Assembly (NCBI RefSeq): GCF_000269985.1
Contig: NC_016109.1
Span: 6,537,001-6,601,000, forward strand
Reading direction: 5' to 3'
Source of the DNA: Kitasatospora setae KM-6054
GTDB lineage: Bacteria; Actinomycetota; Actinomycetes; Streptomycetales; Streptomycetaceae
Length of the DNA: 64,000 nt
Made by a program: the position numbers and the translations under genes. A model generated the notes under the pieces. It saw nothing but the letters and a program-made list of their open reading frames with translations, was not told the origin of the DNA and made no database searches. Of the stretch, positions 1 to 64,000 are shown one piece after another (positions within the stretch are counted from its first letter, which is position 1; every line of letters starts with the position of its first letter).

Positions 1-852
1 GAGGATGCCGTCGTGCGCCCGGGAGCCGGGCACCCGGGCCAGCTCGAAGCCGTCGCCGACCTCGACGCCCTTGATCGCCTGGATGCCCATCAGCGCGGCG
101 GCCAGCCGGGCGTCCAGCCGCCGGTCCCAGTGCACGTGCGAGCCCAGGCCCACCGGCACGCCGTACGCCAGCACCTCGACCACCCCGCCCAGGGTGTCGC
201 CGTCCCGGTGGGCCCGGTCGATCTCGGCGACCATCGCCTTCGAGGCGTCCGGGTCCAGGCAGCGCACCGGGTCCGCGTCCAGCTCCGCCGCGTCGGCCGG
301 GACCGGGCGCAGGCCGGGCGGCGCCTGCGCGCCGGCCAGCTCCACCACGTGGCTGACGACCTCGATGCCGGCCGTCTCGGCCAGGTAGGAGCGGGCGACC
401 GCGCCGAGCGCCACCCGGGCCGCGGTCTCCCGCGCGGAGGCGCGCTCCAGCACCGGGCGGGCCTCGTCGAAGCCGTACTTCTGCATGCCGGCCAGGTCGG
501 CGTGGCCGGGGCGCGGCCGGGTCAGCGGGGCGTTGCGGGCCAGCCCGGCCAGCACCCCGGGGTCGACCGGGTCCGCGGCCATCACCCGCTCCCACTTCGG
601 CCACTCGGCGTTGCCCACCGTGACGGCGACCGGGGAGCCGAGGGTCAGACCGTGCCGCACCCCGCCCAGGAAGGCGACCTCGTCCCGTTCGAACGACATC
701 CGGGCCCCGCGCCCGTACCCGAGCCGCCGCCGCGCCAGGTGGTCCGCCACCATCGCGGTGGTGACCGGCACACCGGCCGGCAGCCCCTCCAGCGTCGCGA
801 CCAGCGCCGGGCCGTGCGACTCGCCCGCGGTCAGCCAGCGCAGCCTGCTCAA
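1..852 (-). CDS. aroC: Chorismate synthase, 3' end outside window
   Basis: Chorismate synthase converts 5-enolpyruvylshikimate-3-phosphate to chorismate with reduced FMN. The frame is open from 852 to the window edge, giving the first 284 residues of a family usually near 390. The N-terminus reads [17 protein letters not shown], the diagnostic family opening, followed by the conserved [11 protein letters not shown] segment. The start is TTG at 850-852, overlapping the TGA of the upstream hydroxylase gene (849-851), so it looks translationally coupled. Its place at the end of a PhzC/PhzD/PhzE operon suggests a second, pathway-dedicated copy that raises chorismate supply. Family assignment is firm; that it is a duplicate of a housekeeping gene is inference. 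Confidence 0.93.
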
Positions 853-2051
853 CGCCGCCCCCCGAGGCCGCTGTCGGTGAAGTCGCGGTCGCCGTGCAGC
901 CAGGAGACGCTGTCCCGCAGCTGCTCCTGGGTCAGCGCGGAGAGCATCGCGTTGCGCTCCTCGGCCGCCGCGCCCGCCGGGTGGTAGAGGTCGCTGCCCA
1001 TCCGCCGGGCGACCAGCTGGGCGCGGCCCGCGCGTTCGCGCCGGACGGCGTTGAACTTCTCCAGGTGCTGCTCGACGTCGTCCTCGCCCGCCCCGTCGAG
1101 CAGGTCGCCGAGGACCACGGCGTCCTCCAGCGCCTGGCAGGCGCCCTGCGCCGCGTACTGCAGCATCGGGTGGGCGGCGTCGCCGACCAGGACGACCCGC
1201 CGGTCGGTCCAGGTCCGCACCGGGTCGCGGTCGCACAGCACCCACTCGCGCCAGCCCTCGCCGAGTTCGAGCAGCCGGCGGGCGGTGGCGCCGATCCCGG
1301 GGAACCGGCCGAGCACGTGCGCGCGCTCGGCCTCCCGCCCGGCCACCGGCACGGTCGCCCCGTCGTCGCGGGTGACCGCGAGGTTCAGGTACTCGCCGCC
1401 GCCGATGATGTAGTGCACGAAGTGCCACTTGGGCCCGGCCCACAGCGTGACCGCGTTCCAGCGCAGCTCCTCCGGCACCTGCTCGATCGGGATCACCGAG
1501 CGGTAGATGGTGTGGCCCGAGACGCGCGGCTCGCCGTCGCCCAGCACCGCCGCCCGCACGGTGGAGCGGATGCCGTCCGCGCCGACCAGCGCCGCGCCGC
1601 GGAAGGTCCGCCCGTCGGTGGTGCGCACGGTGACGCCCGTGCCGTCCTGCGCGTGGTCCCGCACCGCGGCGTCGGCGAGCAGCTCGACGCCGTCCAGCTC
1701 GCGGCAGGCGGCGAGCAGCGGCTGGTACAGGTCGCCGCGGTGCACCACCGCGTACGGGTTGCCGAACCGCTCGCGGTAGGCACCGGTCAGCTCCATCGCG
1801 GCGACCTTCTCGCCGGTGGTGCCGTCCATGAAGCGCAACTCGTCGATGAACACCGCGCGTTCGCGCACGTTCCGGCCGACGCCGAGCCGGTCGAGGGCGT
1901 GGAAGGCGTTCGGGCCGAGCTGGATGCCGGCCCCGATCTCCGCGAAGGTGGCGCTGCGTTCGAGCACGGTGGCGCGGTGGCCGGAGCGGGCCAGTGACAG
2001 CGCCGTCGCGAGTCCGCCGATGCCGCCCCCGGCGATGATGACGTGGGCCAT
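849..2051 (-). CDS. FAD-dependent aromatic hydroxylase, 3-hydroxybenzoate 6-hydroxylase-like
   Basis: A 400-residue group A flavin monooxygenase. It has an N-terminal dinucleotide-binding GGGIGG motif (about residues 8-13), a central GADGIR motif (about 157-162) and a C-terminal [21 protein letters not shown] block. Overall it resembles 3-hydroxybenzoate 6-hydroxylase and salicylate hydroxylases, which hydroxylate para to the phenol or hydroxylate with decarboxylation. In this operon the likely substrate is 3-hydroxyanthranilate or a derivative, where 6-hydroxylation would give a p-dihydroxy (quinone-forming) ring. The ATG at 2051 follows a 100-bp gap after the ABM gene, and its stop overlaps the aroC start. 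The family is clear; the substrate is inferred from neighbours. Confidence 0.85.
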
Positions 2052-2151
2052 GGTTCGTCACGTTCCTTCCGGTGCCTGATGGGGTGTCACTGCCGGGTGG
2101 AGGCCGGCCGCGGAGGCCGGGGTGAGAGGGCGGGCGCGGGTCCCGCGGCGG

Positions 2152-2484
2152 TCAGGAGCCGCCCGGTTCGAGCGCGAGCCCGCGTCCGGCGAGGGCCGCC
2201 GCGGCGAAGGCGCCCTCCACGGTGGCCTCCACGGCGAAGGCGTACCGCTCGGTCGGCGGGTAGCCGATCAGCGGGCCGGCCAGGTTGGGCAGCGGGGCCT
2301 CCGCGGCCTGCCGGGACTCCCAGAGCAGCACCGCGCCCCACCGGCCGGCGGCGGCGTCGGAGATCCAGAACTTCAACCGCAGGCCGGGCACCCGCGCGAA
2401 GCGGTCCACCGCCTCCTCGCGGAGGAAGCCGCGCAGCGACTCGACGGTCTGCTCCGAGCGCGCCAGGTCCCACCAGACGATCAC
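2152..2484 (-). CDS. Small ABM-type (YdhR-like) monooxygenase/isomerase-fold protein
   Basis: A protein of about 110 residues with the layout of dimeric alpha/beta-barrel (ABM/YdhR-like) proteins: an opening beta strand (VIVWWDL), a long helix, a second strand (LRLKFWISD), then WGAVLLWES. Members act as cofactor-free monooxygenases on quinols, as isomerases, or as partners of flavin hydroxylases. The GTG at 2484 overlaps the phzE-like stop (GTGA, 2481-2484), a coupling arrangement; an in-frame GTG at 2493 is the alternative start. It lies between the PhzE-type gene and the flavin hydroxylase, so oxidation of a hydroxyanthranilate-derived quinol is plausible. No catalytic residues can be assigned, so function stays tentative. 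Confidence 0.65.
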   Translation of the reverse strand: MIVWWDLARSEQTVESLRGFLREEAVDRFARVPGLRLKFWISDAAAGRWGAVLLWESRQAAEAPLPNLAGPLIGYPPTERYAFAVEATVEGAFAAAALAGRGLALEPGGS

Positions 2485-4379
2485 CGCGTGCACGGGCCGG
2501 CCACCTCCCGGAGCAGCGAGCCGATGATGTCCGGCCCGGCCACGGTCAGCACGGACTCGGCGTGGAACTGCATCGAGGCGAACCCGGCGGCCCGCAGCGC
2601 GTGCACCTCGCCGGTGGCCGCGTTCCGGCTGACCTCGACCCGGCCGTGCACCGGGTGCTCGAAGGAGTCGGTGGCGCACCGGGCGGCGTAGGTGTTGTAG
2701 AAGCCCACCCGGGCCGGCTCGCCGAACAGGTCGATCTCGTGCTGGGCGCCCTGGTTGGGCACCTCGCGGCGGACCAGGTCCAGGCCGAGCAGGGTGCTGA
2801 GCACCTGGTGGCTCAGGCACACCGCGAGGAAGGGGCGCCGCTCGTCGAGGAGCCGGGCCGCCGCCGACCGCAGGTGCGCGATCTTCGGGTGCGCGGCCTC
2901 CCGCGGGTCGCCCGGGCCGGGGCCCATGACGACCAGGTCGTGGCCGTCGAAGTCGTACGGCTCGTCGAAGCGGCGCACGTCCACCTCGCAGCCCAGCGAC
3001 CGGATCTGGTGCGCGATCATCTCGGTGAAGGTGTCCTCGGCGTCGACCACCAGCACCCGGCGCCCGGCCAGCGGGCCGACCGGCGGGGCGGCGGCCGGGG
3101 CGGGACCGGCGGCGTCCTGGAGCCAGAAGCGCGCGATGCCCTCGTTGCGCGCGTCGAGCGCCTCGCGCACCGCGGGGTGCGCCCCGAACCGGGTGGGCTC
3201 GGCCCCGCCGAGCGCGGCCAGCAGCCCCGCGGCCTTGGCCCGGGTCTCCTGCACCTCGGAGTGCGGGTCGGAGTGCCGCACCAGGGTCGCGCCGACCCCG
3301 ATCCGCATCACGCCGGCCGGGTCGATGTCGGCGGTCCGGATCAGGATCGAGGAGTCCAGGGTGCGCCCGCCCGCGGCGTCCCGCCCGATCAGGGCGGCCA
3401 CCCCGCTGTAGTAGCCGCGCCCGGCCGGCTCGTAGCGGCTGATGACCCGGGCGGCGCTCTCCAGCGGCGAGCCGGTGACCGTCGGCGCGAACAGGGTCTC
3501 GCGCAGGATGTCGCGCACGTCGCGGTCGGTGCGGCCCTCGATGATGTACTCGGTGTGCGCCAGGCGCGCCATCTCCTTGAGGTACGGCCCCCGCACCCGG
3601 CCGCCCCCGGGGCAGATCCGGCCCATCATCTTCAGTTCCTCGTCGACCACCATGTACAGCTCGTCGGCCTCCTTGGTGTCGGCGAGGAAGGCCAGCACCC
3701 CGTCGAGGTCCGGGCCGGACACGGGGTAGCGGTAGGTGCCGCTGACGGGGTTCATCACCGCGCGGCCGTCGCGGACGCTGATGTGCCGCTCGGGGGTGGC
3801 GCCGACGAACGTCCGCCCGCCGGTGCGGATCAGGAACGTCCAGTACGCGCCGGCCTCCCGTTCGACCAGGCGGCGGAAGAACGACAGCGCGTCCGGCAGG
3901 CCGAAGTCCGGCAGTTGGGCGACGAAGGAGCGCCGCATCACGAAGTTGGCGCCCTCGCCGGTGCCGATCTCGTCCGCGACGACCCGGCGCACCGTCTCGG
4001 CGTACGCGTCGTCGTCGATGTCGAAGTGCTCCCCGGTCACCTTCACCGGGTGGTTCGGCAGCAGCCCCAGGGTGTCGCGCAGCGAGAGCGCGGCCTGCTC
4101 GTCCACCCGCATCGCCAGCAGCGGCCGGCCGTCGTCCGGGGCGGCGAAGCCGCGTTCGGCGAGCTGCCGGTAGGGGATCAGCACCAGCAGTTCCTGGTGG
4201 GCGCCGGCCCGCGGCGCCCCGTCGAGTTCGAGTCCGGCGATCGTGGCGACCTCGGTCACCTCGCCGGTCAGCACGTCCAGGACGTCCTCCCCCGCCGCCT
4301 CGGGGCGGTGCAGCAGGGCGAAGACCTCCGTGGAGCCGTCCAGGATGCGCGCCAGCAGCGCGCCGTCCCGCGTGGTCAT
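2481..4379 (-). CDS. phzE: 2-amino-2-desoxyisochorismate (ADIC) synthase, PhzE type
   Basis: 632 residues with an N-terminal chorismate-binding half (about 1-415) fused to a glutamine amidotransferase half (about 435-632). The glutaminase nucleophile is Cys521 in FLAVCLSHQ and the His/Glu pair lies in MQFHAES (His606, Glu608). The chorismate half carries ATPERHISV, MNPVSGTYRY and GSPLESAARVI. PhzE-type enzymes add ammonia to chorismate without pyruvate release, giving ADIC. Followed by PhzD this leads to 2,3-dihydro-3-hydroxyanthranilate, not tryptophan. The ATG at 4377-4379 has a GAGAGGAA ribosome site. It sits 26 bp after phzD and its stop overlaps the ABM gene. A PhzE role is preferred over TrpE or PabB because of fusion order and context. 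Confidence 0.9.
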   Translation of the reverse strand: MTTRDGALLARILDGSTEVFALLHRPEAAGEDVLDVLTGEVTEVATIAGLELDGAPRAGAHQELLVLIPYRQLAERGFAAPDDGRPLLAMRVDEQAALSLRDTLGLLPNHPVKVTGEHFDIDDDAYAETVRRVVADEIGTGEGANFVMRRSFVAQLPDFGLPDALSFFRRLVEREAGAYWTFLIRTGGRTFVGATPERHISVRDGRAVMNPVSGTYRYPVSGPDLDGVLAFLADTKEADELYMVVDEELKMMGRICPGGGRVRGPYLKEMARLAHTEYIIEGRTDRDVRDILRETLFAPTVTGSPLESAARVISRYEPAGRGYYSGVAALIGRDAAGGRTLDSSILIRTADIDPAGVMRIGVGATLVRHSDPHSEVQETRAKAAGLLAALGGAEPTRFGAHPAVREALDARNEGIARFWLQDAAGPAPAAAPPVGPLAGRRVLVVDAEDTFTEMIAHQIRSLGCEVDVRRFDEPYDFDGHDLVVMGPGPGDPREAAHPKIAHLRSAAARLLDERRPFLAVCLSHQVLSTLLGLDLVRREVPNQGAQHEIDLFGEPARVGFYNTYAARCATDSFEHPVHGRVEVSRNAATGEVHALRAAGFASMQFHAESVLTVAGPDIIGSLLREVAGPCTR

Positions 4380-4405
4380 GGTGTTCCTCTCGCCTTCGGG
4401 CGCGC

Positions 4406-5065
4406 TCAACGCGTCGCCAGGGTGGCCGCGTTCAGCCCGGTCAGGACCGCCTGGGCCGTCAGGACCCGGGCGGCGCGCTCGGCGGCGTAGCTGAGCGCCA
4501 GCCGGTGGTACTCGGCGGAGAAGTCGGCGACCGCGTCGGCCACCAGGAACGGCTGGATGTCGTTGGTGTACGCCTCCACGGCGGTCATCAGGACCCCCAC
4601 GTGCGCGTACACCCCGCAGAGGATCAGCTGGTCGCGCTGCTGCTCGCGCATCCGGGCCAGCAGGTCGGTCCGGAAGAAGGCGCTGTAGCGCCACTTGGTG
4701 AACGTCCAGTCGCCGTCCTCGGGCTCCAGCGGCGGCACCACCCGGCGGTGCTCGGGCGTGGCCCGCATGCCCGGGCCCCAGAAGTCCTTGAGCAGCCCGC
4801 GCTGTTCGGGCGTCATGCCGCCGGGCTGCGCGGTGTAGGCGACCGGGACGCCGAGCTCCCTGGCCCGCGCGCGCAGCCGCGCGGTGTTCTCCACCAGGGC
4901 CCGGCCGGGTTCGGTGCCGCGCGGGAACGGCTTGAGGAAGTACTCCTGCATGTCGTGCAGCAGCAGCACCGCGCGCCGGGGGTCCGGCTGCCAGTCGACC
5001 GCGTTCTCGGGCAGCTGCTCCTCGGTGGGCATGGAGTACGGCTGGATGGGGGGGATGCCGGGCAT
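4406..5065 (-). CDS. phzD: Isochorismatase-family PhzD, vinyl ether hydrolase
   Basis: 219 residues of the isochorismatase hydrolase family, closest in appearance to PhzD, which hydrolyses ADIC to trans-2,3-dihydro-3-hydroxyanthranilate and pyruvate. Asp38 in [14 protein letters not shown] matches the catalytic aspartate of PhzD, and Lys124 in [10 protein letters not shown] matches the catalytic lysine. The [20 protein letters not shown] stretch is also typical, and the length fits (about 207 in Pseudomonas). There is no C-terminal aryl carrier domain, unlike EntB. It lies between the SDR and the phzE-like gene in one operon with short gaps. Assignment is strong from residues and context. Confidence 0.92.
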
Positions 5066-5086
5066 GGGCCGGGGTTCCTTTCGTTC

Positions 5087-5857
5087 TCAGACGCCGAGGG
5101 TGGCTCCGCCGTCCACGGTCAGTTCGTGCATCGTGATGTGCCCGGCCTCGTCCGACAGCAGGAAGGCGACGGTCCGCGCGACGTCCTCGGGGCTGGCCAC
5201 CTTGCCCAGCGGGATGCCGACCCGGTACTGCCCGGGGTTGCCCGCGATCGACGCCTTGGCGGCGGTCTCGGCGGTGTGCATGCCGCGCAGCATCATGGTG
5301 TCGGTGGAGCCGGGGGCCACCACGTTGCAGCGGATGCCCCGGTGCGCCACTTCGAGGCCCAGGCACTTGGTGAACGCGGTCGCCGCCGCCTTGGACGCCG
5401 CGTAGGCGGCCATCTCGGCGCGCGCGGTGCCCGCGGCGTTGGACGCGACGGTGACGATGGCGCCGGCCCCGCGCCGGACCATCCGGTTGACCACCGCGCG
5501 CGACACGTGGAACACGCCGGTGGCGTTCACCGCGAACGTGGCGTTCCAGTCCTGGTCGGACAGGGCGCGGGCCTGGCCGAGGCGCAGCACGCCGGCCGCG
5601 TTCACCAGCTGCGACACCGGGCCCAGGCGGGTCTCGACCTCCTCGACCAGGTCGTCCACGGCGGAACTCGACGTGACGTCGGCGGCGAAGCCGGTCACCC
5701 GCAGGCCCTCCGCGCGCAGCGCGGCGGCCGTGGCGGCGATCCGCTCCGCGTCGAGGTCCACGGCGGCGACCGCCGCCCCGCGCTCGGCGAGCAGCCGGAC
5801 GACGGCCTGCCCGATGCCGCCGGCCGCTCCGGTGACCAGGGCGATGGTTCCTTCCAC
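5087..5857 (-). CDS. SDR dehydrogenase, DhbA/EntA-like, forming 3-hydroxyanthranilate
   Basis: 256 residues, a classical short-chain dehydrogenase: TGAAGGIG cofactor loop (about 10-17), NAAG, catalytic YAASK, and the C-terminal MHELTVDGGATLGV that is close to the end of EntA/DhbA. EntA-type enzymes oxidise 2,3-dihydro-2,3-dihydroxybenzoate to the aromatic ring. Downstream of PhzD and PhzE, a homologue would aromatise 2,3-dihydro-3-hydroxyanthranilate to 3-hydroxyanthranilate, as proposed for benzoxazole pathways such as nataxazole. This separates the locus from phenazine clusters, which lack this step and need PhzF. The gene begins 78 bp after the DAHP synthase stop. Substrate is inferred from neighbours. 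Confidence 0.85.
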   Translation of the reverse strand: MEGTIALVTGAAGGIGQAVVRLLAERGAAVAAVDLDAERIAATAAALRAEGLRVTGFAADVTSSSAVDDLVEEVETRLGPVSQLVNAAGVLRLGQARALSDQDWNATFAVNATGVFHVSRAVVNRMVRRGAGAIVTVASNAAGTARAEMAAYAASKAAATAFTKCLGLEVAHRGIRCNVVAPGSTDTMMLRGMHTAETAAKASIAGNPGQYRVGIPLGKVASPEDVARTVAFLLSDEAGHITMHELTVDGGATLGV

Positions 5858-5935
5858 GGTGCCAACCTCCTGAGTGGGTCGGGTACAGACGGGCCGGGAC
5901 GCGCACCGGGGCCGGTCCGGCCCCGGTGGCGGGGG

Positions 5936-7111
5936 TCAGCCCCGCCAGGCCGAGGTCACCTCGATGGCCTGCTGCGGGTTCAGCCGCGGGTCGCAGAAGC
6001 TCAGGTACTTGTCGCCGATCCGGTGCAGGTCGACCGTGGCCGAGACGCACTCGGTGACCGCGTCGGGAGTCGTCTCCAGGTGCAGGCCCGCCGCGACGCC
6101 GCCGCCCGCGCGCACCGCCTCCTGGAAGGCGCGGACCTCCCGCACCACGGTCTCCACCAGCCGGGTCTTCAGCCCCTCGGGCCCGGAGACGGTGTTGCCG
6201 TGCATCGGGTCCGACAGCCACAGCACCGGGTGGCCGGCCCGGGCGACGGCCTCCACCAGGGCGGGCAGCCGGCGCGGGGCGTTCTCGGCGCCCATCCGGG
6301 CGATCAGGGTGAGCCGGCCGGGGCTGCGCCCGGGGTCCAGCCGCTCGCACAGGGCGAGCAGTTCCCCGGGCGTCATGCCGGGACCGACCTTGACGGCGAC
6401 CGGGTTGGCCACCGCGGCGAGCAGCGCGACGTGGGCGCCGTCCAGCTGCCGGGTGCGCTCGCCCACCCACGGCCAGTGGGTGGAGGCGAGCAGCAGCGAG
6501 CCGTCGGGTTCGCGGCGCAGCATGGGCAGTTCGTAGTCGAGCAGCAGGGCCTCGTGGCTGGTCCACACCGGCACGCCGTACTCCGGGCGGCGGCCGGCGG
6601 TGCCGCGCCAGCCCAGGTAGTGCATGGTGTCGCTGGCGGCCCGGTAGCCGGTGAGCAGGTGGTCGGGGTCGGGGCGGCGCAGTTCGGCGTCGGGCTCGGG
6701 CCGGTTGACCATGTGGCCCCGGTAGACGGGCATGTCGACGCCGTGCACGGTCTCGGTCGGGTTCGAACGGGGCTTGCCGAACTGTCCGGCGAGCCGGCCC
6801 ACCCGCAGCACCGGCCGGCCGGACGCGAGCTTCATCATCCCCGCGAGCACGTCGAGCAGGGCCGTCTTGCGCGCCACGTCCTCGGGCACCGCTTCGGCCG
6901 GGTCCTCGGCGCAGTCGCCGGCCTGCACGATCTGCAGGTGGCCGGCCGCGGCCTCGCGCAGCAGCGACCCGAGGCGGTGCACGGCCTCGATGTCCACCAG
7001 GGCGGGCATCCGTCGCAGGTGGGCGCGGGCCTGGTCGAGGCGCGGATGGTGGGCCCAGTCGGGCTGTTGGAGGGCGGGCAGGGAGCGGACGTGGGACTCA
7101 ATGTCGGTCAT
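5936..7111 (-). CDS. phzC: Class II DAHP synthase, PhzC-like
   Basis: 391 residues of the plant-type (class II) 3-deoxy-D-arabino-heptulosonate-7-phosphate synthase family, joining phosphoenolpyruvate and erythrose-4-phosphate as the first shikimate step. Recognisable blocks include QAGDCAEDP, VKVGPGMTP, LIARMGAENA and a C-terminal LHLETTPDAVTECV. The short length suits secondary-metabolite PhzC-like forms that lack much of the regulatory N-terminus. The ATG at 7109-7111 has a GAGGGA site upstream. It is the first gene of the minus-strand operon, so expression of DAHP synthase, SDR, PhzD, PhzE, tailoring genes and chorismate synthase is probably driven from the divergent promoter region just upstream. 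Confidence 0.92.
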   Translation of the reverse strand: MTDIESHVRSLPALQQPDWAHHPRLDQARAHLRRMPALVDIEAVHRLGSLLREAAAGHLQIVQAGDCAEDPAEAVPEDVARKTALLDVLAGMMKLASGRPVLRVGRLAGQFGKPRSNPTETVHGVDMPVYRGHMVNRPEPDAELRRPDPDHLLTGYRAASDTMHYLGWRGTAGRRPEYGVPVWTSHEALLLDYELPMLRREPDGSLLLASTHWPWVGERTRQLDGAHVALLAAVANPVAVKVGPGMTPGELLALCERLDPGRSPGRLTLIARMGAENAPRRLPALVEAVARAGHPVLWLSDPMHGNTVSGPEGLKTRLVETVVREVRAFQEAVRAGGGVAAGLHLETTPDAVTECVSATVDLHRIGDKYLSFCDPRLNPQQAIEVTSAWRG

Positions 7112-7788
7112 CGGATTCCCTCGGCGGGTGTCGGAGTCGCTCCGGCTGATGGCGGGCCCGGCCGCGGCTGGGGCGGTACGGGCTTCGTGCGGGTCGGCGG
7201 GGCGCGGCCCGGCGGAGACGTGCGTCGTCCGGCGGGCCCGCCTCCGGATCCGGACGGCTGGCTCCACTGTTGGGAGGGGGCGTCCGCGGCCGCAACGCGG
7301 TGACGGATAGTCAGTCGCGACCGTTCGCAGTCCGTCACATCGGGCCGGAATTCATGAAGTCGGCCGCCCGGCGGGCCGCGTGCGGCGGGGGCCGGCGGCC
7401 GTTGTGACGAAGTCCGCCCGGCGTGACAGAGTCCGCCGTCCGCTCTGCGGGGCGCCGGTGCTTGTGCCCAGAATGCACCCGTCCCCCCGCCCGGTGACCG
7501 ACCACCGGGCCCTCCCCCGGAACCGCTCGACCGGCGACCGCGACCGCGGCCCGGACCGGCTCACACCGCACCGCACCGGCCCGCACCGGCCCGGACCGCA
7601 CCGGCACCGTCCGGTGACGACCCCGTGCGGACGGGCGACCCGCACGACGGCGGATTCCCGCACTGCCGCTCCCACCCGCGCGACCGGGCCGACGACCCGC
7701 TCGACCGCCCCGCCGGGGCGCCGCGGGTCGACTGAACCCGGTGGCGCCGCACGGCCCCTACCGGACCCGGCCGAAAGGAAGCTCTCCG
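7112..7788. promoter_or_regulatory. Divergent promoter region with GTGAC-type repeats
   Basis: This 677-bp gap separates the minus-strand hydroxyanthranilate operon from the plus-strand reductase operon and holds no convincing gene. It contains an 8-bp inverted repeat, GTGACGGA at 7300-7307 and TCCGTCAC at 7331-7338. Further on are two direct repeats, GTGACGAAGTCCGCC at 7404-7418 and GTGACAGAGTCCGCC at 7423-7437, spaced 19 bp start to start. The shared GTGAC...AGTC core suggests operator sites for a cluster regulator acting on both operons. No -10/-35 pair could be assigned with confidence. Confidence 0.45.
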
Positions 7789-8886
7789 ATGCCCGCTGCC
7801 CACCCCCTGCTCGACCTGCCCTACGGCACCGTGCCCGACCCCGACGAGTTCCTCCGCGCCGCGATCCGCTGGCACTTCTCCAAGGAGACCGGGTCGCCGT
7901 TCTGGCTCGACCGCGCCGACCGGCTGGACTTCGACCCGATCGAGGCCGTCCGGACCTTCGACGACCTGCGGCTCTTCCCGAACTTCGCCAACGAGCTGCG
8001 GGACGTGCGCGCCGAGGACCTGGTCCCGCGCGGCTACGGGGCCCGCCCGGGGATCGTCGGCGTCTTCGACAGCGGCGGCACCACGGGCGCGCCCAAGCGC
8101 GTCGTCATGCTCCAGGAGTGGCTGGACCTGCTACTGGCTCACAGCAACGCCCAGTTGGACGCGCACGGCGTGCCGCGCGACGTGAACTGGCTGCTCTCCA
8201 TCCCGTCCGGGCCGCACATGGTCGGCGCCTCCTTCCAGCAGCTGGTCGCCGGGCGCGGCGGCCTGTCCTTCGCCGTCGACATCGACCCGCGCTGGGTGAA
8301 GAAGATCATCGCGCGGGGCGACCAGGCCGAGGCCGACGCCTACACCGAGCACCTCATCGACCAGATCCAGCACCCGCTGCGCTCGCAGGACATCGGCGTG
8401 CTGATGCTCACCCCGCCGGTGCTGGAGCGGCTCTGCCGCCGCGACGAACTCGTCGAGCTGGTCCGGGAGAAGGTCAAGGCCATCATGTGGGTGGGCACCC
8501 AGCTCGACCCCGACACCCGGAACCTCTACCGCACCGAGCTGTTCCCCGACGCCGTGCTGTGCAGCGGCTTCGGCAACACCATGACGCTCGGCCACGTCAC
8601 CGAGCGGCCCGGACTGGGCGACGAAGACCCCTGCGTCTACGACCCGTTCTCGCCGTACATCACCTACAACGTCGTCGACCTGGCGGAGCGGCGGCCGGTC
8701 GAGTACGGCGAGCGGGGCCGCGTCGTCATGCACTACGTCGGCAAGAGCCTGTTCCTGCCCAACAACGTGGAGCGGGACGAGGCCACCCGGATCCGCCCGC
8801 TGCCGGGCCAGGCCGGCGACGCGGTCGCGGACATCGCGCCGGTCCGGGAGTTCGACGACGAGAAGGTCATCGAGGGGGTGTACTGA
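7789..8886 (+). CDS. Aryl-acid activating enzyme, LuxE/GriD-like
   Basis: 365 residues of the adenylate-forming, acyl-protein-synthetase (LuxE) type. A phosphate-binding loop SGGTTGAPKRVV lies at about residues 101-112, and the rest follows the short LuxE-like ligases rather than full CoA ligases. In Streptomyces griseus the LuxE-like GriD and LuxC-like GriC together act as a carboxylic acid reductase that turns 3-amino-4-hydroxybenzoate into its aldehyde for grixazone. Here the partner gene follows with a 1-base TGATG overlap, so the two likely work as one enzyme on an aminohydroxybenzoate from the adjacent operon. Start ATG at 7789 has a GAAAGGAAG site. GriD likeness is from memory of the family. 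Confidence 0.7.
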   Translation: MPAAHPLLDLPYGTVPDPDEFLRAAIRWHFSKETGSPFWLDRADRLDFDPIEAVRTFDDLRLFPNFANELRDVRAEDLVPRGYGARPGIVGVFDSGGTTGAPKRVVMLQEWLDLLLAHSNAQLDAHGVPRDVNWLLSIPSGPHMVGASFQQLVAGRGGLSFAVDIDPRWVKKIIARGDQAEADAYTEHLIDQIQHPLRSQDIGVLMLTPPVLERLCRRDELVELVREKVKAIMWVGTQLDPDTRNLYRTELFPDAVLCSGFGNTMTLGHVTERPGLGDEDPCVYDPFSPYITYNVVDLAERRPVEYGERGRVVMHYVGKSLFLPNNVERDEATRIRPLPGQAGDAVADIAPVREFDDEKVIEGVY

Positions 8887-10283
8887 TGCCGGAGACCGAG
8901 CCCTACCCGCTGGACGCGCTGGGCCCCCGGGGCCCGTACCGCGCCCGCAACCGCGAGACCGTCACCGACACCGCCGGCCGGACCGTCGCCGAACTCAGCC
9001 TGGTGCCGAGGCTGTTCGTCACCCGGGCGCTCACCGCCCTGCACCGGGCGACCCCGCTGCCGGCCGAGCGGCGGCTCGCCGCGCTGGCCCGCGCGGCCGC
9101 CCTGTTCCGCGACGGCGAGGTGCACGGGCTCGGCTACGAGCGGTACGAGCGCACCGTCGCCCGGGTCTCCGGGATCCCGCTGCCCGCCGTGCGCTCCGCC
9201 GCCGACGAGATCGCCGACTCGGCCCGCCGCGCCCTGGCCGGGGCCTACGGCGCGCTGCCCGGCGGCGCCGTGCTGGACTGGCGGGACGCGCGCACCCGCA
9301 CCGGCAGCGCGGTGTGGACCCGGCGCGGCGAGGTGCTCGCCGTGAACGCGGCGGGCAACCACCCGGCGCCGCACGCCCTCTGGCTGGAGGCCCTCGCGCT
9401 GGGCTTCCGGGTCGCGATCCGGCCCTCGCGCCGGGAGCCGTTCACCCCGCACCGGCTGGTCGCCGCGCTGCGCGCGGCCGGGTTCGGCGAGGACCACGTG
9501 GTGCTGCTGCCCACCGACCACGCGGTGGCCGGCGAGCTGATCACCGGCGCCGACCTGTCGCTGGTGTACGGCGGCGACGAGGTCGTCCGCCGGTACGCCG
9601 GCGACCCCGGCGTCCTGGTGCAGGGGCCGGGCCGGGCGAAGATCCTGCTGACCGCCGGGACGGACTGGCGGGCCCACCTGGACACCATCGTGGACTCGAT
9701 CGCGCACCACGGCGGCGTGAAGTGCGTCAACGCGACCGCCGTCCTGGTCGAGGGCGATCCGGCACCGGTGGCCCGGGCGCTGGCCGAGCGCCTCGCCGCG
9801 CTGCCCAGCCTGCCGGCCGACGACGAGAAGGCCGGACTGCCCGTGCAGCCGCTGGAGCGGGCGCGGGCCCTCGAACGGCACCTGCTGGAGCGGGCCCAGG
9901 GCACCACCGCGCACCTCGGCGGCGCGGGCATCGTGGACGAGCTCTCCGACGGCCAGGCCGTGCTGCGCCCGGCCGTCTTCGAGGTGCCGCACCTCCGGGG
10001 CGGCTGGCACACCGCCGAACTGCCCTTCCCCTGCGTGTGGGTGGCGCCCTGGACCCGGGCCGACGGGGCCGCCGCGCTGAGCGACTCGCTCGTCGTCGGC
10101 GTGCTCGCCGACGGGGAGGTGCCGGACGCCGACGCCGACCTGATCGAGGACCTGGTCGCCGACCGGACCGTCGCCAACGTCTACGTCGGCGACCGCCCCA
10201 CCCACTGGATGGACCGCGGCGTGCCGCACGACGGCTACCTCGGCGAGTTCCTGATGCGCAGCAAGACCGTCATCCGTGGCTGA
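8886..10283 (+). CDS. Acyl reductase, LuxC/GriC-like aldehyde dehydrogenase-fold protein
   Basis: 465 residues of the LuxC acyl-CoA reductase branch of the aldehyde dehydrogenase superfamily. The catalytic cysteine is probably the one in HHGGVKCVNATAV (about residue 280), and an NAAGNHPAPHALW segment lies near residue 155 in the nucleotide-binding part. LuxC-type enzymes reduce an activated acyl group to an aldehyde with NADPH. Paired with the upstream LuxE-like protein it should release an aryl aldehyde, as GriC does with GriD. It overlaps the upstream stop by one base, and the aldo/keto reductase starts 50 bp downstream. Family is clear; substrate is inferred. Confidence 0.75.
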   Translation: MPETEPYPLDALGPRGPYRARNRETVTDTAGRTVAELSLVPRLFVTRALTALHRATPLPAERRLAALARAAALFRDGEVHGLGYERYERTVARVSGIPLPAVRSAADEIADSARRALAGAYGALPGGAVLDWRDARTRTGSAVWTRRGEVLAVNAAGNHPAPHALWLEALALGFRVAIRPSRREPFTPHRLVAALRAAGFGEDHVVLLPTDHAVAGELITGADLSLVYGGDEVVRRYAGDPGVLVQGPGRAKILLTAGTDWRAHLDTIVDSIAHHGGVKCVNATAVLVEGDPAPVARALAERLAALPSLPADDEKAGLPVQPLERARALERHLLERAQGTTAHLGGAGIVDELSDGQAVLRPAVFEVPHLRGGWHTAELPFPCVWVAPWTRADGAAALSDSLVVGVLADGEVPDADADLIEDLVADRTVANVYVGDRPTHWMDRGVPHDGYLGEFLMRSKTVIRG

Positions 10284-10332
10284 GCGGGGCCGTGCGCCCG
10301 CAGCCGACCATTCCGATCCCAAGGAGCAGATC

Positions 10333-11292
10333 GTGTCCTCTGATGACGCAGTCGTCGGTACCGCGCCCGCGGCGGCGGCGGGGGAGTTCGCCCTGGGCGG
10401 CGAACTCGTCATCCACCGGATGGGGTTCGGGGCCATGCAGCTCCCCGGCCCCGGCGTCTGGGGCCCGCCGAAGGACCGCGCCCGGGCGGTCGGGGTGGTC
10501 CGGCGCGCGGTGGAGCTGGGCGTCAACCACATCGACACCAGCGACTACTACGGCCCGTACGTCGCGAACGAGATCATCCGCGAGGCCCTCCACCCCTACG
10601 ACGACGACCTGATCCTGGTGACGAAGGTCGGCGCCCTCCGCACCCCGGAGAAGGCCTGGCCGGCGGCGCTCAAGCCGGAGCAGCTGCGCCGGGCCGTCTA
10701 CGACAACCTCCGCGGCCTGGGCCGCGACCACCTCGACGTGGTGAACCTGCGGATCGTCGAGGAGGGCGGCGGCCTCGGCCCGGAGGACTCGATCGCCGAA
10801 CCCTTCGGCGCGCTCGCCGAACTGCGCGAGCAGGGCCTGATCCGGCACCTCGGGGTCAGCAACGTCACCGCCGGGCAGCTGGCCGAGGCCCGCGGGATCG
10901 CCCCGGTGGTCTGCGTGCAGAACGAGTACAACGTGCTGCGGCGCCGCGACGAGGACATCGTGCGGACCTGCGCCGAGGCGGGGATCGCGTTCATGCCCTT
11001 CTTCCCGCTGGGGACGTTCACCCTCCAGCACGAGAAGGACGTCGCGACGGACACCAAGGTGCCGCAGCAGGTGCCGCTGGAGGCCCAGGCGATCCACGCC
11101 GTGGCCCGGCGCCGGGGCGCCACCCCCTACCAGGTGGCCCTCGCCTGGCTGTTGCAGCACTCCGCGAACATCTGCTGCATCCCCGGCACCTCCAGCGCCG
11201 ACCACCTGGAGGAGAACGTCGCGGCGGCGGCCCTGCGGCTGACCGAGGTCGACGTGAAGGAACTGGACGCGCTCCACGGCGGCGCCGCGTGA
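10333..11292 (+). CDS. Aldo/keto reductase
   Basis: 319 residues with the aldo/keto reductase barrel. Asp and Tyr of the catalytic tetrad lie in HIDTSDYYG and the Lys in LVTKVG. The usual His position reads VVNLRI, a substitution found in some actinobacterial members of this family. The enzyme would use NADPH to reduce aldehydes or ketones, and directly after an aryl aldehyde-forming pair it could make the benzylic alcohol. The GTG at 10333 is chosen because AAGGAG lies six bases upstream; an in-frame GTG at 10276 would add 19 residues and overlap the LuxC-like gene. Its stop overlaps the cupin start (GTGA). Confidence 0.85.
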   Translation: MSSDDAVVGTAPAAAAGEFALGGELVIHRMGFGAMQLPGPGVWGPPKDRARAVGVVRRAVELGVNHIDTSDYYGPYVANEIIREALHPYDDDLILVTKVGALRTPEKAWPAALKPEQLRRAVYDNLRGLGRDHLDVVNLRIVEEGGGLGPEDSIAEPFGALAELREQGLIRHLGVSNVTAGQLAEARGIAPVVCVQNEYNVLRRRDEDIVRTCAEAGIAFMPFFPLGTFTLQHEKDVATDTKVPQQVPLEAQAIHAVARRRGATPYQVALAWLLQHSANICCIPGTSSADHLEENVAAAALRLTEVDVKELDALHGGAA

Positions 11293-11789
11293 GCCTGGGC
11301 TTCTTCGCGGGTCAGAACAGGAACGAGGTCGTCATCGTCCCTCCCGGGGAGGGGCCGAGCCGGTGGGCGTTCGGCGACCGGTACACCGTCAAGTCCGGTG
11401 AGCACAACACCGGGAAGTCGCTGTTCCTCGTCGAGGCGCTCGTCCCGGAGGGCGGCGGCCCGCCGCTGCACGTCCACCACTGGGAGGAGGAAGCCTTCTA
11501 CGTCCTGGAGGGCAGCGTCGAGTTCCGGGACCGCAACGGCCGGCACCAGGCCCCGGCGGGGAGCTTCGTCTTCGTGCCCCGGGGCACCGAGCACGCGTTC
11601 AAGAACACCTCCGAGGAACCGGCCAAGATGCTGTTCATCACGGTTCCCGGCGGCAAGGAGCGGTTCTTCCTGAACGTCGGCGTCCCCGCGGACGGCGACA
11701 CCCCGCCGCCCTCGGAGGAGCAGCGGCTCAGGGACGTGGCCTACGGCTACCAGGTGGGCCCCGAATTCGGTGACGAGTACCTGGAGTAG
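11289..11789 (+). CDS. Cupin-domain protein, quercetinase-like
   Basis: 166 residues forming a single cupin. The metal motif is PLHVHHWEEEAFYVLEG (about residues 58-74), with two His and a Glu in the first cupin motif, and PRGTEHAF provides the last His. Related proteins are dioxygenases, isomerases or small-molecule binders. The short length and single barrel do not by themselves show catalysis. GTG at 11289 overlaps the aldo/keto reductase stop, so it is cotranslated with the reduction genes. In an aminophenol pathway a ring-oxidising or cyclising role is possible but cannot be read from sequence. Confidence 0.8.
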   Translation: MSLGFFAGQNRNEVVIVPPGEGPSRWAFGDRYTVKSGEHNTGKSLFLVEALVPEGGGPPLHVHHWEEEAFYVLEGSVEFRDRNGRHQAPAGSFVFVPRGTEHAFKNTSEEPAKMLFITVPGGKERFFLNVGVPADGDTPPPSEEQRLRDVAYGYQVGPEFGDEYLE

Positions 11790-11809
11790 CCCCGTCACCG
11801 ACACCGCGA

Positions 11810-11877
11810 CGGCACGCACGCGCACAGGTACGCGCACGCGCGCAGGCACAGCCACACGCACACGCACACGCACGACA
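11810..11877. repeat. Alternating purine-pyrimidine (CA/CG) low-complexity tract
   Basis: The gap between the cupin and the FAD oxidase is mostly CAC/GCAC/GCG dinucleotide-like repeats. Alternating purine-pyrimidine tracts of this kind can adopt Z-DNA. It may be simple-sequence expansion in a 5' leader; no gene is supported here. Confidence 0.5.
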
Positions 11878-11904
11878 GATCAGATCGCCGATCCGGGAGT
11901 TTCC

Positions 11905-13626
11905 ATGTCGCACAACGGTAAGCAGCTCTCACGCCGCTCGGTCCTCGCCGCCACCGGCGCGGTGGCCGGCGCCTCCGCGCTCGGCGCCGCCGGGGCGGCC
12001 CCCGCCTCGGCCGCCCCGGCGGGGCCGGGCGGCGGGCCGGGCGGGGGCCCGGGCGGCCCGAAGCCGGGGCCGCAGGGCGTGGCCCCCTTCGCCGTCCCCG
12101 CGGTCCTCCCCGGGGACGCGCGCTACCCGGACCTCACGGTCGGCCTGAACCAGCGCTGGACCGCGTCGCCGAACCGGGTGCACCTGGTGTCCACCACCCA
12201 GCAGGTCGTCGCGGTCGTCGCGGAGGCCGCGGCGGCGGGCCGGCGGGTGTCGGTCCGCAGCGGCGGGCACTGCTACGAGGACTTCGCCTACAACGCGGCG
12301 GTCGAGGTGGTCGTCGACCTGTCCGAGATGAACCGGGTGTACTTCGACGCGGAGCGGAACGCGTTCGCGGTCGAGCCGGGAGCCGCGCTCGGCAAGGTCT
12401 ACGACCGGCTGTACCGCGGCTGGGGCGTGACCGTCCCCGGCGGCATGTGCTACTCGGTGGGCGCCGGCGGGCACGTGGCCGGCGGCGGCTGGGGGCTGCT
12501 GGCCCGCCGCGACGGCCTGATCGTGGACCACCTGTACGCGGTCGAGGTGGTGACGGTCGACGCCGCGGGGACCGCGAAGGCGGTGGTCGCCACCCGCGAC
12601 GACACCGGCCCGCTGCGGGAGCTGTGGTGGGCGCACACGGGCGGCGGCGGCGGAAGCTTCGGGATCGTCACCCGCTACTGGTTCCGCTCCCGGACGGCCA
12701 CCGGGACCAACCCGTCGGCCCTCCTGCCGAAGCCGCCGGCGGAGGTCCTGGTCAGCCTGCTGTCCTGGTCGTGGGCGAAGCTGACGCAGGCCGACTTCAC
12801 CACGCTGGTGCGCAACTTCGGCGCCTGGCACGAGGCCCACGGCGCCCCGGGGGACCACGGGGGGCTGTTCTCCTTCCTCACCCTGAACCACATATCGAAC
12901 GGCGAGGTCGCGCTGCTCACCCAACTGGCGGTGGACACCCCGAACCCGGAGGCCGTGCTCCAGGACTTCCTGGACCAGATCACCCAGGGCGTCTCCACCC
13001 CGCCCGAGACGCCGGCGCAGAACGGGAGCGCGGACGGCCCGCTCGGCAACTTCCTGGTGCCCCGGCGCTGGAGCTGGCTGAAGGCCACGCACTACCTCGG
13101 CACCAGCAACCAGGTGATGACCAACTCCGTGCTGCGCGGCGACGAGAAGTCCGCCTTCCACCACCGCGGCTACACCGACGCGCAGATCGCCGCCCTCTGG
13201 CAGCACCTGCGCTCCGACACCCTGGACAACCCGATGGCGCAGGTCGTCATGAGCTCCTACGGCGGCCAGGTCAACGCGCTGGGCTCCACGGCCACGGCGC
13301 ACGCGCACCGCGACTCGGTGTTCAAGGTGCTGTACCAGACCAACTGGACCGAGGCGGCGCACGACCAGGTCAACCTGGCCTGGCTGCGCGGCGTCTACCA
13401 GGCCGTGTACGCGGGGACGGGCGGCGTGCCGGTGTCCAACACCCAGACCTCCGGGTGCTTCGTGAACTACTGCGACATCGACCTCAACAGCCCGCAGTAC
13501 AACAGCTCCCCGGTGCCCTGGCACGACCTCTACTGGCGCGGCAACTACCCGCACCTCCAGCAGGTCAAGGCCCAGTGGGACCCGACGAACTTCTTCCGGC
13601 ACGGCCAGTCGGTCCGCCTCCCCTGA
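11905..13626 (+). CDS. Tat-exported FAD-linked oxidase, berberine-bridge-enzyme type
   Basis: 573 residues. The N-terminus has a twin-arginine signal (SRRSVLAATGAVAGA) and an Ala-rich cleavage region, then a Gly/Pro linker. The FAD-binding PCMH domain carries both bicovalent flavin anchors: His122 in RSGGHCYED and Cys182 in PGGMCYSVG, followed by GGHVAGGGWG. The C-terminus has FVNYCDIDLN and QVKAQWDPTNFFRHGQSV, typical of the BBE tail. Such enzymes catalyse two-electron oxidations of alcohols or phenols and cyclisations, often as late exported steps. Position at the end of the plus-strand operon suits a final oxidation outside the membrane. Substrate unknown. Confidence 0.9.
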   Translation: MSHNGKQLSRRSVLAATGAVAGASALGAAGAAPASAAPAGPGGGPGGGPGGPKPGPQGVAPFAVPAVLPGDARYPDLTVGLNQRWTASPNRVHLVSTTQQVVAVVAEAAAAGRRVSVRSGGHCYEDFAYNAAVEVVVDLSEMNRVYFDAERNAFAVEPGAALGKVYDRLYRGWGVTVPGGMCYSVGAGGHVAGGGWGLLARRDGLIVDHLYAVEVVTVDAAGTAKAVVATRDDTGPLRELWWAHTGGGGGSFGIVTRYWFRSRTATGTNPSALLPKPPAEVLVSLLSWSWAKLTQADFTTLVRNFGAWHEAHGAPGDHGGLFSFLTLNHISNGEVALLTQLAVDTPNPEAVLQDFLDQITQGVSTPPETPAQNGSADGPLGNFLVPRRWSWLKATHYLGTSNQVMTNSVLRGDEKSAFHHRGYTDAQIAALWQHLRSDTLDNPMAQVVMSSYGGQVNALGSTATAHAHRDSVFKVLYQTNWTEAAHDQVNLAWLRGVYQAVYAGTGGVPVSNTQTSGCFVNYCDIDLNSPQYNSSPVPWHDLYWRGNYPHLQQVKAQWDPTNFFRHGQSVRLP

Positions 13627-13638
13627 CCCGGCCTCCCC

Positions 13639-13683
13639 GGCGGGGCCTGCTCGGCGGGGCCCTTCCGCCGAGCAGGCCCCGCC
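13639..13683. terminator. Strong hairpin terminator, 19-bp stem
   Basis: Perfect 19-bp arms at 13639-13657 and 13665-13683 around a 7-base loop, starting 12 bp after the FAD-oxidase stop. No U-tract follows, as is common in actinomycetes. It would end the plus-strand operon. Confidence 0.85.
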
Positions 13684-13684
13684 G

Positions 13685-13720
13685 CGGACGCCCCGGGTTC
13701 GGCGGAACCCGGGGCGTCCG
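13685..13720. terminator. Second hairpin terminator, 16-bp stem
   Basis: Perfect 16-bp arms at 13685-13700 and 13705-13720 with a GGCG loop, one base after the previous hairpin and just beyond the convergent ArsR gene stop. It probably serves the minus-strand ArsR transcript. Confidence 0.8.
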
Positions 13721-13730
13721 CCCGTCGGGC

Positions 13731-14045
13731 TCAGCCCGGCTCCGGCACCGCCGCCGCGCGCAGCACGACGTCCAGCAGTCCGGGGAAGCGCTGTTCGAGG
13801 TCGTCGCGGCGCAGGGTCAGGGTGTACTCCCGCCCGACCGCCTCCTGCCGGATCAGCCCCCCCTCGCGCAGCACCCGCCAGTGGTGGGTGAGCGTCGAGC
13901 GGGGGACGCCGTCGAGCAGGCTCCCGCACGGCACGGGGCCGGACGCGGCGAGGACGCGCACCACCTGGAGCCGCATCGGGTTGCTCAACGCGGCGAACAC
14001 GTCTTCCAGTCGGATCTGGTCGGTCTTCGGGTGACGGAGTCCCAT
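13731..14045 (-). CDS. ArsR-family winged-helix regulator
   Basis: 104 residues of the ArsR/SmtB type: an N-terminal helix (LEDVFAALSNPMRLQVVRVL), a recognition region around LDGVPRSTLTHHWRVLREGG, and a beta-wing GLIRQEAVGREYTLTLRRDD. There are no paired cysteines where metal-sensing ArsR proteins carry them, so a small organic ligand or interaction partner is likelier than a metal. It is transcribed away from the FAD hydroxylase at 14322 and may control it and itself through the AT-rich palindrome between them. Ligand unknown. Confidence 0.85.
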   Translation of the reverse strand: MGLRHPKTDQIRLEDVFAALSNPMRLQVVRVLAASGPVPCGSLLDGVPRSTLTHHWRVLREGGLIRQEAVGREYTLTLRRDDLEQRFPGLLDVVLRAAAVPEPG

Positions 14046-14130
14046 GACGCCATCCTATGAACATGCGCGGACCGTGCCGACGCGGCGACGCTGGGTCACG
14101 GTCCGCCTTGCGGCCCCCTTGCTTTGATGG

Positions 14131-14150
14131 TACGAGTATATACGTAACGT
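14131..14150. promoter_or_regulatory. AT-rich palindromic promoter/operator candidate
   Basis: TACGAGTATATACGTAACGT stands out as AT-rich in a very G+C-rich gap between the divergent ArsR and hydroxylase genes. GTATATAC (14136-14143) is a perfect palindrome. It could be a -10 region or an ArsR operator. Confidence 0.4.
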
Positions 14151-14321
14151 TGGTCGGCGACGCGGACGGTGATCGACCCGTCGGCGCGCCCGACCCCGGC
14201 GGGGAGCGGCCGCGCTTCGCCGTCGCCGCCGCCCCCGCGCGGTCCGGACCCGGTGCCGTGGGGCCCGGTCCCGTGGGGCCCGGCCCGGGCGACCCGCTCG
14301 GCACGAAGGTGAGGAGACAGA

Positions 14322-15848
14322 GTGAACCAACGCCTGCCCCAGTCCGCGGACGAGCCGGTCACCTCCGAGGTGGTGATCGTGGGCGGCGGCCCGGTGGGGA
14401 TGCTGCTCGCCCACGAGTTGGCGCTCCAGGGCGTCCGGCCCCTGGTGCTGGAGAAGCTCCCGGTGCCCTCCGGGGTGTCGAAGGCCGGGACGCTGCACGC
14501 CCGCACCGTGGAGACCCTGCACCGGCGCGGGCTGCGCGAGGCCGTGCAGCCGCGCCCGGTGCGCGGCCGGCAGACCAGCGCCCCCTTCCACTTCGCCGGG
14601 ATGTTCGACATCGACCTCGCCGAGGTGAGCCAGGAGGGCCCCGTCATCGTCGGCAGCCCCCAGGCGTACGCCGAGCACGTCTTCGCCGAGCGGGCCGAGG
14701 CGCTGGGGGCGAGGATCCTGCGCGGCCAGGAGTGCACGGGCCTCCAGGACGAGGGGGACCGCGTCCGGGTGGAGCTCCAGGGCGCGGACGGGACCCGGCG
14801 GCAGGTCACCGCGCGCTGGGTGGTCGGCTGCGACGGGGTGCGCAGCGCCGTCCGCGGCGCCGCGGGGATCCCCTTCACCGGCACGCCCGCCACCGTGTCC
14901 GCGCTGATGGGGGAGGTGCGCCTGCTGGACCCGTGGAGCGCGCCGGCGGGCTGGCAGCGCACGCCGCGGGGCTGGACCCTGGTGTGGCTGAACCCGGTCG
15001 GGCACAGCCGGGTGTGCACCTACGACTTCCGCGGCCCCGCCGCGGACCGCCACGCGCCGGTGACCTTCGAGGAGTTGCGGGCGGAGACCGAGCGGATCGC
15101 CGGCCGCCCCGTGCCGATGGCGGACGCCCGCGACCTCACCAGGTTCAGCGACGCGGCGCTCCAGGCCGAGAGCTACCGCCGGGGCCGCGTCCTGCTGGCC
15201 GGGGACGCCGCCCACGCCCACTTCCCGATGGGCGGCCAGGGGTTGAACACCGGCCTCCAGGACGCCGTCAACCTGGGCTGGAAGCTCGCGGCCGAGGTCA
15301 AGGGCTGGGCGCCGCCCGGCCTGCTGGACAGCTACGACACCGAACGGCGCCCGGTGGCCGCGCGCGTCCTGTACAACGTGCGGGCCCAGGTGGCGCTCAT
15401 GCACCCGGGGGTGCTCACGGACTCGCTGCGGGAGCTGTTCCGCGAGACGATGCACCTGCCGCAGGTGAACCGCTTCCTCACCGGGATGATCAGCGGCGCC
15501 GACATCGGCTACGACGTGGGCCTCCCCGACGACGCCCTCGCCGGGACCTTCGCCCCGGACCTGCGGCTGAAGACCGCCCGGGGCTCCACCAGCCTCGCCG
15601 CCCTGCTGGCCGACGGACGGCCGCTGCTGATCCACACGGCCCAGGCGGCCGGGCCGGCCGAACTGCTCGCGCCGTGGTCCGACCGGCTGTCCGTCGTCGA
15701 GGTGGTGCCGGAGTCCGCCGCCGCTATGCAGGCCCAGGCGCTGCTGATCCGGCCGGACGGCTACGTCCTGTGGAGCGCGCCGGGACGGCGGGCGCGGACG
15801 TCGGGACTGGTCGAGGTGGCCGCGGAGTGGTTCGGCGAGCCGGCGTAG
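14322..15848 (+). CDS. FAD-dependent aromatic hydroxylase (PheA/TetX-like)
   Basis: 508 residues of the large group A flavin hydroxylases that include rifampicin monooxygenase and polyketide hydroxylases. It has GGGPVGMLLAHEL (about residues 22-34), GCDGVRSAVR (about 168-177) and AGDAAHAHFPMGGQGLNTGL (about 288-307), and ends with a thioredoxin-like C-terminal domain. The GTG at 14322 is preceded by GGTGAGGAGA. Neighbouring ArsR and TetR regulators and an exporter suggest either a tailoring step of the upstream pathway or inactivation of a toxic aromatic. Family certain; role inferred. Confidence 0.87.
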   Translation: MNQRLPQSADEPVTSEVVIVGGGPVGMLLAHELALQGVRPLVLEKLPVPSGVSKAGTLHARTVETLHRRGLREAVQPRPVRGRQTSAPFHFAGMFDIDLAEVSQEGPVIVGSPQAYAEHVFAERAEALGARILRGQECTGLQDEGDRVRVELQGADGTRRQVTARWVVGCDGVRSAVRGAAGIPFTGTPATVSALMGEVRLLDPWSAPAGWQRTPRGWTLVWLNPVGHSRVCTYDFRGPAADRHAPVTFEELRAETERIAGRPVPMADARDLTRFSDAALQAESYRRGRVLLAGDAAHAHFPMGGQGLNTGLQDAVNLGWKLAAEVKGWAPPGLLDSYDTERRPVAARVLYNVRAQVALMHPGVLTDSLRELFRETMHLPQVNRFLTGMISGADIGYDVGLPDDALAGTFAPDLRLKTARGSTSLAALLADGRPLLIHTAQAAGPAELLAPWSDRLSVVEVVPESAAAMQAQALLIRPDGYVLWSAPGRRARTSGLVEVAAEWFGEPA

Positions 15849-15859
15849 CGGACCCGCCC

Positions 15860-15907
15860 GGGCCGGCGGCCGGCCCGCTCTCCCCGAGCGCGGTCGGCCG
15901 CCGGCCC
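15860..15907. terminator. Hairpin between convergent hydroxylase and TetR genes
   Basis: Perfect 13-bp arms at 15860-15872 and 15895-15907 with a 22-base loop, 12 bp downstream of the hydroxylase stop. It is placed to terminate both convergent genes. Confidence 0.6.
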
Positions 15908-15913
15908 GGTCGG

Positions 15914-15965
15914 GCGCGGTCAGGCGGGCGCCCCGGGCCGGCGCGGTCAGGCGGGCGCCCCGGGC
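15914..15965. repeat. 25-bp tandem direct repeat at the TetR gene 3' end
   Basis: Two identical 25-bp copies at 15914-15938 and 15941-15965 (27-bp period). The second spans the TetR stop codon at 15947-15949, so the end of the gene including its stop has been duplicated. The period is a multiple of three and the reading frame is not disturbed. Confidence 0.75.
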
Positions 15966-16552
15966 GCGGGTCCCAGGCTCCGGATCGCGGCGTCGACCGC
16001 GGTGGTCAGCGGCCCGAGGTCGTGGCCGGCGCGCTCGCGCACCCGCAGCCCGAGCACCACGGTGAAGAGCAGTTCCGCGGTGGCGTCGAGGTCGAGGCCG
16101 GCGGGGAGTTCGCCGTGCTCGCGGCCCTCGGCCAGCAGCGAGCGCAGCGCCCGCCGGGTGGTCTCGAACGCGGCGTCGGTCCGCCGGCGGACCTGCTCGT
16201 CGGTGGTGCCGAGTTCGGTGGCCGTGTTGACCACGAAGCAGCCCAGGCCGCCCCGGCCGCCCGGCGGGCAGGTGACCAGCCACAGCATCCACTCCCGCAG
16301 CACCTCCCGGACCGGGCGGTCGCCCGCGTGCAGGCGCTCCCCGGCCTCGGCGGACTCGGTGGCCCGGTAGTGGTCCAGCGCGCGCAGGAACAGCGTGTGC
16401 TTGTCGGTGAAGGTCCGGTACAGGCTGCTGGGCGTGAGCCGCAGCTCCTCACCCAGGTCGCGCACCGAAGTGGCGTGGTAACCGCGTCTCCAGAACAGCT
16501 CGGTCGCCGAGGTGACCGCGTTCTGCTCGTCGAACTGTCGTGGGCGTGCCAT
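15947..16552 (-). CDS. TetR-family repressor of the adjacent MFS gene
   Basis: 201 residues. The N-terminal helix-turn-helix reads MARPRQFDEQNAVTSATELF then GYHATSVRDLGEELRLTPSS, like the AcrR/NemR-type regulators that respond to drugs or electrophiles. The C-terminal ligand domain includes PGGRGGLGCFVVNTATELG, typical of the TetR_C_16/NemR-like group, with a Cys that could sense electrophiles. It is divergent from the exporter at 16648, and two palindromic sites lie between the two starts, so autoregulation and exporter repression are likely. Ligand unknown. Confidence 0.88.
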   Translation of the reverse strand: MARPRQFDEQNAVTSATELFWRRGYHATSVRDLGEELRLTPSSLYRTFTDKHTLFLRALDHYRATESAEAGERLHAGDRPVREVLREWMLWLVTCPPGGRGGLGCFVVNTATELGTTDEQVRRRTDAAFETTRRALRSLLAEGREHGELPAGLDLDATAELLFTVVLGLRVRERAGHDLGPLTTAVDAAIRSLGPAPGAPA

Positions 16553-16574
16553 GTCCTCACCTTACCCAGCTTGT

Positions 16575-16627
16575 GAAGCGATCGCTCCCATACTAGGGTT
16601 CAGCTATTGGGAGCGATCGCTCCCAAT
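16575..16627. promoter_or_regulatory. Two TetR operator palindromes
   Basis: A perfect 22-bp palindrome occupies 16606-16627 with core GGGAGCGATCGCTCCC. A second, imperfect copy (GAAGCGATCGCTCCC) lies at 16575-16589. They share AGCGATCGCT and sit between the divergent TetR and MFS starts, covering the probable promoter region. This is the classical layout of a TetR-controlled efflux pair. Confidence 0.85.
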
Positions 16628-16647
16628 CGAACGAAGGGGGCGGTACG

Positions 16648-17850
16648 GTGACGACCGCAGAACAGAGCTCATCCCGGGTGAAGGGCTCGGAGACCCCGCA
16701 GGCGAACCACTGGCTGGCGGTCAGCGCGGTGGCCCTGGGGACATTCCTGCTGGTGAGCGCCGAGCAGCTGCCGATCGGCCTGCTGACCTCCGTGGGGTCC
16801 GCGCTCTCGGTCTCGGAGGGAACGGCCGGCCTGATGGTCACGGTGCCCAGCCTGGTCGCCGCGTTCGCGGCGCCGCTGGTCCCGATGCTCGTCCGGGGCC
16901 TGGACCGGCGGATCCTGCTGATCGGTCTGATGGCGCTGATGACCGTCTCCAACGTGGCCTCGGCCCTGGCGCCCAACTTCGGCGTCCTGGTGGCCTCCCG
17001 GGTCGTCGTCGGCGTGGCGATCGGCGGCTTCTGGGCCGTCGCCAGCGGCCTGGCCGTCCGGCTCGTGGCGCCCGAGAGCGTCCCGAAGGCCACCGCGATC
17101 ATCTTCGGCGGCGTCGGCGCCGCGAACGTGTTCGGCGTCCCGCTCGGCACCCTGGTCGGCGACTTCGCCGGCTGGCGGGTCGCCTTCGCGTCGGTCAGCG
17201 CCCTGGCGCTGATCGCGCTGGTCGCGCTGCTGGTCGTGCTGCCCCCGCTGGTCGCCTCGCAGCCCATCCGGCCGCGCCTGCTGGCCGAGCAGTTCCGCAA
17301 CCCCGGAGTGCGGATCGGCATCATCGCGACGGTCTTCATCGTGTTCGGGCACTTCTCGGCCTACACCTTCGTCAGCCCGGCCCTGCAGAAGCTGTCCGGC
17401 ATCGACGAGAGCTACGTCGGCCCGCTGCTGTTCGGCTTCGGCCTGGCCGGCATGATCGGCAACTTCGTCGCCGGCTCGGCGCTCTCCCGGCGGGTGCACC
17501 GCAGCGTGCTGGCCATCGCGCTGGCCCTCGCGGTCGCGATGCCGCTCTTCGCGCTGCTGGGCCGGACCACGATCACCGGCATCATCCTGCTCATCGTCTG
17601 GGGCCTGGCCTACGGCGGCGTGTCGGTGGGCCTGCAGACCTGGATGATCAAGGCCGCGCCGCAGGCCGTGGAAGCCGCCTCCTCCCTCTGGGTGGCGGTG
17701 TTCAACCTGTCGATCGGCCTCGGCGCCCTGGTCGGCGGCCTGATCGTCGACGCGCTCAGCGTGCAGGGCGTCCTGTGGCTCGGCGGCGCCTGCGCCCTGG
17801 TGGCCGCCCTGGCGATCTGGAGCGCCCGCTCCAACGAGAGCCTGCGCTGA
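16648..17850 (+). CDS. MFS drug-efflux transporter (DHA1 type)
   Basis: 400 residues with about twelve hydrophobic segments and MFS signatures such as GLDRRILLIGLMALMTVSN and ASRVVVGVAIGGFWAVASGL (about residues 115-134). It resembles the Ara-J/CmlR-like DHA1 exporters of actinomycetes. The start is GTG at 16648 behind GAAGGGGG. The divergent TetR and operator palindromes indicate induction by a compound, possibly the aminophenol or quinone product of the cluster next to it. Export direction is inferred from family. Confidence 0.9.
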   Translation: MTTAEQSSSRVKGSETPQANHWLAVSAVALGTFLLVSAEQLPIGLLTSVGSALSVSEGTAGLMVTVPSLVAAFAAPLVPMLVRGLDRRILLIGLMALMTVSNVASALAPNFGVLVASRVVVGVAIGGFWAVASGLAVRLVAPESVPKATAIIFGGVGAANVFGVPLGTLVGDFAGWRVAFASVSALALIALVALLVVLPPLVASQPIRPRLLAEQFRNPGVRIGIIATVFIVFGHFSAYTFVSPALQKLSGIDESYVGPLLFGFGLAGMIGNFVAGSALSRRVHRSVLAIALALAVAMPLFALLGRTTITGIILLIVWGLAYGGVSVGLQTWMIKAAPQAVEAASSLWVAVFNLSIGLGALVGGLIVDALSVQGVLWLGGACALVAALAIWSARSNESLR

Positions 17851-17870
17851 CCGACCGCCTCGCGCCCCGC

Positions 17871-17901
17871 GCCCCCGCCCCTGCCCCGCCGGGGCGGGGG
17901 C
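17871..17901 (+). terminator. Hairpin terminator after the MFS gene
   Basis: Perfect 11-bp arms at 17871-17881 and 17891-17901 around a 9-base loop, 21 bp past the MFS stop and before the nuclease gene. Confidence 0.75.
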
Positions 17902-17922
17902 CTCGGCCTACGCTGTGCCGTC

Positions 17923-18852
17923 ATGGACTGGTTGGAGCGGGTGGCCGAGCTGAGACGGTGGACGAGCAGCGGCGTCCGGGCACCGCACAAGCCGCTGCTG
18001 CTGCTGTACGCGCTGGGCGGCTACCAGCGGGACGCCGACGGCGAGTTGCGCTACAGCGCCGTCGAGGGGGAGCTGAAGCGGCTGCTGGAGGAGTACGGGC
18101 CGTCGCATCCGACCACCCCCGCCTACCCCTTCCACCACCTGGTCAGCGACGGCGTCTGGGAGGTCAGCACCGACCAGGGGCCCGGGAGCCCGGGCAGCCG
18201 CGTCGGGCTCCTGCGCTCCAGCGGCGCGACCGGCCGGCTCGCGCCCGACCTGCGGGCCGCGCTGCGCAAGGACCCGGCGCTGCTCGGGCGCCTGGTACGG
18301 GTGCTGCTCGACCGCTACTTCCCGCCGTCGCTGCACACCGACCTGTGCGAGGCCGTCGGGCTCGACCTGGACCTGGCCGACACCGCGAGCCTGCCGGGCG
18401 GCGGGCGGGAGCGGGCGGCGCGGCGGCAGCGGGACCGGCGGATGCGCGAACTCGTCCTGACCGCCTACGAGTTCCAGTGCGCGTTCTGCGGCTACGACGG
18501 GATGCTCGGCAGCAGCACGGTCGGCCTGGAGGCGGCCCACGTGCGGTGGTGGTCCTACGACGGGCCGGACGCGGTCGACAACGGCCTGTGCCTGTGCTCC
18601 CTGCACCACAAGCTCTTCGACAAGGGCGTGCTGGGCCTGGGGGAGGGGCACCGCGTCCTGGTCTCCCGGCGCTTCGTCGGCCGCGGCGAGGCCAGCCGGC
18701 AGCAGGTGCTGGCCCTGGCCGGCCGCCCCGTCATCGGCCCGCAGCCGGGCACCCTCCCGGTCGCCGACCGGCACCGGAAGTGGCACACCGACCAGGTCTT
18801 CCACGGCGAGCCCCGCCCGTCCCCGGCCCCGTCTTCGGCGGTCGGCGGCTGA
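17923..18852 (+). CDS. Phosphorothioated-DNA-dependent HNH restriction endonuclease
   Basis: 309 residues. The N-terminal part (APHKPLLLLYALGGYQ, then YPFHHLVSDGVWEV, about residues 20-80) matches the sulfur-binding domain of ScoMcrA-type enzymes that recognise phosphorothioate-modified DNA. The C-terminal HNH nuclease has a CAFCGYDG knuckle, AAHVRWWSYDGPDAVDNGLC and LHHKLFDKG, giving the His-Asn-His set. Such type IV enzymes cut incoming DNA modified by Dnd systems. It stands alone between an MFS gene and lysS. No dnd genes are present in the window, consistent with a host that excludes phosphorothioate DNA. Confidence 0.88.
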   Translation: MDWLERVAELRRWTSSGVRAPHKPLLLLYALGGYQRDADGELRYSAVEGELKRLLEEYGPSHPTTPAYPFHHLVSDGVWEVSTDQGPGSPGSRVGLLRSSGATGRLAPDLRAALRKDPALLGRLVRVLLDRYFPPSLHTDLCEAVGLDLDLADTASLPGGGRERAARRQRDRRMRELVLTAYEFQCAFCGYDGMLGSSTVGLEAAHVRWWSYDGPDAVDNGLCLCSLHHKLFDKGVLGLGEGHRVLVSRRFVGRGEASRQQVLALAGRPVIGPQPGTLPVADRHRKWHTDQVFHGEPRPSPAPSSAVGG

Positions 18853-18967
18853 CGGCCGGCGGCTGACGGAGACCGCCCGCCCGGGCAGGACCCCGGGAGG
18901 CCGGAAGGCATCGCGCCCCGCCGCCGACCGGTCCGGCGCGGTCCGGCGCGGGCCGCCGAAGTGTGAC

Positions 18968-18998
18968 GGCAACTCGCCTGCGGTGAAAGCGAGTTGCC
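18968..18998. promoter_or_regulatory. Inverted repeat upstream of lysS
   Basis: A perfect 10-bp inverted repeat, GGCAACTCGC at 18968-18977 and GCGAGTTGCC at 18989-18998, lies about 80 bp before the lysS start. It could be an operator or leader hairpin. Confidence 0.4.
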
Positions 18999-19079
18999 CC
19001 TGAAGAGCGGCGTCCGGATCCGGCCTCCCGAGTCCTCTATGCTGGTCAGGGCATTCATCGACGGGCATGGAGGAGAACA

Positions 19080-20756
19080 GTGGCGGGCGGCACGAAGCAG
19101 GGTGACTGGGTGGTGGCGGCGGCCGATCAGGTCCTCGCCGAGAACGAGCACCGCGCACCCGGCGCGCCGCTGGTCTGCGCCTCCGGCATCAGCCCGTCGG
19201 GCCCGGTGCACCTGGGGAACCTGCGCGAGGTGATGGTGCCGCACTTCGTCGCGGACGAGCTGCGCCGCCGCGGCCTGGACTGCCGGCACATCCTCTCCTG
19301 GGACGACTTCGACCGGCTGCGGAAGGTGCCGGCCGGGGCGCCGGAGTCCTTCGCCCAGTACATCGGGCGCCCGCTCACCTCGGTACCGGACCCGTGCGGC
19401 GAGCACGAGAACTGGGCCGAGCACTACAAGGTCCCGTTCCGCGCCGCGCTGGCCGAACTCGGCGTCGAGGTCACCGAGATCAGCCAGACCGAGATGTACC
19501 GCTCCGGCGCCTACACCGAACAGATCCTGCACGCGATGCGCAACCGCGACCGGATCGACGCGATCCTCGGCCGCTACCGCACGGCCAAGGCCGCCGCCCC
19601 GGAGGGCGAGGAGCCGGAGGACTCGGTGGCCGACGACACCGACGAGCCGACGGCCGCCGGGTACTACCCGTACAAGCCGTACTGCGCCGCCTGCGGCCGG
19701 GACCTCACCACCGTCACCGCCTACTCGGACGAGACCGCCGAACTCTCCTACACCTGCCAGTGCGGGCACCGGGACACCGACGTGATCGGCCGCACCGGCA
19801 GCGGCAAGCTGGTCTGGAAGGTCGACTGGCCGATGCGCTGGGCCTACGAGGGCGTCACCTTCGAGGCCGGCGGCGTCGACCACTCCTCGCCCGGCTCCAG
19901 CTTCACGGTCGGCTCCCAGCTGGTCCGCGAGGTCTTCGACGCCCGCCCGCCCGCCTACCTCGGCTACTCCTTCGTGGGCGTCCGCGGCATGGCCAAGATG
20001 AGCGGCTCGGCCGGCGGCGCCCCCACCCCCGGAGACGCGCTGCGGATCCTGGAAGCCCCGCTGGTCCGCTGGCTGTACGTGCGCCGGCGGCCCAACCAGT
20101 CGTTCACCATCGCGTTCGACCAGGAAGTCGCCCGGATCTACGACGAGTGGGACGCCGCCGGCCGCCGCCTCGCCGACGGCGGCGGCGACCCGCTCGAACA
20201 GGCGAGCCGCGCCCGCGCGCTCGGCACCGCCACCGCCACCCTGCCCATCACCCCGCTCCCCGTCCCGTTCCGGGTGCTGGCCTCGGTGGTCGACATCACC
20301 ACCGGCGACGAACAGCAGATCCTGCGCATCCTGGGCGACATGACCCCCGACGAACACCTCACCGACCTCGACCGGGTCCGCCCCCGGCTCGACCGCGCCG
20401 AGGCATGGGTCACCGAACACCTCCCGGCAGCAGACCGCACCCACGTCCGCACCACCCCGGACCGCGCCCTGATCGCCGAGCTGACCGACAGCGAGCGCGA
20501 CGCCCTCGACCTGCTGCTGAAGGGCCTGGACGACCACTGGTCGCTCGACGGCCTGACCACCCTCCTCTACGGCGTGCCCAAGCTCCAGGCCGGCCTCCCC
20601 CTCGACACCCCCGCCACCCCCGAACTCAAGGCCGCCCAACGCGCCCTGTTCGCCCGCCTCTACCAGCTCCTGGTCGGCACCGACACCGGCCCCCGCCTGC
20701 CCACCCTGCTCCTCGCCCTCGGCGCGGAACGCATCCGCACCCTCCTCACCGCCTGA
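19080..20756 (+). CDS. lysS: Class I lysyl-tRNA synthetase
   Basis: 558 residues of the archaeal-type class I LysRS, charging tRNA-Lys with lysine. The HIGH-like motif is in SGISPSGPVHLGNLRE (about residues 36-51) and the KMSKS-like motif in GMAKMSGSAGG. Between them is a zinc-binding-like segment with CAACGRD and CQCGHRD. The length is within the usual 510-580. GTG at 19080 is preceded by GGAGGAGAA. Many actinomycetes carry a class I form in addition to a class II LysRS; whether a class II copy exists here cannot be seen. Confidence 0.93.
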   Translation: MAGGTKQGDWVVAAADQVLAENEHRAPGAPLVCASGISPSGPVHLGNLREVMVPHFVADELRRRGLDCRHILSWDDFDRLRKVPAGAPESFAQYIGRPLTSVPDPCGEHENWAEHYKVPFRAALAELGVEVTEISQTEMYRSGAYTEQILHAMRNRDRIDAILGRYRTAKAAAPEGEEPEDSVADDTDEPTAAGYYPYKPYCAACGRDLTTVTAYSDETAELSYTCQCGHRDTDVIGRTGSGKLVWKVDWPMRWAYEGVTFEAGGVDHSSPGSSFTVGSQLVREVFDARPPAYLGYSFVGVRGMAKMSGSAGGAPTPGDALRILEAPLVRWLYVRRRPNQSFTIAFDQEVARIYDEWDAAGRRLADGGGDPLEQASRARALGTATATLPITPLPVPFRVLASVVDITTGDEQQILRILGDMTPDEHLTDLDRVRPRLDRAEAWVTEHLPAADRTHVRTTPDRALIAELTDSERDALDLLLKGLDDHWSLDGLTTLLYGVPKLQAGLPLDTPATPELKAAQRALFARLYQLLVGTDTGPRLPTLLLALGAERIRTLLTA

Positions 20757-20777
20757 CCCGACCCGCACCCCGCCACG

Positions 20778-20821
20778 CCCGGAAGGCCCGCGCCCCCACC
20801 CCCGGCCGCGGACCTTCCGGG
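20778..20821 (+). terminator. Hairpin terminator after lysS
   Basis: Arms CCCGGAAGG (20778-20786) and CCTTCCGGG (20813-20821) pair perfectly, and the stem extends inward by CCGCG/CGCGG after one mismatch. It lies between the convergent lysS and small unknown gene. Confidence 0.7.
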
Positions 20822-20831
20822 CCTACCGGGC

Positions 20832-21200
20832 CTACCGGGCGTCGACGGCGGACCGCCGGACCCGGCCGGTGGCGGCACGCCACAGTCGGCGGTGCCAGCG
20901 CCCCCAGGCACGCTTCGACGGCGACTCCCACCGCCGTTCCACGACCGGCCGGCGCAGGCCCGACCGGACTCCGGACAGCAGGTGGTCGAACTCACCGCCC
21001 GCCAACGCGTCGCGCAGCCGGGCGAGTTCAGCCGGGCGCAGGAACAGGACGGACCGCTGTTCCTCGATGTGCCCGAGAGCCACCCACCCGTCGTCCGCCT
21101 CCGCCAGCACGACACCGCGAACCTCGTCCCGATCGTCCACTCCGCTCGCCTCCCAGTGCAGCCCGAACACGCCATTGGGGTAGTACTCGACCACGCTCAT
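20832..21200 (-). CDS. Hypothetical protein, 122 residues
   Basis: The product starts MSVVEYYPNGVFGLHWEASG and has a mixed beta-rich N-terminal half and an Arg/Trp-rich C-terminal tail (RWGRWHRRLWRAATG). I do not recognise the family. ATG at 21200 is chosen because GGAG at 21207-21210 gives good spacing; a GTG two codons earlier is too close to it. There is no signal peptide or membrane span. It lies downstream of and in the same direction as the XRE/DUF6879 genes with a 46-bp gap, so it may belong to that unit. Confidence 0.6.
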   Translation of the reverse strand: MSVVEYYPNGVFGLHWEASGVDDRDEVRGVVLAEADDGWVALGHIEEQRSVLFLRPAELARLRDALAGGEFDHLLSGVRSGLRRPVVERRWESPSKRAWGRWHRRLWRAATGRVRRSAVDAR

Positions 21201-21246
21201 CGCCACTCCTTTGACGTCTCACGGTAGGACCGGAAGAGGGTAGGGG

Positions 21247-22077
21247 CTAGGCGGTTTCCTGTTCCGTCACGTACTCGTCCCGAATGCGTTCGACGAACTC
21301 TCTCATCGCATCACCGAGCAGAGCGACCCGTTCGAATGACTCATACTTTCGGACGTACTGTTCCACGTCCCGGGGATCTCTGGCTGTCACCTCGGCATGA
21401 GGGATTTCGACGACTGCCATCCTGGCGTCGAAAAGAACGAATGAACAAGTCGGTGGTTCGGGCATAAGGGCAATCAAAGGCACCACGCCGACAGAGATGT
21501 TCGCCATTCTCGACACTTTCACCAGCTTGTCGAGCTGCGCAGCCATCATCGCAGGCCGAACCAGCCTCCATCTGAGGACGGATTCCGTGACAAGAAAAGA
21601 GAAGCGGCGGCGGGACTCGTGCAGAACTTCCTGTCGACACACTCGCGCACCGACCATTTTTTCCAGGGATTCATCGGACAGGCCCGAGGTCTGCAGAATC
21701 GAACGGATATACTCCGGAGACTGGAGGAGTCCAGGGATGCATGAGGCTTGGAAGACTCGAAGAGACTTTGCCTGGGACTCTATGGCCCGGATCTCCTCCT
21801 GGTGCTTGTGCAGTCCCGATCGGCGGTAAATGCGCCACGCGGTCGCCTCCGTGGCCACGGTGCGAGCAGCCGCTGCGAGCTGTGCCGAGACTTCCGGCGG
21901 TACGTCGAGGGCGGCCAGAATCCGTTCCACGTCTGCGACGCTCGGAGCCATCTTGCCGTTGAGAATCTTGCTCAGTTTACTCGGGGACATGAGAGCGCTG
22001 CGGGCCACTGCTTTGGCCTCTTTCCCGCTGGCCTCTCGCAGTTCCCGCAGCGCTCTTCCCAGATCTACACCGTTCAC
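21247..22077 (-). CDS. XRE-type HTH regulator with DUF5753 domain
   Basis: 276 residues. An N-terminal XRE helix-turn-helix (LREASGKEAKAVARSALMSP, then SKLSKILNGKMAPS) is followed by the DUF5753 region with IPGLLQSPEYIRSIL and the conserved LVTESVLRWRL and VGVVPLIALMPEP stretches. These regulators are abundant in Streptomyces and usually pair with a small DUF397 or DUF6879 protein. GTG at 22077 overlaps the DUF6879 stop (GTGA), which favours it over an ATG 24 bases upstream. This gene and its partners have noticeably lower G+C and more A/T third positions than the surroundings, suggesting transfer. Confidence 0.87.
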   Translation of the reverse strand: MNGVDLGRALRELREASGKEAKAVARSALMSPSKLSKILNGKMAPSVADVERILAALDVPPEVSAQLAAAARTVATEATAWRIYRRSGLHKHQEEIRAIESQAKSLRVFQASCIPGLLQSPEYIRSILQTSGLSDESLEKMVGARVCRQEVLHESRRRFSFLVTESVLRWRLVRPAMMAAQLDKLVKVSRMANISVGVVPLIALMPEPPTCSFVLFDARMAVVEIPHAEVTARDPRDVEQYVRKYESFERVALLGDAMREFVERIRDEYVTEQETA

Positions 22078-22595
22078 TGACTGCCGTACCGCTCCCACCA
22101 TGCTGCGAATGGCTCAGCGTGAGAGAGGGCGACGTCTCGATATTCCAGATAATCGGCGACGATCGGCCGTGAGTCCGCCCCGATGAAAGATCCACCCGGA
22201 CCGTACTCCATGGTTACTGTCGTGGTCTCATCGAAGAGCCAGAAGTCGGGAACGCCTTCCAGTGGATTCGGCTGTTCGGTGGTGTCGAGGATGAAGAACT
22301 CTTCGCCGGAACGGGCATTCTTGGTGTATCCCCACCCGAGTTCGAACCTGAGATACGGCGTCAGTGGGCGCGAGAGAATGTGAACCCGGTACATGCGTTT
22401 GCCCGAGTCGACATTGCTTCGGACCTCGTCGGCCCATTCCTGATTGTAATCCTCCGGCTGGGGCTCGCCAGCCAGGAATGCCCGGATGCTCTCGGCATGC
22501 GACGACCCCGTGTAGTCGTCCAGTGTCTCCAGTCGAAAGGCTTCCCGCTGGAAGCCGGTGAACAGCCTTTCGAAATCCTCACCCGAGATGCGCAT
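22074..22595 (-). CDS. DUF6879-family protein
   Basis: 173 residues matching the DUF6879 pattern: an opening FERLFTGFQREAFRLETLDD segment, a middle WADEVRSNVDSGKRMYRVHI, FELGWGYTKNARSGEEFFIL, then FWLFDETTTVTMEYGPGG and a C-terminal HAEPFAAWWERY. Such proteins accompany XRE/DUF5753 regulators and are proposed to be partner or output proteins; no biochemical role is established to my knowledge. ATG at 22595 has GGAGG about ten bases upstream, favouring it over the TTG at 22601. It overlaps both the upstream small gene and the downstream regulator gene. Confidence 0.82.
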   Translation of the reverse strand: MRISGEDFERLFTGFQREAFRLETLDDYTGSSHAESIRAFLAGEPQPEDYNQEWADEVRSNVDSGKRMYRVHILSRPLTPYLRFELGWGYTKNARSGEEFFILDTTEQPNPLEGVPDFWLFDETTTVTMEYGPGGSFIGADSRPIVADYLEYRDVALSHAEPFAAWWERYGSQ

Positions 22596-22785
22596 TGGCA
22601 AGCCTCCGAATCAGCGATGCAGGGATGCGTACGGCGGCCTCTCCGGGCGGAACCTGGATTGCCTCCAACGCTTCCGGACTATCAACGACGTACCCCTGCA
22701 CGATCAGATCCCCCGTGCCGTCCACACCGTAGACCGTGGGGCATGTGCCCTTCTCGCACTCACCCGCGAGCCTTGTCAGCTTCAC
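22579..22785 (-). CDS. Small partner protein of the XRE/DUF6879 module
   Basis: 68 residues beginning MKLTRLAGECEKGTCPTVYG, with two cysteines in CEKGTC and a C-terminal half ending VRIPASLIRRLANAHLG. GTG at 22785 follows GGGAGGGGAA, a strong ribosome site. Its end overlaps the DUF6879 start by 17 bases. The family is not recognised by name, but small proteins of this kind often precede DUF6879 genes. The CxxxxC pair could bind metal or sense redox state; this is speculation. Confidence 0.6.
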   Translation of the reverse strand: MKLTRLAGECEKGTCPTVYGVDGTGDLIVQGYVVDSPEALEAIQVPPGEAAVRIPASLIRRLANAHLG

Positions 22786-23111
22786 CGTTGTTCCCCTCCC
22801 CGCCCGGCCGTGTCGCGTTCGATGCTCCCGAAGCCGCGACGGGAGGGTCAAGGGGTCACAGTTGCGCGAACGGGAAATCGCTCCGAGCGCCGCGAGGGTG
22901 GGGCCTGGCTCAGGCCGGCCGCCATGTCCTCCTTCCCCATGCCCTGACGATGCCCTCACGTCGGCAGCCGGGGCTTCGTTCTGGTGGCCTTGGTGGTCGG
23001 TGCGGCGATCCGCTGGTGCGTCGGGTCCGGTGGGTGGTGCTGTTCTCCGTCGCCCTTGACTGTCCGGTTCTGGCGCGCCGGCCTGCGGGTGCGCTACGAG
23101 CGAGCCTGGCC
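22786..23111. other. Gap without a recognised gene
   Basis: About 326 bp between the small XRE-module gene and terD. Open frames here have poor codon bias and no family resemblance. It should contain the promoter of the minus-strand XRE module and the terD 3' region, but no clear -10/-35 or hairpin was found. Confidence 0.4.
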
Positions 23112-23687
23112 TCAGACGTTGACGCCGAAGTCCTGGGCGATGCCGACCAGGCCGGAGGCGTAGCCCTGGCCGATGGCGCGGAACTTCCATTCGGCGCCGT
23201 TGCGGTAGAGCTCGCCGAAGACCATGGCGGTCTCGGTGGCGGCGTCCTCGGAGAGGTCGTAGCGGGCGATCTCGGTGCCGCCGGCCTGGTTGACCACGCG
23301 GATGTAGGCGTTGCGGACCTGGCCGAAGCTCTGCTGCCGGTTCGCCGCGTCGTAGATCGCGACGGGGAAGACGATCCGGGTGATCTCGGCGGGGACGGCG
23401 GCCAGGTTCACCTTGACCTGCTCGTCGTCGCCGTCGCCTTCGCCGGTGAGGTTGTCGCCGGTGTGCTCGACCGAACCGTCGGCGCTCTTCAGGTTGTTGA
23501 AGAAGACGAAGTCCCCGTCGGAGCGGACCTTGCCCTGTTCGGTGCAGAGCAGCGCGCTGGCGTCGAGGTCGAAGTCGGTGCCGGTGGTGGTGCGGACGTC
23601 CCAGCCGAGGCCGACGACCACGGCGGTCAGGCCGGGTGCCTCCTTGGTGAGCGAGACGTTGCCACCCTTGCTGAGCGAGACTCCCAC
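23112..23687 (-). CDS. terD: TerD-family stress protein
   Basis: 191 residues with the full TerD pattern: [79 protein letters not shown] and a C-terminal [19 protein letters not shown]. The acidic repeats form the calcium-binding sites of the TerD fold. These proteins act in tellurite and other envelope or oxidative stress responses and are often multi-copy in Streptomyces. It stands alone here, without terBC. A CTACAG/CTGTAG dyad about 66 bp upstream of its start may regulate it. Confidence 0.94.
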
Positions 23688-23752
23688 GATTGCCCTTCCC
23701 GTTCTTCCTGCCCGCGCAAGCGACTTGGGCAGTGCTTTACCTGCGCTTGAAT

Positions 23753-23766
23753 CTACAGCACTGTAG
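23753..23766. promoter_or_regulatory. CTACAG-CA-CTGTAG dyad upstream of terD
   Basis: Six-base inverted arms at 23753-23758 and 23761-23766 in an A/T-rich patch of the 123-bp gap before terD. Read on the minus strand, TAGATT within it could also be a -10 element. A promoter or operator is likely. Confidence 0.45.
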
Positions 23767-23810
23767 AGAGTTGGAGAAGGGCACCCCGGGAACCGGTGCC
23801 CGGCGGCGGG

Positions 23811-24212
23811 CTACAGGCCGCCGCAGGTGTGCCGGGCACCGCCGCCGGGGCCGCCCAGCGCGTCGGCCAGGCCCCAGCCGGCGGCCAGCAGGACCAGCCC
23901 GGCCAGTACGGCGAGCAGCGCCGCCGCGACCAGGGCCGCCCGGCCGGGGCGGGCGGCCGGGCGGAGCAGCGGGACGGCGCCCGCTCCCGCCGCGGCGGCC
24001 AGCAGCGGTCCGGCGACCAGTGCGGCCCAGGCCGCGGCCGGCACCGGGGCGGCGTCCAGGCAGTGGCCCAGCCGCCGGGGCACCGCGTCGAGGTAGGCGT
24101 CGTGGCCGTACTTGGCGCCGGCCCAGCCGAGCAGCACCAGCACCGCCGCCACCGCGAGCCGGCGGCCCGCCCGCGTGCCGTCCGCCGTCGTGTCAGTCGT
24201 GTCGGTCGTCAT
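23811..24212 (-). CDS. Small membrane protein, possible immunity partner
   Basis: 133 residues with three hydrophobic stretches: RRLAVAAVLVLLGWAGAKYG near residues 17-36, AAWAALVAGPLLAAAAGAGA around 60-80, and ALVAAALLAVLAGLVLLAAG around 93-112. Two cysteines lie outside the spans (GHCLDAAP and HTCGGL). ATG at 24212 begins 11 bp after the stop of the amidase gene. Because it closes an operon with a WXG100-like protein and a putative secreted amidase, it could protect the producer or anchor the complex. I do not recognise a family. Confidence 0.65.
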   Translation of the reverse strand: MTTDTTDTTADGTRAGRRLAVAAVLVLLGWAGAKYGHDAYLDAVPRRLGHCLDAAPVPAAAWAALVAGPLLAAAAGAGAVPLLRPAARPGRAALVAAALLAVLAGLVLLAAGWGLADALGGPGGGARHTCGGL

Positions 24213-24223
24213 GTCAGTCGTCC

Positions 24224-25480
24224 TCAGTACCAGTCGGGTTCGACCCGGACGTAGCGGATCTTCTGTCGTCCCTCGGACTGCGCCTCGTGGTCGGAGCGGC
24301 CGTCCATGCTGACGTTCTTCCGCGAGTCGTTGTGCTGGCTGTACCGGATGTCGCCGTCCGGGGTGACGGCGGTGACGATCGCGGTGTGGTGGATGTTGCC
24401 GGGGGTGAGGTCCGGGTTCTGGTCGTTGTCGTCCTCCAGGAAGACCAGGTCGCCCGGTTTGACCTGGTCGGGCGGGACCTCGCGGCCGCCGTTGCCCACC
24501 ATGAAGTCGTGCAGGTTCTGCGCGCCGCCCCAGGCGTGGCTGTGCTGTTGGCCGATGATGCCGAGGCCGAGCCAGCCCGGGTCGTCGCCGCGGTTCCAGG
24601 CGTCGCCCTCGACGGTCCAGTCGCCCTTCATGCGGACGCCGGACTGGAACAGCGCCTCCGAGGCGAAGTTGGTGCAGTTGTTCTCGTCGTCGAAGTCGCC
24701 GGAGTCGTCGTTCCAGTGGGCCAGTACCCACTCGACCATCCGCACGCGGTCCCACTTGCGCCCGGGACCGCCGCGCAGGTCCTCCTTGACCGCGTCCGGG
24801 ATGCCGGGGAGGTTGGCGAGCTTCACCGGCTCCGCCAGCTCCAGCTGCTTCTGCTGTTCGGGGGTGAGCGCGGCCCACCAGCGGGACACCAGGGCGGGGT
24901 CGCTGCCGTCCGGGATGTCGGCGGCGAGCATGTCGAGCTGGGTCTGCGAGGCTTCGCCCTGGAGCTGGTCGAGGGCCTTCTCGGGGTTGGTCTCGCAGGT
25001 GGCGCCGCCCAGCTTCCGCAGCTCGGCGGCCGCCCGGTCGTCGGCTTGGCGGGCCTCCCGGAGGGCCTCCTTGACGAGGTCCGCCACCTCGTTCATGTGG
25101 GTGAGGCTCTCGCCGGTGACCTCGCCGGTGGTGGTGACGGTCCCGTTCCCGTCGACCTCCAGCCGGTACGCCGAGGCGAGGTCCAGGGCCTGCTGCAGTA
25201 CCCGCTGGGCGTACTCCAGCGAGGACGCCAGCCCGTCGACGACCATCGCCACGCCGCGCGTGATGTCGGCGCCGGACTCCAGGATGTCGGCCTGCTCGGC
25301 CAGCTTCTTGCCGGCGCTCTGGCCGACCCGGTCCTGCCAGTCCTCCTTGAGCGGGCCGATCCCGTTGCCGTGCAGGTCGTTGACGGCGTGCCAGGACTCC
25401 TTCGACAGTTCGACCCAGCCGTCGGCGGCGCGGCGCAGGGCGGCCGGGTCGGCCTGCCGGAGGTCGGTGAAGCCGACCAT
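24224..25480 (-). CDS. WXG-like N-terminal domain plus amidase domain, possible secreted effector
   Basis: 418 residues. The N-terminal half is a long helical region with WQDRVGQSAGKKLAEQ and further heptad-like helices (about 1-230), resembling LXG/WXG proteins handled by type VII secretion. The C-terminal third matches the putative amidase domain (Amidase_6): NNCTNFASEALFQSGVRMKG contains the likely catalytic Cys, HHTAIVTAVTPDGDIRYSQH the likely His, and KPGDLVFLED follows the CHAP/NlpC layout. There is no Sec signal. It would cleave peptide bonds in cell walls. It begins 2 bp after the small WXG100-like gene, implying joint export. Confidence 0.75.
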   Translation of the reverse strand: MVGFTDLRQADPAALRRAADGWVELSKESWHAVNDLHGNGIGPLKEDWQDRVGQSAGKKLAEQADILESGADITRGVAMVVDGLASSLEYAQRVLQQALDLASAYRLEVDGNGTVTTTGEVTGESLTHMNEVADLVKEALREARQADDRAAAELRKLGGATCETNPEKALDQLQGEASQTQLDMLAADIPDGSDPALVSRWWAALTPEQQKQLELAEPVKLANLPGIPDAVKEDLRGGPGRKWDRVRMVEWVLAHWNDDSGDFDDENNCTNFASEALFQSGVRMKGDWTVEGDAWNRGDDPGWLGLGIIGQQHSHAWGGAQNLHDFMVGNGGREVPPDQVKPGDLVFLEDDNDQNPDLTPGNIHHTAIVTAVTPDGDIRYSQHNDSRKNVSMDGRSDHEAQSEGRQKIRYVRVEPDWY

Positions 25481-25482
25481 GC

Positions 25483-25803
25483 TCAGGCACCCCCGCCCAG
25501 GTCGGCCACCGCGAGGTTCAGCCGGCGCACCGACTCCTGCTCGGCGGTGTCGTACGAGTGCGAGCTCTGCCGCAACTGGTCGGCGTAGACGCCCAACTGC
25601 TGGGCGACGGCGCTCATGTGGGTCTGCCACGCCTCGGCGCACTCGCGCAGCGCGGGACCGGAGGCGAAGCCCGGGTGGGCGGCGGCGACGGTCAGGCTGT
25701 CGTCCAGCCAGTGGCCGGTGCGCGAGCCCAGCCGGCCGGAGGTTCCGCCGATGGCGTCGGCGGCGCTGCGCAGACCCGCCGTGCGGATGTGGACGTCGAA
25801 CAT
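25483..25803 (-). CDS. WXG100-like small helical protein
   Basis: 106 residues, mostly helical, with a central turn region AAAHPGFASGPALRECAEAW between two long helices, like ESX/WXG100 helical-hairpin proteins, although the turn lacks a strict WxG. The next helix has the heptad pattern QTHMSAVAQQLGVYADQLRQ. ATG at 25803 has GGGGGAT upstream. Its stop lies two bases before the amidase gene, so the two are translationally linked and may be secreted as a pair. No EccC or other ESX machinery gene is in the window. Confidence 0.7.
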   Translation of the reverse strand: MFDVHIRTAGLRSAADAIGGTSGRLGSRTGHWLDDSLTVAAAHPGFASGPALRECAEAWQTHMSAVAQQLGVYADQLRQSSHSYDTAEQESVRRLNLAVADLGGGA

Positions 25804-25888
25804 GGATCCCCCCGTGTCTACCGTGTGATCGGCACGGGGGAGGACGACCCTGCGGCGCGTTCGGTTCCGCTCGGCGGACGGTCGGCGG

Positions 25889-26509
25889 TCAGCCGGCGGC
25901 GGCTTCGAGGGCGAGCAGGGCGGTCTTGGCGTCGAGGCCGCCGATGTAGCCGCCGAGGGTGCCGTCGGTGCGCAGCACGCGGTGGCAGGGGACGACGACG
26001 GGGAGCGGGTTGGTGGCGCAGGCGGTGCCGACGGCGCGGACGGCCTTGGGGTTGCCGACGAGTTCGGCGACCTCGCGGTAGCTGCGGGTCTGGCCGTAGC
26101 CGATCTCGGGGAGGTGCTGCTGGACGGTGCGGCGGAAGCCGCGGGAGAGGGACAGGTCGAGCGGCAGGTCGAAGGTCCGGCGGCGGCGGGCGAAGTACTC
26201 GTCGAGTTCGCGGGCGGCGGCGTCCAGGCGCCGCGGGGCGCGCAGGACGCGGGGGCCGAGCTGCCGGCCGAGGTGCTCCAGGACGCGGTCGTGGTCCTCG
26301 GCCGGGTAGGCGACCCGGACCAGGCCCGCCGGGGTGGTGGCGAGCAGCAGGCTGCCGACCGGGGAGTCGACGGTGGTGTAGGCGACGTCGACCAGTCCGG
26401 CGCCGTCGGCCTCGGCTTCGAGGCGGCGGTGCAGCCGGGCCAGCACGGCGGCGTCCTCGGGGGTCGAGAGCAGGGCGGTGACGTCGTCGCCGCCGGGGGT
26501 TCCGCTCAT
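25889..26509 (-). CDS. ogt: O6-alkylguanine-DNA alkyltransferase, copy 1
   Basis: 206 residues. The suicide Cys lies in NPLPVVVPCHRVLRTDG, with the helix-turn-helix arginine finger region QTRSYREVAELVGNPKAVRA before it and YIGGLDAKTALLALE after it. The enzyme moves an alkyl group from O6-alkylguanine (or O4-alkylthymine) to its own Cys and is then inactive. ATG at 26509 overlaps the stop of an ECF sigma gene (ATGA, 26506-26509). Such coupling suggests the sigma factor and repair protein are made together, possibly autoregulated after alkylation. It is the first of three transferases in 8 kb. Confidence 0.93.
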   Translation of the reverse strand: MSGTPGGDDVTALLSTPEDAAVLARLHRRLEAEADGAGLVDVAYTTVDSPVGSLLLATTPAGLVRVAYPAEDHDRVLEHLGRQLGPRVLRAPRRLDAAARELDEYFARRRRTFDLPLDLSLSRGFRRTVQQHLPEIGYGQTRSYREVAELVGNPKAVRAVGTACATNPLPVVVPCHRVLRTDGTLGGYIGGLDAKTALLALEAAAG

Positions 26510-26994
26510 GGTGCTTCTCCTTCTCCGGCGTTCTGCGGGTAGTTCTTCCTGAGGGTCCTGATCCCGTCGGCGGCGGCCCGGCGGGCCGCTTCGACGGTGC
26601 CGCCGAGGATCCGGGCGACCTCGGCGTACGGCAGGCCGACGACGTGGTGGTAGGCGACGGCCTGGCGCTGCTTGGGCGACAGCAGCCGGACCGCGGCCCA
26701 CAGGCCGCCGTCCTCGGCGGGCCGGTCGGGTGCGGCGGGGCGCTCGGGCAGCTCGCCGACGGGTAACGGGGCGCGCCGCGCGGCCCGGTGGACGTCGAGG
26801 GCCCGGCGGTGCGCGATCGTCACCAGCCACGCCTCCACGTTGGCGTCCTCGGCGAGGTCGGGGTAGGCGCGCAGGGCGGACAGGAAGGTCTCCGACCAGG
26901 CGTCCTCCGCGTCCTGCGGGCCGAGCACGGCCCGGCACACCCGGAGCACGGTCGGGCCGTGCTGGGTGACGATCTTCTCGAACGGCTGCTTCAT
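26506..26994 (-). CDS. ECF-type RNA polymerase sigma factor coupled to ogt
   Basis: 162 residues with sigma-70 region 2 (GPTVLRVCRAVLGPQDAEDA, then FLSALRAYPDL and WLVTIAHRRALDVHR) and region 4 (LSPKQRQAVAYHHVVGLPYA then EVARILGGTVEAARR). There is no anti-sigma gene beside it. Its stop overlaps the ogt start. ATG at 26994 lies next to a G-rich tandem repeat that should include its promoter. It may switch on this transferase and other repair genes nearby; the signal is unknown. Confidence 0.88.
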   Translation of the reverse strand: MKQPFEKIVTQHGPTVLRVCRAVLGPQDAEDAWSETFLSALRAYPDLAEDANVEAWLVTIAHRRALDVHRAARRAPLPVGELPERPAAPDRPAEDGGLWAAVRLLSPKQRQAVAYHHVVGLPYAEVARILGGTVEAARRAAADGIRTLRKNYPQNAGEGEAP

Positions 26995-27014
26995 CGGGTT
27001 CTCTTGGGGCGCTG

Positions 27015-27080
27015 GGGGACGGACGGGGCGGCGGGGGAGGGACGGACGGGGCGGGGGGACGGACGGGGCGGCGGGGGAGG
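27015..27080. repeat. G-rich tandem repeat upstream of the sigma/ogt operon
   Basis: A 26-bp G-rich unit occurs at 27015-27040 and again at 27055-27080, with a shorter copy (GGGACGGACGGGGCGG) around 27039-27054. The + strand has many runs of three or more G and could form a G-quadruplex. It lies between the ogt2 stop and the sigma start, where the sigma promoter should be. Confidence 0.7.
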
Positions 27081-27088
27081 AGCGGGGC

Positions 27089-27604
27089 TCAGAACAGCCG
27101 GGAGGCGGTCACCTCGGCCGGCTCCTCCAGTTCGAGCAGCTCCTGCTTGTAGCGCAGGCCGCCCGCGTAGCCGGTGAGGGATCCGTCGGCGCCCACCACC
27201 CGGTGGCACGGCACGAAGACGCACAGCGGGTTCGCCCCGACGGCCTGGCCGACCCGCTGCGCGAGAGCCCGGTCGCCGAGCTGCCCGGCGAGCGTCCCGT
27301 ACGTGGTGGTGGTGCCGTACGGGACGTCCTTCAGCAGCGCCCAGACCTTCTCCTGGAAAACGTCGCCGCCGGTGCGCAGCGGCAGGTCGAAACCGGTGCG
27401 GCGGCGGTCGAGGTAGTCGTGGAGCTGGTCGGCGGCCTCGGTCAGCAGCGGGTCGCCGGACGGCTCGACCTCCGGGCCGAAGGACCGCTGGTCGGGGCGG
27501 CGCACGTGGTGGCGGAAGTACAGGCCGGTGACGGCGTCGCCGTCGGCGACCAGGGTGACCGCGCCGAGCCGGGTGCCGGCGACGGTGTGCCGGATGGTGT
27601 CCAT
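27089..27604 (-). CDS. ogt: O6-alkylguanine-DNA alkyltransferase, copy 2
   Basis: 171 residues, with PLCVFVPCHRVVGADGSLTG around the acceptor Cys, an upstream PYGTTTTYGTLAGQLG and the downstream YAGGLRYKQELLELE. It is a separate paralogue, shorter at the N-terminus than copy 1 and clearly different in sequence. It is transcribed divergently from the Ada-like/AlkB operon at 27878 with a 273-bp shared upstream region, so alkylation-responsive co-control is plausible. Function is by family. Confidence 0.93.
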   Translation of the reverse strand: MDTIRHTVAGTRLGAVTLVADGDAVTGLYFRHHVRRPDQRSFGPEVEPSGDPLLTEAADQLHDYLDRRRTGFDLPLRTGGDVFQEKVWALLKDVPYGTTTTYGTLAGQLGDRALAQRVGQAVGANPLCVFVPCHRVVGADGSLTGYAGGLRYKQELLELEEPAEVTASRLF

Positions 27605-27814
27605 GTGCGCTCTCCTGTCGTTCCTGCTTCCTCACCCGGTAGACGTCCGGCGGCGCCGGAACGTGAGGTCCGGTCCGCAGGATCCTTCCGCCGGACCGGC
27701 CGGCCGGCCTGCCACCCGCCGCCCGTCGGCGCGGCTCCGGGCGCGGGGTCCGAATGCCGCCGGTCCCGCCCGTCCGGGATGCGGCACCATGGTCGGTGCG
27801 GGAACGAAAGATGA

Positions 27815-27840
27815 GAACAGCGAACACCGAACAGCGAACA
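27815..27840. promoter_or_regulatory. Direct repeat upstream of the Ada-like/alkB operon
   Basis: GAACAGCGAACA occurs at 27815-27826 and 27829-27840 (14-bp period), extended by further GAAC units on either side. It lies 38 bp before the ribosome-site-supported start at 27878, in the shared region between ogt2 and this operon. It may be an activator or repressor site. Confidence 0.5.
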
Positions 27841-27877
27841 GCCGGAGCACGGACGGAGCCGGAGGAGGAAGCCCGCG

Positions 27878-28207
27878 ATGGAAGCAGCCGGCACCCGCGG
27901 CACCGGCGACGCCCCCGCGTCCGCCCCGGCCGCGCCGCGCGGCTACACGCTGATCGGACCCGACAACCGCCCCTACCGCAGCACCACCCCCGGCACCCTC
28001 GGCGGGCACCGGCCCGGCCGCCGCTACGGCCGGCTCGACTGCCCCAGCGCGCTGCGGGCCGTCGCCGCCGGCCACTACGTCCGCCACCGCGTGTTCTTCG
28101 CCGACGAGCCGACCGCGGTCGCGGCCGGCTACCGGCCGTGCGCGGTGTGCCTGCCCGAGGAGTACCGGACGTGGAAGACCCGGAAGACCCGAAGGACCCG
28201 ACCGTGA
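27878..28207 (+). CDS. Stand-alone Ada-like metal-binding domain protein
   Basis: 109 residues related to the zinc-binding N-terminal part of Ada, the domain that takes methyl groups from DNA phosphotriesters. The core YGRLDCPSALRA...AAGYRPCAVC holds three Cys, one fewer than the four of E. coli Ada, so metal binding may differ or the fourth ligand may be another residue. There is no transferase or AraC domain. ATG at 27878 follows GGAGGAGG. Its stop overlaps the next gene (GTGA, 28204-28207), leading on to alkB. A role in DNA repair or sensing is inferred from context. Confidence 0.75.
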   Translation: MEAAGTRGTGDAPASAPAAPRGYTLIGPDNRPYRSTTPGTLGGHRPGRRYGRLDCPSALRAVAAGHYVRHRVFFADEPTAVAAGYRPCAVCLPEEYRTWKTRKTRRTRP

Positions 28208-28765
28208 ACCCCCGTTCGCCCCTGCTCCCCGCGCCCGCGGCCACCGCCCACGGGCCGCTGCCCGAACCCGCCCCGCACACCGCCGACGAGCTCGCCGCCC
28301 TGCTGCGCCTGCTCACCGGGCGGCGCCGCCCGGAGCCGCCCGGAGCCGCCCGGCGTCACGGTCGGACACAGCCGCGACGCCGCCTCCCGGGCGGCGGCCG
28401 CCGCGTTCGCCGAGGCGTGGCGGGGTACCGGCGGCACGGTCCCGGCCGTCGTCGACCGGCCCGAGCGGGCCGCGTCCTGGCTGCGCCCGGCCCAGCGGCC
28501 GGCCGACCGGGAGCCCGACGCGCTGGTGACCGCCGCCGCCCCGCCCGGCCGGGCCCAGCCGGCCCGCCGGCTCGCGCCCGGCACCCCCTGGCGCCCGGAC
28601 CGCACCCTCGGCTTCGCGCCGCCCGCCGAGCCGGTGGCCGTCGCGCTCGCCGGGGACGGCGTCCTGGACGGGGTGCGCGGCGCGAGCGCGGACGGCGGCA
28701 CCTGGCGGATCGAGCACGGCCGGACGGACTTCCGGCCGCCGCACCCCGCGGGCGGCGCCGCGTGA
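28204..28765 (+). pseudogene. Unknown gene between Ada-like and alkB, frameshifted by a 10-bp tandem duplication
   Basis: GTG at 28204 overlaps the Ada-like stop and the final TGA at 28763-28765 overlaps the alkB start, so a gene of about 184 codons is expected. The first part, up to ADELAALLRLLTGRR, is coding-like in one frame. The second, from VTVGHSRDAASRA to PPHPAGGAA, is coding-like in another. At the junction CGGAGCCGCC is repeated exactly (28331-28340, 28341-28350), and removing one copy joins the two halves in frame. A third near copy, CGGCGCCGCC, precedes them. The protein family is not recognised. It could be a recent mutation, a slippage-prone switch or an assembly error. Confidence 0.75.
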
Positions 28766-29475
28766 ACCCGCTCCCCGAACCGCCGCTGTTCGGCCCGCCG
28801 CCGGCCGGCTACCGGCGCCGCGAGATCGCCCCGGGCGCCGTCCACCTGCCCGGCTGGCTGACGCCCGAGCAGCAGCGCTCCCTGGTCACCGCCTGCCGCG
28901 GCTGGGCCACCGGCCCCGTCCCGATCCGGCACACCCGGCTGCCGCGCGGCGGCGTGATGTCCGTCCAGACGGTCTGCCTGGGCTGGCACTGGAAGCCGTA
29001 CGCGTACACCCGCACCGCCGACGACGTGAACGGCCGGCCGGTCACCCCGTTCCCCGGCTGGCTCGCCGACCTCGGCCGCCGCGCCGTCGCCGACGCCTAC
29101 CAGGACGAGGAACGGGCCGCCGGCTACGAACCGGACGCCGCGCTGGTCAACTTCTACGACGCGGAAGCCCGGCTCGGCATGCACCAGGACAAGGACGAGA
29201 AGACCCTCGACCCGGTGGTCTCGCTCAGCATCGGCGACAGCTGCCTGTTCCGCCTCGGCAACACCGAGCACCGCAACCGCCCCTGGACCGACCTGACCCT
29301 CGCCTCCGGCGACCTGCTGGTCTTCGGCGGCCCCTCCCGGCTCGCCTACCACGCCGTCCCGAAGATCCACCCCGGCACCGGCGACCCCGCGACCGGCCTC
29401 GCCGCCGGCCGCCTCAACCTCACCCTCCGGGTCACCGGCCTCACCGACCCCGGGCCGGGCCCCGCCACCCGGTGA
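28762..29475 (+). CDS. alkB: AlkB-type 2-oxoglutarate/Fe(II) DNA dealkylase
   Basis: 237 residues. Iron ligands are the HxD pair in MHQDKDEK and the later His in AYHAVPKI, and the 2-oxoglutarate arginine pair is in RLNLTLR. FYDAEARLGMHQDKDE and VSLSIGDSCLFRLG are typical of bacterial AlkB, which removes methyl groups from 1-methyladenine and 3-methylcytosine. The length is slightly above the 216 of E. coli AlkB. GTG at 28762 overlaps the upstream stop. It complements the three alkylguanine transferases nearby, covering a different class of alkyl damage. Confidence 0.93.
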   Translation: MNPLPEPPLFGPPPAGYRRREIAPGAVHLPGWLTPEQQRSLVTACRGWATGPVPIRHTRLPRGGVMSVQTVCLGWHWKPYAYTRTADDVNGRPVTPFPGWLADLGRRAVADAYQDEERAAGYEPDAALVNFYDAEARLGMHQDKDEKTLDPVVSLSIGDSCLFRLGNTEHRNRPWTDLTLASGDLLVFGGPSRLAYHAVPKIHPGTGDPATGLAAGRLNLTLRVTGLTDPGPGPATR

Positions 29476-29788
29476 CCGACACCCCGGGGACCGCCGTGAC
29501 CGGCGCCGACGCCCCGGCCCGCTGCCCCCGGGCCGCCGGCCACCCCGCCGAGTGGGGCCTGCCGCCGGACGGCGAGCGGGCGGTGTACCAGCGGATCGTG
29601 CCGGAGGGCTTCCAGGGGGGCCCGGCCGGCGCACCGTGCCGGCCGGGCCCCGGCCTGCGCGCGGCGTTCGACGGCTTCGACCCCGACACCGCGGCCGGCT
29701 GCACCGACGCCCGGGCCGTCGTCCGGCGGCACGAGCACGGCCGCGCGAGCACGGCGGCGTCGAACGCCCCGCCGCCGCCCACCGGCCC
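29472..29788 (+). CDS. Unrecognised coding segment coupled to alkB, 3' end probably disrupted
   Basis: GTG at 29472 overlaps the alkB stop (GTGA). For roughly 100 codons the third positions are almost all G or C, with plausible protein sequence including AEWGLPPDGERAVYQRIVPE and FDGFDPDTAAGCTDARAVVR. The frame then continues without a stop far into the antisense of the MFS gene, which is not credible. At 29772-29805 a 17-bp unit is nearly duplicated (CCGCCGCCCACCGG shared), a length that shifts the frame, so the natural end may have been lost there. I do not recognise the family; the end coordinate is only where coding character fades. Confidence 0.35.
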
Positions 29789-29912
29789 CCGCCGCCCACC
29801 GGTGCCCCGGCGGACCGTCCTGTCTCCTCCTTGCCCGCCGCGCCCGCGCTCGGCCGGAACTCCGTTGAGAAGCAGGGGATTTCGGGACCAGACCGGCGTA
29901 CCGCCGCCGGGC

Positions 29913-31178
29913 TCACACCACCGTTTCCTGCTCCGTTCCGCCGCCGCCCGCCCTGCCGCGCAGCGTCGAGAGCGCGGCCAGCGCGGCCAGCCCCGTCGCC
30001 GCGGCGAACGCGGCGACCGGCCCGCGGCCGTTGACGATCAGGCCGCCGAGCAGCGCGCCGCCGGCCAGCGAGAGCTGGACCACCGTCACGTAGGCGGCCA
30101 GTCGGCCCTCCGGCGGCCCGGGGGCGGCGCCGGCCAGCCAGGACTGCAGGCTGAGCGGGACGGCGCCGAACGCGACGCCCCACAGCACGACCAGGACGGC
30201 CACCAGCGCGGGCGAGCCGTCGCACAGCGGCAGCAGGCCGGTCGCGACGGCGACCGCGGCGGCCGCGCAGCCGGCCGTGCCCCGGACCGAGCGGGCCAGG
30301 GTCAGCCCGGCCAGGAAGTTGCCGGCGATCGCGGCCAGGCCGTAGCCGAGCAGCAGGCCGGTGACCCAGCCGGTGCCGAGCCGGGCGTGCCGCTCCAGGT
30401 ACGGGGTGATGTAGGTGTAGGCGGCGAAGTGCCCGAGGAACACCAGGGTGGTGGCCAGCAGTCCGGCCCGGACGGCCCGGTCGCGGACCGCGCCGAGCAG
30501 TTCCCGGCGGCCCGCGCCCTCGCCGGCCGGGAGGGCGGGCAGCAGGAGCAGTTGGGCGGCCAGCGCGGCCAGCGAGAGCGCCCCGGTGATCCAGAAGCCG
30601 GTCCGCCAGCCGTCGCCGGCCGCCTGGCCGGTCAGCGAGGCGAGCGGCGGGCTGACCACGGTGCCCACCGAGATGCCCGCGGTGACCAGCGCGGACGCCC
30701 GGTGCACGGCCGCGGGCGGGACCAGCCGGGGCACCGCGCCGATGCCGACCGCCCAGAAGCCGCCGAGCGCGAAGCCGAGCAGCAGTCGGCCGAGCAGCAT
30801 CGGGAGCAGGCTCTCCGCGGTGGCGCAGAGCAGGTTGGCGCCGACGGTCAGCGCGGACAGGGTCCACAGCACCAGCCGCCGGTCGGTCCGGCGGGCGGCG
30901 AGGGTGAGCAGCGGCGCGGTGACGGCGGCGGCCAGCCCGGGGGCGGTCATCAGCAGGCCGCCGGTGCCGGTGGAGACGCCGGTGCCGGCGGCGATCCGGT
31001 CCAGCGCGCCGACCGGGAACAGCTCGGAGAGGACCAGCGCGAAGGAGCCGAGCGCCACGGCGGCCACCGCCGGCCACCCACCGGGCCGGCCGCCCCCACT
31101 GCGGGCGGCGGCGCGACGGGCGGTGGCGGTGGCGGCGGGCCGGGGGGCGGTGCCGGGCCGGGTGGTGGGTTCGGTCAT
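29913..31178 (-). CDS. MFS efflux transporter
   Basis: 421 residues with about twelve hydrophobic segments. DHA1-type marks include LGRLLLGFALGGFWAVGIGA and AVPLSLQSWLAGAAPGPPEG. It is related to the MFS exporter at 16648, sharing the GGFWAV stretch and overall layout. ATG at 31178 begins the transporter after a cytosolic Ala/Arg-rich stretch. Upstream in the same frame lies a fragment of an FAD oxidase, so a longer fusion reading is possible but unlikely. No regulator gene adjoins it. Substrate unknown. Confidence 0.87.
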   Translation of the reverse strand: MTEPTTRPGTAPRPAATATARRAAARSGGGRPGGWPAVAAVALGSFALVLSELFPVGALDRIAAGTGVSTGTGGLLMTAPGLAAAVTAPLLTLAARRTDRRLVLWTLSALTVGANLLCATAESLLPMLLGRLLLGFALGGFWAVGIGAVPRLVPPAAVHRASALVTAGISVGTVVSPPLASLTGQAAGDGWRTGFWITGALSLAALAAQLLLLPALPAGEGAGRRELLGAVRDRAVRAGLLATTLVFLGHFAAYTYITPYLERHARLGTGWVTGLLLGYGLAAIAGNFLAGLTLARSVRGTAGCAAAAVAVATGLLPLCDGSPALVAVLVVLWGVAFGAVPLSLQSWLAGAAPGPPEGRLAAYVTVVQLSLAGGALLGGLIVNGRGPVAAFAAATGLAALAALSTLRGRAGGGGTEQETVV

Positions 31179-31249
31179 GAGTCGGGCAGCGCCACGGAGC
31201 GGCTGTGGTGGAGCGTCGACCCGGGCGGGCCGGGAGGTGTCGTACGCCG

Positions 31250-31430
31250 GGTCGTGCAGATCGACGTCCGGGGCGGCGCGGGTGAGGTGCCGGTGGAAGC
31301 CGGCCGCGTGGTCGGCGGGCATCGCGGCGCGGTAGTGGGACGACGTCAACTCGCCCTTCAGGCTTGGGTCGTTGAGCGTCGGGTTGGTGGTTCCGAGGTA
31401 ACGGGTGGCCTGCACCCACGGCATGCTACG
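31250..31430 (-). pseudogene. Remnant of a berberine-bridge-type FAD oxidase
   Basis: In frame with, and upstream of, the MFS gene the sequence reads MPWVQATRYLGTTNPTLNDP then SHYRAAMPADHAAGFHRHLT. This aligns by eye with the intact oxidase at 11905-13626 (SWLKATHYLGTSNQVMTNSV... AFHHRGYTDAQIAALWQHL). No flavin-binding region or stop-to-stop gene of full size is present, so it is a degenerate internal piece. A further coding-like stretch on the same strand near 31490-31565 is not recognised. The approximate ends mark the recognisable part only. Confidence 0.7.
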
Positions 31431-31658
31431 CGGGTGCGCGGGGCCGGGCATAGCCGAGAACTCGCCCATGTGCGCGGCGGGCGACTGCCGCGCGGGACGT
31501 CCGGGCTCGCGGCGACGGCGGCCTCGACCGCGATCGCGTTCAGGCCCGCGTGGTAGTCCGCCTGGCGCCGAGCGCCCGGACCGGCACCGCCACCGCCACC
31601 GCCACCGGCAGCGGTACCGGCAGCGGTACCGGCAGCGGCGGCCGCCGCTGCCGGGCTG

Positions 31659-32465
31659 TCAGACGCCCTTGAGGAAGCCGCCGTCGACCGCGAAGTCGGC
31701 GCCGGTGGTGCTGCCGGAACGCGGCGAGGCGAGCAGCAGGATCGCGTCCGCGACCTCGACCGGGTCGACCAGGCGGCCGGTGACCATGCCCATCATCTGC
31801 GGGGCGATGCGGTCCATCACGCTGTCGCGGTCGGCGTTCGCCATGCCGGCGATGACGTCGGCCGCGCCGCCTTCCTCGGTCCACCAGGCGGTGCGCACGG
31901 CGCCCGGGGAGACCGTGTTGACGCGGATCCCCTGCGGGCCGAACTCCTCGGACAGGACCTTGGAGAGGTTGGTCAGGCCCGCCTTGGCCGCGCCGTACTC
32001 GACGTTCGCGGCGGCCGGCTGGTGCGCCATGCCGGTGGAGACGTTGACGATCGAGCCGCCGCCGCGCTCCAGCAGCTCGGGGATGGCGGCGCGGATGGTG
32101 CGGACCACCGAGAACAGGTTGAACTCGAAGATGGCCTGCCAGTCCTGGTCGCCACCGGCGAAGAAGCCGCCGCGCGGCATGGTGATCCCGGGCGGCGGGC
32201 CGCCCGCGTTGTTCACCAGGATGTCGAGCCCGCCGAAGTTCTCGACCGCGGCCGCGATCGCCAGGGCCGGGGCGGCCGGGTCCATCAGGTCGGCGGCGAA
32301 GTGGACCAGGTCGGCGCCGGCCAGGGCGTCCAGCTCCGGGCTGCTCTTGCGGGAGACGGCGACCACCTTGGCGCCTTCTTCCAGCAGGCCCCGGGTCACG
32401 GCCAGGCCGATGCCCTTGGAGGCCCCGGTGACCACGGCGACGCGGCCGGAAAGGTGCAGATCCAT
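31659..32465 (-). CDS. SDR-family NAD(P)-dependent oxidoreductase
   Basis: 268 residues. TGASKGIG (about 13-20) binds the cofactor, NNAGG follows, and YGAAKAG carries the catalytic Tyr/Lys. The C-terminus has STTGADFAVDGGFLKGV. Residues between FFAGGDQDWQAIFEFNLF and GGGSIVNVSTGMAHQP are usual for the family. Substrate cannot be read from sequence. It sits alone between the remnant region and the MGMT-Ada operon on the same strand, with a strong hairpin upstream that belongs to that operon's end, so it should have its own promoter. Confidence 0.87.
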   Translation of the reverse strand: MDLHLSGRVAVVTGASKGIGLAVTRGLLEEGAKVVAVSRKSSPELDALAGADLVHFAADLMDPAAPALAIAAAVENFGGLDILVNNAGGPPPGITMPRGGFFAGGDQDWQAIFEFNLFSVVRTIRAAIPELLERGGGSIVNVSTGMAHQPAAANVEYGAAKAGLTNLSKVLSEEFGPQGIRVNTVSPGAVRTAWWTEEGGAADVIAGMANADRDSVMDRIAPQMMGMVTGRLVDPVEVADAILLLASPRSGSTTGADFAVDGGFLKGV

Positions 32466-32662
32466 GATTGTCCTTCTCTGTCGTGCGGGCGCTCGCCCGG
32501 CAGTCGAGTGCGCTCGGTGCCGCGCTCTCACCCCCTTGAACCCCGCGCCCCGCGAACGGGTTGCAGCGGGTTCCGCGCAGTCCTTCCGCGCCGGGACCGG
32601 GGGCGGGGGCGGCCGCCGCAGCCGGGAGCCACCGGGATCCGCCGGGATCCGCCGGGCGCACC

Positions 32663-32698
32663 GGAGCCACCGGAAGCCCACGGGCCTCCGGTGGCTCC
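32663..32698 (-). terminator. Long hairpin after the MGMT-Ada gene
   Basis: Arms of 17 bases at 32663-32679 and 32682-32698 pair with a single mismatch. It lies 5 bp beyond the MGMT-Ada stop (minus strand) and would end the sigma/MGMT-Ada transcript before the SDR gene. Confidence 0.8.
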
Positions 32699-32703
32699 CG
32701 GGT

Positions 32704-33495
32704 TCAGACCGACACCGGGCGGCAGCTCTTGCAGGCCCGGTACCCGGCCAGGTCGGCGTCCCGCGGGCCGGTGAACGGCACCCGGTGCGGGGCGGTGATC
32801 CGCCGGGCGTGCGCGCAGGTCGGGTAGCAGAAGATCCGGGTGGTGTCGCTGCCCAGCAGGACCGCGCCGCTGCGCGCGAACGCCCGGACCTCGGTCATGT
32901 CCAGGCCCTCGGCCCGGCGCAGCGCGTCACCGTCGGCCGGCCGGTACGCCGCGTCGCACGGCGCGCCGTCCTCGTAGGTGACCCGGTGACAGGGGACCAG
33001 CACGGTGAACGGGTTGGCGGCGAGTACCCCGGCGAGCCGTTCGACGCCCGGCCCGTCCGGCAGGCCCGCCTCCCGCGCCACCCAGGACAGCGGGCGCAGC
33101 TGGCCGGGCGAGATGCCCCGGACCGCGTCCAGCACCCGGGCCTCCCGGTCGCCGCGGGCGGCCGGGTCGAGCGGGAGGTGCCTGGTCCGGCCGGTGCGCA
33201 GCGCCGTCGCGAGCCCGGGGAACGGCCGGGTCGTCTCGATCGCCGAGCGGCCGGTCCGCCGCCGGTGCAGCTCCTCGAAGCGCCCGGCCGTCATCCCGCC
33301 GGTGGCGAGCACCGAGCCCGTGACGAACTCCGTCCCGAACGCGGTGTAGAGCCCGCCTGCGGCGGTGTCCAGCCGCACGTAGGTGTCGTAGTGCTCCCGT
33401 GCGATGCCCGCGCGCCGCAGGATGCGCAGCGCGAAGTCGGGCGGGGCCGCCGGCACTCCCAGGTCGGGGTCCGGCGGGGAGCCGTCGTCGTTCAT
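32704..33495 (-). CDS. O6-alkylguanine transferase fused to a C-terminal Ada zinc domain
   Basis: 263 residues. The transferase domain (about 1-185) has the acceptor site NPFTVLVPCHRVTYEDG. The C-terminal domain (about 205-263) has the four-Cys Ada zinc site in RIFCYPTCAHARR and GYRACKSCRPV. E. coli Ada has the zinc domain first, then AraC DNA-binding, then transferase; here the order is reversed and the AraC part is missing. ATG at 33495 overlaps an ECF sigma gene stop (ATGA), so that sigma factor may take over the transcriptional role. Unusual architecture, with good motif support. Confidence 0.88.
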   Translation of the reverse strand: MNDDGSPPDPDLGVPAAPPDFALRILRRAGIAREHYDTYVRLDTAAGGLYTAFGTEFVTGSVLATGGMTAGRFEELHRRRTGRSAIETTRPFPGLATALRTGRTRHLPLDPAARGDREARVLDAVRGISPGQLRPLSWVAREAGLPDGPGVERLAGVLAANPFTVLVPCHRVTYEDGAPCDAAYRPADGDALRRAEGLDMTEVRAFARSGAVLLGSDTTRIFCYPTCAHARRITAPHRVPFTGPRDADLAGYRACKSCRPVSV

Positions 33496-34076
33496 CCGGT
33501 CACCTCCTTCAGGTCCTCCTGTGCTCCCAGCAGCCGACGCAGGTCCCCCATTCCGCGCGAGACCTGGGCCTTCGCCGTGCCGACCGGACACCCCTGGACC
33601 TGGGCCACCTCGGCGTAGCTCAGGCCGATCACATGGCGCAGCACCACGGGGACGCGGTGGTGGTCCGGCAGTTCCGACAATGCTGCCACCAGCCGGTCGC
33701 GGTCCTCGCCGTGCTCGGCGCGCTCGGCGGGGCCGGGGGCGGTGTCCGACCAGGTGGCGGCGGCCTCCTCGACGGGGACCGGCGACACCGGGCGCCGGAC
33801 GCTGCCGCGGACGTGGTTGCGCCAGACGTTGGCCGCGATCGTCATCAGCCAGGCCCGCGGGCGCAACTCCCGGCGGCGCTCCGGGGAGTAGCCCTGGAGC
33901 GCGACGTACGCGCGCAGGAAGGCGTCCTGCCCGAGGTCGTCCGCCTCGGCGGGCGAACCGGAAACGCGCAGCAGGAAGGCGTGCACAGCCCTGGCGTGGA
34001 CCCGGACGAGTTCGGTGAACCCGCCGTCCAGATCCGCCGCCAGGAGCTCGGTCAGCTGCTCGGCTACGTCATCCAT
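33492..34076 (-). CDS. ECF-type sigma factor coupled to the MGMT-Ada gene
   Basis: 194 residues. Region 2 reads FTELVRVHARAVHAFLLRVS, then AEADDLGQDAFLRAYVALQG and WLMTIAANVWRNHVRG; region 4 reads LPDHHRVPVVLRHVIGLSYA then EVAQVQGCPVGTAKAQVSRG. Its stop overlaps the MGMT-Ada start, repeating the arrangement seen at 26506. The two sigma proteins are not close copies, so the pairing probably arose twice or is old. No anti-sigma factor is adjacent. The start ATG at 34076 lacks an obvious strong ribosome site. Confidence 0.88.
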   Translation of the reverse strand: MDDVAEQLTELLAADLDGGFTELVRVHARAVHAFLLRVSGSPAEADDLGQDAFLRAYVALQGYSPERRRELRPRAWLMTIAANVWRNHVRGSVRRPVSPVPVEEAAATWSDTAPGPAERAEHGEDRDRLVAALSELPDHHRVPVVLRHVIGLSYAEVAQVQGCPVGTAKAQVSRGMGDLRRLLGAQEDLKEVTG

Positions 34077-34099
34077 CTCTTGGGAAACACCATCCCGAC

Positions 34100-34354
34100 T
34101 CAGGTGGTTGCCGGCGTCCGGCACGGGGTCGCCCGCGTCGATCGCCTCCGGCTCGGCCGGCAGCCCGCGGCCCCGACCTCCGCGCTCTCCTCCAGCGATC
34201 GGACCAGGGCCACGGTCAGCGTTCCGCCGGAGACGCCCGCCCACTGCGCGATCCGGGCCGGCGAGGCCCCCTCGAACCCGGCGCGGTCGAACGCGGTCGA
34301 GGCGGCGAGCACCAGCCGGGGCCCGGTCGGCACGGCTCTCTGTCGTTGCACCAT
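34100..34354 (-). pseudogene. Truncated gamma-butyrolactone-receptor-like TetR gene
   Basis: The N-terminus MVQRQRAVPTGPRLVLAAST and the HTH-like FEGASPARIAQWAGVSGGTL resemble ArpA/ScbR-type receptors, but the sequence departs from the family right after the recognition helix and stops after 84 residues. The whole ligand domain is missing. The neighbouring sigma gene starts 24 bp downstream, so a deletion probably removed the rest. An AGCGTTCGCT dyad upstream may be its former operator. Confidence 0.7.
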
Positions 34355-34802
34355 CGGCTCTCCATCCGGCTCTGGCCGTGGACGGTGGCAGGGGGAAGTG
34401 CGGCGCGGCCCCCGAAAAAAGTAGAGAGCGTTCGCTATGTTATCGAACCGGCGCTCCCCGGCCCACCGGATCGGCGAACGGGCCGGCGAACGGGCCGGCG
34501 CCCGGGCCCGGGGCCTGGCGGCTGCTGCTCCCCGACGCCTGGGGGAGCGAACCCGGCCTGCGCCGCCGCGCCCGCCTGGCTCTGTTCGCGAGTCCCGGTT
34601 CTGGCTCAACTTCCAACTTCCGTGACGCGGTTGCAGTCAGTCACTTCAGCTGGACAGCAGCCGGCGGGTGAGGTGGAATCCCGGTCGGCGCGGACCGGTC
34701 GCGCGGCACCTGCGGGAGGAGAAGACCGACTGCCCGTCAGGGTTCCGGCCCAGGCGGTGGCGACGTCCGTGGCCGGTGCCCCCGGGCGAGAGGGAGGGCG
34801 AC
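34355..34802. other. Gap with a relic operator, no gene seen
   Basis: About 450 bp. AGCGTTCGCT at 34427-34436, flanked by A/T bases, looks like a TetR-family operator serving the truncated receptor gene and a lost divergent gene. A small tandem repeat of GGCGAACGGGCC lies near 34472-34495. Open frames here have no coding bias that I trust. Confidence 0.4.
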
Positions 34803-34997
34803 GTGCGCGACTATCTCGCTGCTGTTCTCGACATGGTCGGACCCGGTCGCCCCGACCGTCCCGAGTCGGTCGAATGGGGCGGGCTGGAAGGGCTGTTGGG
34901 GATTGAGCTCCCGGCGGACTTCAAGGAGATCGCGGAGACCTATGCCCCGGTGACGCTGAACCACCACCTCACGCTGACCCGCCCCGGCACCCGGTGA
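34803..34997 (+). pseudogene. N-terminal fragment of a SMI1/KNR4 (SUKH) family protein
   Basis: 64 residues starting GTG with VRDYLAAVLDMVGPG, then WGGLEGLLGIELPADFKEIA and ETYAPVTLNHHLTLTRPG, the opening of SUKH-type immunity proteins, which are normally 130-200 residues. The stop at 34995 cuts it off after the first third. It is likely a decayed immunity gene; no matching toxin gene is nearby. GGGAGGGC upstream acts as ribosome site. Confidence 0.55.
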
Positions 34998-35084
34998 AGG
35001 CGTCGTCGAACGCCGCGGTCCGGCCCGAACGACCTGAACCGCCCTCCAGGACGGCTTCGGCCTCCTCCGTGACCCGCCGGGCGG

Positions 35085-35738
35085 TCACCGGCCCGGCTGG
35101 TCGTTTCCGCGGTCGGCGTCGTCGGCGCGGTCGGCGACCGAGGGCTCCAGGCGCAGCCGGGTGCGGGCCTCCGGGGTGGCGATGCCGGGGAGCAGGTAGG
35201 TCCACATCCGGACGATCCGCTCGGGCAGGTCGGCCCGGTCGGTGGCGATCTCGGACAGCAGCTGCGTCCCGCTGTAGGAGCTGACCAGCAGTTGGGCGAC
35301 GTCCGCCACGACGACCTCCGGGAGCAGGTCGCCGACGGCCTCGGCGGCGCCCAGCTCGTCCCGGAACCGGTCGACCCACTGCAGGTAGGGGGTGCTGTCG
35401 CGGACGCCGAACGAGCCCTGCTCTATCGCCAGCCGGACCCCGGCCCGCAGCAGCACGTTCCGCTGCAACTCGGAGGCCAGGTACAGGGTGATGTCGATCA
35501 GGCGCTGCAGGCCCCGCTCGCCGTCGGGCAGCACGAGGTCGTCCGCCTGGGCGGCCATCACGGCCCGGGCGAGGTCGTCCTTGGAGGTGAAGTGGAAGTA
35601 GATGGCGCCCATGGTCAGCCCCGACCTGGAGGTGATCATCGACAGCCGGGCGCCGTTGTACCCGTGCTGCTCGAACACGCCGGCCGCGGCCTGGATGATC
35701 GCCTCACGGGTCTTGGCCGCGCGCGGGGACTCCGCCAT
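35085..35738 (-). CDS. ScbR/ArpA-like TetR regulator
   Basis: 217 residues. The HTH (GYNGARLSMITSRSGLTMGA then IYFHFTSKDDLARAVM) and the ligand domain (LLRAGVRLAIEQGSFGVRDS, then LLVSSYSGTQLLSEIATDRA) match gamma-butyrolactone receptors and pseudo-receptors of Streptomyces. Such proteins repress antibiotic cluster regulators until a small hormone binds. There is no AfsA-like synthase gene in the window, so it may be an orphan or pseudo-receptor. It could oversee one of the nearby clusters. ATG at 35738 follows CTCGGAGTGAG. Confidence 0.87.
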   Translation of the reverse strand: MAESPRAAKTREAIIQAAAGVFEQHGYNGARLSMITSRSGLTMGAIYFHFTSKDDLARAVMAAQADDLVLPDGERGLQRLIDITLYLASELQRNVLLRAGVRLAIEQGSFGVRDSTPYLQWVDRFRDELGAAEAVGDLLPEVVVADVAQLLVSSYSGTQLLSEIATDRADLPERIVRMWTYLLPGIATPEARTRLRLEPSVADRADDADRGNDQPGR

Positions 35739-36095
35739 TTACTCACTCCGAGGTATCTCGACGCCCCAAAGAGCGCCCGCTGTGTCGTTGGAACGCAGCC
35801 GCTCCAGCCGGCAGGGGCGTGCTCGAGGTCCGCCAGGGCGATCGAGTCAAAAGTTTGTCAACCACCTGCGGCGACAGGTCATTTACGGCAGGGTATCGCA
35901 ACGGGTGTGCCCCGGGGCCTGGTCCACCACCGGCCGCCGCCGCCCCGACACCCCGCCGCCGCGACACCCCCCGCCCCGACACCCCCCGCTGACCGCCGGG
36001 GGCGCGGTTCCCTTCGTCCGCGACAGGTCGTGCGGTCCTGTGGTAACCAAGAGTCCGATCACCGCCCGAGGGGGGCGTGGGACGAGGGGGACGCA
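35739..36095. promoter_or_regulatory. Divergent gap with GACACCCC repeats
   Basis: This 357-bp region separates the receptor-like TetR gene from a membrane-anchored protein gene. It holds an A/T-richer stretch near 35845-35900 and three GACACCCC-type repeats between about 35945 and 35988. Receptors of this family normally bind their own promoter, so an operator should lie here, but no clear match was found. Confidence 0.35.
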
Positions 36096-36785
36096 GTGAC
36101 CGGGCCGACCATGCCAAGCCGCCCTTCCGGGCCGCCGTCCGTGCCGGGGGCGCCGCCGCGGCCGACCGACCCGCCGGCGGCGGAGGCTCCGGCGGCGGAG
36201 GCTCCGGGCCGCCGGGGCGGGATCGACCTCCAGGGGTGGAGCGCCGTGGTGACCGCGATCGTCGCGGTGGTCACCCTCGGTGCCGGTTTCGCGGGCGGGT
36301 TCCTCACCCAGGCCCGGGTGTCGGACGACTCCCGGCCGCAGACCACGGTCACGGTCACCGCGCCCGGCCCGACCGTCACGGTGGCGGGCCCCACCGTGAC
36401 GGCGTCCCCGGCGGGCGGCACCGGCGCCGCCCCGGCCGTGAACCCGCTGCCCAGCGGGGTCGCGGCCACTCCGACGCCGAAGCCGACCGCGGCCCGGGTG
36501 CTCAGCGCCTCCCCGGACGGCGGGCAGGGCGGGACGAAGTCGGTCCTCACCGGCCGGGGCTTCCCGCCCGACACGCCCGTCCGGGTCTCCTTCGTCATCA
36601 AGGGCGACGTCGGCGAGGACTACCGGCTGCGCGACCTGCGCGACACCCTGACGGACGCCGGCGGGGCGTTCTCGGTCGAGGTGGTGATCCCCTCCGATCT
36701 GCGGCTCGACGCCAACCTGAACGCCTATCTGCGGGCCCGCACCGCCGACACGAAGGTCGAGACGGTGTTCGACCTCATCGCCTGA
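36096..36785 (+). CDS. Membrane-anchored protein with extracytoplasmic beta domain
   Basis: 229 residues. A Pro/Ala-rich cytosolic start is followed by one membrane span (about 45-70, WSAVVTAIVAVVTLGAGFAG). A low-complexity Thr/Val/Pro stalk comes next (TVTVTAPGPTVTVAGPTVTA). The outer domain (about 145-229) reads LTGRGFPPDTPVRVSFVIKG and SVEVVIPSDLRLDANLNAYL, like IPT/Ig-type domains. GTG at 36096 has GAGGGGG upstream. Similar single-span proteins are often paired with toxin or surface systems in actinomycetes, but no function can be assigned here. Confidence 0.7.
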   Translation: MTGPTMPSRPSGPPSVPGAPPRPTDPPAAEAPAAEAPGRRGGIDLQGWSAVVTAIVAVVTLGAGFAGGFLTQARVSDDSRPQTTVTVTAPGPTVTVAGPTVTASPAGGTGAAPAVNPLPSGVAATPTPKPTAARVLSASPDGGQGGTKSVLTGRGFPPDTPVRVSFVIKGDVGEDYRLRDLRDTLTDAGGAFSVEVVIPSDLRLDANLNAYLRARTADTKVETVFDLIA

Positions 36786-36841
36786 CCGGCACCGGCACGG
36801 GCACCGGGCCCGGGCGGGCTCCGGTGCCGGTGCCCGCCCGG
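36785..36841. terminator. Overlapping hairpins between convergent genes
   Basis: An 11-bp perfect stem pairs 36785-36795 with 36821-36831, and an alternative 10-bp stem pairs 36810-36819 with 36832-36841. They fill the gap between the convergent membrane-protein and beta-propeller genes and could end both transcripts. Confidence 0.65.
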
Positions 36842-36849
36842 CGGGGTGC

Positions 36850-38094
36850 TCAGTCGAAGTCGAACAGCGCGGTGTGCACGGTGCCGTCGGTCAGCCCGAG
36901 CGCGAACACCCGGCAGCTGCCCGCGTAGGCGCGGTCGGTCTTCCAGACGTACGCGTAGCCCCGGGCGTCCGGCTCGAAGCGGGGCGGGCCGCCCGCGTCC
37001 GGCCCGTGGCCCGCCCGCACCCCGGTCACGGTCGGCGCGACCGTCGCGGTGGCCAGCTGGTACGGGCTGCTGCCGGTCGGGACGGTCCGGCTCACCGTGT
37101 CGGTGGCCGGGTCGAGCACCGACAGCGTGCCGTCCTTGCTGTTGGCCACGTAGACGGCGCCGCCGGCCGGGTCGGCCAGCACGCCGATCGGCGTCGCGCC
37201 GACCGGGACGGTCGCGGTGACCCGGCCGGCCCCGGTGTCGACCACCGAGACGGTGTCGTCGGACTGGCTGGGCACGTAGGCGCGCGCGCCGTCCGGGGAG
37301 AGCGACACGCCGCCGGGACCGGCCCCGACCGTGATCACGCCGGACACCGCGCCGCTCGCGGTGTCGATCACCGAGAGGTTGCCGCTGCCGTAGTTCGCCA
37401 CGTACACCCGGCCGCCGTCCGGCGCGACCGCCAGCGCGGCGGGCATCCGGGCCCGGCTGTCGACGATCGTCCCGGTCAGGCTGTCGGTGGCGGCGTCGAT
37501 CACCGAGACCGAGCCGCCGATCAGGTTCGCCACGTACACCCGGCCGCCGTCCGGGGTCACCGCGATGCCGAACGGCTGGCTGCCCACCGGCACCGTGGCG
37601 GTGACCGTCCGGGTGGCGGTGTCGATCACGTCGACGCCGCCCGCCCGCGGGCTCACGTAGTGCCCCACGTAGGCGCGGGCGCCGTCCGGCGAGAAGGCCA
37701 CCGGGCCGGGCAGCCGGCCCACCGCGATGGTCGCGGCGACCGTGCCGGTCGCGGTGTCGAGCACCGAGACCGTGCCGCTGCCGTTGTTGACGACGTACGC
37801 CTGCGAGCCGTCCGGGGAGACCGCCACGGCCTGCGGGTAGGAGCCGACCTGGACGGTCGCGACCGGCGACGCGGTCACCGGGTCGTACGCCGTCACCGAG
37901 TTCGCGCGCGTGTTGGCGAGGTAGACCAGCCGGTGCGCCGCCGCCTCGCCCCCCGGCCGCTCCTGCGCGTGCGCCGCCGACCCGGGCGCGACCACGCCGA
38001 GCGCGCCGAGCGCGACCGCCGTCGCGACCGCCGCCGCCACCGCCGGAGCCAGCCCGGCGACCCCGCCACGGGGATCACTGCCATCTGCCGTCAC
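36850..38094 (-). CDS. Secreted YVTN/YncE-type beta-propeller protein
   Basis: 414 residues. An N-terminal hydrophobic signal (about 12-40) is followed by seven or so repeats of about 42 residues, each with SPDGxxAYVxN-like and SVIDTAT-like elements, the YVTN beta-propeller pattern. The C-terminus reads YAYVWKTDRAYAGSCRVFAL, a tail often seen after such propellers. These proteins sit at the cell surface and bind ligands or partners; no catalytic residues are expected. GTG at 38094 is preceded by CGAGAG. It is divergent from the M1 peptidase gene, and both are exported. Confidence 0.87.
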   Translation of the reverse strand: MTADGSDPRGGVAGLAPAVAAAVATAVALGALGVVAPGSAAHAQERPGGEAAAHRLVYLANTRANSVTAYDPVTASPVATVQVGSYPQAVAVSPDGSQAYVVNNGSGTVSVLDTATGTVAATIAVGRLPGPVAFSPDGARAYVGHYVSPRAGGVDVIDTATRTVTATVPVGSQPFGIAVTPDGGRVYVANLIGGSVSVIDAATDSLTGTIVDSRARMPAALAVAPDGGRVYVANYGSGNLSVIDTASGAVSGVITVGAGPGGVSLSPDGARAYVPSQSDDTVSVVDTGAGRVTATVPVGATPIGVLADPAGGAVYVANSKDGTLSVLDPATDTVSRTVPTGSSPYQLATATVAPTVTGVRAGHGPDAGGPPRFEPDARGYAYVWKTDRAYAGSCRVFALGLTDGTVHTALFDFD

Positions 38095-38383
38095 CTCTCG
38101 TCCGGACGTGCCGACTGGAGGGGAGCCGGACGGCGGAGTGGGTGGGGCGCGGGGTGCCCGGGGGGCAGCCTGGCCGCCCGGGGCGCGCGCGGGCAGGGCG
38201 CGCGGCGGCCGGACCGCGGCACGCCACCGGCGCACGTGCGCGACCCTCGCACAGAACTTGCCAACTCGGGTGGAAAGGAGGCAGGTTGACGTTTCGGCGG
38301 GCGATCGGGGCGTTGCCGGGGCGCCCGGCGGGGCAGGGATCGGGGCGCGGCCCCGGCCGCACCCCCGACTCCTGGAGGACCAC

Positions 38384-39907
38384 GTGCGCAAGAGACTGAC
38401 CGTCGCCGCCGCCGGCGCGATGAGCCTGCTGCTGGCCGTCCCCGCCGCCGCCTCCTCCGGGTTCCACCCGGGCGCGGACGGCCTGGGCGACCCGTACTAC
38501 CCGACGTTCGGCAACGGCGGCTACCGGGTCTCGCACTACGACATCCGGCTCACCTACCAGCCCGCCACCGACGAACTGGAGGGCACCACCACCCTGCTGG
38601 CCACCACCACCGAGAACCTCTCCCGGTTCAACCTGGACTTCGCGCTGAAGGTCACCGAGGTCCGGGTCGACGGGCGGCCCGCCGCCTTCGCCGCCACCGG
38701 CGACCAAGAGTTGGAGATCACCCCGGCCCGGCCGCTGCCCAAGGGCGCCGAGACCACCGTCGTGGTGCGCTACGCGGACGTGCCGTCCACCGTCGAGCGG
38801 TACGGCGGCTACACCGCCTGGCGCCGCACCCCGGACGGCGCCCTGGTGGCCGGCGAACCGGTCGCCGCCGCCTGGTGGTTCCCCAGCAACGACCACCCCA
38901 GCGACAAGGCCACCTTCGACGTCTCGGTGCGGGTCCCCGCCGGCACCCGGGTGATCAGCAACGGCGTGCTCACCGGCACCAGCACCCGGGCCGGCTGGAC
39001 CCGCTACGACTGGCGCGAGAACAAGCCGCAGGCCACCTACCTCGCGACCCTGGCGATCGGGAAGTTCGACGTCACCCAGGACACCTCGCCCGGCGGCGTC
39101 CCGGTCTACAACGCCTACAGCCCCGACCTCGGCGACAACGCGGGCGCCGCCCGGGCCAGCGTCGAACGCACCGGCGAACTCGTCGACTGGCTCAGCGGCT
39201 ACTTCGGCCCCTACCCGTTCAGCTCGGTCGGCGGCCTCGTCCCGAACATCCCCAGCAGCGGCGGCCTGGAGACCCAGACCCGGATCGTCTACGGCCCCGG
39301 CCTGTTCGCCCGCGGCTCCAACACCTCGGTCGTCGTCCACGAACTCGCCCACCAGTGGTACGGCGACAGCGTCTCGGTCGCCCGCTGGAGCGACATCTGG
39401 CTCAACGAGGGCTTCGCCCAGTACGCGCAGTTCCTCTGGTCCGAGCACGAGGGCGAGGGCACCGCGCAGGAACTCGCCGACTGGATCTACGCCTACTACC
39501 CCGCCGACCACCCGTTCTGGACCGTCACCCCCGGCGACCCGGGCCCCGACGGCCAGTTCGCCGACGCCGTCTACCAGCGCGGCGCCCTCGCCCTCCAGGC
39601 GCTCCGCACCACCGTCGGCGACCAGGTCTTCCTGCGGATCCTCAAGGGCTGGCCCACCGAGCACCGCTACGGCAACGCCACCGTCCAGGACTTCCAGGCG
39701 TACGCGGAGCGGATCGCCGGCCGCGGCCTCGGCGACCTCTTCACCACCTGGCTGTTCACCCCCGGCAAGCCCCCCACCGGCCCCGGCCCGGCCGGCACCG
39801 CCCCCGCCACCACCACCGCCCTCCGCGCCGACACCCCGGCCCCGGCCGAGCCCAAGTCCTGGCAGCGGATCCGGGAGACCGGCACCCTGCACACCGGACT
39901 GGGCTGA
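38384..39907 (+). CDS. Secreted M1-family metallopeptidase
   Basis: 507 residues. A signal peptide (RKRLTVAAAGAMSLLLAVPA) precedes the M1 aminopeptidase-like N-domain. The zinc site is VVHELAHQWYGDS with the third ligand in WLNEGFAQY 18 residues later, and the exopeptidase-type motif here reads IPSSGGLETQTRIV in place of GAMEN. The family length is typically 450-900; this is a compact, secreted form without the C-terminal helical repeat domain. It ends in a Pro/Ala-rich tail. GTG at 38384 follows CTGGAGG. It should cleave N-terminal residues from peptides outside the cell. Confidence 0.9.
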   Translation: MRKRLTVAAAGAMSLLLAVPAAASSGFHPGADGLGDPYYPTFGNGGYRVSHYDIRLTYQPATDELEGTTTLLATTTENLSRFNLDFALKVTEVRVDGRPAAFAATGDQELEITPARPLPKGAETTVVVRYADVPSTVERYGGYTAWRRTPDGALVAGEPVAAAWWFPSNDHPSDKATFDVSVRVPAGTRVISNGVLTGTSTRAGWTRYDWRENKPQATYLATLAIGKFDVTQDTSPGGVPVYNAYSPDLGDNAGAARASVERTGELVDWLSGYFGPYPFSSVGGLVPNIPSSGGLETQTRIVYGPGLFARGSNTSVVVHELAHQWYGDSVSVARWSDIWLNEGFAQYAQFLWSEHEGEGTAQELADWIYAYYPADHPFWTVTPGDPGPDGQFADAVYQRGALALQALRTTVGDQVFLRILKGWPTEHRYGNATVQDFQAYAERIAGRGLGDLFTTWLFTPGKPPTGPGPAGTAPATTTALRADTPAPAEPKSWQRIRETGTLHTGLG

Positions 39908-39922
39908 CCCGGACGGCCCGCC

Positions 39923-39966
39923 GGCCCGGGGCTCAGCGGTCCGGGGCTCAGCGGCCCGGGGTCAGC
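39923..39966. repeat. Three tandem 15-bp repeats across a stop codon
   Basis: GGCCCGGGGCTCAGC (39923-39937), GGTCCGGGGCTCAGC (39938-39952) and a 14-bp copy (39953-39966) repeat in tandem. The TCA of the middle copy is the stop of the minus-strand gene ending at 39948, so the gene's end was duplicated, as at the TetR gene near 15.9 kb. Confidence 0.7.
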
Positions 39967-40502
39967 ATGGCCAGCATCAGGACCTTGGCGAACTGCGGGT
40001 CCGGCGAGTCCGACCGGGGCGGGTCGGGCAGGGCCAGGCTTCCGCCGAGGGTGGCGATGTCGGCCCGGGCCAGTTCGGCCGTTCCCAGCAGCACCCGGGT
40101 CTCCAGGTGGAACGGGAACGGCACCTCGCGCGCCGGGTCGGCCTCCAGCGGGGCGTACCCGGCGTGCGAGGTGCCGCCGGAGAACAGGCCCCGCTTCAGG
40201 GCGACCTGGCGCAGCGGCCGCCCCTCGGTGGTGACGTAGAACGAGCGGTCGGCCTGGCCCGCCACGCCGACCACCCAGCCGCCCGGGTGCACCCGTACGG
40301 CCCGGTCGCCGACCCGCTCCCGCCCGGTCGACGGGGCCAACCCCAGGCCCGGTGCGACGCGGGCGAACTCCGCGCAGTACGCCAGGAAGTCCGCCCAGAC
40401 CCGCCCGGCGACCGCCCGCCGCTCCGCCGCCCGCCGGTCGCCCTCGGCGGCCCGCTCCCCGGCGGCCCGCCGCTCCCGCTCCATGTCGTCCATGAGTCCC
40501 AT
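39948..40502 (-). CDS. Hypothetical protein, 184 residues
   Basis: The N-terminus is a charged helix with repeated Arg/Glu (MERERRAAGERAAEGDRRAA) of coiled-coil type. The rest is a mixed alpha/beta domain including VHPGGWVVGVAGQADRSFYV and FPFHLETRVLLGTAELARAD. ATG at 40502 lies 41 bp after the MFS stop of the same strand. Codon bias is strong, so the gene is real. I do not recognise the family. It may be the distal gene of the ATP-grasp operon. Confidence 0.65.
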   Translation of the reverse strand: MGLMDDMERERRAAGERAAEGDRRAAERRAVAGRVWADFLAYCAEFARVAPGLGLAPSTGRERVGDRAVRVHPGGWVVGVAGQADRSFYVTTEGRPLRQVALKRGLFSGGTSHAGYAPLEADPAREVPFPFHLETRVLLGTAELARADIATLGGSLALPDPPRSDSPDPQFAKVLMLAMLTPGR

Positions 40503-40543
40503 GGCGGCATGGTAGGGGTCGGGTCCGGGCAGTGGCGGGGTGT

Positions 40544-41761
40544 TCAGGCGGCGGGCTGGTCCTCCTTCCGGAGGGTGGGGGCGGCGGTGGGTGCGGGCTC
40601 GGTGGCGGTCGGGCGGGTCGGGACGGTGGCGGAGACCGCGGCCAGGGCGGCGAACAGGGCGGCCCAGGCCAGCCAGCCGGCGGTGCCGGCGGTCAGGCCG
40701 AAGCTGACCAGGCTCGGGCCGAGGACGGTCGCCCCGGCGAAGCCGAGGTTGAAGGTGGCCAGGTAGAGCGGGCGCCGGCCGGGCGGCGTGTGGGCGAGGG
40801 CGAGGCTCATGCCGCCCGCGCTGATGTACAGCTCGGCGGCGGTGAACAGCACCACGGTGAGGACCACCGCGCCGGTCGCCGCCCAGTGCCCGCCGAAGCC
40901 GGAGAGCGGGGTGGTGAGCGCGGCCAGCGCGGAGAGCAGGCCGCCCGCGACCAGCATCCGGCGGCCGCGGGCCGGGTCCTCGGAGCCGCGGCTGGTGCGC
41001 ACCTGCAGCGCCACCACCAGGACGGTGTTGAGGAGTTGGACCAGGCCGACGGTCCAGCCCGGGGCGTCCGAGTACTGGGTGATCCACAGCGGCAGGCCGA
41101 TGCCCAGCAGGATCGCCGACAGGGTCAGCGCCCCGTACACGGCGGTGACGGCGAGGAACGCCCGGTCCCGGCCGATGCCGCTGCCGCGCCGCCGGACCGG
41201 CCGCTTGACCTCCCCGGCGGACCGGAAGGTCGCCGACACCAGGGCGCAGCCGACGAACAGCAGCACCGAGGTGAACATCACCGCCCGGTACGCCCACGCC
41301 TCGCCGACCGCCACCGCGAAGGTCACCGGCAGCGCCCCGGCCGCCATGCCCGCGTTGCGCAGCGAGCGCAGCGCCGCCAACTGCCGGACGGCCTCCGCCG
41401 AGTCGGCGTCGGCGATCAGCGCGGACTGGATCAGCGGGCCGATGCTGCGGCTGAGCAGGCCGCCGACCGCGGCGCCCGCCGCGGCCACCGTGAACGAGGA
41501 CGCGCAGCCGAGCACCGCGAACGACCCGGCCCGGACCGCGAACAGGGTCAGCAGCCCGGCCCGCAGCCCGACCCGCTGGGCGAACAGGGCCACCGGGATC
41601 GCCCCGATCAGCGAGGCGAACCCGGCCAGGCCCAGCAGCAGGCCGATCTGCCCGTTGTCCAGGTGGACGGCGCTCCGCAGGTACACCGCGGAGAACGCGA
41701 GGTACATGCCCAGGCCGGTGGAGTCCGCCAGGCCGACCGCGAGCGCCCGCCGCCGGTTCAC
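40544..41761 (-). CDS. MFS exporter of the ATP-grasp operon
   Basis: 405 residues with about twelve hydrophobic segments, for example LIGAIPVALFAQRVGLRAGL and AFLAVTAVYGALTLSAILLG, of the MFS_1 type. GTG at 41761 overlaps the stop of the ATP-grasp ligase (GTGA, 41758-41761), so it is translated with the biosynthetic enzymes and probably exports their product. Uptake cannot be excluded. No similarity strong enough to name a substrate was seen. Confidence 0.85.
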   Translation of the reverse strand: MNRRRALAVGLADSTGLGMYLAFSAVYLRSAVHLDNGQIGLLLGLAGFASLIGAIPVALFAQRVGLRAGLLTLFAVRAGSFAVLGCASSFTVAAAGAAVGGLLSRSIGPLIQSALIADADSAEAVRQLAALRSLRNAGMAAGALPVTFAVAVGEAWAYRAVMFTSVLLFVGCALVSATFRSAGEVKRPVRRRGSGIGRDRAFLAVTAVYGALTLSAILLGIGLPLWITQYSDAPGWTVGLVQLLNTVLVVALQVRTSRGSEDPARGRRMLVAGGLLSALAALTTPLSGFGGHWAATGAVVLTVVLFTAAELYISAGGMSLALAHTPPGRRPLYLATFNLGFAGATVLGPSLVSFGLTAGTAGWLAWAALFAALAAVSATVPTRPTATEPAPTAAPTLRKEDQPAA

Positions 41762-43230
41762 CGGGCACCCCCGGCGGCGGCCGCGACGGAGACCGGCACC
41801 GGACCGGCCAGGGCGGCCGCCGCGACGGCGAGCTCCGGGGCGAGCGGGACCAGCGGGTCGAGCGGTTCGAGCGTGGAGGCCGGGTCGAGCGGGTCGAGCG
41901 GGTCGGGCGTGGCGGGCGTGGAGGCCGGGTCGAGCGGTTCGAGCCGGATGTCGAGGAACCGCTCGACCGCCTCGGCGGTGGTCCGGGCCCGCTCCAGGTC
42001 GGCGCCCCGGACGGTGAACACCACCAGGTGCTGGGTGACGTCCCGCCGGGTCTCCCCGCCGGGGGCGAACCGCAGGCCGATCTTCAGCAGGTCGGGGTGG
42101 GCGGCCCGGGCCTCCTCGGCGGAGCGCTGCGCGACCACCCGCCACTCGCCCGCCGGGATCGGCACGTACCGGACCCAGGCGACCGCCTTCGGCACCGGCC
42201 GCTCCAGCGGGCGCAGGCCGAGCGCGACCCGGGCGATGTCCCGGGCGAAGTCGTAGTCCGCGGCGATCAGGAACATGCTCGGCAGCGGGCCGCCGGCCCG
42301 CGCGTTCACCTCGATCACCTTCGCGCCGTCCGGGCAGAGCGCGACCTCGGTGTGCACGGCGCCGTGGGTCAGGCCGAGCGCCCGGATCGCCCGGTCCGCG
42401 CAGTCGACCGCGGCCCGCCGCGCCTCGGCGGGCAGCCGGCTGGGCAGCACCGCGCCCTCCTCGACGCAGCCGTTGCGCAGCCGCAGCCGGTCGGTCACCG
42501 CCAGGTGGTCGGCGACGCCCTCGAACAGCAGCGACTCCACGCTCACGTAGTCGGCGTACACCGAGGAGCCGTCGCCGGCGATCGGCATCGCCTCCTCCAG
42601 CAGGTACGCGTCGTCCTCCTGGAGGAACGGCGAGTTCAGGTCCGCGGCGGCGGCGAGCAGCCCGGCCAGCTCGGCCTCGTCCGTCACCACCCGGACGCCC
42701 TGGCTGCCCGCGCCCAGCGAGGGCTTGAACACGGCGGGCAGGCCGACCGCGGCCACCGCCCCGGGCAGGTCCGCCGCCCGGCGGACCTCGGCGGCCCGCG
42801 GCGAGGGCACCCCGGCCGCGGCGAACGCCCGGCGCTGGAGCGCCTTCGACTGGGCGCGGGCCACCGACTCCGGGCTGTTGCCGGGCAGGCCCAGCCGGTC
42901 GGCCAGTTCGGCCTGCGGGCGCAGCAGCAGCTCCGAGTAGGTGACGACGCCGTCGATCGGGCTGCGCCCGTGCAGGCCGGTGGCGGCCGCCACCACGGAG
43001 TCGAGGTCGGGCACGGCGAGGAACTCGCTGCCGTCCTCGCCGGGCCGCCCGTCCCGCCAGGCGGCGCGCACCGCGTCGGTGCGGCCCCACGCGGTGACGA
43101 AGGCGACGCTGACCCGGGAGGTGGCGCCGCGCGCGGCGGCGATCCCCTCCTCGGCGGACAGGCCGCCGACCCCGGCGATCAGCAGCAGGTGCGGTTCGGG
43201 GGCGGCGGAGCTGGACGAGGTGTTCGACAT
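41758..43230 (-). CDS. ATP-grasp carboxylate-amine ligase
   Basis: 490 residues. The central ATP-grasp domain shows the ATP-binding Lys in GLPAVFKPSLGAGSQGVRVV and the Mg-binding pair in KVIEVNARAGGPLPSMF. An N-terminal pre-ATP-grasp Rossmann-like part includes DGVVTYSELLLRPQAELADR and GNSPESVARAQSKALQRRAF. The C-terminal extension has a run of Asp/Pro/Leu repeats (PLDPLDPAST) that is probably disordered. Such enzymes activate a carboxylate as acyl phosphate and couple it to an amine, as in dipeptide ligases. ATG at 43230 follows the FMN reductase stop by two bases and shares the leader ATTGACCATG with the larger ATP-grasp gene. Confidence 0.88.
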   Translation of the reverse strand: MSNTSSSSAAPEPHLLLIAGVGGLSAEEGIAAARGATSRVSVAFVTAWGRTDAVRAAWRDGRPGEDGSEFLAVPDLDSVVAAATGLHGRSPIDGVVTYSELLLRPQAELADRLGLPGNSPESVARAQSKALQRRAFAAAGVPSPRAAEVRRAADLPGAVAAVGLPAVFKPSLGAGSQGVRVVTDEAELAGLLAAAADLNSPFLQEDDAYLLEEAMPIAGDGSSVYADYVSVESLLFEGVADHLAVTDRLRLRNGCVEEGAVLPSRLPAEARRAAVDCADRAIRALGLTHGAVHTEVALCPDGAKVIEVNARAGGPLPSMFLIAADYDFARDIARVALGLRPLERPVPKAVAWVRYVPIPAGEWRVVAQRSAEEARAAHPDLLKIGLRFAPGGETRRDVTQHLVVFTVRGADLERARTTAEAVERFLDIRLEPLDPASTPATPDPLDPLDPASTLEPLDPLVPLAPELAVAAAALAGPVPVSVAAAAGGAR

Positions 43231-43232
43231 GG

Positions 43233-43826
43233 TCAATTCCCCTGTGTCTGGAGAACGGTGGGATGGAGGAGGGCGTCGGCGGACAGCTGTGGCTGCCGCT
43301 GCCGCCGGTCGGCGAGGAACCCGACGAGCTCGCCGACCATGTCGCCGAGCCGGTCGAGGATCGCCGGGACGGGCCGGCCGTCGACGAAGTCCGCCGCCGA
43401 GGTCGACACCTGGGTGGGGGCCGACCAGCCGTTCAGCGCCCGGACCACGGTCCGCAGCTGGTCGCAGGCGATGGCCGCGCCGCGCGGGCCGCCGCCGTTG
43501 GCCAGCAGGCCGACCGGGCGGCCCTCGAACGCCGAACTGAGCAGCTGGTCCAGGGCGTTCTTCAGCAGGCCGCTGTACGTGCCGTGGTAGACCGGCGTGG
43601 CCAGCACCACCGCCGAGGCCCCGGCGAACCGGCGGCGCAGCGCCGCGGTCTGCCCGGACGGGTCCGGGTGGTCGTAGTCGGCCAGGTCCTGGAGGTGGTG
43701 GAACTCCAGGGACAGGTCGAGCAGGTCGTAGGGCTCCCGGTGGGCGCGGACCAGCTCGCCGACGGTGTGCAGGGCCAGCCGGCTGCGGGAGTCCTCCGCC
43801 GCGCTGCCGAGGACCCCGAGGATCAC
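43233..43826 (-). CDS. NADPH-dependent FMN reductase, SsuE-like
   Basis: 197 residues with the flavodoxin-like fold: GVLGSAAEDSRSRLALHTVG at the N-terminus and VVLATPVYHGTYSGLLKNAL, the FMN-binding region of SsuE/ArsH-type reductases. It supplies reduced FMN or reduces a small substrate with NADPH. GTG at 43826 overlaps the stop of the tri-modular ATP-grasp gene (GTGA), and its own stop is two bases before the next ATP-grasp gene. A flavin reductase between two ligases suggests a redox step on the peptide-like product. No flavin-dependent monooxygenase partner is nearby, apart from what it might itself reduce. Confidence 0.87.
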   Translation of the reverse strand: MILGVLGSAAEDSRSRLALHTVGELVRAHREPYDLLDLSLEFHHLQDLADYDHPDPSGQTAALRRRFAGASAVVLATPVYHGTYSGLLKNALDQLLSSAFEGRPVGLLANGGGPRGAAIACDQLRTVVRALNGWSAPTQVSTSAADFVDGRPVPAILDRLGDMVGELVGFLADRRQRQPQLSADALLHPTVLQTQGN

Positions 43827-46800
43827 CGCGCCACCCCCGCCGGCTCGGGCACCGGGACGGTCGCCGCCCCGCCCGCCGTTGCGTCCGCCGCCCCGTCCGC
43901 TGTGGCGCCCGCCGTCGCGCCGACCGGTTCGATCCGGATCCGGACGGCCGACTCGGCCAGCGTGACCAGCTCGTCCACCCGGGCCGCCGAGTCGGCGGCG
44001 AACACGTGGGTGCTCAGGCCGGTGCCGGAGAAGTCCGAGGCGGGCAGCAGCTCGCCGACCCGGCCCGCCACCGCGCGGTGCACGGCCGCGGCGGCCACCG
44101 CCGAGTCGTCGAACTCGGCCAGCCGCCCGTCCGAGGCGTAGTGGACCGTCCAGCCCGCGTAGGCGCCGACCGGGTCGCGGCGCAGCCGCCACGGCGAGTC
44201 GCCCGCGTCGATCAGCACCTTGGCGTGCCGCAGGTCGACGCCCCGGGTGGCCCGGAACGCCGGGACGATGCCGCCGCCGCCCGGCCGCGCCGCGACCTCG
44301 CACAGGGTCAGGCCGTCCGGCTCGACGAACGCCTCGACGTGCAGCACGCCGGAGCGGATCCGCCACGCCTCGACCACCTGCTCGACCAGCCGCCCGGCGG
44401 CGGCCCGCAGGACCGGGTCGTCCGGGGCGAGGCTGGACAGCGGCAGGCCCCGGGTGAACGCGAGGGTGTCGCGCCGGTACACCGAGACGTCCCAGAGCAG
44501 GCTGCCGTCGTGCACCACCGCGTCCAGGTGGCACATCGGGGCGTCGACGAACGCCTCCGCCAACTGCTGCCCCGGGGTGAACCGTTCGCGCAGCCAGCGG
44601 TCCAGGGCGGCCTCGTCCCGGCAGACCGCGACGCCCTGCGAACCGGACAGCTCGCGCGGCTTCAGCACCACCGCGCCGTACCGGGCCAGCAGCTCCCGGG
44701 CCAGGGCCGGCTCGTGCAGCACCCCGCCCGGGGCGTGCCGGATGCCCGCCGCCCGGGCCACCCGCTTCATCAGCGCCTTGTCGCGGACGCTGCGGGTGAA
44801 GTCCCGGTCGTCGCCCGCCGCGCCGTAGCGGGAGCGCAGCTCGGCGACCGGGCCGAGCAGCCGCTCGGAGCCCGCCGAGACCCGGTCCACCGGGTGCACG
44901 GCGTGGATCGCGTCGGCCGCCGAGTCCAGCGCGGACAGGTCGAACGGGTCGGCCTGGTGCGCCAGGTCGACCGGCGCGGCCAGCACCGGCGGCGCGCCGA
45001 TCACACTGACCCGGTACCGGTCGGCCGGCAGCACCGCCGAACCGTCCTCGTCGGTCCAGGCCCGGCCGCCCGAGCGGTCCACCAGCAGCACGTGGGTGCG
45101 CGCCAGCGACTCGTGCCGCAGCGCCGTGAACGACTCCACCCGGGCCGCGACCGCCCGGCACGCCGCGGCGTCGGCCCCGGTCACCGCGTAGCGCAGCCAG
45201 ACGGCGGCGCCGTCCAGCACCCGGCCGGCCGCCGGCGGCGCGTCCACCGAGGCCACCGCCGGCTCGTCGCGCAGCGGGCCCGGCTCGGGCGCCGCCACCA
45301 CCCGGAACCGCCCGGGCGGCGCGGCCAGCACCCGCACCAGCGCGCTCCCCGGCCGCGGCTCCGGCCAGACCGTGCCCAGCCCGAGCGCCGCCGTCGCGGC
45401 CAGTGCCAGCACCGGCCGGGGGAAGACCGCGTCCAGCAGCGCCCGGGCGTCCTGGTCCAGACCGGGCAGGACGCGGTCCGCGCCGTCCGGGTAGCGCACC
45501 AGCCCGCGCGCCGGGCCGGTGCGGCGGGCGGCCGCCTCGGCCCGCTCCAGCAGCCCGGCGGGCAGTTCGGCCGCTGCTGGCCCGGCCCGCCACAGCAGCG
45601 AGCGCGAGCCGTCCGGCTCCGCCGGGAGCTCCTCGTACACGCCCAGGTGGCGGACCGTCCCGCCGTCCAGGTACGACACCACCCGCAGGCCGGGCGCGGT
45701 GCCGGGCGCGCTGGCGGGCGCGGCCTGCGGTTCCGGGGCGCCGGGGAGCGCCGGGCAGCCCTCCAGGAGCTCGGCGAGCCGGGCCGCGCCCGGCGAGCAG
45801 CCGAGCACCGCGTCGACCGGGCGGCGCTCGCGCAGCGCGGCCAGGGCGCGGTGCGCGGCGGCCTCGTCCGGGGCGTCCAGCCACTCACCCGCGTAGCGCC
45901 GCTCCCAGCGCGCCCGGAGCGGCGCCGCGTCGGCCGCCGGGCCGGTCCACAGCACGCTGAGCCGGCCGGTGGCGCCGCCGAGCGCGGCCAGCACCCGCTC
46001 CGGGGCCAGCTCGGCGGAGCCCTCGGCGGCCGGGTCGAGCACCAGCAGCAGGTGCGGGGCGCCGTCGGTCCGGTCGGGGGACGCCTGGTCGGCGGTGTCG
46101 GCAGTGGCGTCCCGCTCGATCTCCACCCGGACGGCGGCGGCCGCCCGGTCGGCGGCGGCGCACGCCTCCGCGACGGTGCCGCCGACCGCCAGCACGTGCC
46201 CGTACCGGTCGTAGTTGCAGTCCAGCGCGCGCACCCGGTCGCCCGGCGCCACCCCGACCCGCAGCTCGGCCACCTCCGGGGCGGCGGCGGGCAGCGCGAC
46301 CGCGCGCACCGTCCCCGGGTACGGGCTCCACAGCTGCCGCAGGGCGACCGCGGCCACCGGCTCGTCCACCTCCGGCACCGGCCGGCCGGCCGCCAGCGCG
46401 GCCAGGTCGGCGGTGACGCTGCGGCCGAGGGCGAGCTCCAGCTGCCGGGTCACCGCGTGGCCGGCGATCCGGCCGTTGACCTCCAGCAGCTCCGGGCCGG
46501 TCGGGGTGACCAGCAGCTCGATGTGCATCGGACTGTTCCGCACCCCCAGCGCCTCCACCACCTCCCGGACGAACTCCCGTGCCGCGCCCCGTTGTTCGAA
46601 CTCGGCGGGGAAGTGGCCGCCCAGCTCCGCGGTCGTCCCGGGGCGGGACGGCAGCCGCTCGGAGAAGCCGTAGAAGAGGATCCGGCCGTCCTGCACCAGC
46701 AGTTCGGCGCTGATGTGCCGGCCGAACCGGAACTCCTCCAGCAGCACCTGATCGGGACCCGGGGCGAACGCGGCGGGCGCGGCCGCCGGGGGCGCGAACG

Positions 46801-47338
46801 CCGCGCGCAGCGCCCGCTCCACCTGCTCCGGACGCCACGCCACGGTGACGCCCTGCGAGGCCCAGCCCGCGTTCGGCTTCACCACCAGCGGGTAGCCGAG
46901 ACCGGCCGCTGCGGCCAGCCCCTCGGCGGCCGAACCGGCCGTCCGCCAGCGCAGCGTGCCCAGCCCGGCCGCGTCCAGCCGGGCCCGGACGGCGGCCTTG
47001 TCGCGCATCAGCAGCACGGTCTCCAGCGACTCCCCGGGCACGCCCAGGTCACGGGCCAGCGCGGCGGCGGTCGGCATGCAGTGCTCGGTGACGCAGACGA
47101 CCCCGTCCACCGGGTTCGGGCCGAGCCGGTCACGCACCGACCCGGCCAGGTCGAGGACGTCCCGGGTGGACGGCACCTCGATGATCCGGGCGGCCCGGTG
47201 CCGGTTCTCGAAGCCGGGCACCCCGGCGTAGACCCGGAGGTCCTCGACGATCACGCTGACCTCGGCCCCGGCGTCCACCAGGTCGTCCACGAAGCCGAAG
47301 CCGCGGGTGAGGGCAACCTCCAGCATGACGATGTGCAT
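43823..47338 (-). CDS. Giant protein with two intact ATP-grasp modules and a degenerate middle module
   Basis: 1171 residues. Module 1 (about 1-410) has VVKPNAGWASQG with Lys154, an EEF pair near 201 and ELLEVNGR with Glu286/Asn288. Module 3 (about 765-1140) has VVLKPRELSGSQG with Lys893 and LCEVAARPGGGG with Glu1014. The middle part (about 427-750) keeps a pre-ATP-grasp-like Rossmann segment (LLLVLDPAAEGSAELAPERV) and a C-terminal-like segment but shows no ATP-binding Lys loop or Glu/Asn metal site. Each active module should form one amide-type bond through an acyl phosphate, so this protein may join three building blocks. ATG at 47338 has GAAGG upstream. It is the first gene of a coupled four-gene operon. 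Confidence 0.88.
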   Translation of the reverse strand: MHIVMLEVALTRGFGFVDDLVDAGAEVSVIVEDLRVYAGVPGFENRHRAARIIEVPSTRDVLDLAGSVRDRLGPNPVDGVVCVTEHCMPTAAALARDLGVPGESLETVLLMRDKAAVRARLDAAGLGTLRWRTAGSAAEGLAAAAGLGYPLVVKPNAGWASQGVTVAWRPEQVERALRAAFAPPAAAPAAFAPGPDQVLLEEFRFGRHISAELLVQDGRILFYGFSERLPSRPGTTAELGGHFPAEFEQRGAAREFVREVVEALGVRNSPMHIELLVTPTGPELLEVNGRIAGHAVTRQLELALGRSVTADLAALAAGRPVPEVDEPVAAVALRQLWSPYPGTVRAVALPAAAPEVAELRVGVAPGDRVRALDCNYDRYGHVLAVGGTVAEACAAADRAAAAVRVEIERDATADTADQASPDRTDGAPHLLLVLDPAAEGSAELAPERVLAALGGATGRLSVLWTGPAADAAPLRARWERRYAGEWLDAPDEAAAHRALAALRERRPVDAVLGCSPGAARLAELLEGCPALPGAPEPQAAPASAPGTAPGLRVVSYLDGGTVRHLGVYEELPAEPDGSRSLLWRAGPAAAELPAGLLERAEAAARRTGPARGLVRYPDGADRVLPGLDQDARALLDAVFPRPVLALAATAALGLGTVWPEPRPGSALVRVLAAPPGRFRVVAAPEPGPLRDEPAVASVDAPPAAGRVLDGAAVWLRYAVTGADAAACRAVAARVESFTALRHESLARTHVLLVDRSGGRAWTDEDGSAVLPADRYRVSVIGAPPVLAAPVDLAHQADPFDLSALDSAADAIHAVHPVDRVSAGSERLLGPVAELRSRYGAAGDDRDFTRSVRDKALMKRVARAAGIRHAPGGVLHEPALARELLARYGAVVLKPRELSGSQGVAVCRDEAALDRWLRERFTPGQQLAEAFVDAPMCHLDAVVHDGSLLWDVSVYRRDTLAFTRGLPLSSLAPDDPVLRAAAGRLVEQVVEAWRIRSGVLHVEAFVEPDGLTLCEVAARPGGGGIVPAFRATRGVDLRHAKVLIDAGDSPWRLRRDPVGAYAGWTVHYASDGRLAEFDDSAVAAAAVHRAVAGRVGELLPASDFSGTGLSTHVFAADSAARVDELVTLAESAVRIRIEPVGATAGATADGAADATAGGAATVPVPEPAGVAR

Positions 47339-47434
47339 GGTCAATCCTTCAGGGAGGGCGGTAGGTCCCGAATCTTCCGCACCCGGACCACGCCGCCCAG
47401 CACGGCGCCCACACCACGTCAGGTCCCCTCCCGG

Positions 47435-47475
47435 CGGCCGGGCGGCGGGAGGGCGGCGGGAGGGCGGCGGCCGCC
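47435..47475. repeat. G-rich tandem repeats in the divergent promoter region
   Basis: Repeated GGGCGGCGGGA units followed by a GGCGGCCGCC dyad lie in the 255-bp gap between the two divergent ATP-grasp-locus operons. The spacing of G runs could allow a G-quadruplex. The gap has no gene. Confidence 0.55.
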
Positions 47476-47593
47476 CGAGGTGACGGACTGGCCGCCGGGC
47501 GCTGTCCGCCGCCCCGCCCGCCCGACGACAGTGGGGACCCCGTGGCGCGCCCGCCGGCGCGGCCCGAACAACCCGAGAAAGGTGGGGGACCGC

Positions 47594-48178
47594 ATGTCCA
47601 CCGAACCCCTGCGCGTGGCCGTCATCATCGCGAGCGTCCGCAAGGGACGCTCCGGCCCGACCATCGCCAACTGGTTCACCGGCGTCGCCGGCCGGCGCGG
47701 GAGCCTGGCCGTCGACCTGGTCGACCTCGCCGACTACGACCTCCCCAACAGCCTCACCGACCAGCCCGACCAGGAACTCGCCGCCAAGCTCGCCGACATC
47801 GGCGGCCGACTCGACCGGGCCGAAGCCTTCGTCGTCGTCACCCCCGAGTACAACCACTCCTTCCCGGCCTCGCTCAAGGCCCTGATCGACTGGCACACCA
47901 CCCAGTGGCAGGCCAAGCCGGTCGGCTTCGTCGGCTACGGCGGCCTGGCCGGCGGCCAGCGCGCCATCGAGCACCTCCGGCAGATCTTCGCCGAGTGCCA
48001 CATGGTCAGCGTCCGCGACGCCGTCGGATTCCACAGCCACTGGGGCCTGTTCGACAACGAGGGCAACCTGATCGACCCCACCCACCACGAATCCGCCGCC
48101 AAGTCGCTGCTCGACGGCCTGGAGTGGTGGGGCACCGCGCTGCGGGACAAGAAGGCACAGCAGCCCTACGGCTCCTGA
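47594..48178 (+). CDS. NADPH-dependent FMN reductase, ArsH/azoreductase-like
   Basis: 194 residues. It starts VAVIIASVRKGRSGPTIANW (FMN phosphate loop about 11-20) and carries VVVTPEYNHSFPASLKALID, the PEYN motif of the NADPH-dependent FMN reductase family. It is distinct from the SsuE-like copy on the other strand. ATG at 47594 is the best start (AAAGGTGGGGGACCGC upstream). It is divergent from the large ATP-grasp gene and followed 5 bp later by an MFS gene. Quinone, nitro or azo reduction and flavin supply are all possible. Confidence 0.9.
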   Translation: MSTEPLRVAVIIASVRKGRSGPTIANWFTGVAGRRGSLAVDLVDLADYDLPNSLTDQPDQELAAKLADIGGRLDRAEAFVVVTPEYNHSFPASLKALIDWHTTQWQAKPVGFVGYGGLAGGQRAIEHLRQIFAECHMVSVRDAVGFHSHWGLFDNEGNLIDPTHHESAAKSLLDGLEWWGTALRDKKAQQPYGS

Positions 48179-48183
48179 CCCTG

Positions 48184-49458
48184 ATGCCGACCACTCGCCG
48201 CACGGGCGCCGGCGTGGGTGCGGGGACGGGCACGGGCACGGTTGCCGGCCGGACCACCGCCCGCACCGCAGCCCGCCCCGCCACCGCCCGTCCCGCCGCT
48301 GGGCGTTCCCGCTCCGCCGGGCCGCCCGTCGCGGGGCTGGTGGCGGCGCTGGCGCTGGTCGGCACGCTGGTGGTGGGGCAGCTCTACGCGACGATCCCGC
48401 TGCTGCCGCGGCTCGGTGCCGCCTGGGGGGTCCCCGGCTCCACCGCGACCTGGGCGACCAGCGCCTTCGCCGCCCCGTACGCGGTCGTCTCGCTGCTCAG
48501 CGGGCAACTGGCCCGCCGGTACGGCACGCGGGCGGTGGCGGTGACCGGCGTCGTGGTGCTGGCGCTGGCCACCGCGTGCGTCCCGTTCGGCGGCGGCCTC
48601 GCCGCCGGACTCGCGCTGCGGGCCGTGCAGGGCGCGGGCGCGGGCGTCTACGTGCCGATGGCGTACGCCTGCCTGAACGCCCGGGTCGCGCCCGCCCGGC
48701 TGCCGTTCGCGCTCACCGTCGTCTCGGCCTGCATGGCCGGCACCGTCGTCACCGGCCAGCTCGAATCCCAGCTGCTCGCCTCGCTGCTGGGCTGGCGCGG
48801 GGTGTTCCTGGCCTGGGCGCCGCTGCTGCTGCTCGGCGCCGCCGTCCTGCACCGGACGCTGCCCGCCGACCGCCCCGGACGCTCCGCGGCCGTCCCCGCG
48901 GCCCGGCCCGCGATCCGGCCGGTCCGGCTGCTGCCGCTCTACCTGGCCGCGCTGCTCTGCTCCACCGGCATGACCGCCGTCTACACCGGCCTGCAACTGT
49001 ACGGGCCGCCCGCACTCGTCCGGGACGACCAGGCGATGCTCGCCCTGCGCGCCACCGCCCTGCCCGCCCTGCTCACCGCCGTCCTGCTCGCCCCGCTGCT
49101 CGGCCGCGTCCCCGCCCCCCGCCGGGCCACCGCCGGCTTCGCCCTCGCGGCCCTCGGCGCCCTCGGCACCGCCGCGACCGGCCGGCACACCGGCGGGCTC
49201 GCCCTCGCCCTCGCCGTCTTCATGCTGGGCGTCGCCACCGTCGGCCCGGCCCTGGTCCAGCACCTCGGCGCCCGCACCACCGGCACCCCGAACGCCCCGA
49301 CCGCGATGGCCCTCTACGGCTTCACCCTCAACATCGGCGGCGCCCTCGGCGCCCAACTCCCCAAAGCCACCGCCACCACCACCGGCCTCGGCTGCCTCCT
49401 CGCCACCCTCCTCACCACCTGCGCGGCCCTCCTCGCCACCCACCGCACCCCACCCTGA
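48184..49458 (+). CDS. MFS transporter
   Basis: 424 residues. After a long Ala/Arg/Thr-rich N-terminal extension (about 45 residues) there are twelve hydrophobic segments including GLVAALALVGTLVVGQLYAT and VQGAGAGVYVPMAYACLNAR. The layout resembles the YnfM/YgaY-like exporters. ATG at 48184 lies 5 bp after the FMN reductase stop, so both are one transcript. It may be a second exporter for the product of the ATP-grasp locus or for its intermediates. Confidence 0.87.
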   Translation: MPTTRRTGAGVGAGTGTGTVAGRTTARTAARPATARPAAGRSRSAGPPVAGLVAALALVGTLVVGQLYATIPLLPRLGAAWGVPGSTATWATSAFAAPYAVVSLLSGQLARRYGTRAVAVTGVVVLALATACVPFGGGLAAGLALRAVQGAGAGVYVPMAYACLNARVAPARLPFALTVVSACMAGTVVTGQLESQLLASLLGWRGVFLAWAPLLLLGAAVLHRTLPADRPGRSAAVPAARPAIRPVRLLPLYLAALLCSTGMTAVYTGLQLYGPPALVRDDQAMLALRATALPALLTAVLLAPLLGRVPAPRRATAGFALAALGALGTAATGRHTGGLALALAVFMLGVATVGPALVQHLGARTTGTPNAPTAMALYGFTLNIGGALGAQLPKATATTTGLGCLLATLLTTCAALLATHRTPP

Positions 49459-50082
49459 CCCCCGCCCGCCACCCGGGCCCGGGGGCCCCGGCGGGTGCGG
49501 GCGGTGGTGTCCGGCGCTGTCCGGTACCTGCTCTGGCCGTACCGACTGTCAGGTGGTCGCCGTGGTCAGGGGTCAGGCCGCTATGACGGCCCGCAGGTGC
49601 CGCAGAGAGGCTTCGGCGCCGTCCCGAACGTCGGGGAGGGTGCTGCCGGCGCGCAGGATCCGCTGGAGCTGGTGCGGCAGCCGGTTCCGGCGGCGCGAGC
49701 CAGCAGGATGACGGCTTCGGCGCGGGCGACGGGTGTGTGGCGAGGTCGCGGGTGTGCAGGCCGGACTTGCGCAGTTCGTTGCCGTGGCGGCGCAGGGCGC
49801 CCTGTCAGCTCGCCTCGTGCCCCGGCGAATTCGACGCCCGCGGCATCCCCTCACCTCCGCCCACTGCCAGGCCCGTCGCGGCCGGCTCTTGCTCAACGTT
49901 CTCCACCAGGTCTTCGCCCGCTGCCGCTGCGCGCACGAGTGGGACGACTTCGACACCGCCATGCGCGCACTCGCCTTCGACGGCCTGCTCTCGGGTATCA
50001 CGTGGGATTGACAACTGGGAGGCCCCGGGCCGGCCTCGGTGTCACCCCGAGGCCGGCGCGCGTTCGACCGCGTCCGGGCAGA
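49459..50082. other. Gap with unrecognised gene remnants
   Basis: About 620 bp with no intact gene. On the minus strand near 49578-49800, coding-like pieces in different frames (LRRHGNELRKSGLHTRDLAT, then RAEAVILLARAAG, then LQRILRAGSTLPDVRDGAEA) seem to come from one gene broken by two frameshifts. On the plus strand, 49865-50011 encodes a coding-like tail (VFARCRCAHEWDDFDTAMRA, ending FDGLLSGITWD) without a proper start. Neither is recognised. Confidence 0.4.
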
Positions 50083-50304
50083 TCAGAGTTCGCCGGCGAG
50101 GATGCCTGCCTTGGCGGCTTCCCACTCGCGGGCGGTGAAGCACAGCGGCGTGCGGTCGGGGTTCTTGGAGTCGCGGATGGCTCGGCCCCCACCGGGCAGG
50201 TCGGTGACCTCAAGGCACTCGCCCTCTCCTCCGCTGGCGGAGGACTTGCGCCAGACGGCGCCGCTGAGGTCGTAGGCGTAGAGGTCGGCCTTCGGTGCGT
50301 TCAC
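50083..50304 (-). CDS. DUF397-family small protein
   Basis: 73 residues with the DUF397 signature: VWRKSSASGGEGECLEVTDL, then AIRDSKNPDRTPLCFTAREW and EAAKAGILAGEL. These proteins almost always accompany an XRE/DUF5753 regulator and are thought to modulate it. GTG at 50304 overlaps the regulator stop (GTGA, 50301-50304). Confidence 0.92.
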   Translation of the reverse strand: MNAPKADLYAYDLSGAVWRKSSASGGEGECLEVTDLPGGGRAIRDSKNPDRTPLCFTAREWEAAKAGILAGEL

Positions 50305-51173
50305 TTGCGGGTTCCTTCTTCCATGCGTGCGATCAGTGCTAGCGAATCCTCCGGCGGCAGGGCAGCAGCCTGGATCCGTTCGAAGGCCGCAGCGTGGAGC
50401 TTCACGCCGTCGGCGTCCTCAACGTAGGACGATCCGAGCAGGTTCTCCAACTGCACGACGTCGGGCAGCGGCCCGGGGAACCCGATCAAGTTGAATCCGC
50501 CGATGGTGCCCGGGTGCAGGGTGGCCTCCAGCGGCATGACCTGGATCGTCACGTTGGGCAGTTCGGCCGCGTCGAGCAGTCGCTGCAGTTGCTCGCGCAT
50601 GATGGCCGGTCGCACCGCGAAACGCTGGTGAAGGACTGCTTCGGGGATGATCGCCCACAGCTCCAGCGGTGGGCGGCCGGTGCGGCTGAGGACAGCCTGC
50701 CGGGCCTGTCGGACCTCGGCCAGGGCGGTGACTTCCTCGGGGGTGCGGGTCATCGCGATCGCCGCGATGGTCTCGCGCGCGTAGGCCGCGCTCTGCAGAA
50801 GCCCGGGAATCAGTCCTGGTGAGTAGATGCGGATGCTCTCCGCGTCGGTCTCCAGCGAGATGTAGTCCGCGTAGGCCGGTGACAGCACACCGCCGTAGGT
50901 CTGCCACCAGCCTCGTTTGCCGGCGTCCTTGGCGAGGCTGTCCAGGGCGGTGGACACCTCGGGGTCGCTGACGCCGTAGACCGTCAGCAGGCCGGCGAGC
51001 TCGGCGGGGCGGAGGGACTGGGTGGCGTTCTCGATCTTCGAGAGCTTCGGCCCCTTCCAGCCCATGGTCTCGGCCGCACCGTCGAGCGTCAGCCCGGCCG
51101 TGTTGCGCAGACCCCTCAAGGCTTTGCCGAGCTGACGGCGCCGGACGGTGGGAACCAGCGGAGAGTTGGACAT
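50301..51173 (-). CDS. XRE-type HTH regulator with DUF5753 domain
   Basis: 290 residues. The XRE HTH reads LRNTAGLTLDGAAETMGWKG then PKLSKIENATQSLRPAE. DUF5753 follows with SPGLIPGLLQSAAYARETIA, WAIIPEAVLHQRF and VTIQVMPLEATLHPGTIGGF. The C-terminus has VVQLENLLGSSYVEDADGV. It pairs with the DUF397 gene downstream by a 4-base overlap. ATG at 51173 is preferred over an upstream in-frame start. Target genes are unknown; such pairs often act on small modules in Streptomyces development or secondary metabolism. Confidence 0.9.
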   Translation of the reverse strand: MSNSPLVPTVRRRQLGKALRGLRNTAGLTLDGAAETMGWKGPKLSKIENATQSLRPAELAGLLTVYGVSDPEVSTALDSLAKDAGKRGWWQTYGGVLSPAYADYISLETDAESIRIYSPGLIPGLLQSAAYARETIAAIAMTRTPEEVTALAEVRQARQAVLSRTGRPPLELWAIIPEAVLHQRFAVRPAIMREQLQRLLDAAELPNVTIQVMPLEATLHPGTIGGFNLIGFPGPLPDVVQLENLLGSSYVEDADGVKLHAAAFERIQAAALPPEDSLALIARMEEGTRK

Positions 51174-51373
51174 GCGCAGAGTGTCGCACTGCCCATACGA
51201 GCAAGGCGAGCCCTCTCGTTCGAACGCTCGACCCACTTGGGTAGAAACCTTGCGCCCAACTCAAGAAGGGTCCATGCTCTGAGGGCAGGCGCTAACTGAT
51301 CGTCAATCGACGTCAGCTGAGCGTTACTTGTTCCGATGCTGCGCGGACGCTAGCCCGCAGATAGGGAGGGGCC

Positions 51374-51800
51374 GTGGACGCGGCAGCCGACGAACTGTTG
51401 CAGAGCGAACCCGGGTTCTACGTCCAGGACGGCGCGGCGGGTGTGATCGTCCACCTGGTCGCCGACCGGGGGAGCCTGGCGAGGATGCGGCGGCTGGCGG
51501 TGTTCAGGTTGGGCAAGGCCGGCATCGGCCTCGACCTGGCCCAGGATGCGGAGCTGCTGGTGAGCGAGCTGGTGGGGAACGCGGTGCGGGCGTGCGGGGA
51601 CGGAGTGCCGCTGGTCGTCGAGGTTGCCACGGGTACGGACGGGGTGAGGGTGAGGGGCCATGACCCGGAGCCGGGTGAACTGCCGCGACGTTGTGGCACC
51701 ACGGCTGGCGATCGGCAGGCCGAGGGCGGTCGGGGGGCTGCTGCTCGCTTCGGCACTTGCGCCGGGCTGGGAGGTCGCCTTGACGCCGGTCGGTAAGTAG
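51374..51800 (+). pseudogene. Anti-sigma-type ATP-binding (HATPase) protein, frameshifted in a poly-G run
   Basis: The N-terminal 115 or so codons give a clear HATPase of the SpoIIAB/RsbW-like family (FRLGKAGIGLDLAQDAELLV, then SELVGNAVRA with the N-box Asn). After a run of six G at 51732-51737 the frame no longer matches the family. Removing one G restores GRGLLLASALAPGWEVALTP, the normal family ending, and a stop at 51798-51800. As written the protein ends with an unrelated tail at 51796. The cause may be a real mutation, a slippage site or a base-call error. GTG at 51374 follows GGGAGGGG. Confidence 0.75.
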
Positions 51801-52110
51801 GTCAGGTGTCTGCTGCCCCACCGGCCGCCCCGAGGCCGCTCCGGGTCCGGGGCGCGCCCGGCCGCGTGAACGCCAACTGTCCAACGCGCCAGACGAGGTG
51901 GGAGCGGAAGGAGTGACCGAGGACATCATGCCCACCGACCACGTTCGGCGCGGGGTGACCCCGACGGACCCGCAGTCGAACCCCGAAGCCCGCCCCCACT
52001 GCGGCGCGTACCTACCCGCACGGCATGGAGCTCTGGCTGGCGTCCTGCTGGGCGCCGGACCGAGTCGGGCCGCCGAAAGCGCCAACTTCCCGACAGAAAC
52101 AGGTAATCGG
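51801..52110. other. Leader region of the FxLD cluster, no gene assigned
   Basis: About 310 bp before the methyltransferase. In-frame upstream start codons exist (for example GTG at 51913 after GGAAGGA), but the sequence they add (VRRGVTPTDPQSNPEARP...) has no family resemblance. The cluster promoter should lie here. Confidence 0.4.
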
Positions 52111-53334
52111 ATGACTTCCATCGACGACTCGTTGGTCCGCGATCCCGGCGTGCTGCGCTCGGACATGGTCCGTGCGCTGCGCGAGCAGGACGGGATCAGG
52201 TCCGAGCCGGTCGCCGCCGCCTTCGCGGCGGTGCCCCGCCACCGGTTCGCACCGGAGGCGCCTCTGGAGCTCGTCTACGATCCGCACCGCACGGTGCCGG
52301 TCAAGAAGGACGAGAACGGCCTGGAGCTCAGCGTCATGTCTGCCGCTCATCTGCAGGCCGTGATGCTGGAGCAGGCCGGAGTCGAGCCCGGCATGAAGGT
52401 ATTGGAGATCGGTTCCGGCGGCGTCAACGCCGCCTATCTCCAGGAACTCGTCGGCAAGGCGGGCGAGGTCACCACCGTCGACATCGACTGCGATGTCATC
52501 GACCGGGCCCGACGATGCCTGGACGATGCGGGATACCCCCAGGTGCGGACGGTCCTGGCCGACGGTGAGAGCGGCGTGCCCGACGGCTCTCCGTACGACC
52601 TGATCACCGTCACGGCCGCCGCGTGGGACATCCCCCCGTCGTGGATCAGCGGTCTGGCGCCGTCCGGCCGTCTCGTCGTGCCGCTGACAGTCTGTGGCAC
52701 GACCCGCTCGATCGCCTTCGACCGTGACCGCGGCCCCGAGAGCGACGACGAGGGTCTGGTCAGCCGTTCCTACAGCCTGGCCCGGTTCGTGCCCATGCAG
52801 GGAGAAGGGGCGGCGGAAGAACGCCGGGTACTGCTCCGCGAGGGTGTGGCCGTACAGACCGACGACGTGCGGGTACCGCTCGACGCCCAGGCGCTGAACC
52901 GCGCGCTCGACGGGCCCAGGCTGGAGTGCTGGTCCGGGGCCGCGTACGACCTGCCCGACGAGTTGGAGCTGTACCTGACGTTCAACCTGTCGAGCCCGGC
53001 CCGCCTGCACGCCGCCAACGACGTGGTGGAGCGCGGCCTCGTGGAGGCGTCCGCGCTGTTCGGGGTGCCCGTCCTGGTGAGCGAGGACAGCTTCGCCTAC
53101 CGCACCCGCCGCGAGAACGCGGACACCGGCGGCTTCGAGAGCGGCGTGGTCGCCCACGGGCCCGGTGCCCAGGCGCTCGCCGACGAGTACGCCACGCTGC
53201 TTCGCCGCTGGGCCCGTGACCACCGTCGTCGGGGTGCCGCGACGTTCCGCTACCTGCCGGGCCCCGTGCCCGTTCCCCTGCCCCGGAACGCCGTCCGGCG
53301 ACGCCACGGCATCGTCACGGCGACCTGGCGCTGA
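52111..53334 (+). CDS. FxLD-system methyltransferase, protein-L-isoaspartate O-methyltransferase type
   Basis: 407 residues. The methyltransferase fold shows VLEIGSGGVNAAYLQELVGK for S-adenosylmethionine binding, VPRHRFAPEAPLELVYDPHR as in PCMT proteins, and ITVTAAAWDIPPSWISGLAP. A C-terminal extension of some 170 residues is typical for the lanthipeptide-linked group. These enzymes methylate an Asp side chain of a modified peptide, enabling isoaspartate or succinimide formation. ATG at 52111 gives the usual length. The precursor gene follows 67 bp downstream, supporting its place in the FxLD system. Confidence 0.88.
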   Translation: MTSIDDSLVRDPGVLRSDMVRALREQDGIRSEPVAAAFAAVPRHRFAPEAPLELVYDPHRTVPVKKDENGLELSVMSAAHLQAVMLEQAGVEPGMKVLEIGSGGVNAAYLQELVGKAGEVTTVDIDCDVIDRARRCLDDAGYPQVRTVLADGESGVPDGSPYDLITVTAAAWDIPPSWISGLAPSGRLVVPLTVCGTTRSIAFDRDRGPESDDEGLVSRSYSLARFVPMQGEGAAEERRVLLREGVAVQTDDVRVPLDAQALNRALDGPRLECWSGAAYDLPDELELYLTFNLSSPARLHAANDVVERGLVEASALFGVPVLVSEDSFAYRTRRENADTGGFESGVVAHGPGAQALADEYATLLRRWARDHRRRGAATFRYLPGPVPVPLPRNAVRRRHGIVTATWR

Positions 53335-53401
53335 GACTCCCGGGCCCCGACCTGGGGTCCGGGCCGTGCACCATCAACCGATCTGCCCCAAGGAGGCATG
53401 C

Positions 53402-53584
53402 ATGACCGTGCAGTTGGAGGGCCCCATCGCGTCCGCGCGGCCGGCCGACGAGCAGTACGACCTGGCCGACTTCGAGCTGGACATCACCATCGTCGAGGGC
53501 GGTCCCGCCGCGGACCAGCTCATCCGCCTGACGAACGACGGCTGCAACTCCACGTGCGCCACCGCGTGCGTGAGCTGCCCGTAG
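53402..53584 (+). CDS. FxLD-type lanthipeptide precursor
   Basis: 60 residues. The leader contains the family-defining FxLD motif in YDLADFELDITIVEGG (about residues 22-37). The core, LIRLTNDGCNSTCATACVSC plus a final Pro, has four Cys and five Ser/Thr, suitable for dehydration and thioether rings; an Asp in it could be the methylation or isoaspartate target. ATG at 53402 follows AAGGAGG; an ATG four bases earlier is in another frame. The genes around it provide the dehydratase, cyclase and methyltransferase. Cleavage probably occurs after the GG pair or nearby. Confidence 0.9.
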   Translation: MTVQLEGPIASARPADEQYDLADFELDITIVEGGPAADQLIRLTNDGCNSTCATACVSCP

Positions 53585-53669
53585 CCGGTCGGAGCGCGTT
53601 CATCACGGTGCCCGGCCGCGCCCAGCCCATGGGCGCGGCCGGGCACCGCTCGGCAGAGAAGGGGGGCTC

Positions 53670-56564
53670 ATGTACCGCCACATCGACGCGGCACTGGTTC
53701 GGGCTGCTGCCTGGAACCTCGACCACCAGACGTCCTGGCCGGACCTCGTCAGCGAGCGAGCAGACCCGGAATCGTGGCGAGCATGGCTGCAACAGGCTTG
53801 GCAGAAACAGGACTTCGCAGGTGCCGTTACGGTCGCCAGCCCCGATCTCGCGAGCCGGGTGGAACAGATCCGCACCGGTCGACCGATCCAGAGCGCTGAC
53901 GTTCGGCGTACGGTGCTCGCGGTTCTGCGCTACCTGCTGCGAGCCCGCACCCGCGCCACTCCGTTCGGCCTGTTCGCCGGTGTCGCCCCCGCGCGCATCG
54001 GTGCCACGGCCACGCTGCGCGTGGGCAACGAGCACCATGCCACCTCCAGGACCGACGCGGCGTCCAGCACGGCGCTGATCGATCGGTTCGAGCAGCACCC
54101 GGCGCTGCGGACCCACCTGGTGCTGACCGCCTCCACCCTCGCGGTGGAGCGTGACGGACACGTGGTGATCGAGCACCTCCCGAGCGGAACCGCCGAGGTG
54201 GGACCGCAACACGTGCACGTGCGCCTGACCGCTCCCGTCCGCGCGGCGCTCCAGGGCGCGCGAGCACCGATCGGGTGGGGTTACCTCGCTGCGCAACTGG
54301 CCGACGCCTTCCCGAGCGCACCGGTCATCGTGATCGACAAGCTCATCTCGGGCATGGTCGAGCAGCGGCTCCTGGTCACCAGCCTGCGCCCCGCGATGAC
54401 GGTCACCGACCCGCTCGCCGCCCTCCACGGCCACCTGTCACATCTCCCGCCCGTCGATGCGGACGAGATACGTCGGACGCCCAGGAACATGGTCGACCTG
54501 CGGGTGGACTGGAAGTTGACCGTCCCCGAGGTAGTGGCCACCGAGGCGGCCGCGGCGGCGCGGGCGCTTACCCGGCTGGCTCCCCGAGCTGCCCTGACCG
54601 GCTGGGCCGAATGGCACGGCCGGTTCCTGGAGCGGTACGGGCCGCAGGCGACCGTGCCCGTTCTGGAAGCCGTCGACGCGCTCGGATACCCGTCCGGCTT
54701 CCTCGGTGCCACCACCGCGCCGACGACCTCCCCGCTGCCCGAGCGCGACGGTCGGCTCATCAGGCTCGCCCACAGCGCAGGCATGCAGCGCCGCCTGGAA
54801 GTCGAGCTCGACGACGCCGCGTTGGAGGAACTGGCCGCCACCCACCCCGGCCACCCGGTGCAGCCGAGCACCGAACTGACGGTTCGCATCCACGCAACCA
54901 GCCTCCCCGCCCTCCAAGGAGGCGAGTTCACGCTGCACGTCGTCGGTGTGGCGCGTTCGGCCGGTGCCACTGCGGGCCGTTTCCTGGACCTGCTGGGGGA
55001 CACCGACCGCGACCGCATGACCAAGGCGTACGCCGAGCTGCCGGCAGTGCACCGGGGCGCACTCCTCGCACAGATCAGTTCGCCACCGCTGTCCACTCGC
55101 GCCGGGAACGTTGCCCGAGCCCCACAGGCAGCCGATCTGGTCATCTCGCTCGGAGAGCACCACAGCCAGGACACCGGCCTGGTTCCCGTGACGGACCTGG
55201 CGGTCACCGCCGATGCCGAACAGCTGCACTTGGTCTCGCTCTCCCGTGACCGCCCCCTGCACACCCTGCTCCTCAACGCCGTGGACCTGGGCCACCACTC
55301 CCATCCACTGGCCCGCTTCCTGGCCGAGGCACCCGTCGCGCTGGCCGTCCCCTGCACCGGGTTCCTGTGGGGCATCGCCCCCTCCCATCTGCCGTTCCTA
55401 CCGGCTCTGCGCTACGGGCGGACGATCCTGTCCCCGGCCCGCTGGCGCCTCGCCCACAACGACCTGCCTACTGCCCAAGCACCATGGCCCGAGTGGGACC
55501 AGGCCCTGACCCGGTGGCGCCGTGACGTACGCCTGCCCGAACGGGTCCACCTGACCGAAGCCGACCAGCGCATCGCCTTGGACCTCGCCGAGTCCTCGCA
55601 CCGGGCTGTGTTGCGCGCACACCTGGCGCGCGACGGCACAGTGCTGCTGCACCCCGCTTCCGAAGCCGAGGACCTGGGTTGGACCGGCGGGCGGGCACAC
55701 GAGATCGTCATCCCCCTGGTCGCTGACCAGAACAGGGCGCCGGTCCGAACGCGAGGCCGGCCCGTGGGCCGGGAGCACGGGCACCTGCCCGGATGCGACA
55801 ACCGCGTCCAACTCCACCTGTACGGGCACCGCGAGCGGCAGGACCCGATCCTGACGCGGCACCTGTCGGCCCTGTTGAGCGAACTGGGCTCCTCCCGCTG
55901 GTGGTTCGTCCGGTACCGCGATTCCGGCGACCACCTCCGCCTCCGGCTGAACTGCAAGCCCGGGGCGCTCGGCGCCGCTTTCGAGTCCCTCGGAGAGTGG
56001 GCCCGGCACCTGCGCCGCCGTGGCCTGATCACCCACGCCAGTGTGGAGACCTACCTCCCGGAGACCGCGCGGTTCGGCGGCCCCACCGCGATCGGGGCGG
56101 CCGAGAGGTTCTTCGCCACCGACTCCGCTGCCGTCGTGGCCCAACTCGCCGCCGTCGGCACGGTTGACGCGGGTGCCCTGACCTCCGCGAGCATGGTCGA
56201 CCTCGCCACCGGCCTGCTCGGCGACAGCGCCGCGGCGATGCGATGGCTCATCGAACACACCCGCACCAGCGCCACTGCCCCCGACCGTGTCGTCTACCGC
56301 CAAGCGGTCGACCTGGTGAACAACCCGCCGGCCGTCCTGGGCGGGCGGGTCGCCACCACCTGGTCCGCGCGACGCGAAGCACTGATCGCCTACCGGGGCG
56401 CGCTCCTGGCCACGGACACACGCCCCGAGGACCTGCTGCCAGACCTGTTGCACCTCCACCACGCCCGGATGCACGGGCCCGACCTGGACGAGGAGCGGAG
56501 ACACCTGCACCTGGCCAGGGCAGCCGCCTTGAGCTGGACGGCACGAGCACGGAGGACACCGTGA
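53670..56564 (+). CDS. Lantibiotic dehydratase LanB, full length
   Basis: 964 residues joining an N-terminal glutamylation domain (TRATPFGLFAGVAPARIG and FLWGIAPSHLPFLPALRYGR) and a C-terminal elimination (SpaB_C) domain (about 690-964: SSRWWFVRYRDSGDHLRLRL and VETYLPETARFGGPTAIGAA). LanB uses glutamyl-tRNA to activate Ser/Thr of the precursor and then eliminates glutamate to give dehydro residues. ATG at 53670 follows AGAAGGGGGG. Its stop overlaps lanC (GTGA). The presence of a fused SpaB_C domain plus another free one downstream is notable. Confidence 0.92.
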   Translation: MYRHIDAALVRAAAWNLDHQTSWPDLVSERADPESWRAWLQQAWQKQDFAGAVTVASPDLASRVEQIRTGRPIQSADVRRTVLAVLRYLLRARTRATPFGLFAGVAPARIGATATLRVGNEHHATSRTDAASSTALIDRFEQHPALRTHLVLTASTLAVERDGHVVIEHLPSGTAEVGPQHVHVRLTAPVRAALQGARAPIGWGYLAAQLADAFPSAPVIVIDKLISGMVEQRLLVTSLRPAMTVTDPLAALHGHLSHLPPVDADEIRRTPRNMVDLRVDWKLTVPEVVATEAAAAARALTRLAPRAALTGWAEWHGRFLERYGPQATVPVLEAVDALGYPSGFLGATTAPTTSPLPERDGRLIRLAHSAGMQRRLEVELDDAALEELAATHPGHPVQPSTELTVRIHATSLPALQGGEFTLHVVGVARSAGATAGRFLDLLGDTDRDRMTKAYAELPAVHRGALLAQISSPPLSTRAGNVARAPQAADLVISLGEHHSQDTGLVPVTDLAVTADAEQLHLVSLSRDRPLHTLLLNAVDLGHHSHPLARFLAEAPVALAVPCTGFLWGIAPSHLPFLPALRYGRTILSPARWRLAHNDLPTAQAPWPEWDQALTRWRRDVRLPERVHLTEADQRIALDLAESSHRAVLRAHLARDGTVLLHPASEAEDLGWTGGRAHEIVIPLVADQNRAPVRTRGRPVGREHGHLPGCDNRVQLHLYGHRERQDPILTRHLSALLSELGSSRWWFVRYRDSGDHLRLRLNCKPGALGAAFESLGEWARHLRRRGLITHASVETYLPETARFGGPTAIGAAERFFATDSAAVVAQLAAVGTVDAGALTSASMVDLATGLLGDSAAAMRWLIEHTRTSATAPDRVVYRQAVDLVNNPPAVLGGRVATTWSARREALIAYRGALLATDTRPEDLLPDLLHLHHARMHGPDLDEERRHLHLARAAALSWTARARRTP

Positions 56565-57808
56565 CCACCACAGCCACGGCTGCCACCACCGCGCTGACCG
56601 CAGCCGACCGGCTCGCCCGGGCACTGGCCGACCCGAACACCGTATGGCCACTCGGCCACCCCGACGGCGGCCGTTCCTGGCCGCAGTCGCTGGCAGGAGG
56701 AGCCGCGGGCATCGCCCTGCTGCACGTCGAGCGCGCCCGCACCGGCTACGGGGACTGGGACACCGCGCACACCTGGCTCCTCGCCGCCCTGGACGGGGAC
56801 ATCAGCGCGGCAGCCAACGCCAACCTGTACTTCGGCGCGCCGGCGCTCGCTTTCGTCACGTCCCTCGCGGCGGCCGCGTCGAGCCGCTACCAGCGCGTCC
56901 TGGAACGCCTGGACACCGCGACCGCCACGGTCACCCGCAGCCGCCTGGCCGCCGCCCGCCACCGCATCGACCGCGCCCAGCGGCCCCCCATGGAAGAGTT
57001 CGACCTGATCCAGGGCCTGTCCGGACTGGGCGCCTACCACCTGAGCCGCCACCCCGACCACGAGATCACCCGGGAGGTGCTCGCCTACCTCGTCCGCCTG
57101 ACCGAGCCGATGCCCGACCCGAGCGGGCTGCCGCCCTGGTGGATGGACGTCGGACCGACCGGCGCACCCCACCCCGACTACCCCGGCGGCCACGGCAACT
57201 TCGGCACCGCCCACGGCATCGGCTCCGTCCTGTCCATCCTGTCCAGGGCCCTGCTCCACGGCCTGGCCGTGCCCGGCACGGCCGACGCGGTCGAGCGGAT
57301 CTGCTCCTGGACCGACCGCTGGCGCCAGGACGACGAGACGGGCCCTTGGTGGCCGGGCCAGCTCACCGTCGGACAGACGGTCGGCGGGCACCTCGATCCG
57401 GCCCTGCACCCCCGACCGTCCTGGTGCTACGGCGTCAGCGGAACCGCCCGTGCCCAGCAGTTGGCCGGACTCGCACTCGGCGATCCGAAGCGGGTGAACG
57501 ATGCCGAGAAGGCGATCCTCGCGGCCCTGCGCGACCCGCGGCAACTGGCCGAGCTCCCCGATACCGGCCTGTGCCACGGCACGGCCGGCCTGCTGCATGC
57601 CGCATGGCGGATGGCCACCACCACCGGAAACCGCGCGATCGCGACGGAACTGCCCTACCTGGCCGACCGATTGGTCACCGCGCTCGGCCACGACCGTCTC
57701 GACCCGGAACTGCTCGATGGAGCCGCCGGGGCGGCGCTCGCCCTGCACACCTTCGGCACGGGGCTCACGCCCGCACCGCGCTGGGACACCTTCCTCGCTC
57801 TGGCATGA
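56561..57808 (+). CDS. Lanthionine cyclase LanC
   Basis: 415 residues of the LanC alpha-toroid. The zinc ligands are Cys in PSWCYGVSGTARAQQLAGLA and Cys-His in TGLCHGTAGLLHAAWR, with upstream GHGNFGTAHGIGSVLSILSR around the active site. The protein adds Cys thiols to dehydro residues of the FxLD core to make (methyl)lanthionine rings. GTG at 56561 overlaps the lanB stop. Length is typical. Together with LanB it makes the system a class I-type lanthipeptide pathway. Confidence 0.93.
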   Translation: MTTTATAATTALTAADRLARALADPNTVWPLGHPDGGRSWPQSLAGGAAGIALLHVERARTGYGDWDTAHTWLLAALDGDISAAANANLYFGAPALAFVTSLAAAASSRYQRVLERLDTATATVTRSRLAAARHRIDRAQRPPMEEFDLIQGLSGLGAYHLSRHPDHEITREVLAYLVRLTEPMPDPSGLPPWWMDVGPTGAPHPDYPGGHGNFGTAHGIGSVLSILSRALLHGLAVPGTADAVERICSWTDRWRQDDETGPWWPGQLTVGQTVGGHLDPALHPRPSWCYGVSGTARAQQLAGLALGDPKRVNDAEKAILAALRDPRQLAELPDTGLCHGTAGLLHAAWRMATTTGNRAIATELPYLADRLVTALGHDRLDPELLDGAAGAALALHTFGTGLTPAPRWDTFLALA

Positions 57809-57824
57809 ACCCCGGAGGCCCACG

Positions 57825-58661
57825 ATGCACCAACTCCCCTGGCGCCAAGCCAACATCATGTTCCACGACTGGGAGCAAGCCGAGACCACCGCCTTGGCCC
57901 ACCTCGTCCCGCTTCTTCGTGCCGCCGAGGCCGAAGGCACCGTCGCCGCGTGGTTCGTCATCCGCAAGAGACCCTGCTGGCGCTTGCGCTACCGGCCTGT
58001 CTCCGACGGGCGTGACCCCGTCGCGCAAGGGCTCGACCGGATGACGGCCGCCCGGTACATCACGGGCTGGACGCAGAGCGTCTACGAGCCCGAGGTCCAC
58101 GCCTTCGGCGGCCCCGAAGCCATGGACAGCGCTCACCGGCTCTTCCACCGCGACAGTCGCGGCCTCACCGACTACCTGGCGGGCCAGGTCGGCACCCACC
58201 GCCGCGAGACCTCCCTGCTCCTGTGCAACCTCATGCTGCGATCAGCCGGGCTGGACTGGTACGAGCAGGGCGACGTGTGGGCCCGAGTCGCCGCCCACCG
58301 CGCCCAGCCCGCCGGCACCGCAGCAGGCGGCCACGAGCAGCTGCAGGCCGCCGTCCGCCGCCTGCTCTCGGTGGACCCGCACCACGCTCTGCGACCGGAC
58401 GGCCCGCTCGCCGGTGCCGCCGAGTGGGCCCGCGCCTACGCCGACGCCGGGGAGGAGACGGCCGACCTCCACGCCGCGGGGAAGCTCCACCGCGGCCTGC
58501 GCGACGTCCTGGCGCACCACGTGATCTTCGCCTGGAACCGGATCGGCCTGCCGTACGCCGTCCAGGCCGCGCTCACCTTCGCCGCCAAGACCGTCGTCTT
58601 CGGCCCGGACCCCGTCACCACGTCCGAGAGGAGTGCGGCCAGCCATGTGGAGACTCCCTGA
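57825..58661 (+). CDS. Stand-alone thiopeptide-type (SpaB_C-like) domain protein
   Basis: 278 residues related to the C-terminal elimination domain of LanB and to the thiopeptide-type biosynthesis domain: ANIMFHDWEQAETTALAHLV, then AAWFVIRKRPCWRLRYRP, VYEPEVHAFGGPEAMDSAHR, and a C-terminal NRIGLPYAVQAALTFAA. It is separate from the full-length LanB upstream, so it may do an extra elimination or cyclisation, or bind the leader. ATG at 57825 follows CCGGAGG. Its end overlaps the next gene by 17 bases. Catalytic role uncertain. Confidence 0.82.
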   Translation: MHQLPWRQANIMFHDWEQAETTALAHLVPLLRAAEAEGTVAAWFVIRKRPCWRLRYRPVSDGRDPVAQGLDRMTAARYITGWTQSVYEPEVHAFGGPEAMDSAHRLFHRDSRGLTDYLAGQVGTHRRETSLLLCNLMLRSAGLDWYEQGDVWARVAAHRAQPAGTAAGGHEQLQAAVRRLLSVDPHHALRPDGPLAGAAEWARAYADAGEETADLHAAGKLHRGLRDVLAHHVIFAWNRIGLPYAVQAALTFAAKTVVFGPDPVTTSERSAASHVETP

Positions 58662-59796
58662 CGCCGCCGCCCGGCGCTTCCCCCTCGTCGCCCGGCCGCG
58701 ACCGGCTTGCCTCCCCCTGCACCAACGCATCCAGGCGCTGACCCGACTCGCGGACGTCGCGGCCGAGCAGGGCGACCCGAGCATCGCCTCGACCGTCCTC
58801 AACCGCGCTGCCCTGATCGCCTCCGACATCGGCGACGACACCGCCGCCGGCGCGATGTGCCACCAGCACGCCGCCGCCTACCTGCACGCCACCCCGCTGC
58901 CTGCCGACGCTGCGATCCGCGCCCTCGAACCCCTCGTCAACCTCGCTCGCCTCCAACTCCGCGCCGGCCGGGCAGATCAAGGCCGCCAGTACCTCCTGAC
59001 GCTGTTCGACGCCGTCGCCAGGGCCGCCCCCACCGACATCGAGGGCATCGCCGTCCCCGCAGACCTCGTCGCAGACACGGCCGACCGCCACACCGTCCGC
59101 GCCTGGCTGTGGTCCGTCCTGCTCGCGGACGGCACCCGCGCCTTGACCACCGTCGGCCGTTGGACGGAGGCACTCGCCCACGTCCAGACGCACCACGGCA
59201 TCGGCCGGCGCATGCTCGACGGCCGCCAGACCGCCGTCCTCGCCGCCGCCACCACCGGCGACCGCCCCGCCGTCCTCGCCCTCCTCCACGACACCGAACC
59301 CGGCGACCCGTGGGAGGACGCCGTCACCGCCGCCCTCACCGCCCTGTGCCGCCCCGGCGACCGGCGCGCCGCCGCGCGCGCCGCCGGCCTGTGGACCGTC
59401 CTCGAACCGGGCGACGGCCTCGCCGTGTTCACCACCCGCCTCGCGCTCACCGTCCTCGACGCCACCGAACCCGACACACCCGCCGCCCGGAACCTCGCCC
59501 GGACCGCCATCATCCGAACGGATGAATCCGGCGACGGCTACGCCCTGCGCGACCTCCTCGCCCACCCCGCCGCCCGCGCCGTCCTGGCCGCCGAGCGAGC
59601 CGAAGCCCGCGAACGGGCCCTCGCCGCCTGCGCGCTGGGCAGCGGCACCCTCCCCGCGGACTCCCGGGAGCGGCTGGACGCCGCGGTCGGCGGCGCCGTC
59701 CGGGTACTCGAAAACGCACTCGCCGCCCCGGGCGAGCGGCGCCCGCCCGCTCCTCGGGCACCGGATCCGGGCATCCGGCAGGCCCTGAAGCGCTGA
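58645..59796 (+). CDS. Helical-repeat protein at the end of the FxLD cluster
   Basis: 383 residues, nearly all helix, with TPR-like paired helices, for example LTRLADVAAEQGDPSIASTV, LVNLARLQLRAGRADQGRQY and AARAAGLWTVLEPGDGLAVF. There is no signal peptide or catalytic motif. ATG at 58645 suits the GAGAGGAG site; a GTG at 58633 is too close to it. It begins inside the end of the previous gene, so it belongs to the same transcript. It could be a scaffold or regulator of the RiPP system. Confidence 0.75.
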   Translation: MWRLPDAAARRFPLVARPRPACLPLHQRIQALTRLADVAAEQGDPSIASTVLNRAALIASDIGDDTAAGAMCHQHAAAYLHATPLPADAAIRALEPLVNLARLQLRAGRADQGRQYLLTLFDAVARAAPTDIEGIAVPADLVADTADRHTVRAWLWSVLLADGTRALTTVGRWTEALAHVQTHHGIGRRMLDGRQTAVLAAATTGDRPAVLALLHDTEPGDPWEDAVTAALTALCRPGDRRAAARAAGLWTVLEPGDGLAVFTTRLALTVLDATEPDTPAARNLARTAIIRTDESGDGYALRDLLAHPAARAVLAAERAEARERALAACALGSGTLPADSRERLDAAVGGAVRVLENALAAPGERRPPAPRAPDPGIRQALKR

Positions 59797-59953
59797 GACC
59801 TGCCACCGCGCACGGCAGAGCCGGAGCCGCCGTGGACCTGACGGACTGTCCGGTCGGGGCTCGGGCCGGGCGGGGGCGTGGCGGGAGGATCGTTCTCGGC
59901 CCCCGGGAGCAGGGAGTGGGCCGGAGACGACCAGCCAGGGAGCGCAGCACGCC

Positions 59954-60568
59954 ATGACGAACATCGCGGTCATCTACTACTCGTCCACCGGTTCGACGTT
60001 CCGGCTGGCGGCCGCGGCCGCCGAGGCGGCGGAGAAGGCGGGCGCGGAGGTCCGGCTGCGCCGGATCGCGGAGATAGCGCCGGACGCGGCCGCCTCCCGG
60101 CGGGAGGGTGCCGAGGGGTTCGCGGCGGAGACCGCGGACGTGCCGGTGGCCGAGCTGGCGGACCTGGAGTGGGCGGACGGCATCCTGTTCGGGACGCCGG
60201 TGCACTTCGGGCTGGCCGCGCCGCAGTTGATGCACTTCATCAACGGGACGTCGAAGCTCTCGATCGAGGGCAAGCTGCTGAACAAGGCGGTCTCGGCGTT
60301 CGCGGCCGGTTCGGCGGCGCACGGCGGCCAGGTGTCGGCGATCCTGGCGCTGCACAACGCGCTGACCCACTGGGGCGCGCCGATCGTCGCGACGGGTTCG
60401 ACCGAGCCGGTGCTGTTCAAGCCGAACAACGGCAACCCGTACGGCGCGTCGGCGGTGGTCGGCGCGAACCCGGGCGTGGTGGCGGACGAGAACCTGGAGG
60501 CCGCGGCCTTCCAGGCCCGCCGGACCCTCGAGGTCGCGTCGGTGCTGAAGACCCTGGACGGCCGGTGA
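59954..60568 (+). CDS. wrbA: WrbA-type flavodoxin-like quinone reductase, copy 1
   Basis: 204 residues. The FMN phosphate loop is in NIAVIYYSSTGSTFRLAAAA and the ring-binding segment is FGTPVHFGLAAPQLMHFING; GSAAHGGQVSAILAL is the usual WrbA middle region. WrbA reduces quinones by two electrons with NAD(P)H, avoiding semiquinones. The loop FNGTSKLSIEGKLLNKA differs from the second copy. ATG at 59954 lies 157 bp after the FxLD cluster. Its stop overlaps the NAT gene (GTGA, 60565-60568), linking quinone reduction and arylamine acetylation. Confidence 0.9.
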   Translation: MTNIAVIYYSSTGSTFRLAAAAAEAAEKAGAEVRLRRIAEIAPDAAASRREGAEGFAAETADVPVAELADLEWADGILFGTPVHFGLAAPQLMHFINGTSKLSIEGKLLNKAVSAFAAGSAAHGGQVSAILALHNALTHWGAPIVATGSTEPVLFKPNNGNPYGASAVVGANPGVVADENLEAAAFQARRTLEVASVLKTLDGR

Positions 60569-61401
60569 CCGCCGTGCTCGCGGCCCCCGCCGCCCGCCTG
60601 GACGAGGCCCTGGTCGACGCGTACCTGGAGCGGATCGGCGCCGAGCGCCCGGCCCGGCCGGACCTGCGCGCGCTGGCCGAGCTGCAGGAACGGCACGTGC
60701 TGTCGGTCCCGTTCGAGAACCTGGACTACCACCTCGACCGGGAGATCCACCTGGACGCCCGGGTCGTCGACAAGATCGTCCGGGACGGCCGGGGCGGCGC
60801 CTGCTACGAGGTGAACCCGGCGTTCGGCCTGCTGCTGGAGGCGCTCGGCTACCGGGTCCGGATCCTCGCCGCCCGGGTCCGCCGCCCGGACGGCCTGGGC
60901 GCGCCGCTGGGGCACCTGCTGCTCCGGGTGGACGTCGACGGCGTCGGTCACCTGGTGGACGTCGGCTTCCGCCGGGTCAGCCGCCGGCCGCTGCCGCTGG
61001 ACACCACCGCGCCGCAGCCCGACGCCGAGGGCGTCTTCGCCGTCACCGAACCGTTCGACGGCGAACAGGACCTGCTGCTGGACGGCGCCCCGCTCTACCG
61101 GGTCGACCTGCGCGAGCGCGACCTGGGCCAGTTCCGGCCCTCGCTCTGGTGGTTCCGCACCTCGCCGGACTCACCGTTCCTGCACGACCTGTTCTGCTCG
61201 CTGCCCACCGCCGACGGGCGGGTGACCCTCAAGGGCACCCGGCTGACCCTGCGGACGGCCGACGGGCAGCGTACGGTCGAGGAGTTGGACGGCGACGAGG
61301 CGGTACGGGACGCCTACCTGACCCACTTCGGGATCGCGCTCGCGCGGCTCCCGAGGATCCCCGTGCTCCCGGCCGGCTCGTCCGGCATCCAGGTCGAGTG
61401 A
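60565..61401 (+). CDS. Arylamine N-acetyltransferase
   Basis: 278 residues. The catalytic triad is Cys in GRGGACYEVNPAFGLLLEAL (usual RGGxCxExN), His in LGHLLLRVDVDGVGHLVDVG and the following Asp. VPFENLDYHLDREI is the family N-terminal motif. NAT moves acetyl (or propionyl) from CoA to aromatic amines and hydrazines, and some homologues close ansamycin-type amides. GTG at 60565 overlaps wrbA copy 1. It could acetylate aminophenols such as those made by the locus at the window start, although that lies 45 kb away. Confidence 0.92.
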   Translation: MTAVLAAPAARLDEALVDAYLERIGAERPARPDLRALAELQERHVLSVPFENLDYHLDREIHLDARVVDKIVRDGRGGACYEVNPAFGLLLEALGYRVRILAARVRRPDGLGAPLGHLLLRVDVDGVGHLVDVGFRRVSRRPLPLDTTAPQPDAEGVFAVTEPFDGEQDLLLDGAPLYRVDLRERDLGQFRPSLWWFRTSPDSPFLHDLFCSLPTADGRVTLKGTRLTLRTADGQRTVEELDGDEAVRDAYLTHFGIALARLPRIPVLPAGSSGIQVE

Positions 61402-61463
61402 GCGCCGAGCAAGCCCAGGTCGAGCAACTGCCCACCCGCAAGCCCGCCGAGGAGTTCCGATGA
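61398..61463 (+). CDS. Possible 21-residue coupling ORF between NAT and NTF2-like gene
   Basis: GTG at 61398 overlaps the NAT stop (GTGA) and its own TGA at 61461 overlaps the next ATG (ATGA), reading MSAEQAQVEQLPTRKPAEEF plus Arg. A double overlap of this kind lets ribosomes pass from one gene to the next. It may be only a translational linker, or a very short peptide. No cysteines or known precursor motif are present. Confidence 0.35.
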   Translation: MSAEQAQVEQLPTRKPAEEFR

Positions 61464-61933
61464 CGACCCAGACCGAGACCGGGGCCGAGACCGAGGCCGG
61501 GGCCGAGAGCGCGGCGGACGCCGCCGACCGGGCCGCGCTCTTCGCCCCGGTCGACGACCCCGCCGACCTGCCCGGACGCTTCATGCGCGCGTTCAACGCC
61601 CGTGACCTGCAGGCGATCGACCACCTCTTCGAGCCCGGCTGCGTCCGCGTCCTGACCCCCGGGAACGTGGTGTCCGGCGACGGCCGCCGGGCCGCGACCA
61701 GCAGTTTCATGGCGCTCGGCATCCCGATGCGGCTGAGCGTCCGGCACACCTACGTGTACGACGACCTGGCCCTGATCATCGGCGACTACCTGATCGAGGG
61801 AACCAAGCCGGACGGCACGCACGTGCTCCACCAGGGCACCGCCACCGACGTCTGCCGCCGCGGCGCGGACGGCCACTGGCGCTACGCGATCGACAACCCG
61901 CCCGGCACCGACCGCGCCGCCGACGGCTCCTGA
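61460..61933 (+). CDS. NTF2-like (SnoaL/DUF4440-type) protein
   Basis: 157 residues. A low-complexity Glu/Ala/Gly start (MTTQTETGAETEAGAESAAD) precedes the NTF2-like cone: RFMRAFNARDLQAIDHLFEP, VVSGDGRRAATSSFMALGI, HTYVYDDLALIIGDYLIEG, then GHWRYAIDNPPG. Members act as isomerases, hydrolases or non-enzymatic binding partners in small-molecule pathways. ATG at 61460 overlaps the tiny upstream frame. It stands between a NAT and a second WrbA gene, consistent with work on aromatic or quinone compounds. Confidence 0.8.
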   Translation: MTTQTETGAETEAGAESAADAADRAALFAPVDDPADLPGRFMRAFNARDLQAIDHLFEPGCVRVLTPGNVVSGDGRRAATSSFMALGIPMRLSVRHTYVYDDLALIIGDYLIEGTKPDGTHVLHQGTATDVCRRGADGHWRYAIDNPPGTDRAADGS

Positions 61934-62019
61934 CGTCCGCGCCTCCCGTACGAAGAACCGCAGCCACTCGCCGCGCGGCAGCACAGTCGCGGCGGCGGAG
62001 AAGAGAGAGCTCTCACCCC

Positions 62020-62667
62020 ATGACCAACGTAGCGATCGTCTACTACTCGGCGACCGGGAACATCCACAAGCTCGCGGTCGCCGCCGCCGAGGCCGCCGAG
62101 AAGGCCGGCGCCCAGGTCCGGCTGCGCCGCGTCGCCGAGATCCAGGAGAGCACCCTGGCCCCGAACTACACCGAGTGGACCGCCGCCTACGAGGAGCACG
62201 TCTCGGGCAGCCGCGAGGTCGAGGTCGCCACCATCGACGACCTGGACTGGGCGGACGCCGTCGTCTGGGGCACCCCGGGCCGCTACGGCGCGATGGCCGG
62301 CCCGCTCAAGCACTTCATCGACCAGACCTTCGAACTGCACGCCCGGCACGGCCTGAAGAACAAGGCGATGTCCGCCTTCACCTCCACCGGCACCCCGCAC
62401 GGCGGCCAGGAGTCGACCCTGCTGTCGCTCTCCAACGTCTTCTACCACTGGGGCGCGATCATCGTGCCGCCCGGCGTCACCGACCCGATCCTGCTCGCCC
62501 CCAGCAACGGCAACCCGTACGGCGTGAGCGCCACCTCCGGCCTGCAGGCGATCCCCGGCCAGCTGGCGCAGAACGTCACCGAGGACAACCTGAAGGCGGT
62601 CGGCTACCAGACCGTCCGCACCCTGGAGATCGCCGCGGCCCTGAAGCGAGGTCTCGACAACGGCTGA
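62020..62667 (+). CDS. wrbA: WrbA-type NAD(P)H:quinone oxidoreductase, copy 2
   Basis: 215 residues. NVAIVYYSATGNIHKLAVAA forms the FMN loop, WGTPGRYGAMAGPLKHFIDQ the classic WrbA flavin-binding segment, and FTSTGTPHGGQESTLLSLSN the next conserved block. It resembles WrbA more closely than copy 1 and is clearly a paralogue of it (MTN[IV]A[VI][IV]YYS[SA]TG shared). ATG at 62020 begins 86 bp after the NTF2-like gene. A strong hairpin downstream ends the unit. Confidence 0.93.
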   Translation: MTNVAIVYYSATGNIHKLAVAAAEAAEKAGAQVRLRRVAEIQESTLAPNYTEWTAAYEEHVSGSREVEVATIDDLDWADAVVWGTPGRYGAMAGPLKHFIDQTFELHARHGLKNKAMSAFTSTGTPHGGQESTLLSLSNVFYHWGAIIVPPGVTDPILLAPSNGNPYGVSATSGLQAIPGQLAQNVTEDNLKAVGYQTVRTLEIAAALKRGLDNG

Positions 62668-62710
62668 CCCCGTATTCCCCCCCCGAGCAACACGCACATC
62701 CGGCGCATCC

Positions 62711-62746
62711 ACAGGTCCGCCGCGGCTCCGGCCGCGGCGGACCTGT
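62711..62746 (+). terminator. Hairpin terminator after wrbA copy 2
   Basis: Perfect 16-bp arms at 62711-62726 and 62731-62746 around a TCCG tetraloop, 44 bp after the wrbA stop. Confidence 0.85.
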
Positions 62747-62877
62747 CGCGTTCGGCCGGCCTCTCGACGGCAAGGATCGGCGCAGGTCAGCGGCGGTCAG
62801 TGGGGGTCAACTCGCTGATGTGACACAGTCAATCGGCCGTCCTGTCGGCCTGCGGCCGCCTCTGCGAGCGTGGAAGC

Positions 62878-64000
62878 ATGCTCCGGATCCCCAAGAACAA
62901 GACAATCCTGAATCTCGGCCTGATGGCCGAGGAGGCTGCTGTTCGATACGGCGCCAACACCATCACCCTCGACGAGGCCATGGACGCCCTGCCGGAGGCG
63001 GGGCGCCGGTTCACCGTGGCCCGGTTCGCCGACCTGGTCGCCGAGACCGCCAACCGGCTGTGGGCGGCGGGCGTCCGCACCCGCGACCACGTCGTCATCC
63101 ACAAGACCAACAGCTTCGACATCACGCTGTTCGCCTGCGCCGCCGCCCGGATCGGCGCCGTGCCCGTGATGCTCTCCGCGCACCTCGACGGCCCGACCGT
63201 CGAAGCGCTGCTGCGGCGGCTCAAGCGCCCGGCGCTGCTCACCGACGCCGCCAAGCTCGACGGCGAGCTGGCCGGCGCGCCGCTGGCCGAACTCACCTCG
63301 CTGGTGCTCTCCGCGACCGGTGCGCGGCCCGGCGCGACCGCGCTCGCCGACCTGGCCGGCGCCCCGGTCCGCCCGGCCGTCGTGCTCGACCCGGACGAGC
63401 CCGCGATGATGACCCACACCTCCGGCACCACCGGCATCCCCAAGCTGGTCGTCCACTCGTCCCGCTCGATCGGCGCCCGCTACCTCTGGCAGGACCGGGT
63501 GGTGCGGCTGCTGCGCAAGCGCGAGGCCGTGCTGATGCACATCTCGTACGTGCACTCCCGGCTGTACCCCGGGATCGGCGTGCTGCTGAAGCGCAACAAG
63601 CCGATGGTGTTCCTGAACGACGCCTCCCCGGAGCGGCTGGCCGACGCGCTGGTCGAGCACCGCCCCGGCGTCCTGGAGACCCACCCGAACTCGTTCCTGG
63701 AGTGCGAGTCCATCCTCGACGACCCGCGCAGGCCGATCTCCAGCGTCCGCTTCTTCAACAGCACCTTCGACGCCATCCACCCCGGCACCATGCACAAGTT
63801 CCTCCAGGCGTCCGAGCGCCGCAGCCCGGTCTTCCTCCAGGTGTACGGCCAGAGCGAGTGCGGTCCGCTGATCGCCCGCCCCTACACCCGCGGCAACGTC
63901 CTGCACGCCGACGGCCGCTGCCAGGGCTACCCGGCCCCCGGCATCACCCGCTACCGCCTGGTCCCGCGCAACGGGCAGCCGGCCACCCGCGAGACCCCCG
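62878..64000 (+). CDS. AMP-dependent acyl/aryl synthetase, 3' end outside window
   Basis: The first 374 residues of an adenylate-forming enzyme of the ANL superfamily. The phosphate-binding loop is MMTHTSGTTGIPKLVVHSSR (about residues 179-198) and the A5-like core is LQVYGQSECGPLIARPYTR. An N-terminal part with FTVARFADLVAETANRLWAA is usual for CoA ligases. ATG at 62878 is used; the C-terminal lid domain and its Lys are past the window edge. Substrate cannot be judged from this part. It may open a further biosynthetic locus. Confidence 0.88.
   Translation, partial: MLRIPKNKTILNLGLMAEEAAVRYGANTITLDEAMDALPEAGRRFTVARFADLVAETANRLWAAGVRTRDHVVIHKTNSFDITLFACAAARIGAVPVMLSAHLDGPTVEALLRRLKRPALLTDAAKLDGELAGAPLAELTSLVLSATGARPGATALADLAGAPVRPAVVLDPDEPAMMTHTSGTTGIPKLVVHSSRSIGARYLWQDRVVRLLRKREAVLMHISYVHSRLYPGIGVLLKRNKPMVFLNDASPERLADALVEHRPGVLETHPNSFLECESILDDPRRPISSVRFFNSTFDAIHPGTMHKFLQASERRSPVFLQVYGQSECGPLIARPYTRGNVLHADGRCQGYPAPGITRYRLVPRNGQPATRETP

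What the first reader, a model, noticed from the sequence alone, without database searches (positions are those of the whole stretch)
40544..49458. Undescribed-looking ATP-grasp locus built on a three-part ATP-grasp protein
Seen: a 1171-residue protein with two complete ATP-grasp modules (Lys154/Glu286/Asn288; Lys893/Glu1014) around a middle module lacking the ATP and metal motifs, overlapped by an FMN reductase, then a second ATP-grasp ligase and an MFS exporter, all coupled. A divergent FMN reductase/MFS pair completes it. Known: ATP-grasp ligases make dipeptides and related amides without ribosomes or NRPS. Inference: three active ligase domains could join up to four carboxylate/amine units, with one or two flavin-linked redox steps and export. 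The shared leader ATTGACCATG before both ligase genes suggests common origin or control. This is my best candidate for a new system.
Basis: partly seen in the sequence, partly recalled or inferred. Interest (0 to 1): 0.85.

Follow-up and report, generated by a model that had tools for sequence, protein, structure and literature searches.

The report
Ligase half of split antibiotic pathway
A soil bacterium carries, side by side, an exporter and peptide-joining enzymes (one a fusion that contains a dead copy of its own partner), and a gene set resembling that for the antibiotic toxoflavin sits about 50,000 bases away, so the two together probably make an unknown peptide antibiotic.

Summary
In detail: a 1171-aa protein with two intact ATP-grasp modules around a dead middle one, coupled to an FMN reductase, a second ATP-grasp ligase (AG2) and an MFS exporter. 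The middle module is a degenerate copy of AG2 that lost its ATP-binding segment (profile E 4e-11; modelled L-amino-acid-ligase fold, Z 21.8). The divergent FMN reductase/MFS pair probably does not belong.

This is half a pathway. In five other genomes the orthologous block adjoins toxoflavin-type genes (WD40, GTP cyclohydrolase II, ToxD, methyltransferase) plus a cysteine-synthase-like enzyme; a 2OG-Fe oxygenase is seen in 4 of 5, a serine acetyltransferase in 3. In this genome (probably Kitasatospora) that half lies 48.5 kb away, outside the window. The halves' trees conflict, so the pathway looks reassembled.

Best reading, inferred: an azapteridine-derived amino acid joined into a short peptide at three ATP-grasp sites and exported. 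I saw no precedent for a fused pseudo-ligase in the paper listings and passages. Of 394 family genomes, 6 have the three-part protein, all 6 with ToxD (31 have ToxD). No product, activity or expression was tested. New variant of a known kind.

The parts
43823..47338 (-). Three-part ATP-grasp protein, 1171 aa
   Evidence: five orthologs
46079..47338 (-). N module (res 1-420): ATP-grasp_4 + LAL_C2; K114, K154, E274, E286, N288, R290 invariant 6 of 6
   Evidence: PDB profile hit to L-amino acid ligase BL00235, 1.6e-17
45095..46066 (-). Middle module (res 425-748): pseudo-ligase, degenerate copy of AG2 lacking the ATP-binding segment
   Evidence: hhalign to AG2 97.2%, E 4.2e-11, to N module 0.12 and C module 0.15; AF2 pLDDT 84.1; Z 21.8 to 3vot; residues lost
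43919..45100 (-). C module (res 747-1140): ATP-grasp; K854, K893, E1002, E1014, R1018 invariant 6 of 6
   Evidence: PDB profile hit to RizA, 1.7e-18
43233..43826 (-). NADPH-dependent FMN reductase family protein (in 4 of 6 loci)
41758..43230 (-). AG2: stand-alone ATP-grasp ligase, BacD-like
   Evidence: best PDB profile match BacD 3.8e-43
40544..41761 (-). MFS exporter (no Pfam hit for this copy at E 0.001; the GP82 ortholog, 64.8% identical, hits MFS_1)

Best explanation
The window holds the ligation-and-export half of a split pathway. The other half lies at G000:C1:6632828-6639648 (window position about 95.8-102.6 kb, outside the window) and encodes a toxoflavin-type cassette (WD40/ToxC-like, GTP cyclohydrolase II, ToxD, methyltransferase) plus a cysteine-synthase-like PLP enzyme, a 2OG-Fe oxygenase and a serine-acetyltransferase-like protein. 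Proposed working: (1) GTP is turned into a 7-azapteridine-type N-N heterocycle (inferred from homology). (2) O-acetylserine made by the acetyltransferase is condensed by the PLP enzyme with a nucleophile, most simply the heterocycle, giving a beta-substituted alanine (inference). (3) AG2 and the N and C modules of the fusion join this residue to one to three amino acids with ATP (inference from intact active sites). (4) The middle module lacks the ATP-binding segment; it probably serves as a docking or spacer piece, perhaps replacing an AG2 subunit at a dimer interface (inference). (5) The FMN reductase, where present, keeps the redox-active product reduced or takes part in a redox step (inference), and the MFS protein exports the peptide. 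Shown: gene content, homologies, conserved catalytic residues, co-occurrence, and conflicting trees of the two halves. Not shown: the product, every activity, expression, and cooperation of the halves. The confidence is for the statement that the two halves form one azapteridine-plus-peptide pathway; step 2 alone is about 0.3.
For: ToxD homolog in the same genome: PDB 7spq, deposited as 'Serine/threonine kinase ToxD', E 5.4e-98. Methyltransferase: best PDB match 5ufm/5ufn E 4.3e-15, next 6.9e-9; 5ufm is the 1,6-didemethyltoxoflavin N1-methyltransferase (PMC8642396, PMC11794875, passages read). WD40 + GTP cyclohydrolase + sulphatase-modifying factor + methyltransferase + glyoxalase is most of the gene set of pseudoiodinine, proposed to be made through 1,6-didesmethyltoxoflavin (PMC9911603, passages). 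In 5 of 5 other loci viewed the two sets adjoin, interleaved in three; in G098, not viewed as a stretch, both lie on one contig about 3 kb apart. Among 394 family genomes: three-part 6, ToxD 31, both 6 (Fisher 1.5e-7, kinship ignored). The halves here are 48.5 kb apart in 8.78 Mb. The PLP enzyme and methyltransferase adjoin ToxD in the 6 of 6 three-part genomes compared but relatives of them in 0 of 6 ToxD loci without it. Catalytic residues are conserved 6 of 6.
Against: The ligase block's tree places this genome with GP82/RPT161/S. ferralitis (100/100), whereas the toxoflavin half groups with G383 (99/99); each alternative grouping is rejected (p 2.3e-7 and 7e-4), so the halves probably did not arrive together and may not cooperate. 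No RibD/ToxE-like deaminase is seen among the gene calls of the fetched half, and no ToxM-like VOC gene adjoins it (only relative at 3.79 Mb, 51%). On a Halobacillus plasmid a PLP enzyme and an FMN reductase stand beside such a cassette with no ATP-grasp gene annotated in the 11-kb stretch, so the PLP enzyme is not tied to ligases everywhere. Its nucleophile is untested; its best PDB matches are cysteine synthases.
Confidence: 0.55

Rival explanations
1. The window's ligase block works alone: it makes and exports a peptide from ordinary or other amino acids, while the distant toxoflavin-type half makes its own small heterocycle.
For: The two halves have conflicting trees and are 48.5 kb apart with other gene sets, among them a lanthipeptide cluster, between them. 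Toxoflavin-type cassettes without the three-part gene are common: 25 of the 31 ToxD genomes.
Against: No three-part gene was found without a ToxD gene in the same genome (6 of 6), and in 5 of 5 other loci viewed the sets adjoin. The remote half here has the PLP enzyme, methyltransferase, oxygenase and acetyltransferase, of which six cassettes without the three-part gene show no relative at 1e-5.
Confidence: 0.2
2. The ATP-grasp sites act inside heterocycle assembly (for example amidation of a GTP-derived pyrimidine intermediate or of the amino acid that supplies ring atoms), and the product is a small azapteridine, not a peptide.
For: The ligase genes are interleaved with cassette genes in three genomes. 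In PMC9911603 conjugation with glycine is part of the proposed route (passages).
Against: The pseudoiodinine operon psdA-G, reported as sufficient in P. putida, has no ATP-grasp gene among its annotations (PMC9911603, passages), and six cassettes without the three-part gene show no relative of these ATP-grasp proteins at 1e-5. Sequence matches are to dipeptide ligases BacD, BL00235 and RizA.
Confidence: 0.12
3. The block is a relic of a pathway that was lost or replaced in this genome.
For: The split position and conflicting trees, the longest end branch in the ligase tree (0.50, against 0.09-0.43 for the others), and the missing VOC neighbour.
Against: All four genes have uninterrupted frames with overlapping or closely spaced ends, and the ligase active-site residues are kept.
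Confidence: 0.08

Closest known systems
Toxoflavin / pseudoiodinine (psdA-G) pathways
   Same: WD40, GTP cyclohydrolase II, sulphatase-modifying-factor-like ToxD, SAM methyltransferase; also a VOC protein at the cluster end in RPT161 and similar genes at that place in GP82 and S. ferralitis
   Different: Three ATP-grasp sites, a cysteine-synthase-like PLP enzyme, serine acetyltransferase, 2OG-Fe oxygenase and MFS added; no RibD seen in the fetched half; in this genome the set is split in two
ATP-grasp peptide pathways such as bacilysin (BacD) and phosphonoalamides (PnaB/PnaC)
   Same: NRPS-free ligation by L-amino-acid-ligase-type ATP-grasp enzymes with an unusual amino acid (for bacilysin recalled, no call); AG2 is closest to BacD in the PDB. 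PMC11867202 (passages) reports two ligases making tripeptides and data suggesting that one modulates the other
   Different: Two ligases and a pseudo-ligase fused in one chain; a toxoflavin-type cassette instead of an anticapsin or phosphonate route
Stand-alone C-module relatives in multi-ATP-grasp clusters (for example L016, G081: four single ATP-grasp genes with FMN reductase and MFS)
   Same: FMN reductase, MFS, several ATP-grasp genes, and serine-acetyltransferase-like and cysteine-synthase-like genes (read from sequence)
   Different: Separate proteins, no fusion; no toxoflavin-type genes recognised in the 19-kb stretch (gene calls only)

Membership tests
L-amino acid ligase (ATP-grasp dipeptide ligase) | ATP-site lysines and Mg-binding Glu/Asn of the ATP-grasp fold | tested here: met
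   N and C modules: residues invariant in 6 of 6; AG2: K129, K169, E295, E307, N309 invariant in 10 of 10. Note that the C module has Ala, not Asn, at the third metal position in 6 of 6
L-amino acid ligase (ATP-grasp dipeptide ligase) | Profile similarity to characterised ligases | tested here: met
   AG2 to BacD 3.8e-43; N module to BL00235 1.6e-17, C module to RizA 1.7e-18
L-amino acid ligase (ATP-grasp dipeptide ligase) | The middle module as an active ligase | tested here: not met
   Both ATP-site lysines and the metal-binding Glu/Asn absent in 6 of 6, though the modelled fold is kept
L-amino acid ligase (ATP-grasp dipeptide ligase) | ATP-dependent joining of unprotected amino acids | not testable with these tools
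   needs purified protein
Toxoflavin-type (7-azapteridine) pathway | ToxD (sulphatase-modifying-factor-like) | tested here: met
   E 5.4e-98 to 7spq, deposited as ToxD
Toxoflavin-type (7-azapteridine) pathway | GTP cyclohydrolase II and an adjacent WD40 protein (ToxC position) | tested here: met
   GTP cyclohydrolase II by Pfam in this genome; WD40 by Pfam in GP82, whose protein is 67.3% identical to this genome's. Not compared with ToxC itself; PDB hits are generic WD40
Toxoflavin-type (7-azapteridine) pathway | 1,6-didemethyltoxoflavin N-methyltransferase | tested here: inconclusive
   best PDB match 5ufm/5ufn E 4.3e-15; similarity does not show the same substrate
Toxoflavin-type (7-azapteridine) pathway | RibD/ToxE-type deaminase in the operon | tested here: inconclusive
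   none recognised among gene calls of the fetched half; not every gene there was domain-searched and the rest of the genome was not searched for it
Toxoflavin-type (7-azapteridine) pathway | 7-azapteridine product | not testable with these tools
   needs metabolomics

The most novel reading that the evidence does not exclude
A new natural-product class: peptides carrying an azapteridinyl (toxoflavin-like) amino acid, built by a fused ligase in which a dead copy of the partner ligase acts as its docking site, with uptake of the peptide by competitors releasing a redox-cycling warhead inside the cell.
Probability: 0.25. Interest if true: 0.85.

Novelty: new variant of a known kind. Interest (0 to 1): 0.7.

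Why it matters
If right, it joins two antibiotic chemistries (flavin-like azapteridines and ATP-grasp peptides) that none of the papers I saw connects; a search for 'toxoflavin' with 'ATP-grasp' gave two papers, of which the one read (passages) does not link them. It offers a natural multi-ligase fusion with a built-in pseudo-ligase, which makes the role of ligase-ligase contacts directly testable. It also shows that mining one locus can miss half of such a pathway, and the conflicting trees suggest a pathway rebuilt from two sources.

Tried and rejected
Full-length AF2 of the three-part protein with a 4-row alignment failed (mean pLDDT 36.4) and was not used. Known primary-metabolism fusion: not supported; the NCBIfam hits are far below their cut-offs. 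Anti-phage defence: no PADLOC hit for 4 of 4 proteins. Plasmid relatives: of 221 matching records among 72,556, none matches at least 80% of the protein at one place. The middle-module profile alone has no convincing PDB sequence match (best E 0.01, a ShuY-like protein); its assignment rests on AG2 profile similarity and on a model whose alignment (A9: 6 middle and 9 AG2 rows) biases the fold towards ATP-grasp. The genome-contig scan used two short peptide patterns and found 3 loci; it is not a census. Paper searches cover open-licence papers only and show ranked listings; papers on azapteridine peptides could exist elsewhere.

VOC protein as self-resistance in relatives (ToxM is a VOC enzyme, PMC5749703, passages): by sequence the RPT161 VOC protein matches YycE best, so this is only a lead. 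The Fisher tests ignore kinship, and I took the two 394-genome samples to be the same draw (only part of each list is shown). The six ToxD loci without the three-part gene are 6 of 25, picked by hand, mostly from those most similar to ours; two equally similar ones (G294, G394) were not viewed. The clades tested were named after I had seen the identities, so the p values are optimistic. Not all single genes follow the concatenated tree: the acetyltransferase (not in the tree) is closer to S. ferralitis (69.4%) than to G383 (64.9%), and the methyltransferase shows no clear preference (58.4-62.8%).
Full report
What is there. On the minus strand the window encodes, in order, a 1171-aa three-part ATP-grasp protein (43823-47338), an FMN reductase family protein (43233-43826), a 490-aa ATP-grasp ligase here called AG2 (41758-43230) and an MFS protein (40544-41761), with 4-nt overlaps or a 2-nt gap between neighbours. 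Pfam places ATP-grasp_4 and LAL_C2 in the N module, a weak ATP-grasp hit in the C module, nothing in the middle, and ATP-grasp_4 in AG2. The genome is a single 8.78-Mb contig. A same-genus genome (G073) has a 38,970-base contig with the same locus as a 38,970-base record named Kitasatospora sp. GP82, so the source is probably Kitasatospora.

How rare. With residues 450-1171 as query, 4 of 70 genus genomes match at 1e-30, but only G000 and G073 over both the middle and C modules; among 41 near relatives 2 match, the own genome and one C-module-only genome. With the middle module as profile, 10 of 394 family genomes match at 1e-6: six over most or all of the profile (G000, G073, G098, G110, G279, G383) and four over the first third only. 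Of these four, three (G046, G047, G060) have single AG2-like ligases in clusters with a protein that I recognise as PEP mutase by its sequence (no domain search), and G202 has AG2 near a 2OG-Fe-oxygenase-like gene. A pattern scan of 84,980 species found three named loci: GP82, Streptomyces sp. RPT161 and Streptantibioticus ferralitis; G110 has a contig of the same length as the last.

The middle module is a dead copy of the partner. hhalign of four middle modules against four AG2 proteins gives probability 97.2 and E 4.2e-11 over 309 columns; against the N and C modules E is 0.12 and 0.15. BLASTP between the two window sequences gives 4e-6. Aligned to AG2, 94 of 126 residues in the 100-225 segment are missing in the window's middle module (79 in all six); K129 and K169 have no counterpart and E307, N309 and R311 are replaced in 6 of 6. 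The middle changes fastest: 36 of 322 positions are invariant in six sequences, against 150 of 405 (N) and 145 of 392 (C), while the catalytic residues of N and C are invariant. RPT161 has lost a stretch of it. A model (pLDDT 84.1, pTM 0.83; alignment of 6 middle and 9 AG2 rows) matches L-amino acid ligases BL00235 (Z 21.8, 296 residues, rmsd 3.6) and BacD (Z 20.8, 304 residues, rmsd 4.2) over model residues 1-320, a low-confidence stretch left out. By sequence profile alone it finds no ligase in the PDB.

The pathway is larger than the window. In GP82, RPT161 and S. ferralitis the ligase genes are interleaved with WD40, GTP cyclohydrolase II, a sulphatase-modifying-factor-like protein, a PLP enzyme of the cysteine-synthase kind, a methyltransferase and a 2OG-Fe oxygenase, with a VOC protein at the end, plus a serine-acetyltransferase-like gene in RPT161 and S. 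ferralitis (domain searches on GP82 and RPT161). In G279 and G383 the order MFS-AG2-FMN reductase-three-part is the same as in the window, but the divergent neighbour is the WD40-GTP cyclohydrolase-ToxD-PLP enzyme-methyltransferase operon, followed in G383 by the 2OG oxygenase and the acetyltransferase; the G279 stretch that I fetched ends after the methyltransferase (identities). In the window's genome that operon is found at 6632828-6639648, 48.5 kb from the three-part gene, beside a SARP-type regulator and a DDE transposase-like gene. In G383 the ligase block lies between a similar DDE-like gene and WD40; in this genome no ligase gene stands at that place.

Why toxoflavin-type. The sulphatase-modifying-factor-like protein matches PDB 7spq, deposited as ToxD, at 5.4e-98, with the next hit at 1.5e-19. 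The methyltransferase's best PDB match is 5ufm/5ufn at 4.3e-15, next 6.9e-9; 5ufm is the B. thailandensis 1,6-didemethyltoxoflavin N1-methyltransferase (PMC8642396 and PMC11794875, passages read). Pseudoiodinine, with 1,6-didesmethyltoxoflavin as intermediate, uses WD-40, GTP cyclohydrolase, sulphatase-modifying factor, methyltransferase, glyoxalase and RibD genes (PMC9911603, passages). A preprint says that ToxC has been proposed to help N-N bond formation in toxoflavin (PMC12154649, passage). A WD40 protein beside a ToxD relative also occurs on plasmids of Streptomyces, Azospirillum, Agrobacterium and Halobacillus, without ATP-grasp genes annotated in the stretches seen (these gene tables are incomplete); in Halobacillus with a PLP enzyme and an FMN reductase.

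Linkage and history. ToxD (E at most 1e-60) is in 31 of 394 family genomes; all 6 with the three-part gene are among them (Fisher 1.5e-7, kinship ignored). Six ToxD loci without the three-part gene, of the 25 such genomes, show no relative (1e-5) of the PLP enzyme, methyltransferase, oxygenase, acetyltransferase or ATP-grasp proteins nearby; the six three-part genomes compared all have the PLP enzyme and methyltransferase next to ToxD. In this family these genes thus travel with the ligases, which suggests that the PLP enzyme makes what the ligases join; the Halobacillus plasmid shows that this is not so everywhere. The trees of the two halves conflict: the ligase block of this genome groups with GP82, RPT161 and S. 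ferralitis (100/100; grouping with G383 rejected, p 2.3e-7), the other half with G383 (99/99; grouping with the GP82 clade rejected, p 7e-4) (clades named after the identities were seen). The simplest account is that the ligase block was replaced by, or acquired as, another lineage's copy and placed 48.5 kb away. This weakens, but does not remove, the case that the halves work together.

How it may work. The anatomy suggests a GTP-derived azapteridine, a beta-substituted alanine from O-acetylserine, ligation at three ATP-grasp sites and export. PMC11867202 (passages) shows the closest working logic: two ATP-grasp ligases build tripeptides on an unusual amino acid, and the authors' data suggest that one ligase modulates the other, which is what a fused pseudo-ligase could do. 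Ligation order, number of residues and the nucleophile of the PLP enzyme are guesses.

What does not belong. The plus-strand FMN reductase (47594-48178) has relatives in 52 of 70 genus genomes, own included, but not in GP82; it and the MFS gene beside it are probably mere neighbours. The shared leader is not conserved.

Noticed in passing
window 52111-58661: Class I lanthipeptide cluster: PCMT-type methyltransferase, LanB, LanC and a separate Lant_dehydr_C protein, and a short Cys-rich precursor-like peptide ending at 53584 (seen in the ORF list only).
   Followed up: partly
window 849-7111 and G000:C1 about 6613-6628 kb (L046, L047): Two sets of genes for DAHP synthase, isochorismatase, anthranilate-synthase-like enzyme and SDR (phenazine/3-hydroxyanthranilate type; window set partly by Pfam; second set read from sequence). 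AMP-ligase, FAD-NAD and cyclase-like genes beside the second set have look-alikes flanking the loci in L035 and L040.
   Followed up: partly
L037, L038, L039: AG2-like single ligases in clusters with PEP-mutase-like, sulfate-activation-like and dioxygenase-like genes, possibly phosphonopeptide pathways (functions read from sequence, no domain search).
   Followed up: no
L016 6102-14848: Four consecutive single ATP-grasp-like genes with FMN reductase, MFS, serine-acetyltransferase-like and cysteine-synthase-like genes: a possible unfused counterpart.
   Followed up: no
L018 3020-14967 (own genome, G000:C1 about 1.981-1.993 Mb): Two ATP-grasp genes with radical-SAM-like, MetRS-like and lysine-hydroxylase-like genes and an MFS-like gene; recalls the MetRS-type pathways of PMC2922099 (passages; gene functions read from sequence).
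   Followed up: no
L047 11209-12567 and L036 3704-4885: A DDE_5 transposase-like gene (Pfam on L047; the L036 gene looks alike) next to a SARP-type regulator and this pathway in two genomes.
   Followed up: no
L048 123-443 and L036 19076-19408: Small proteins of 106 and 110 aa after the serine-acetyltransferase-like gene in two genomes; no Pfam family for the first.
   Followed up: no
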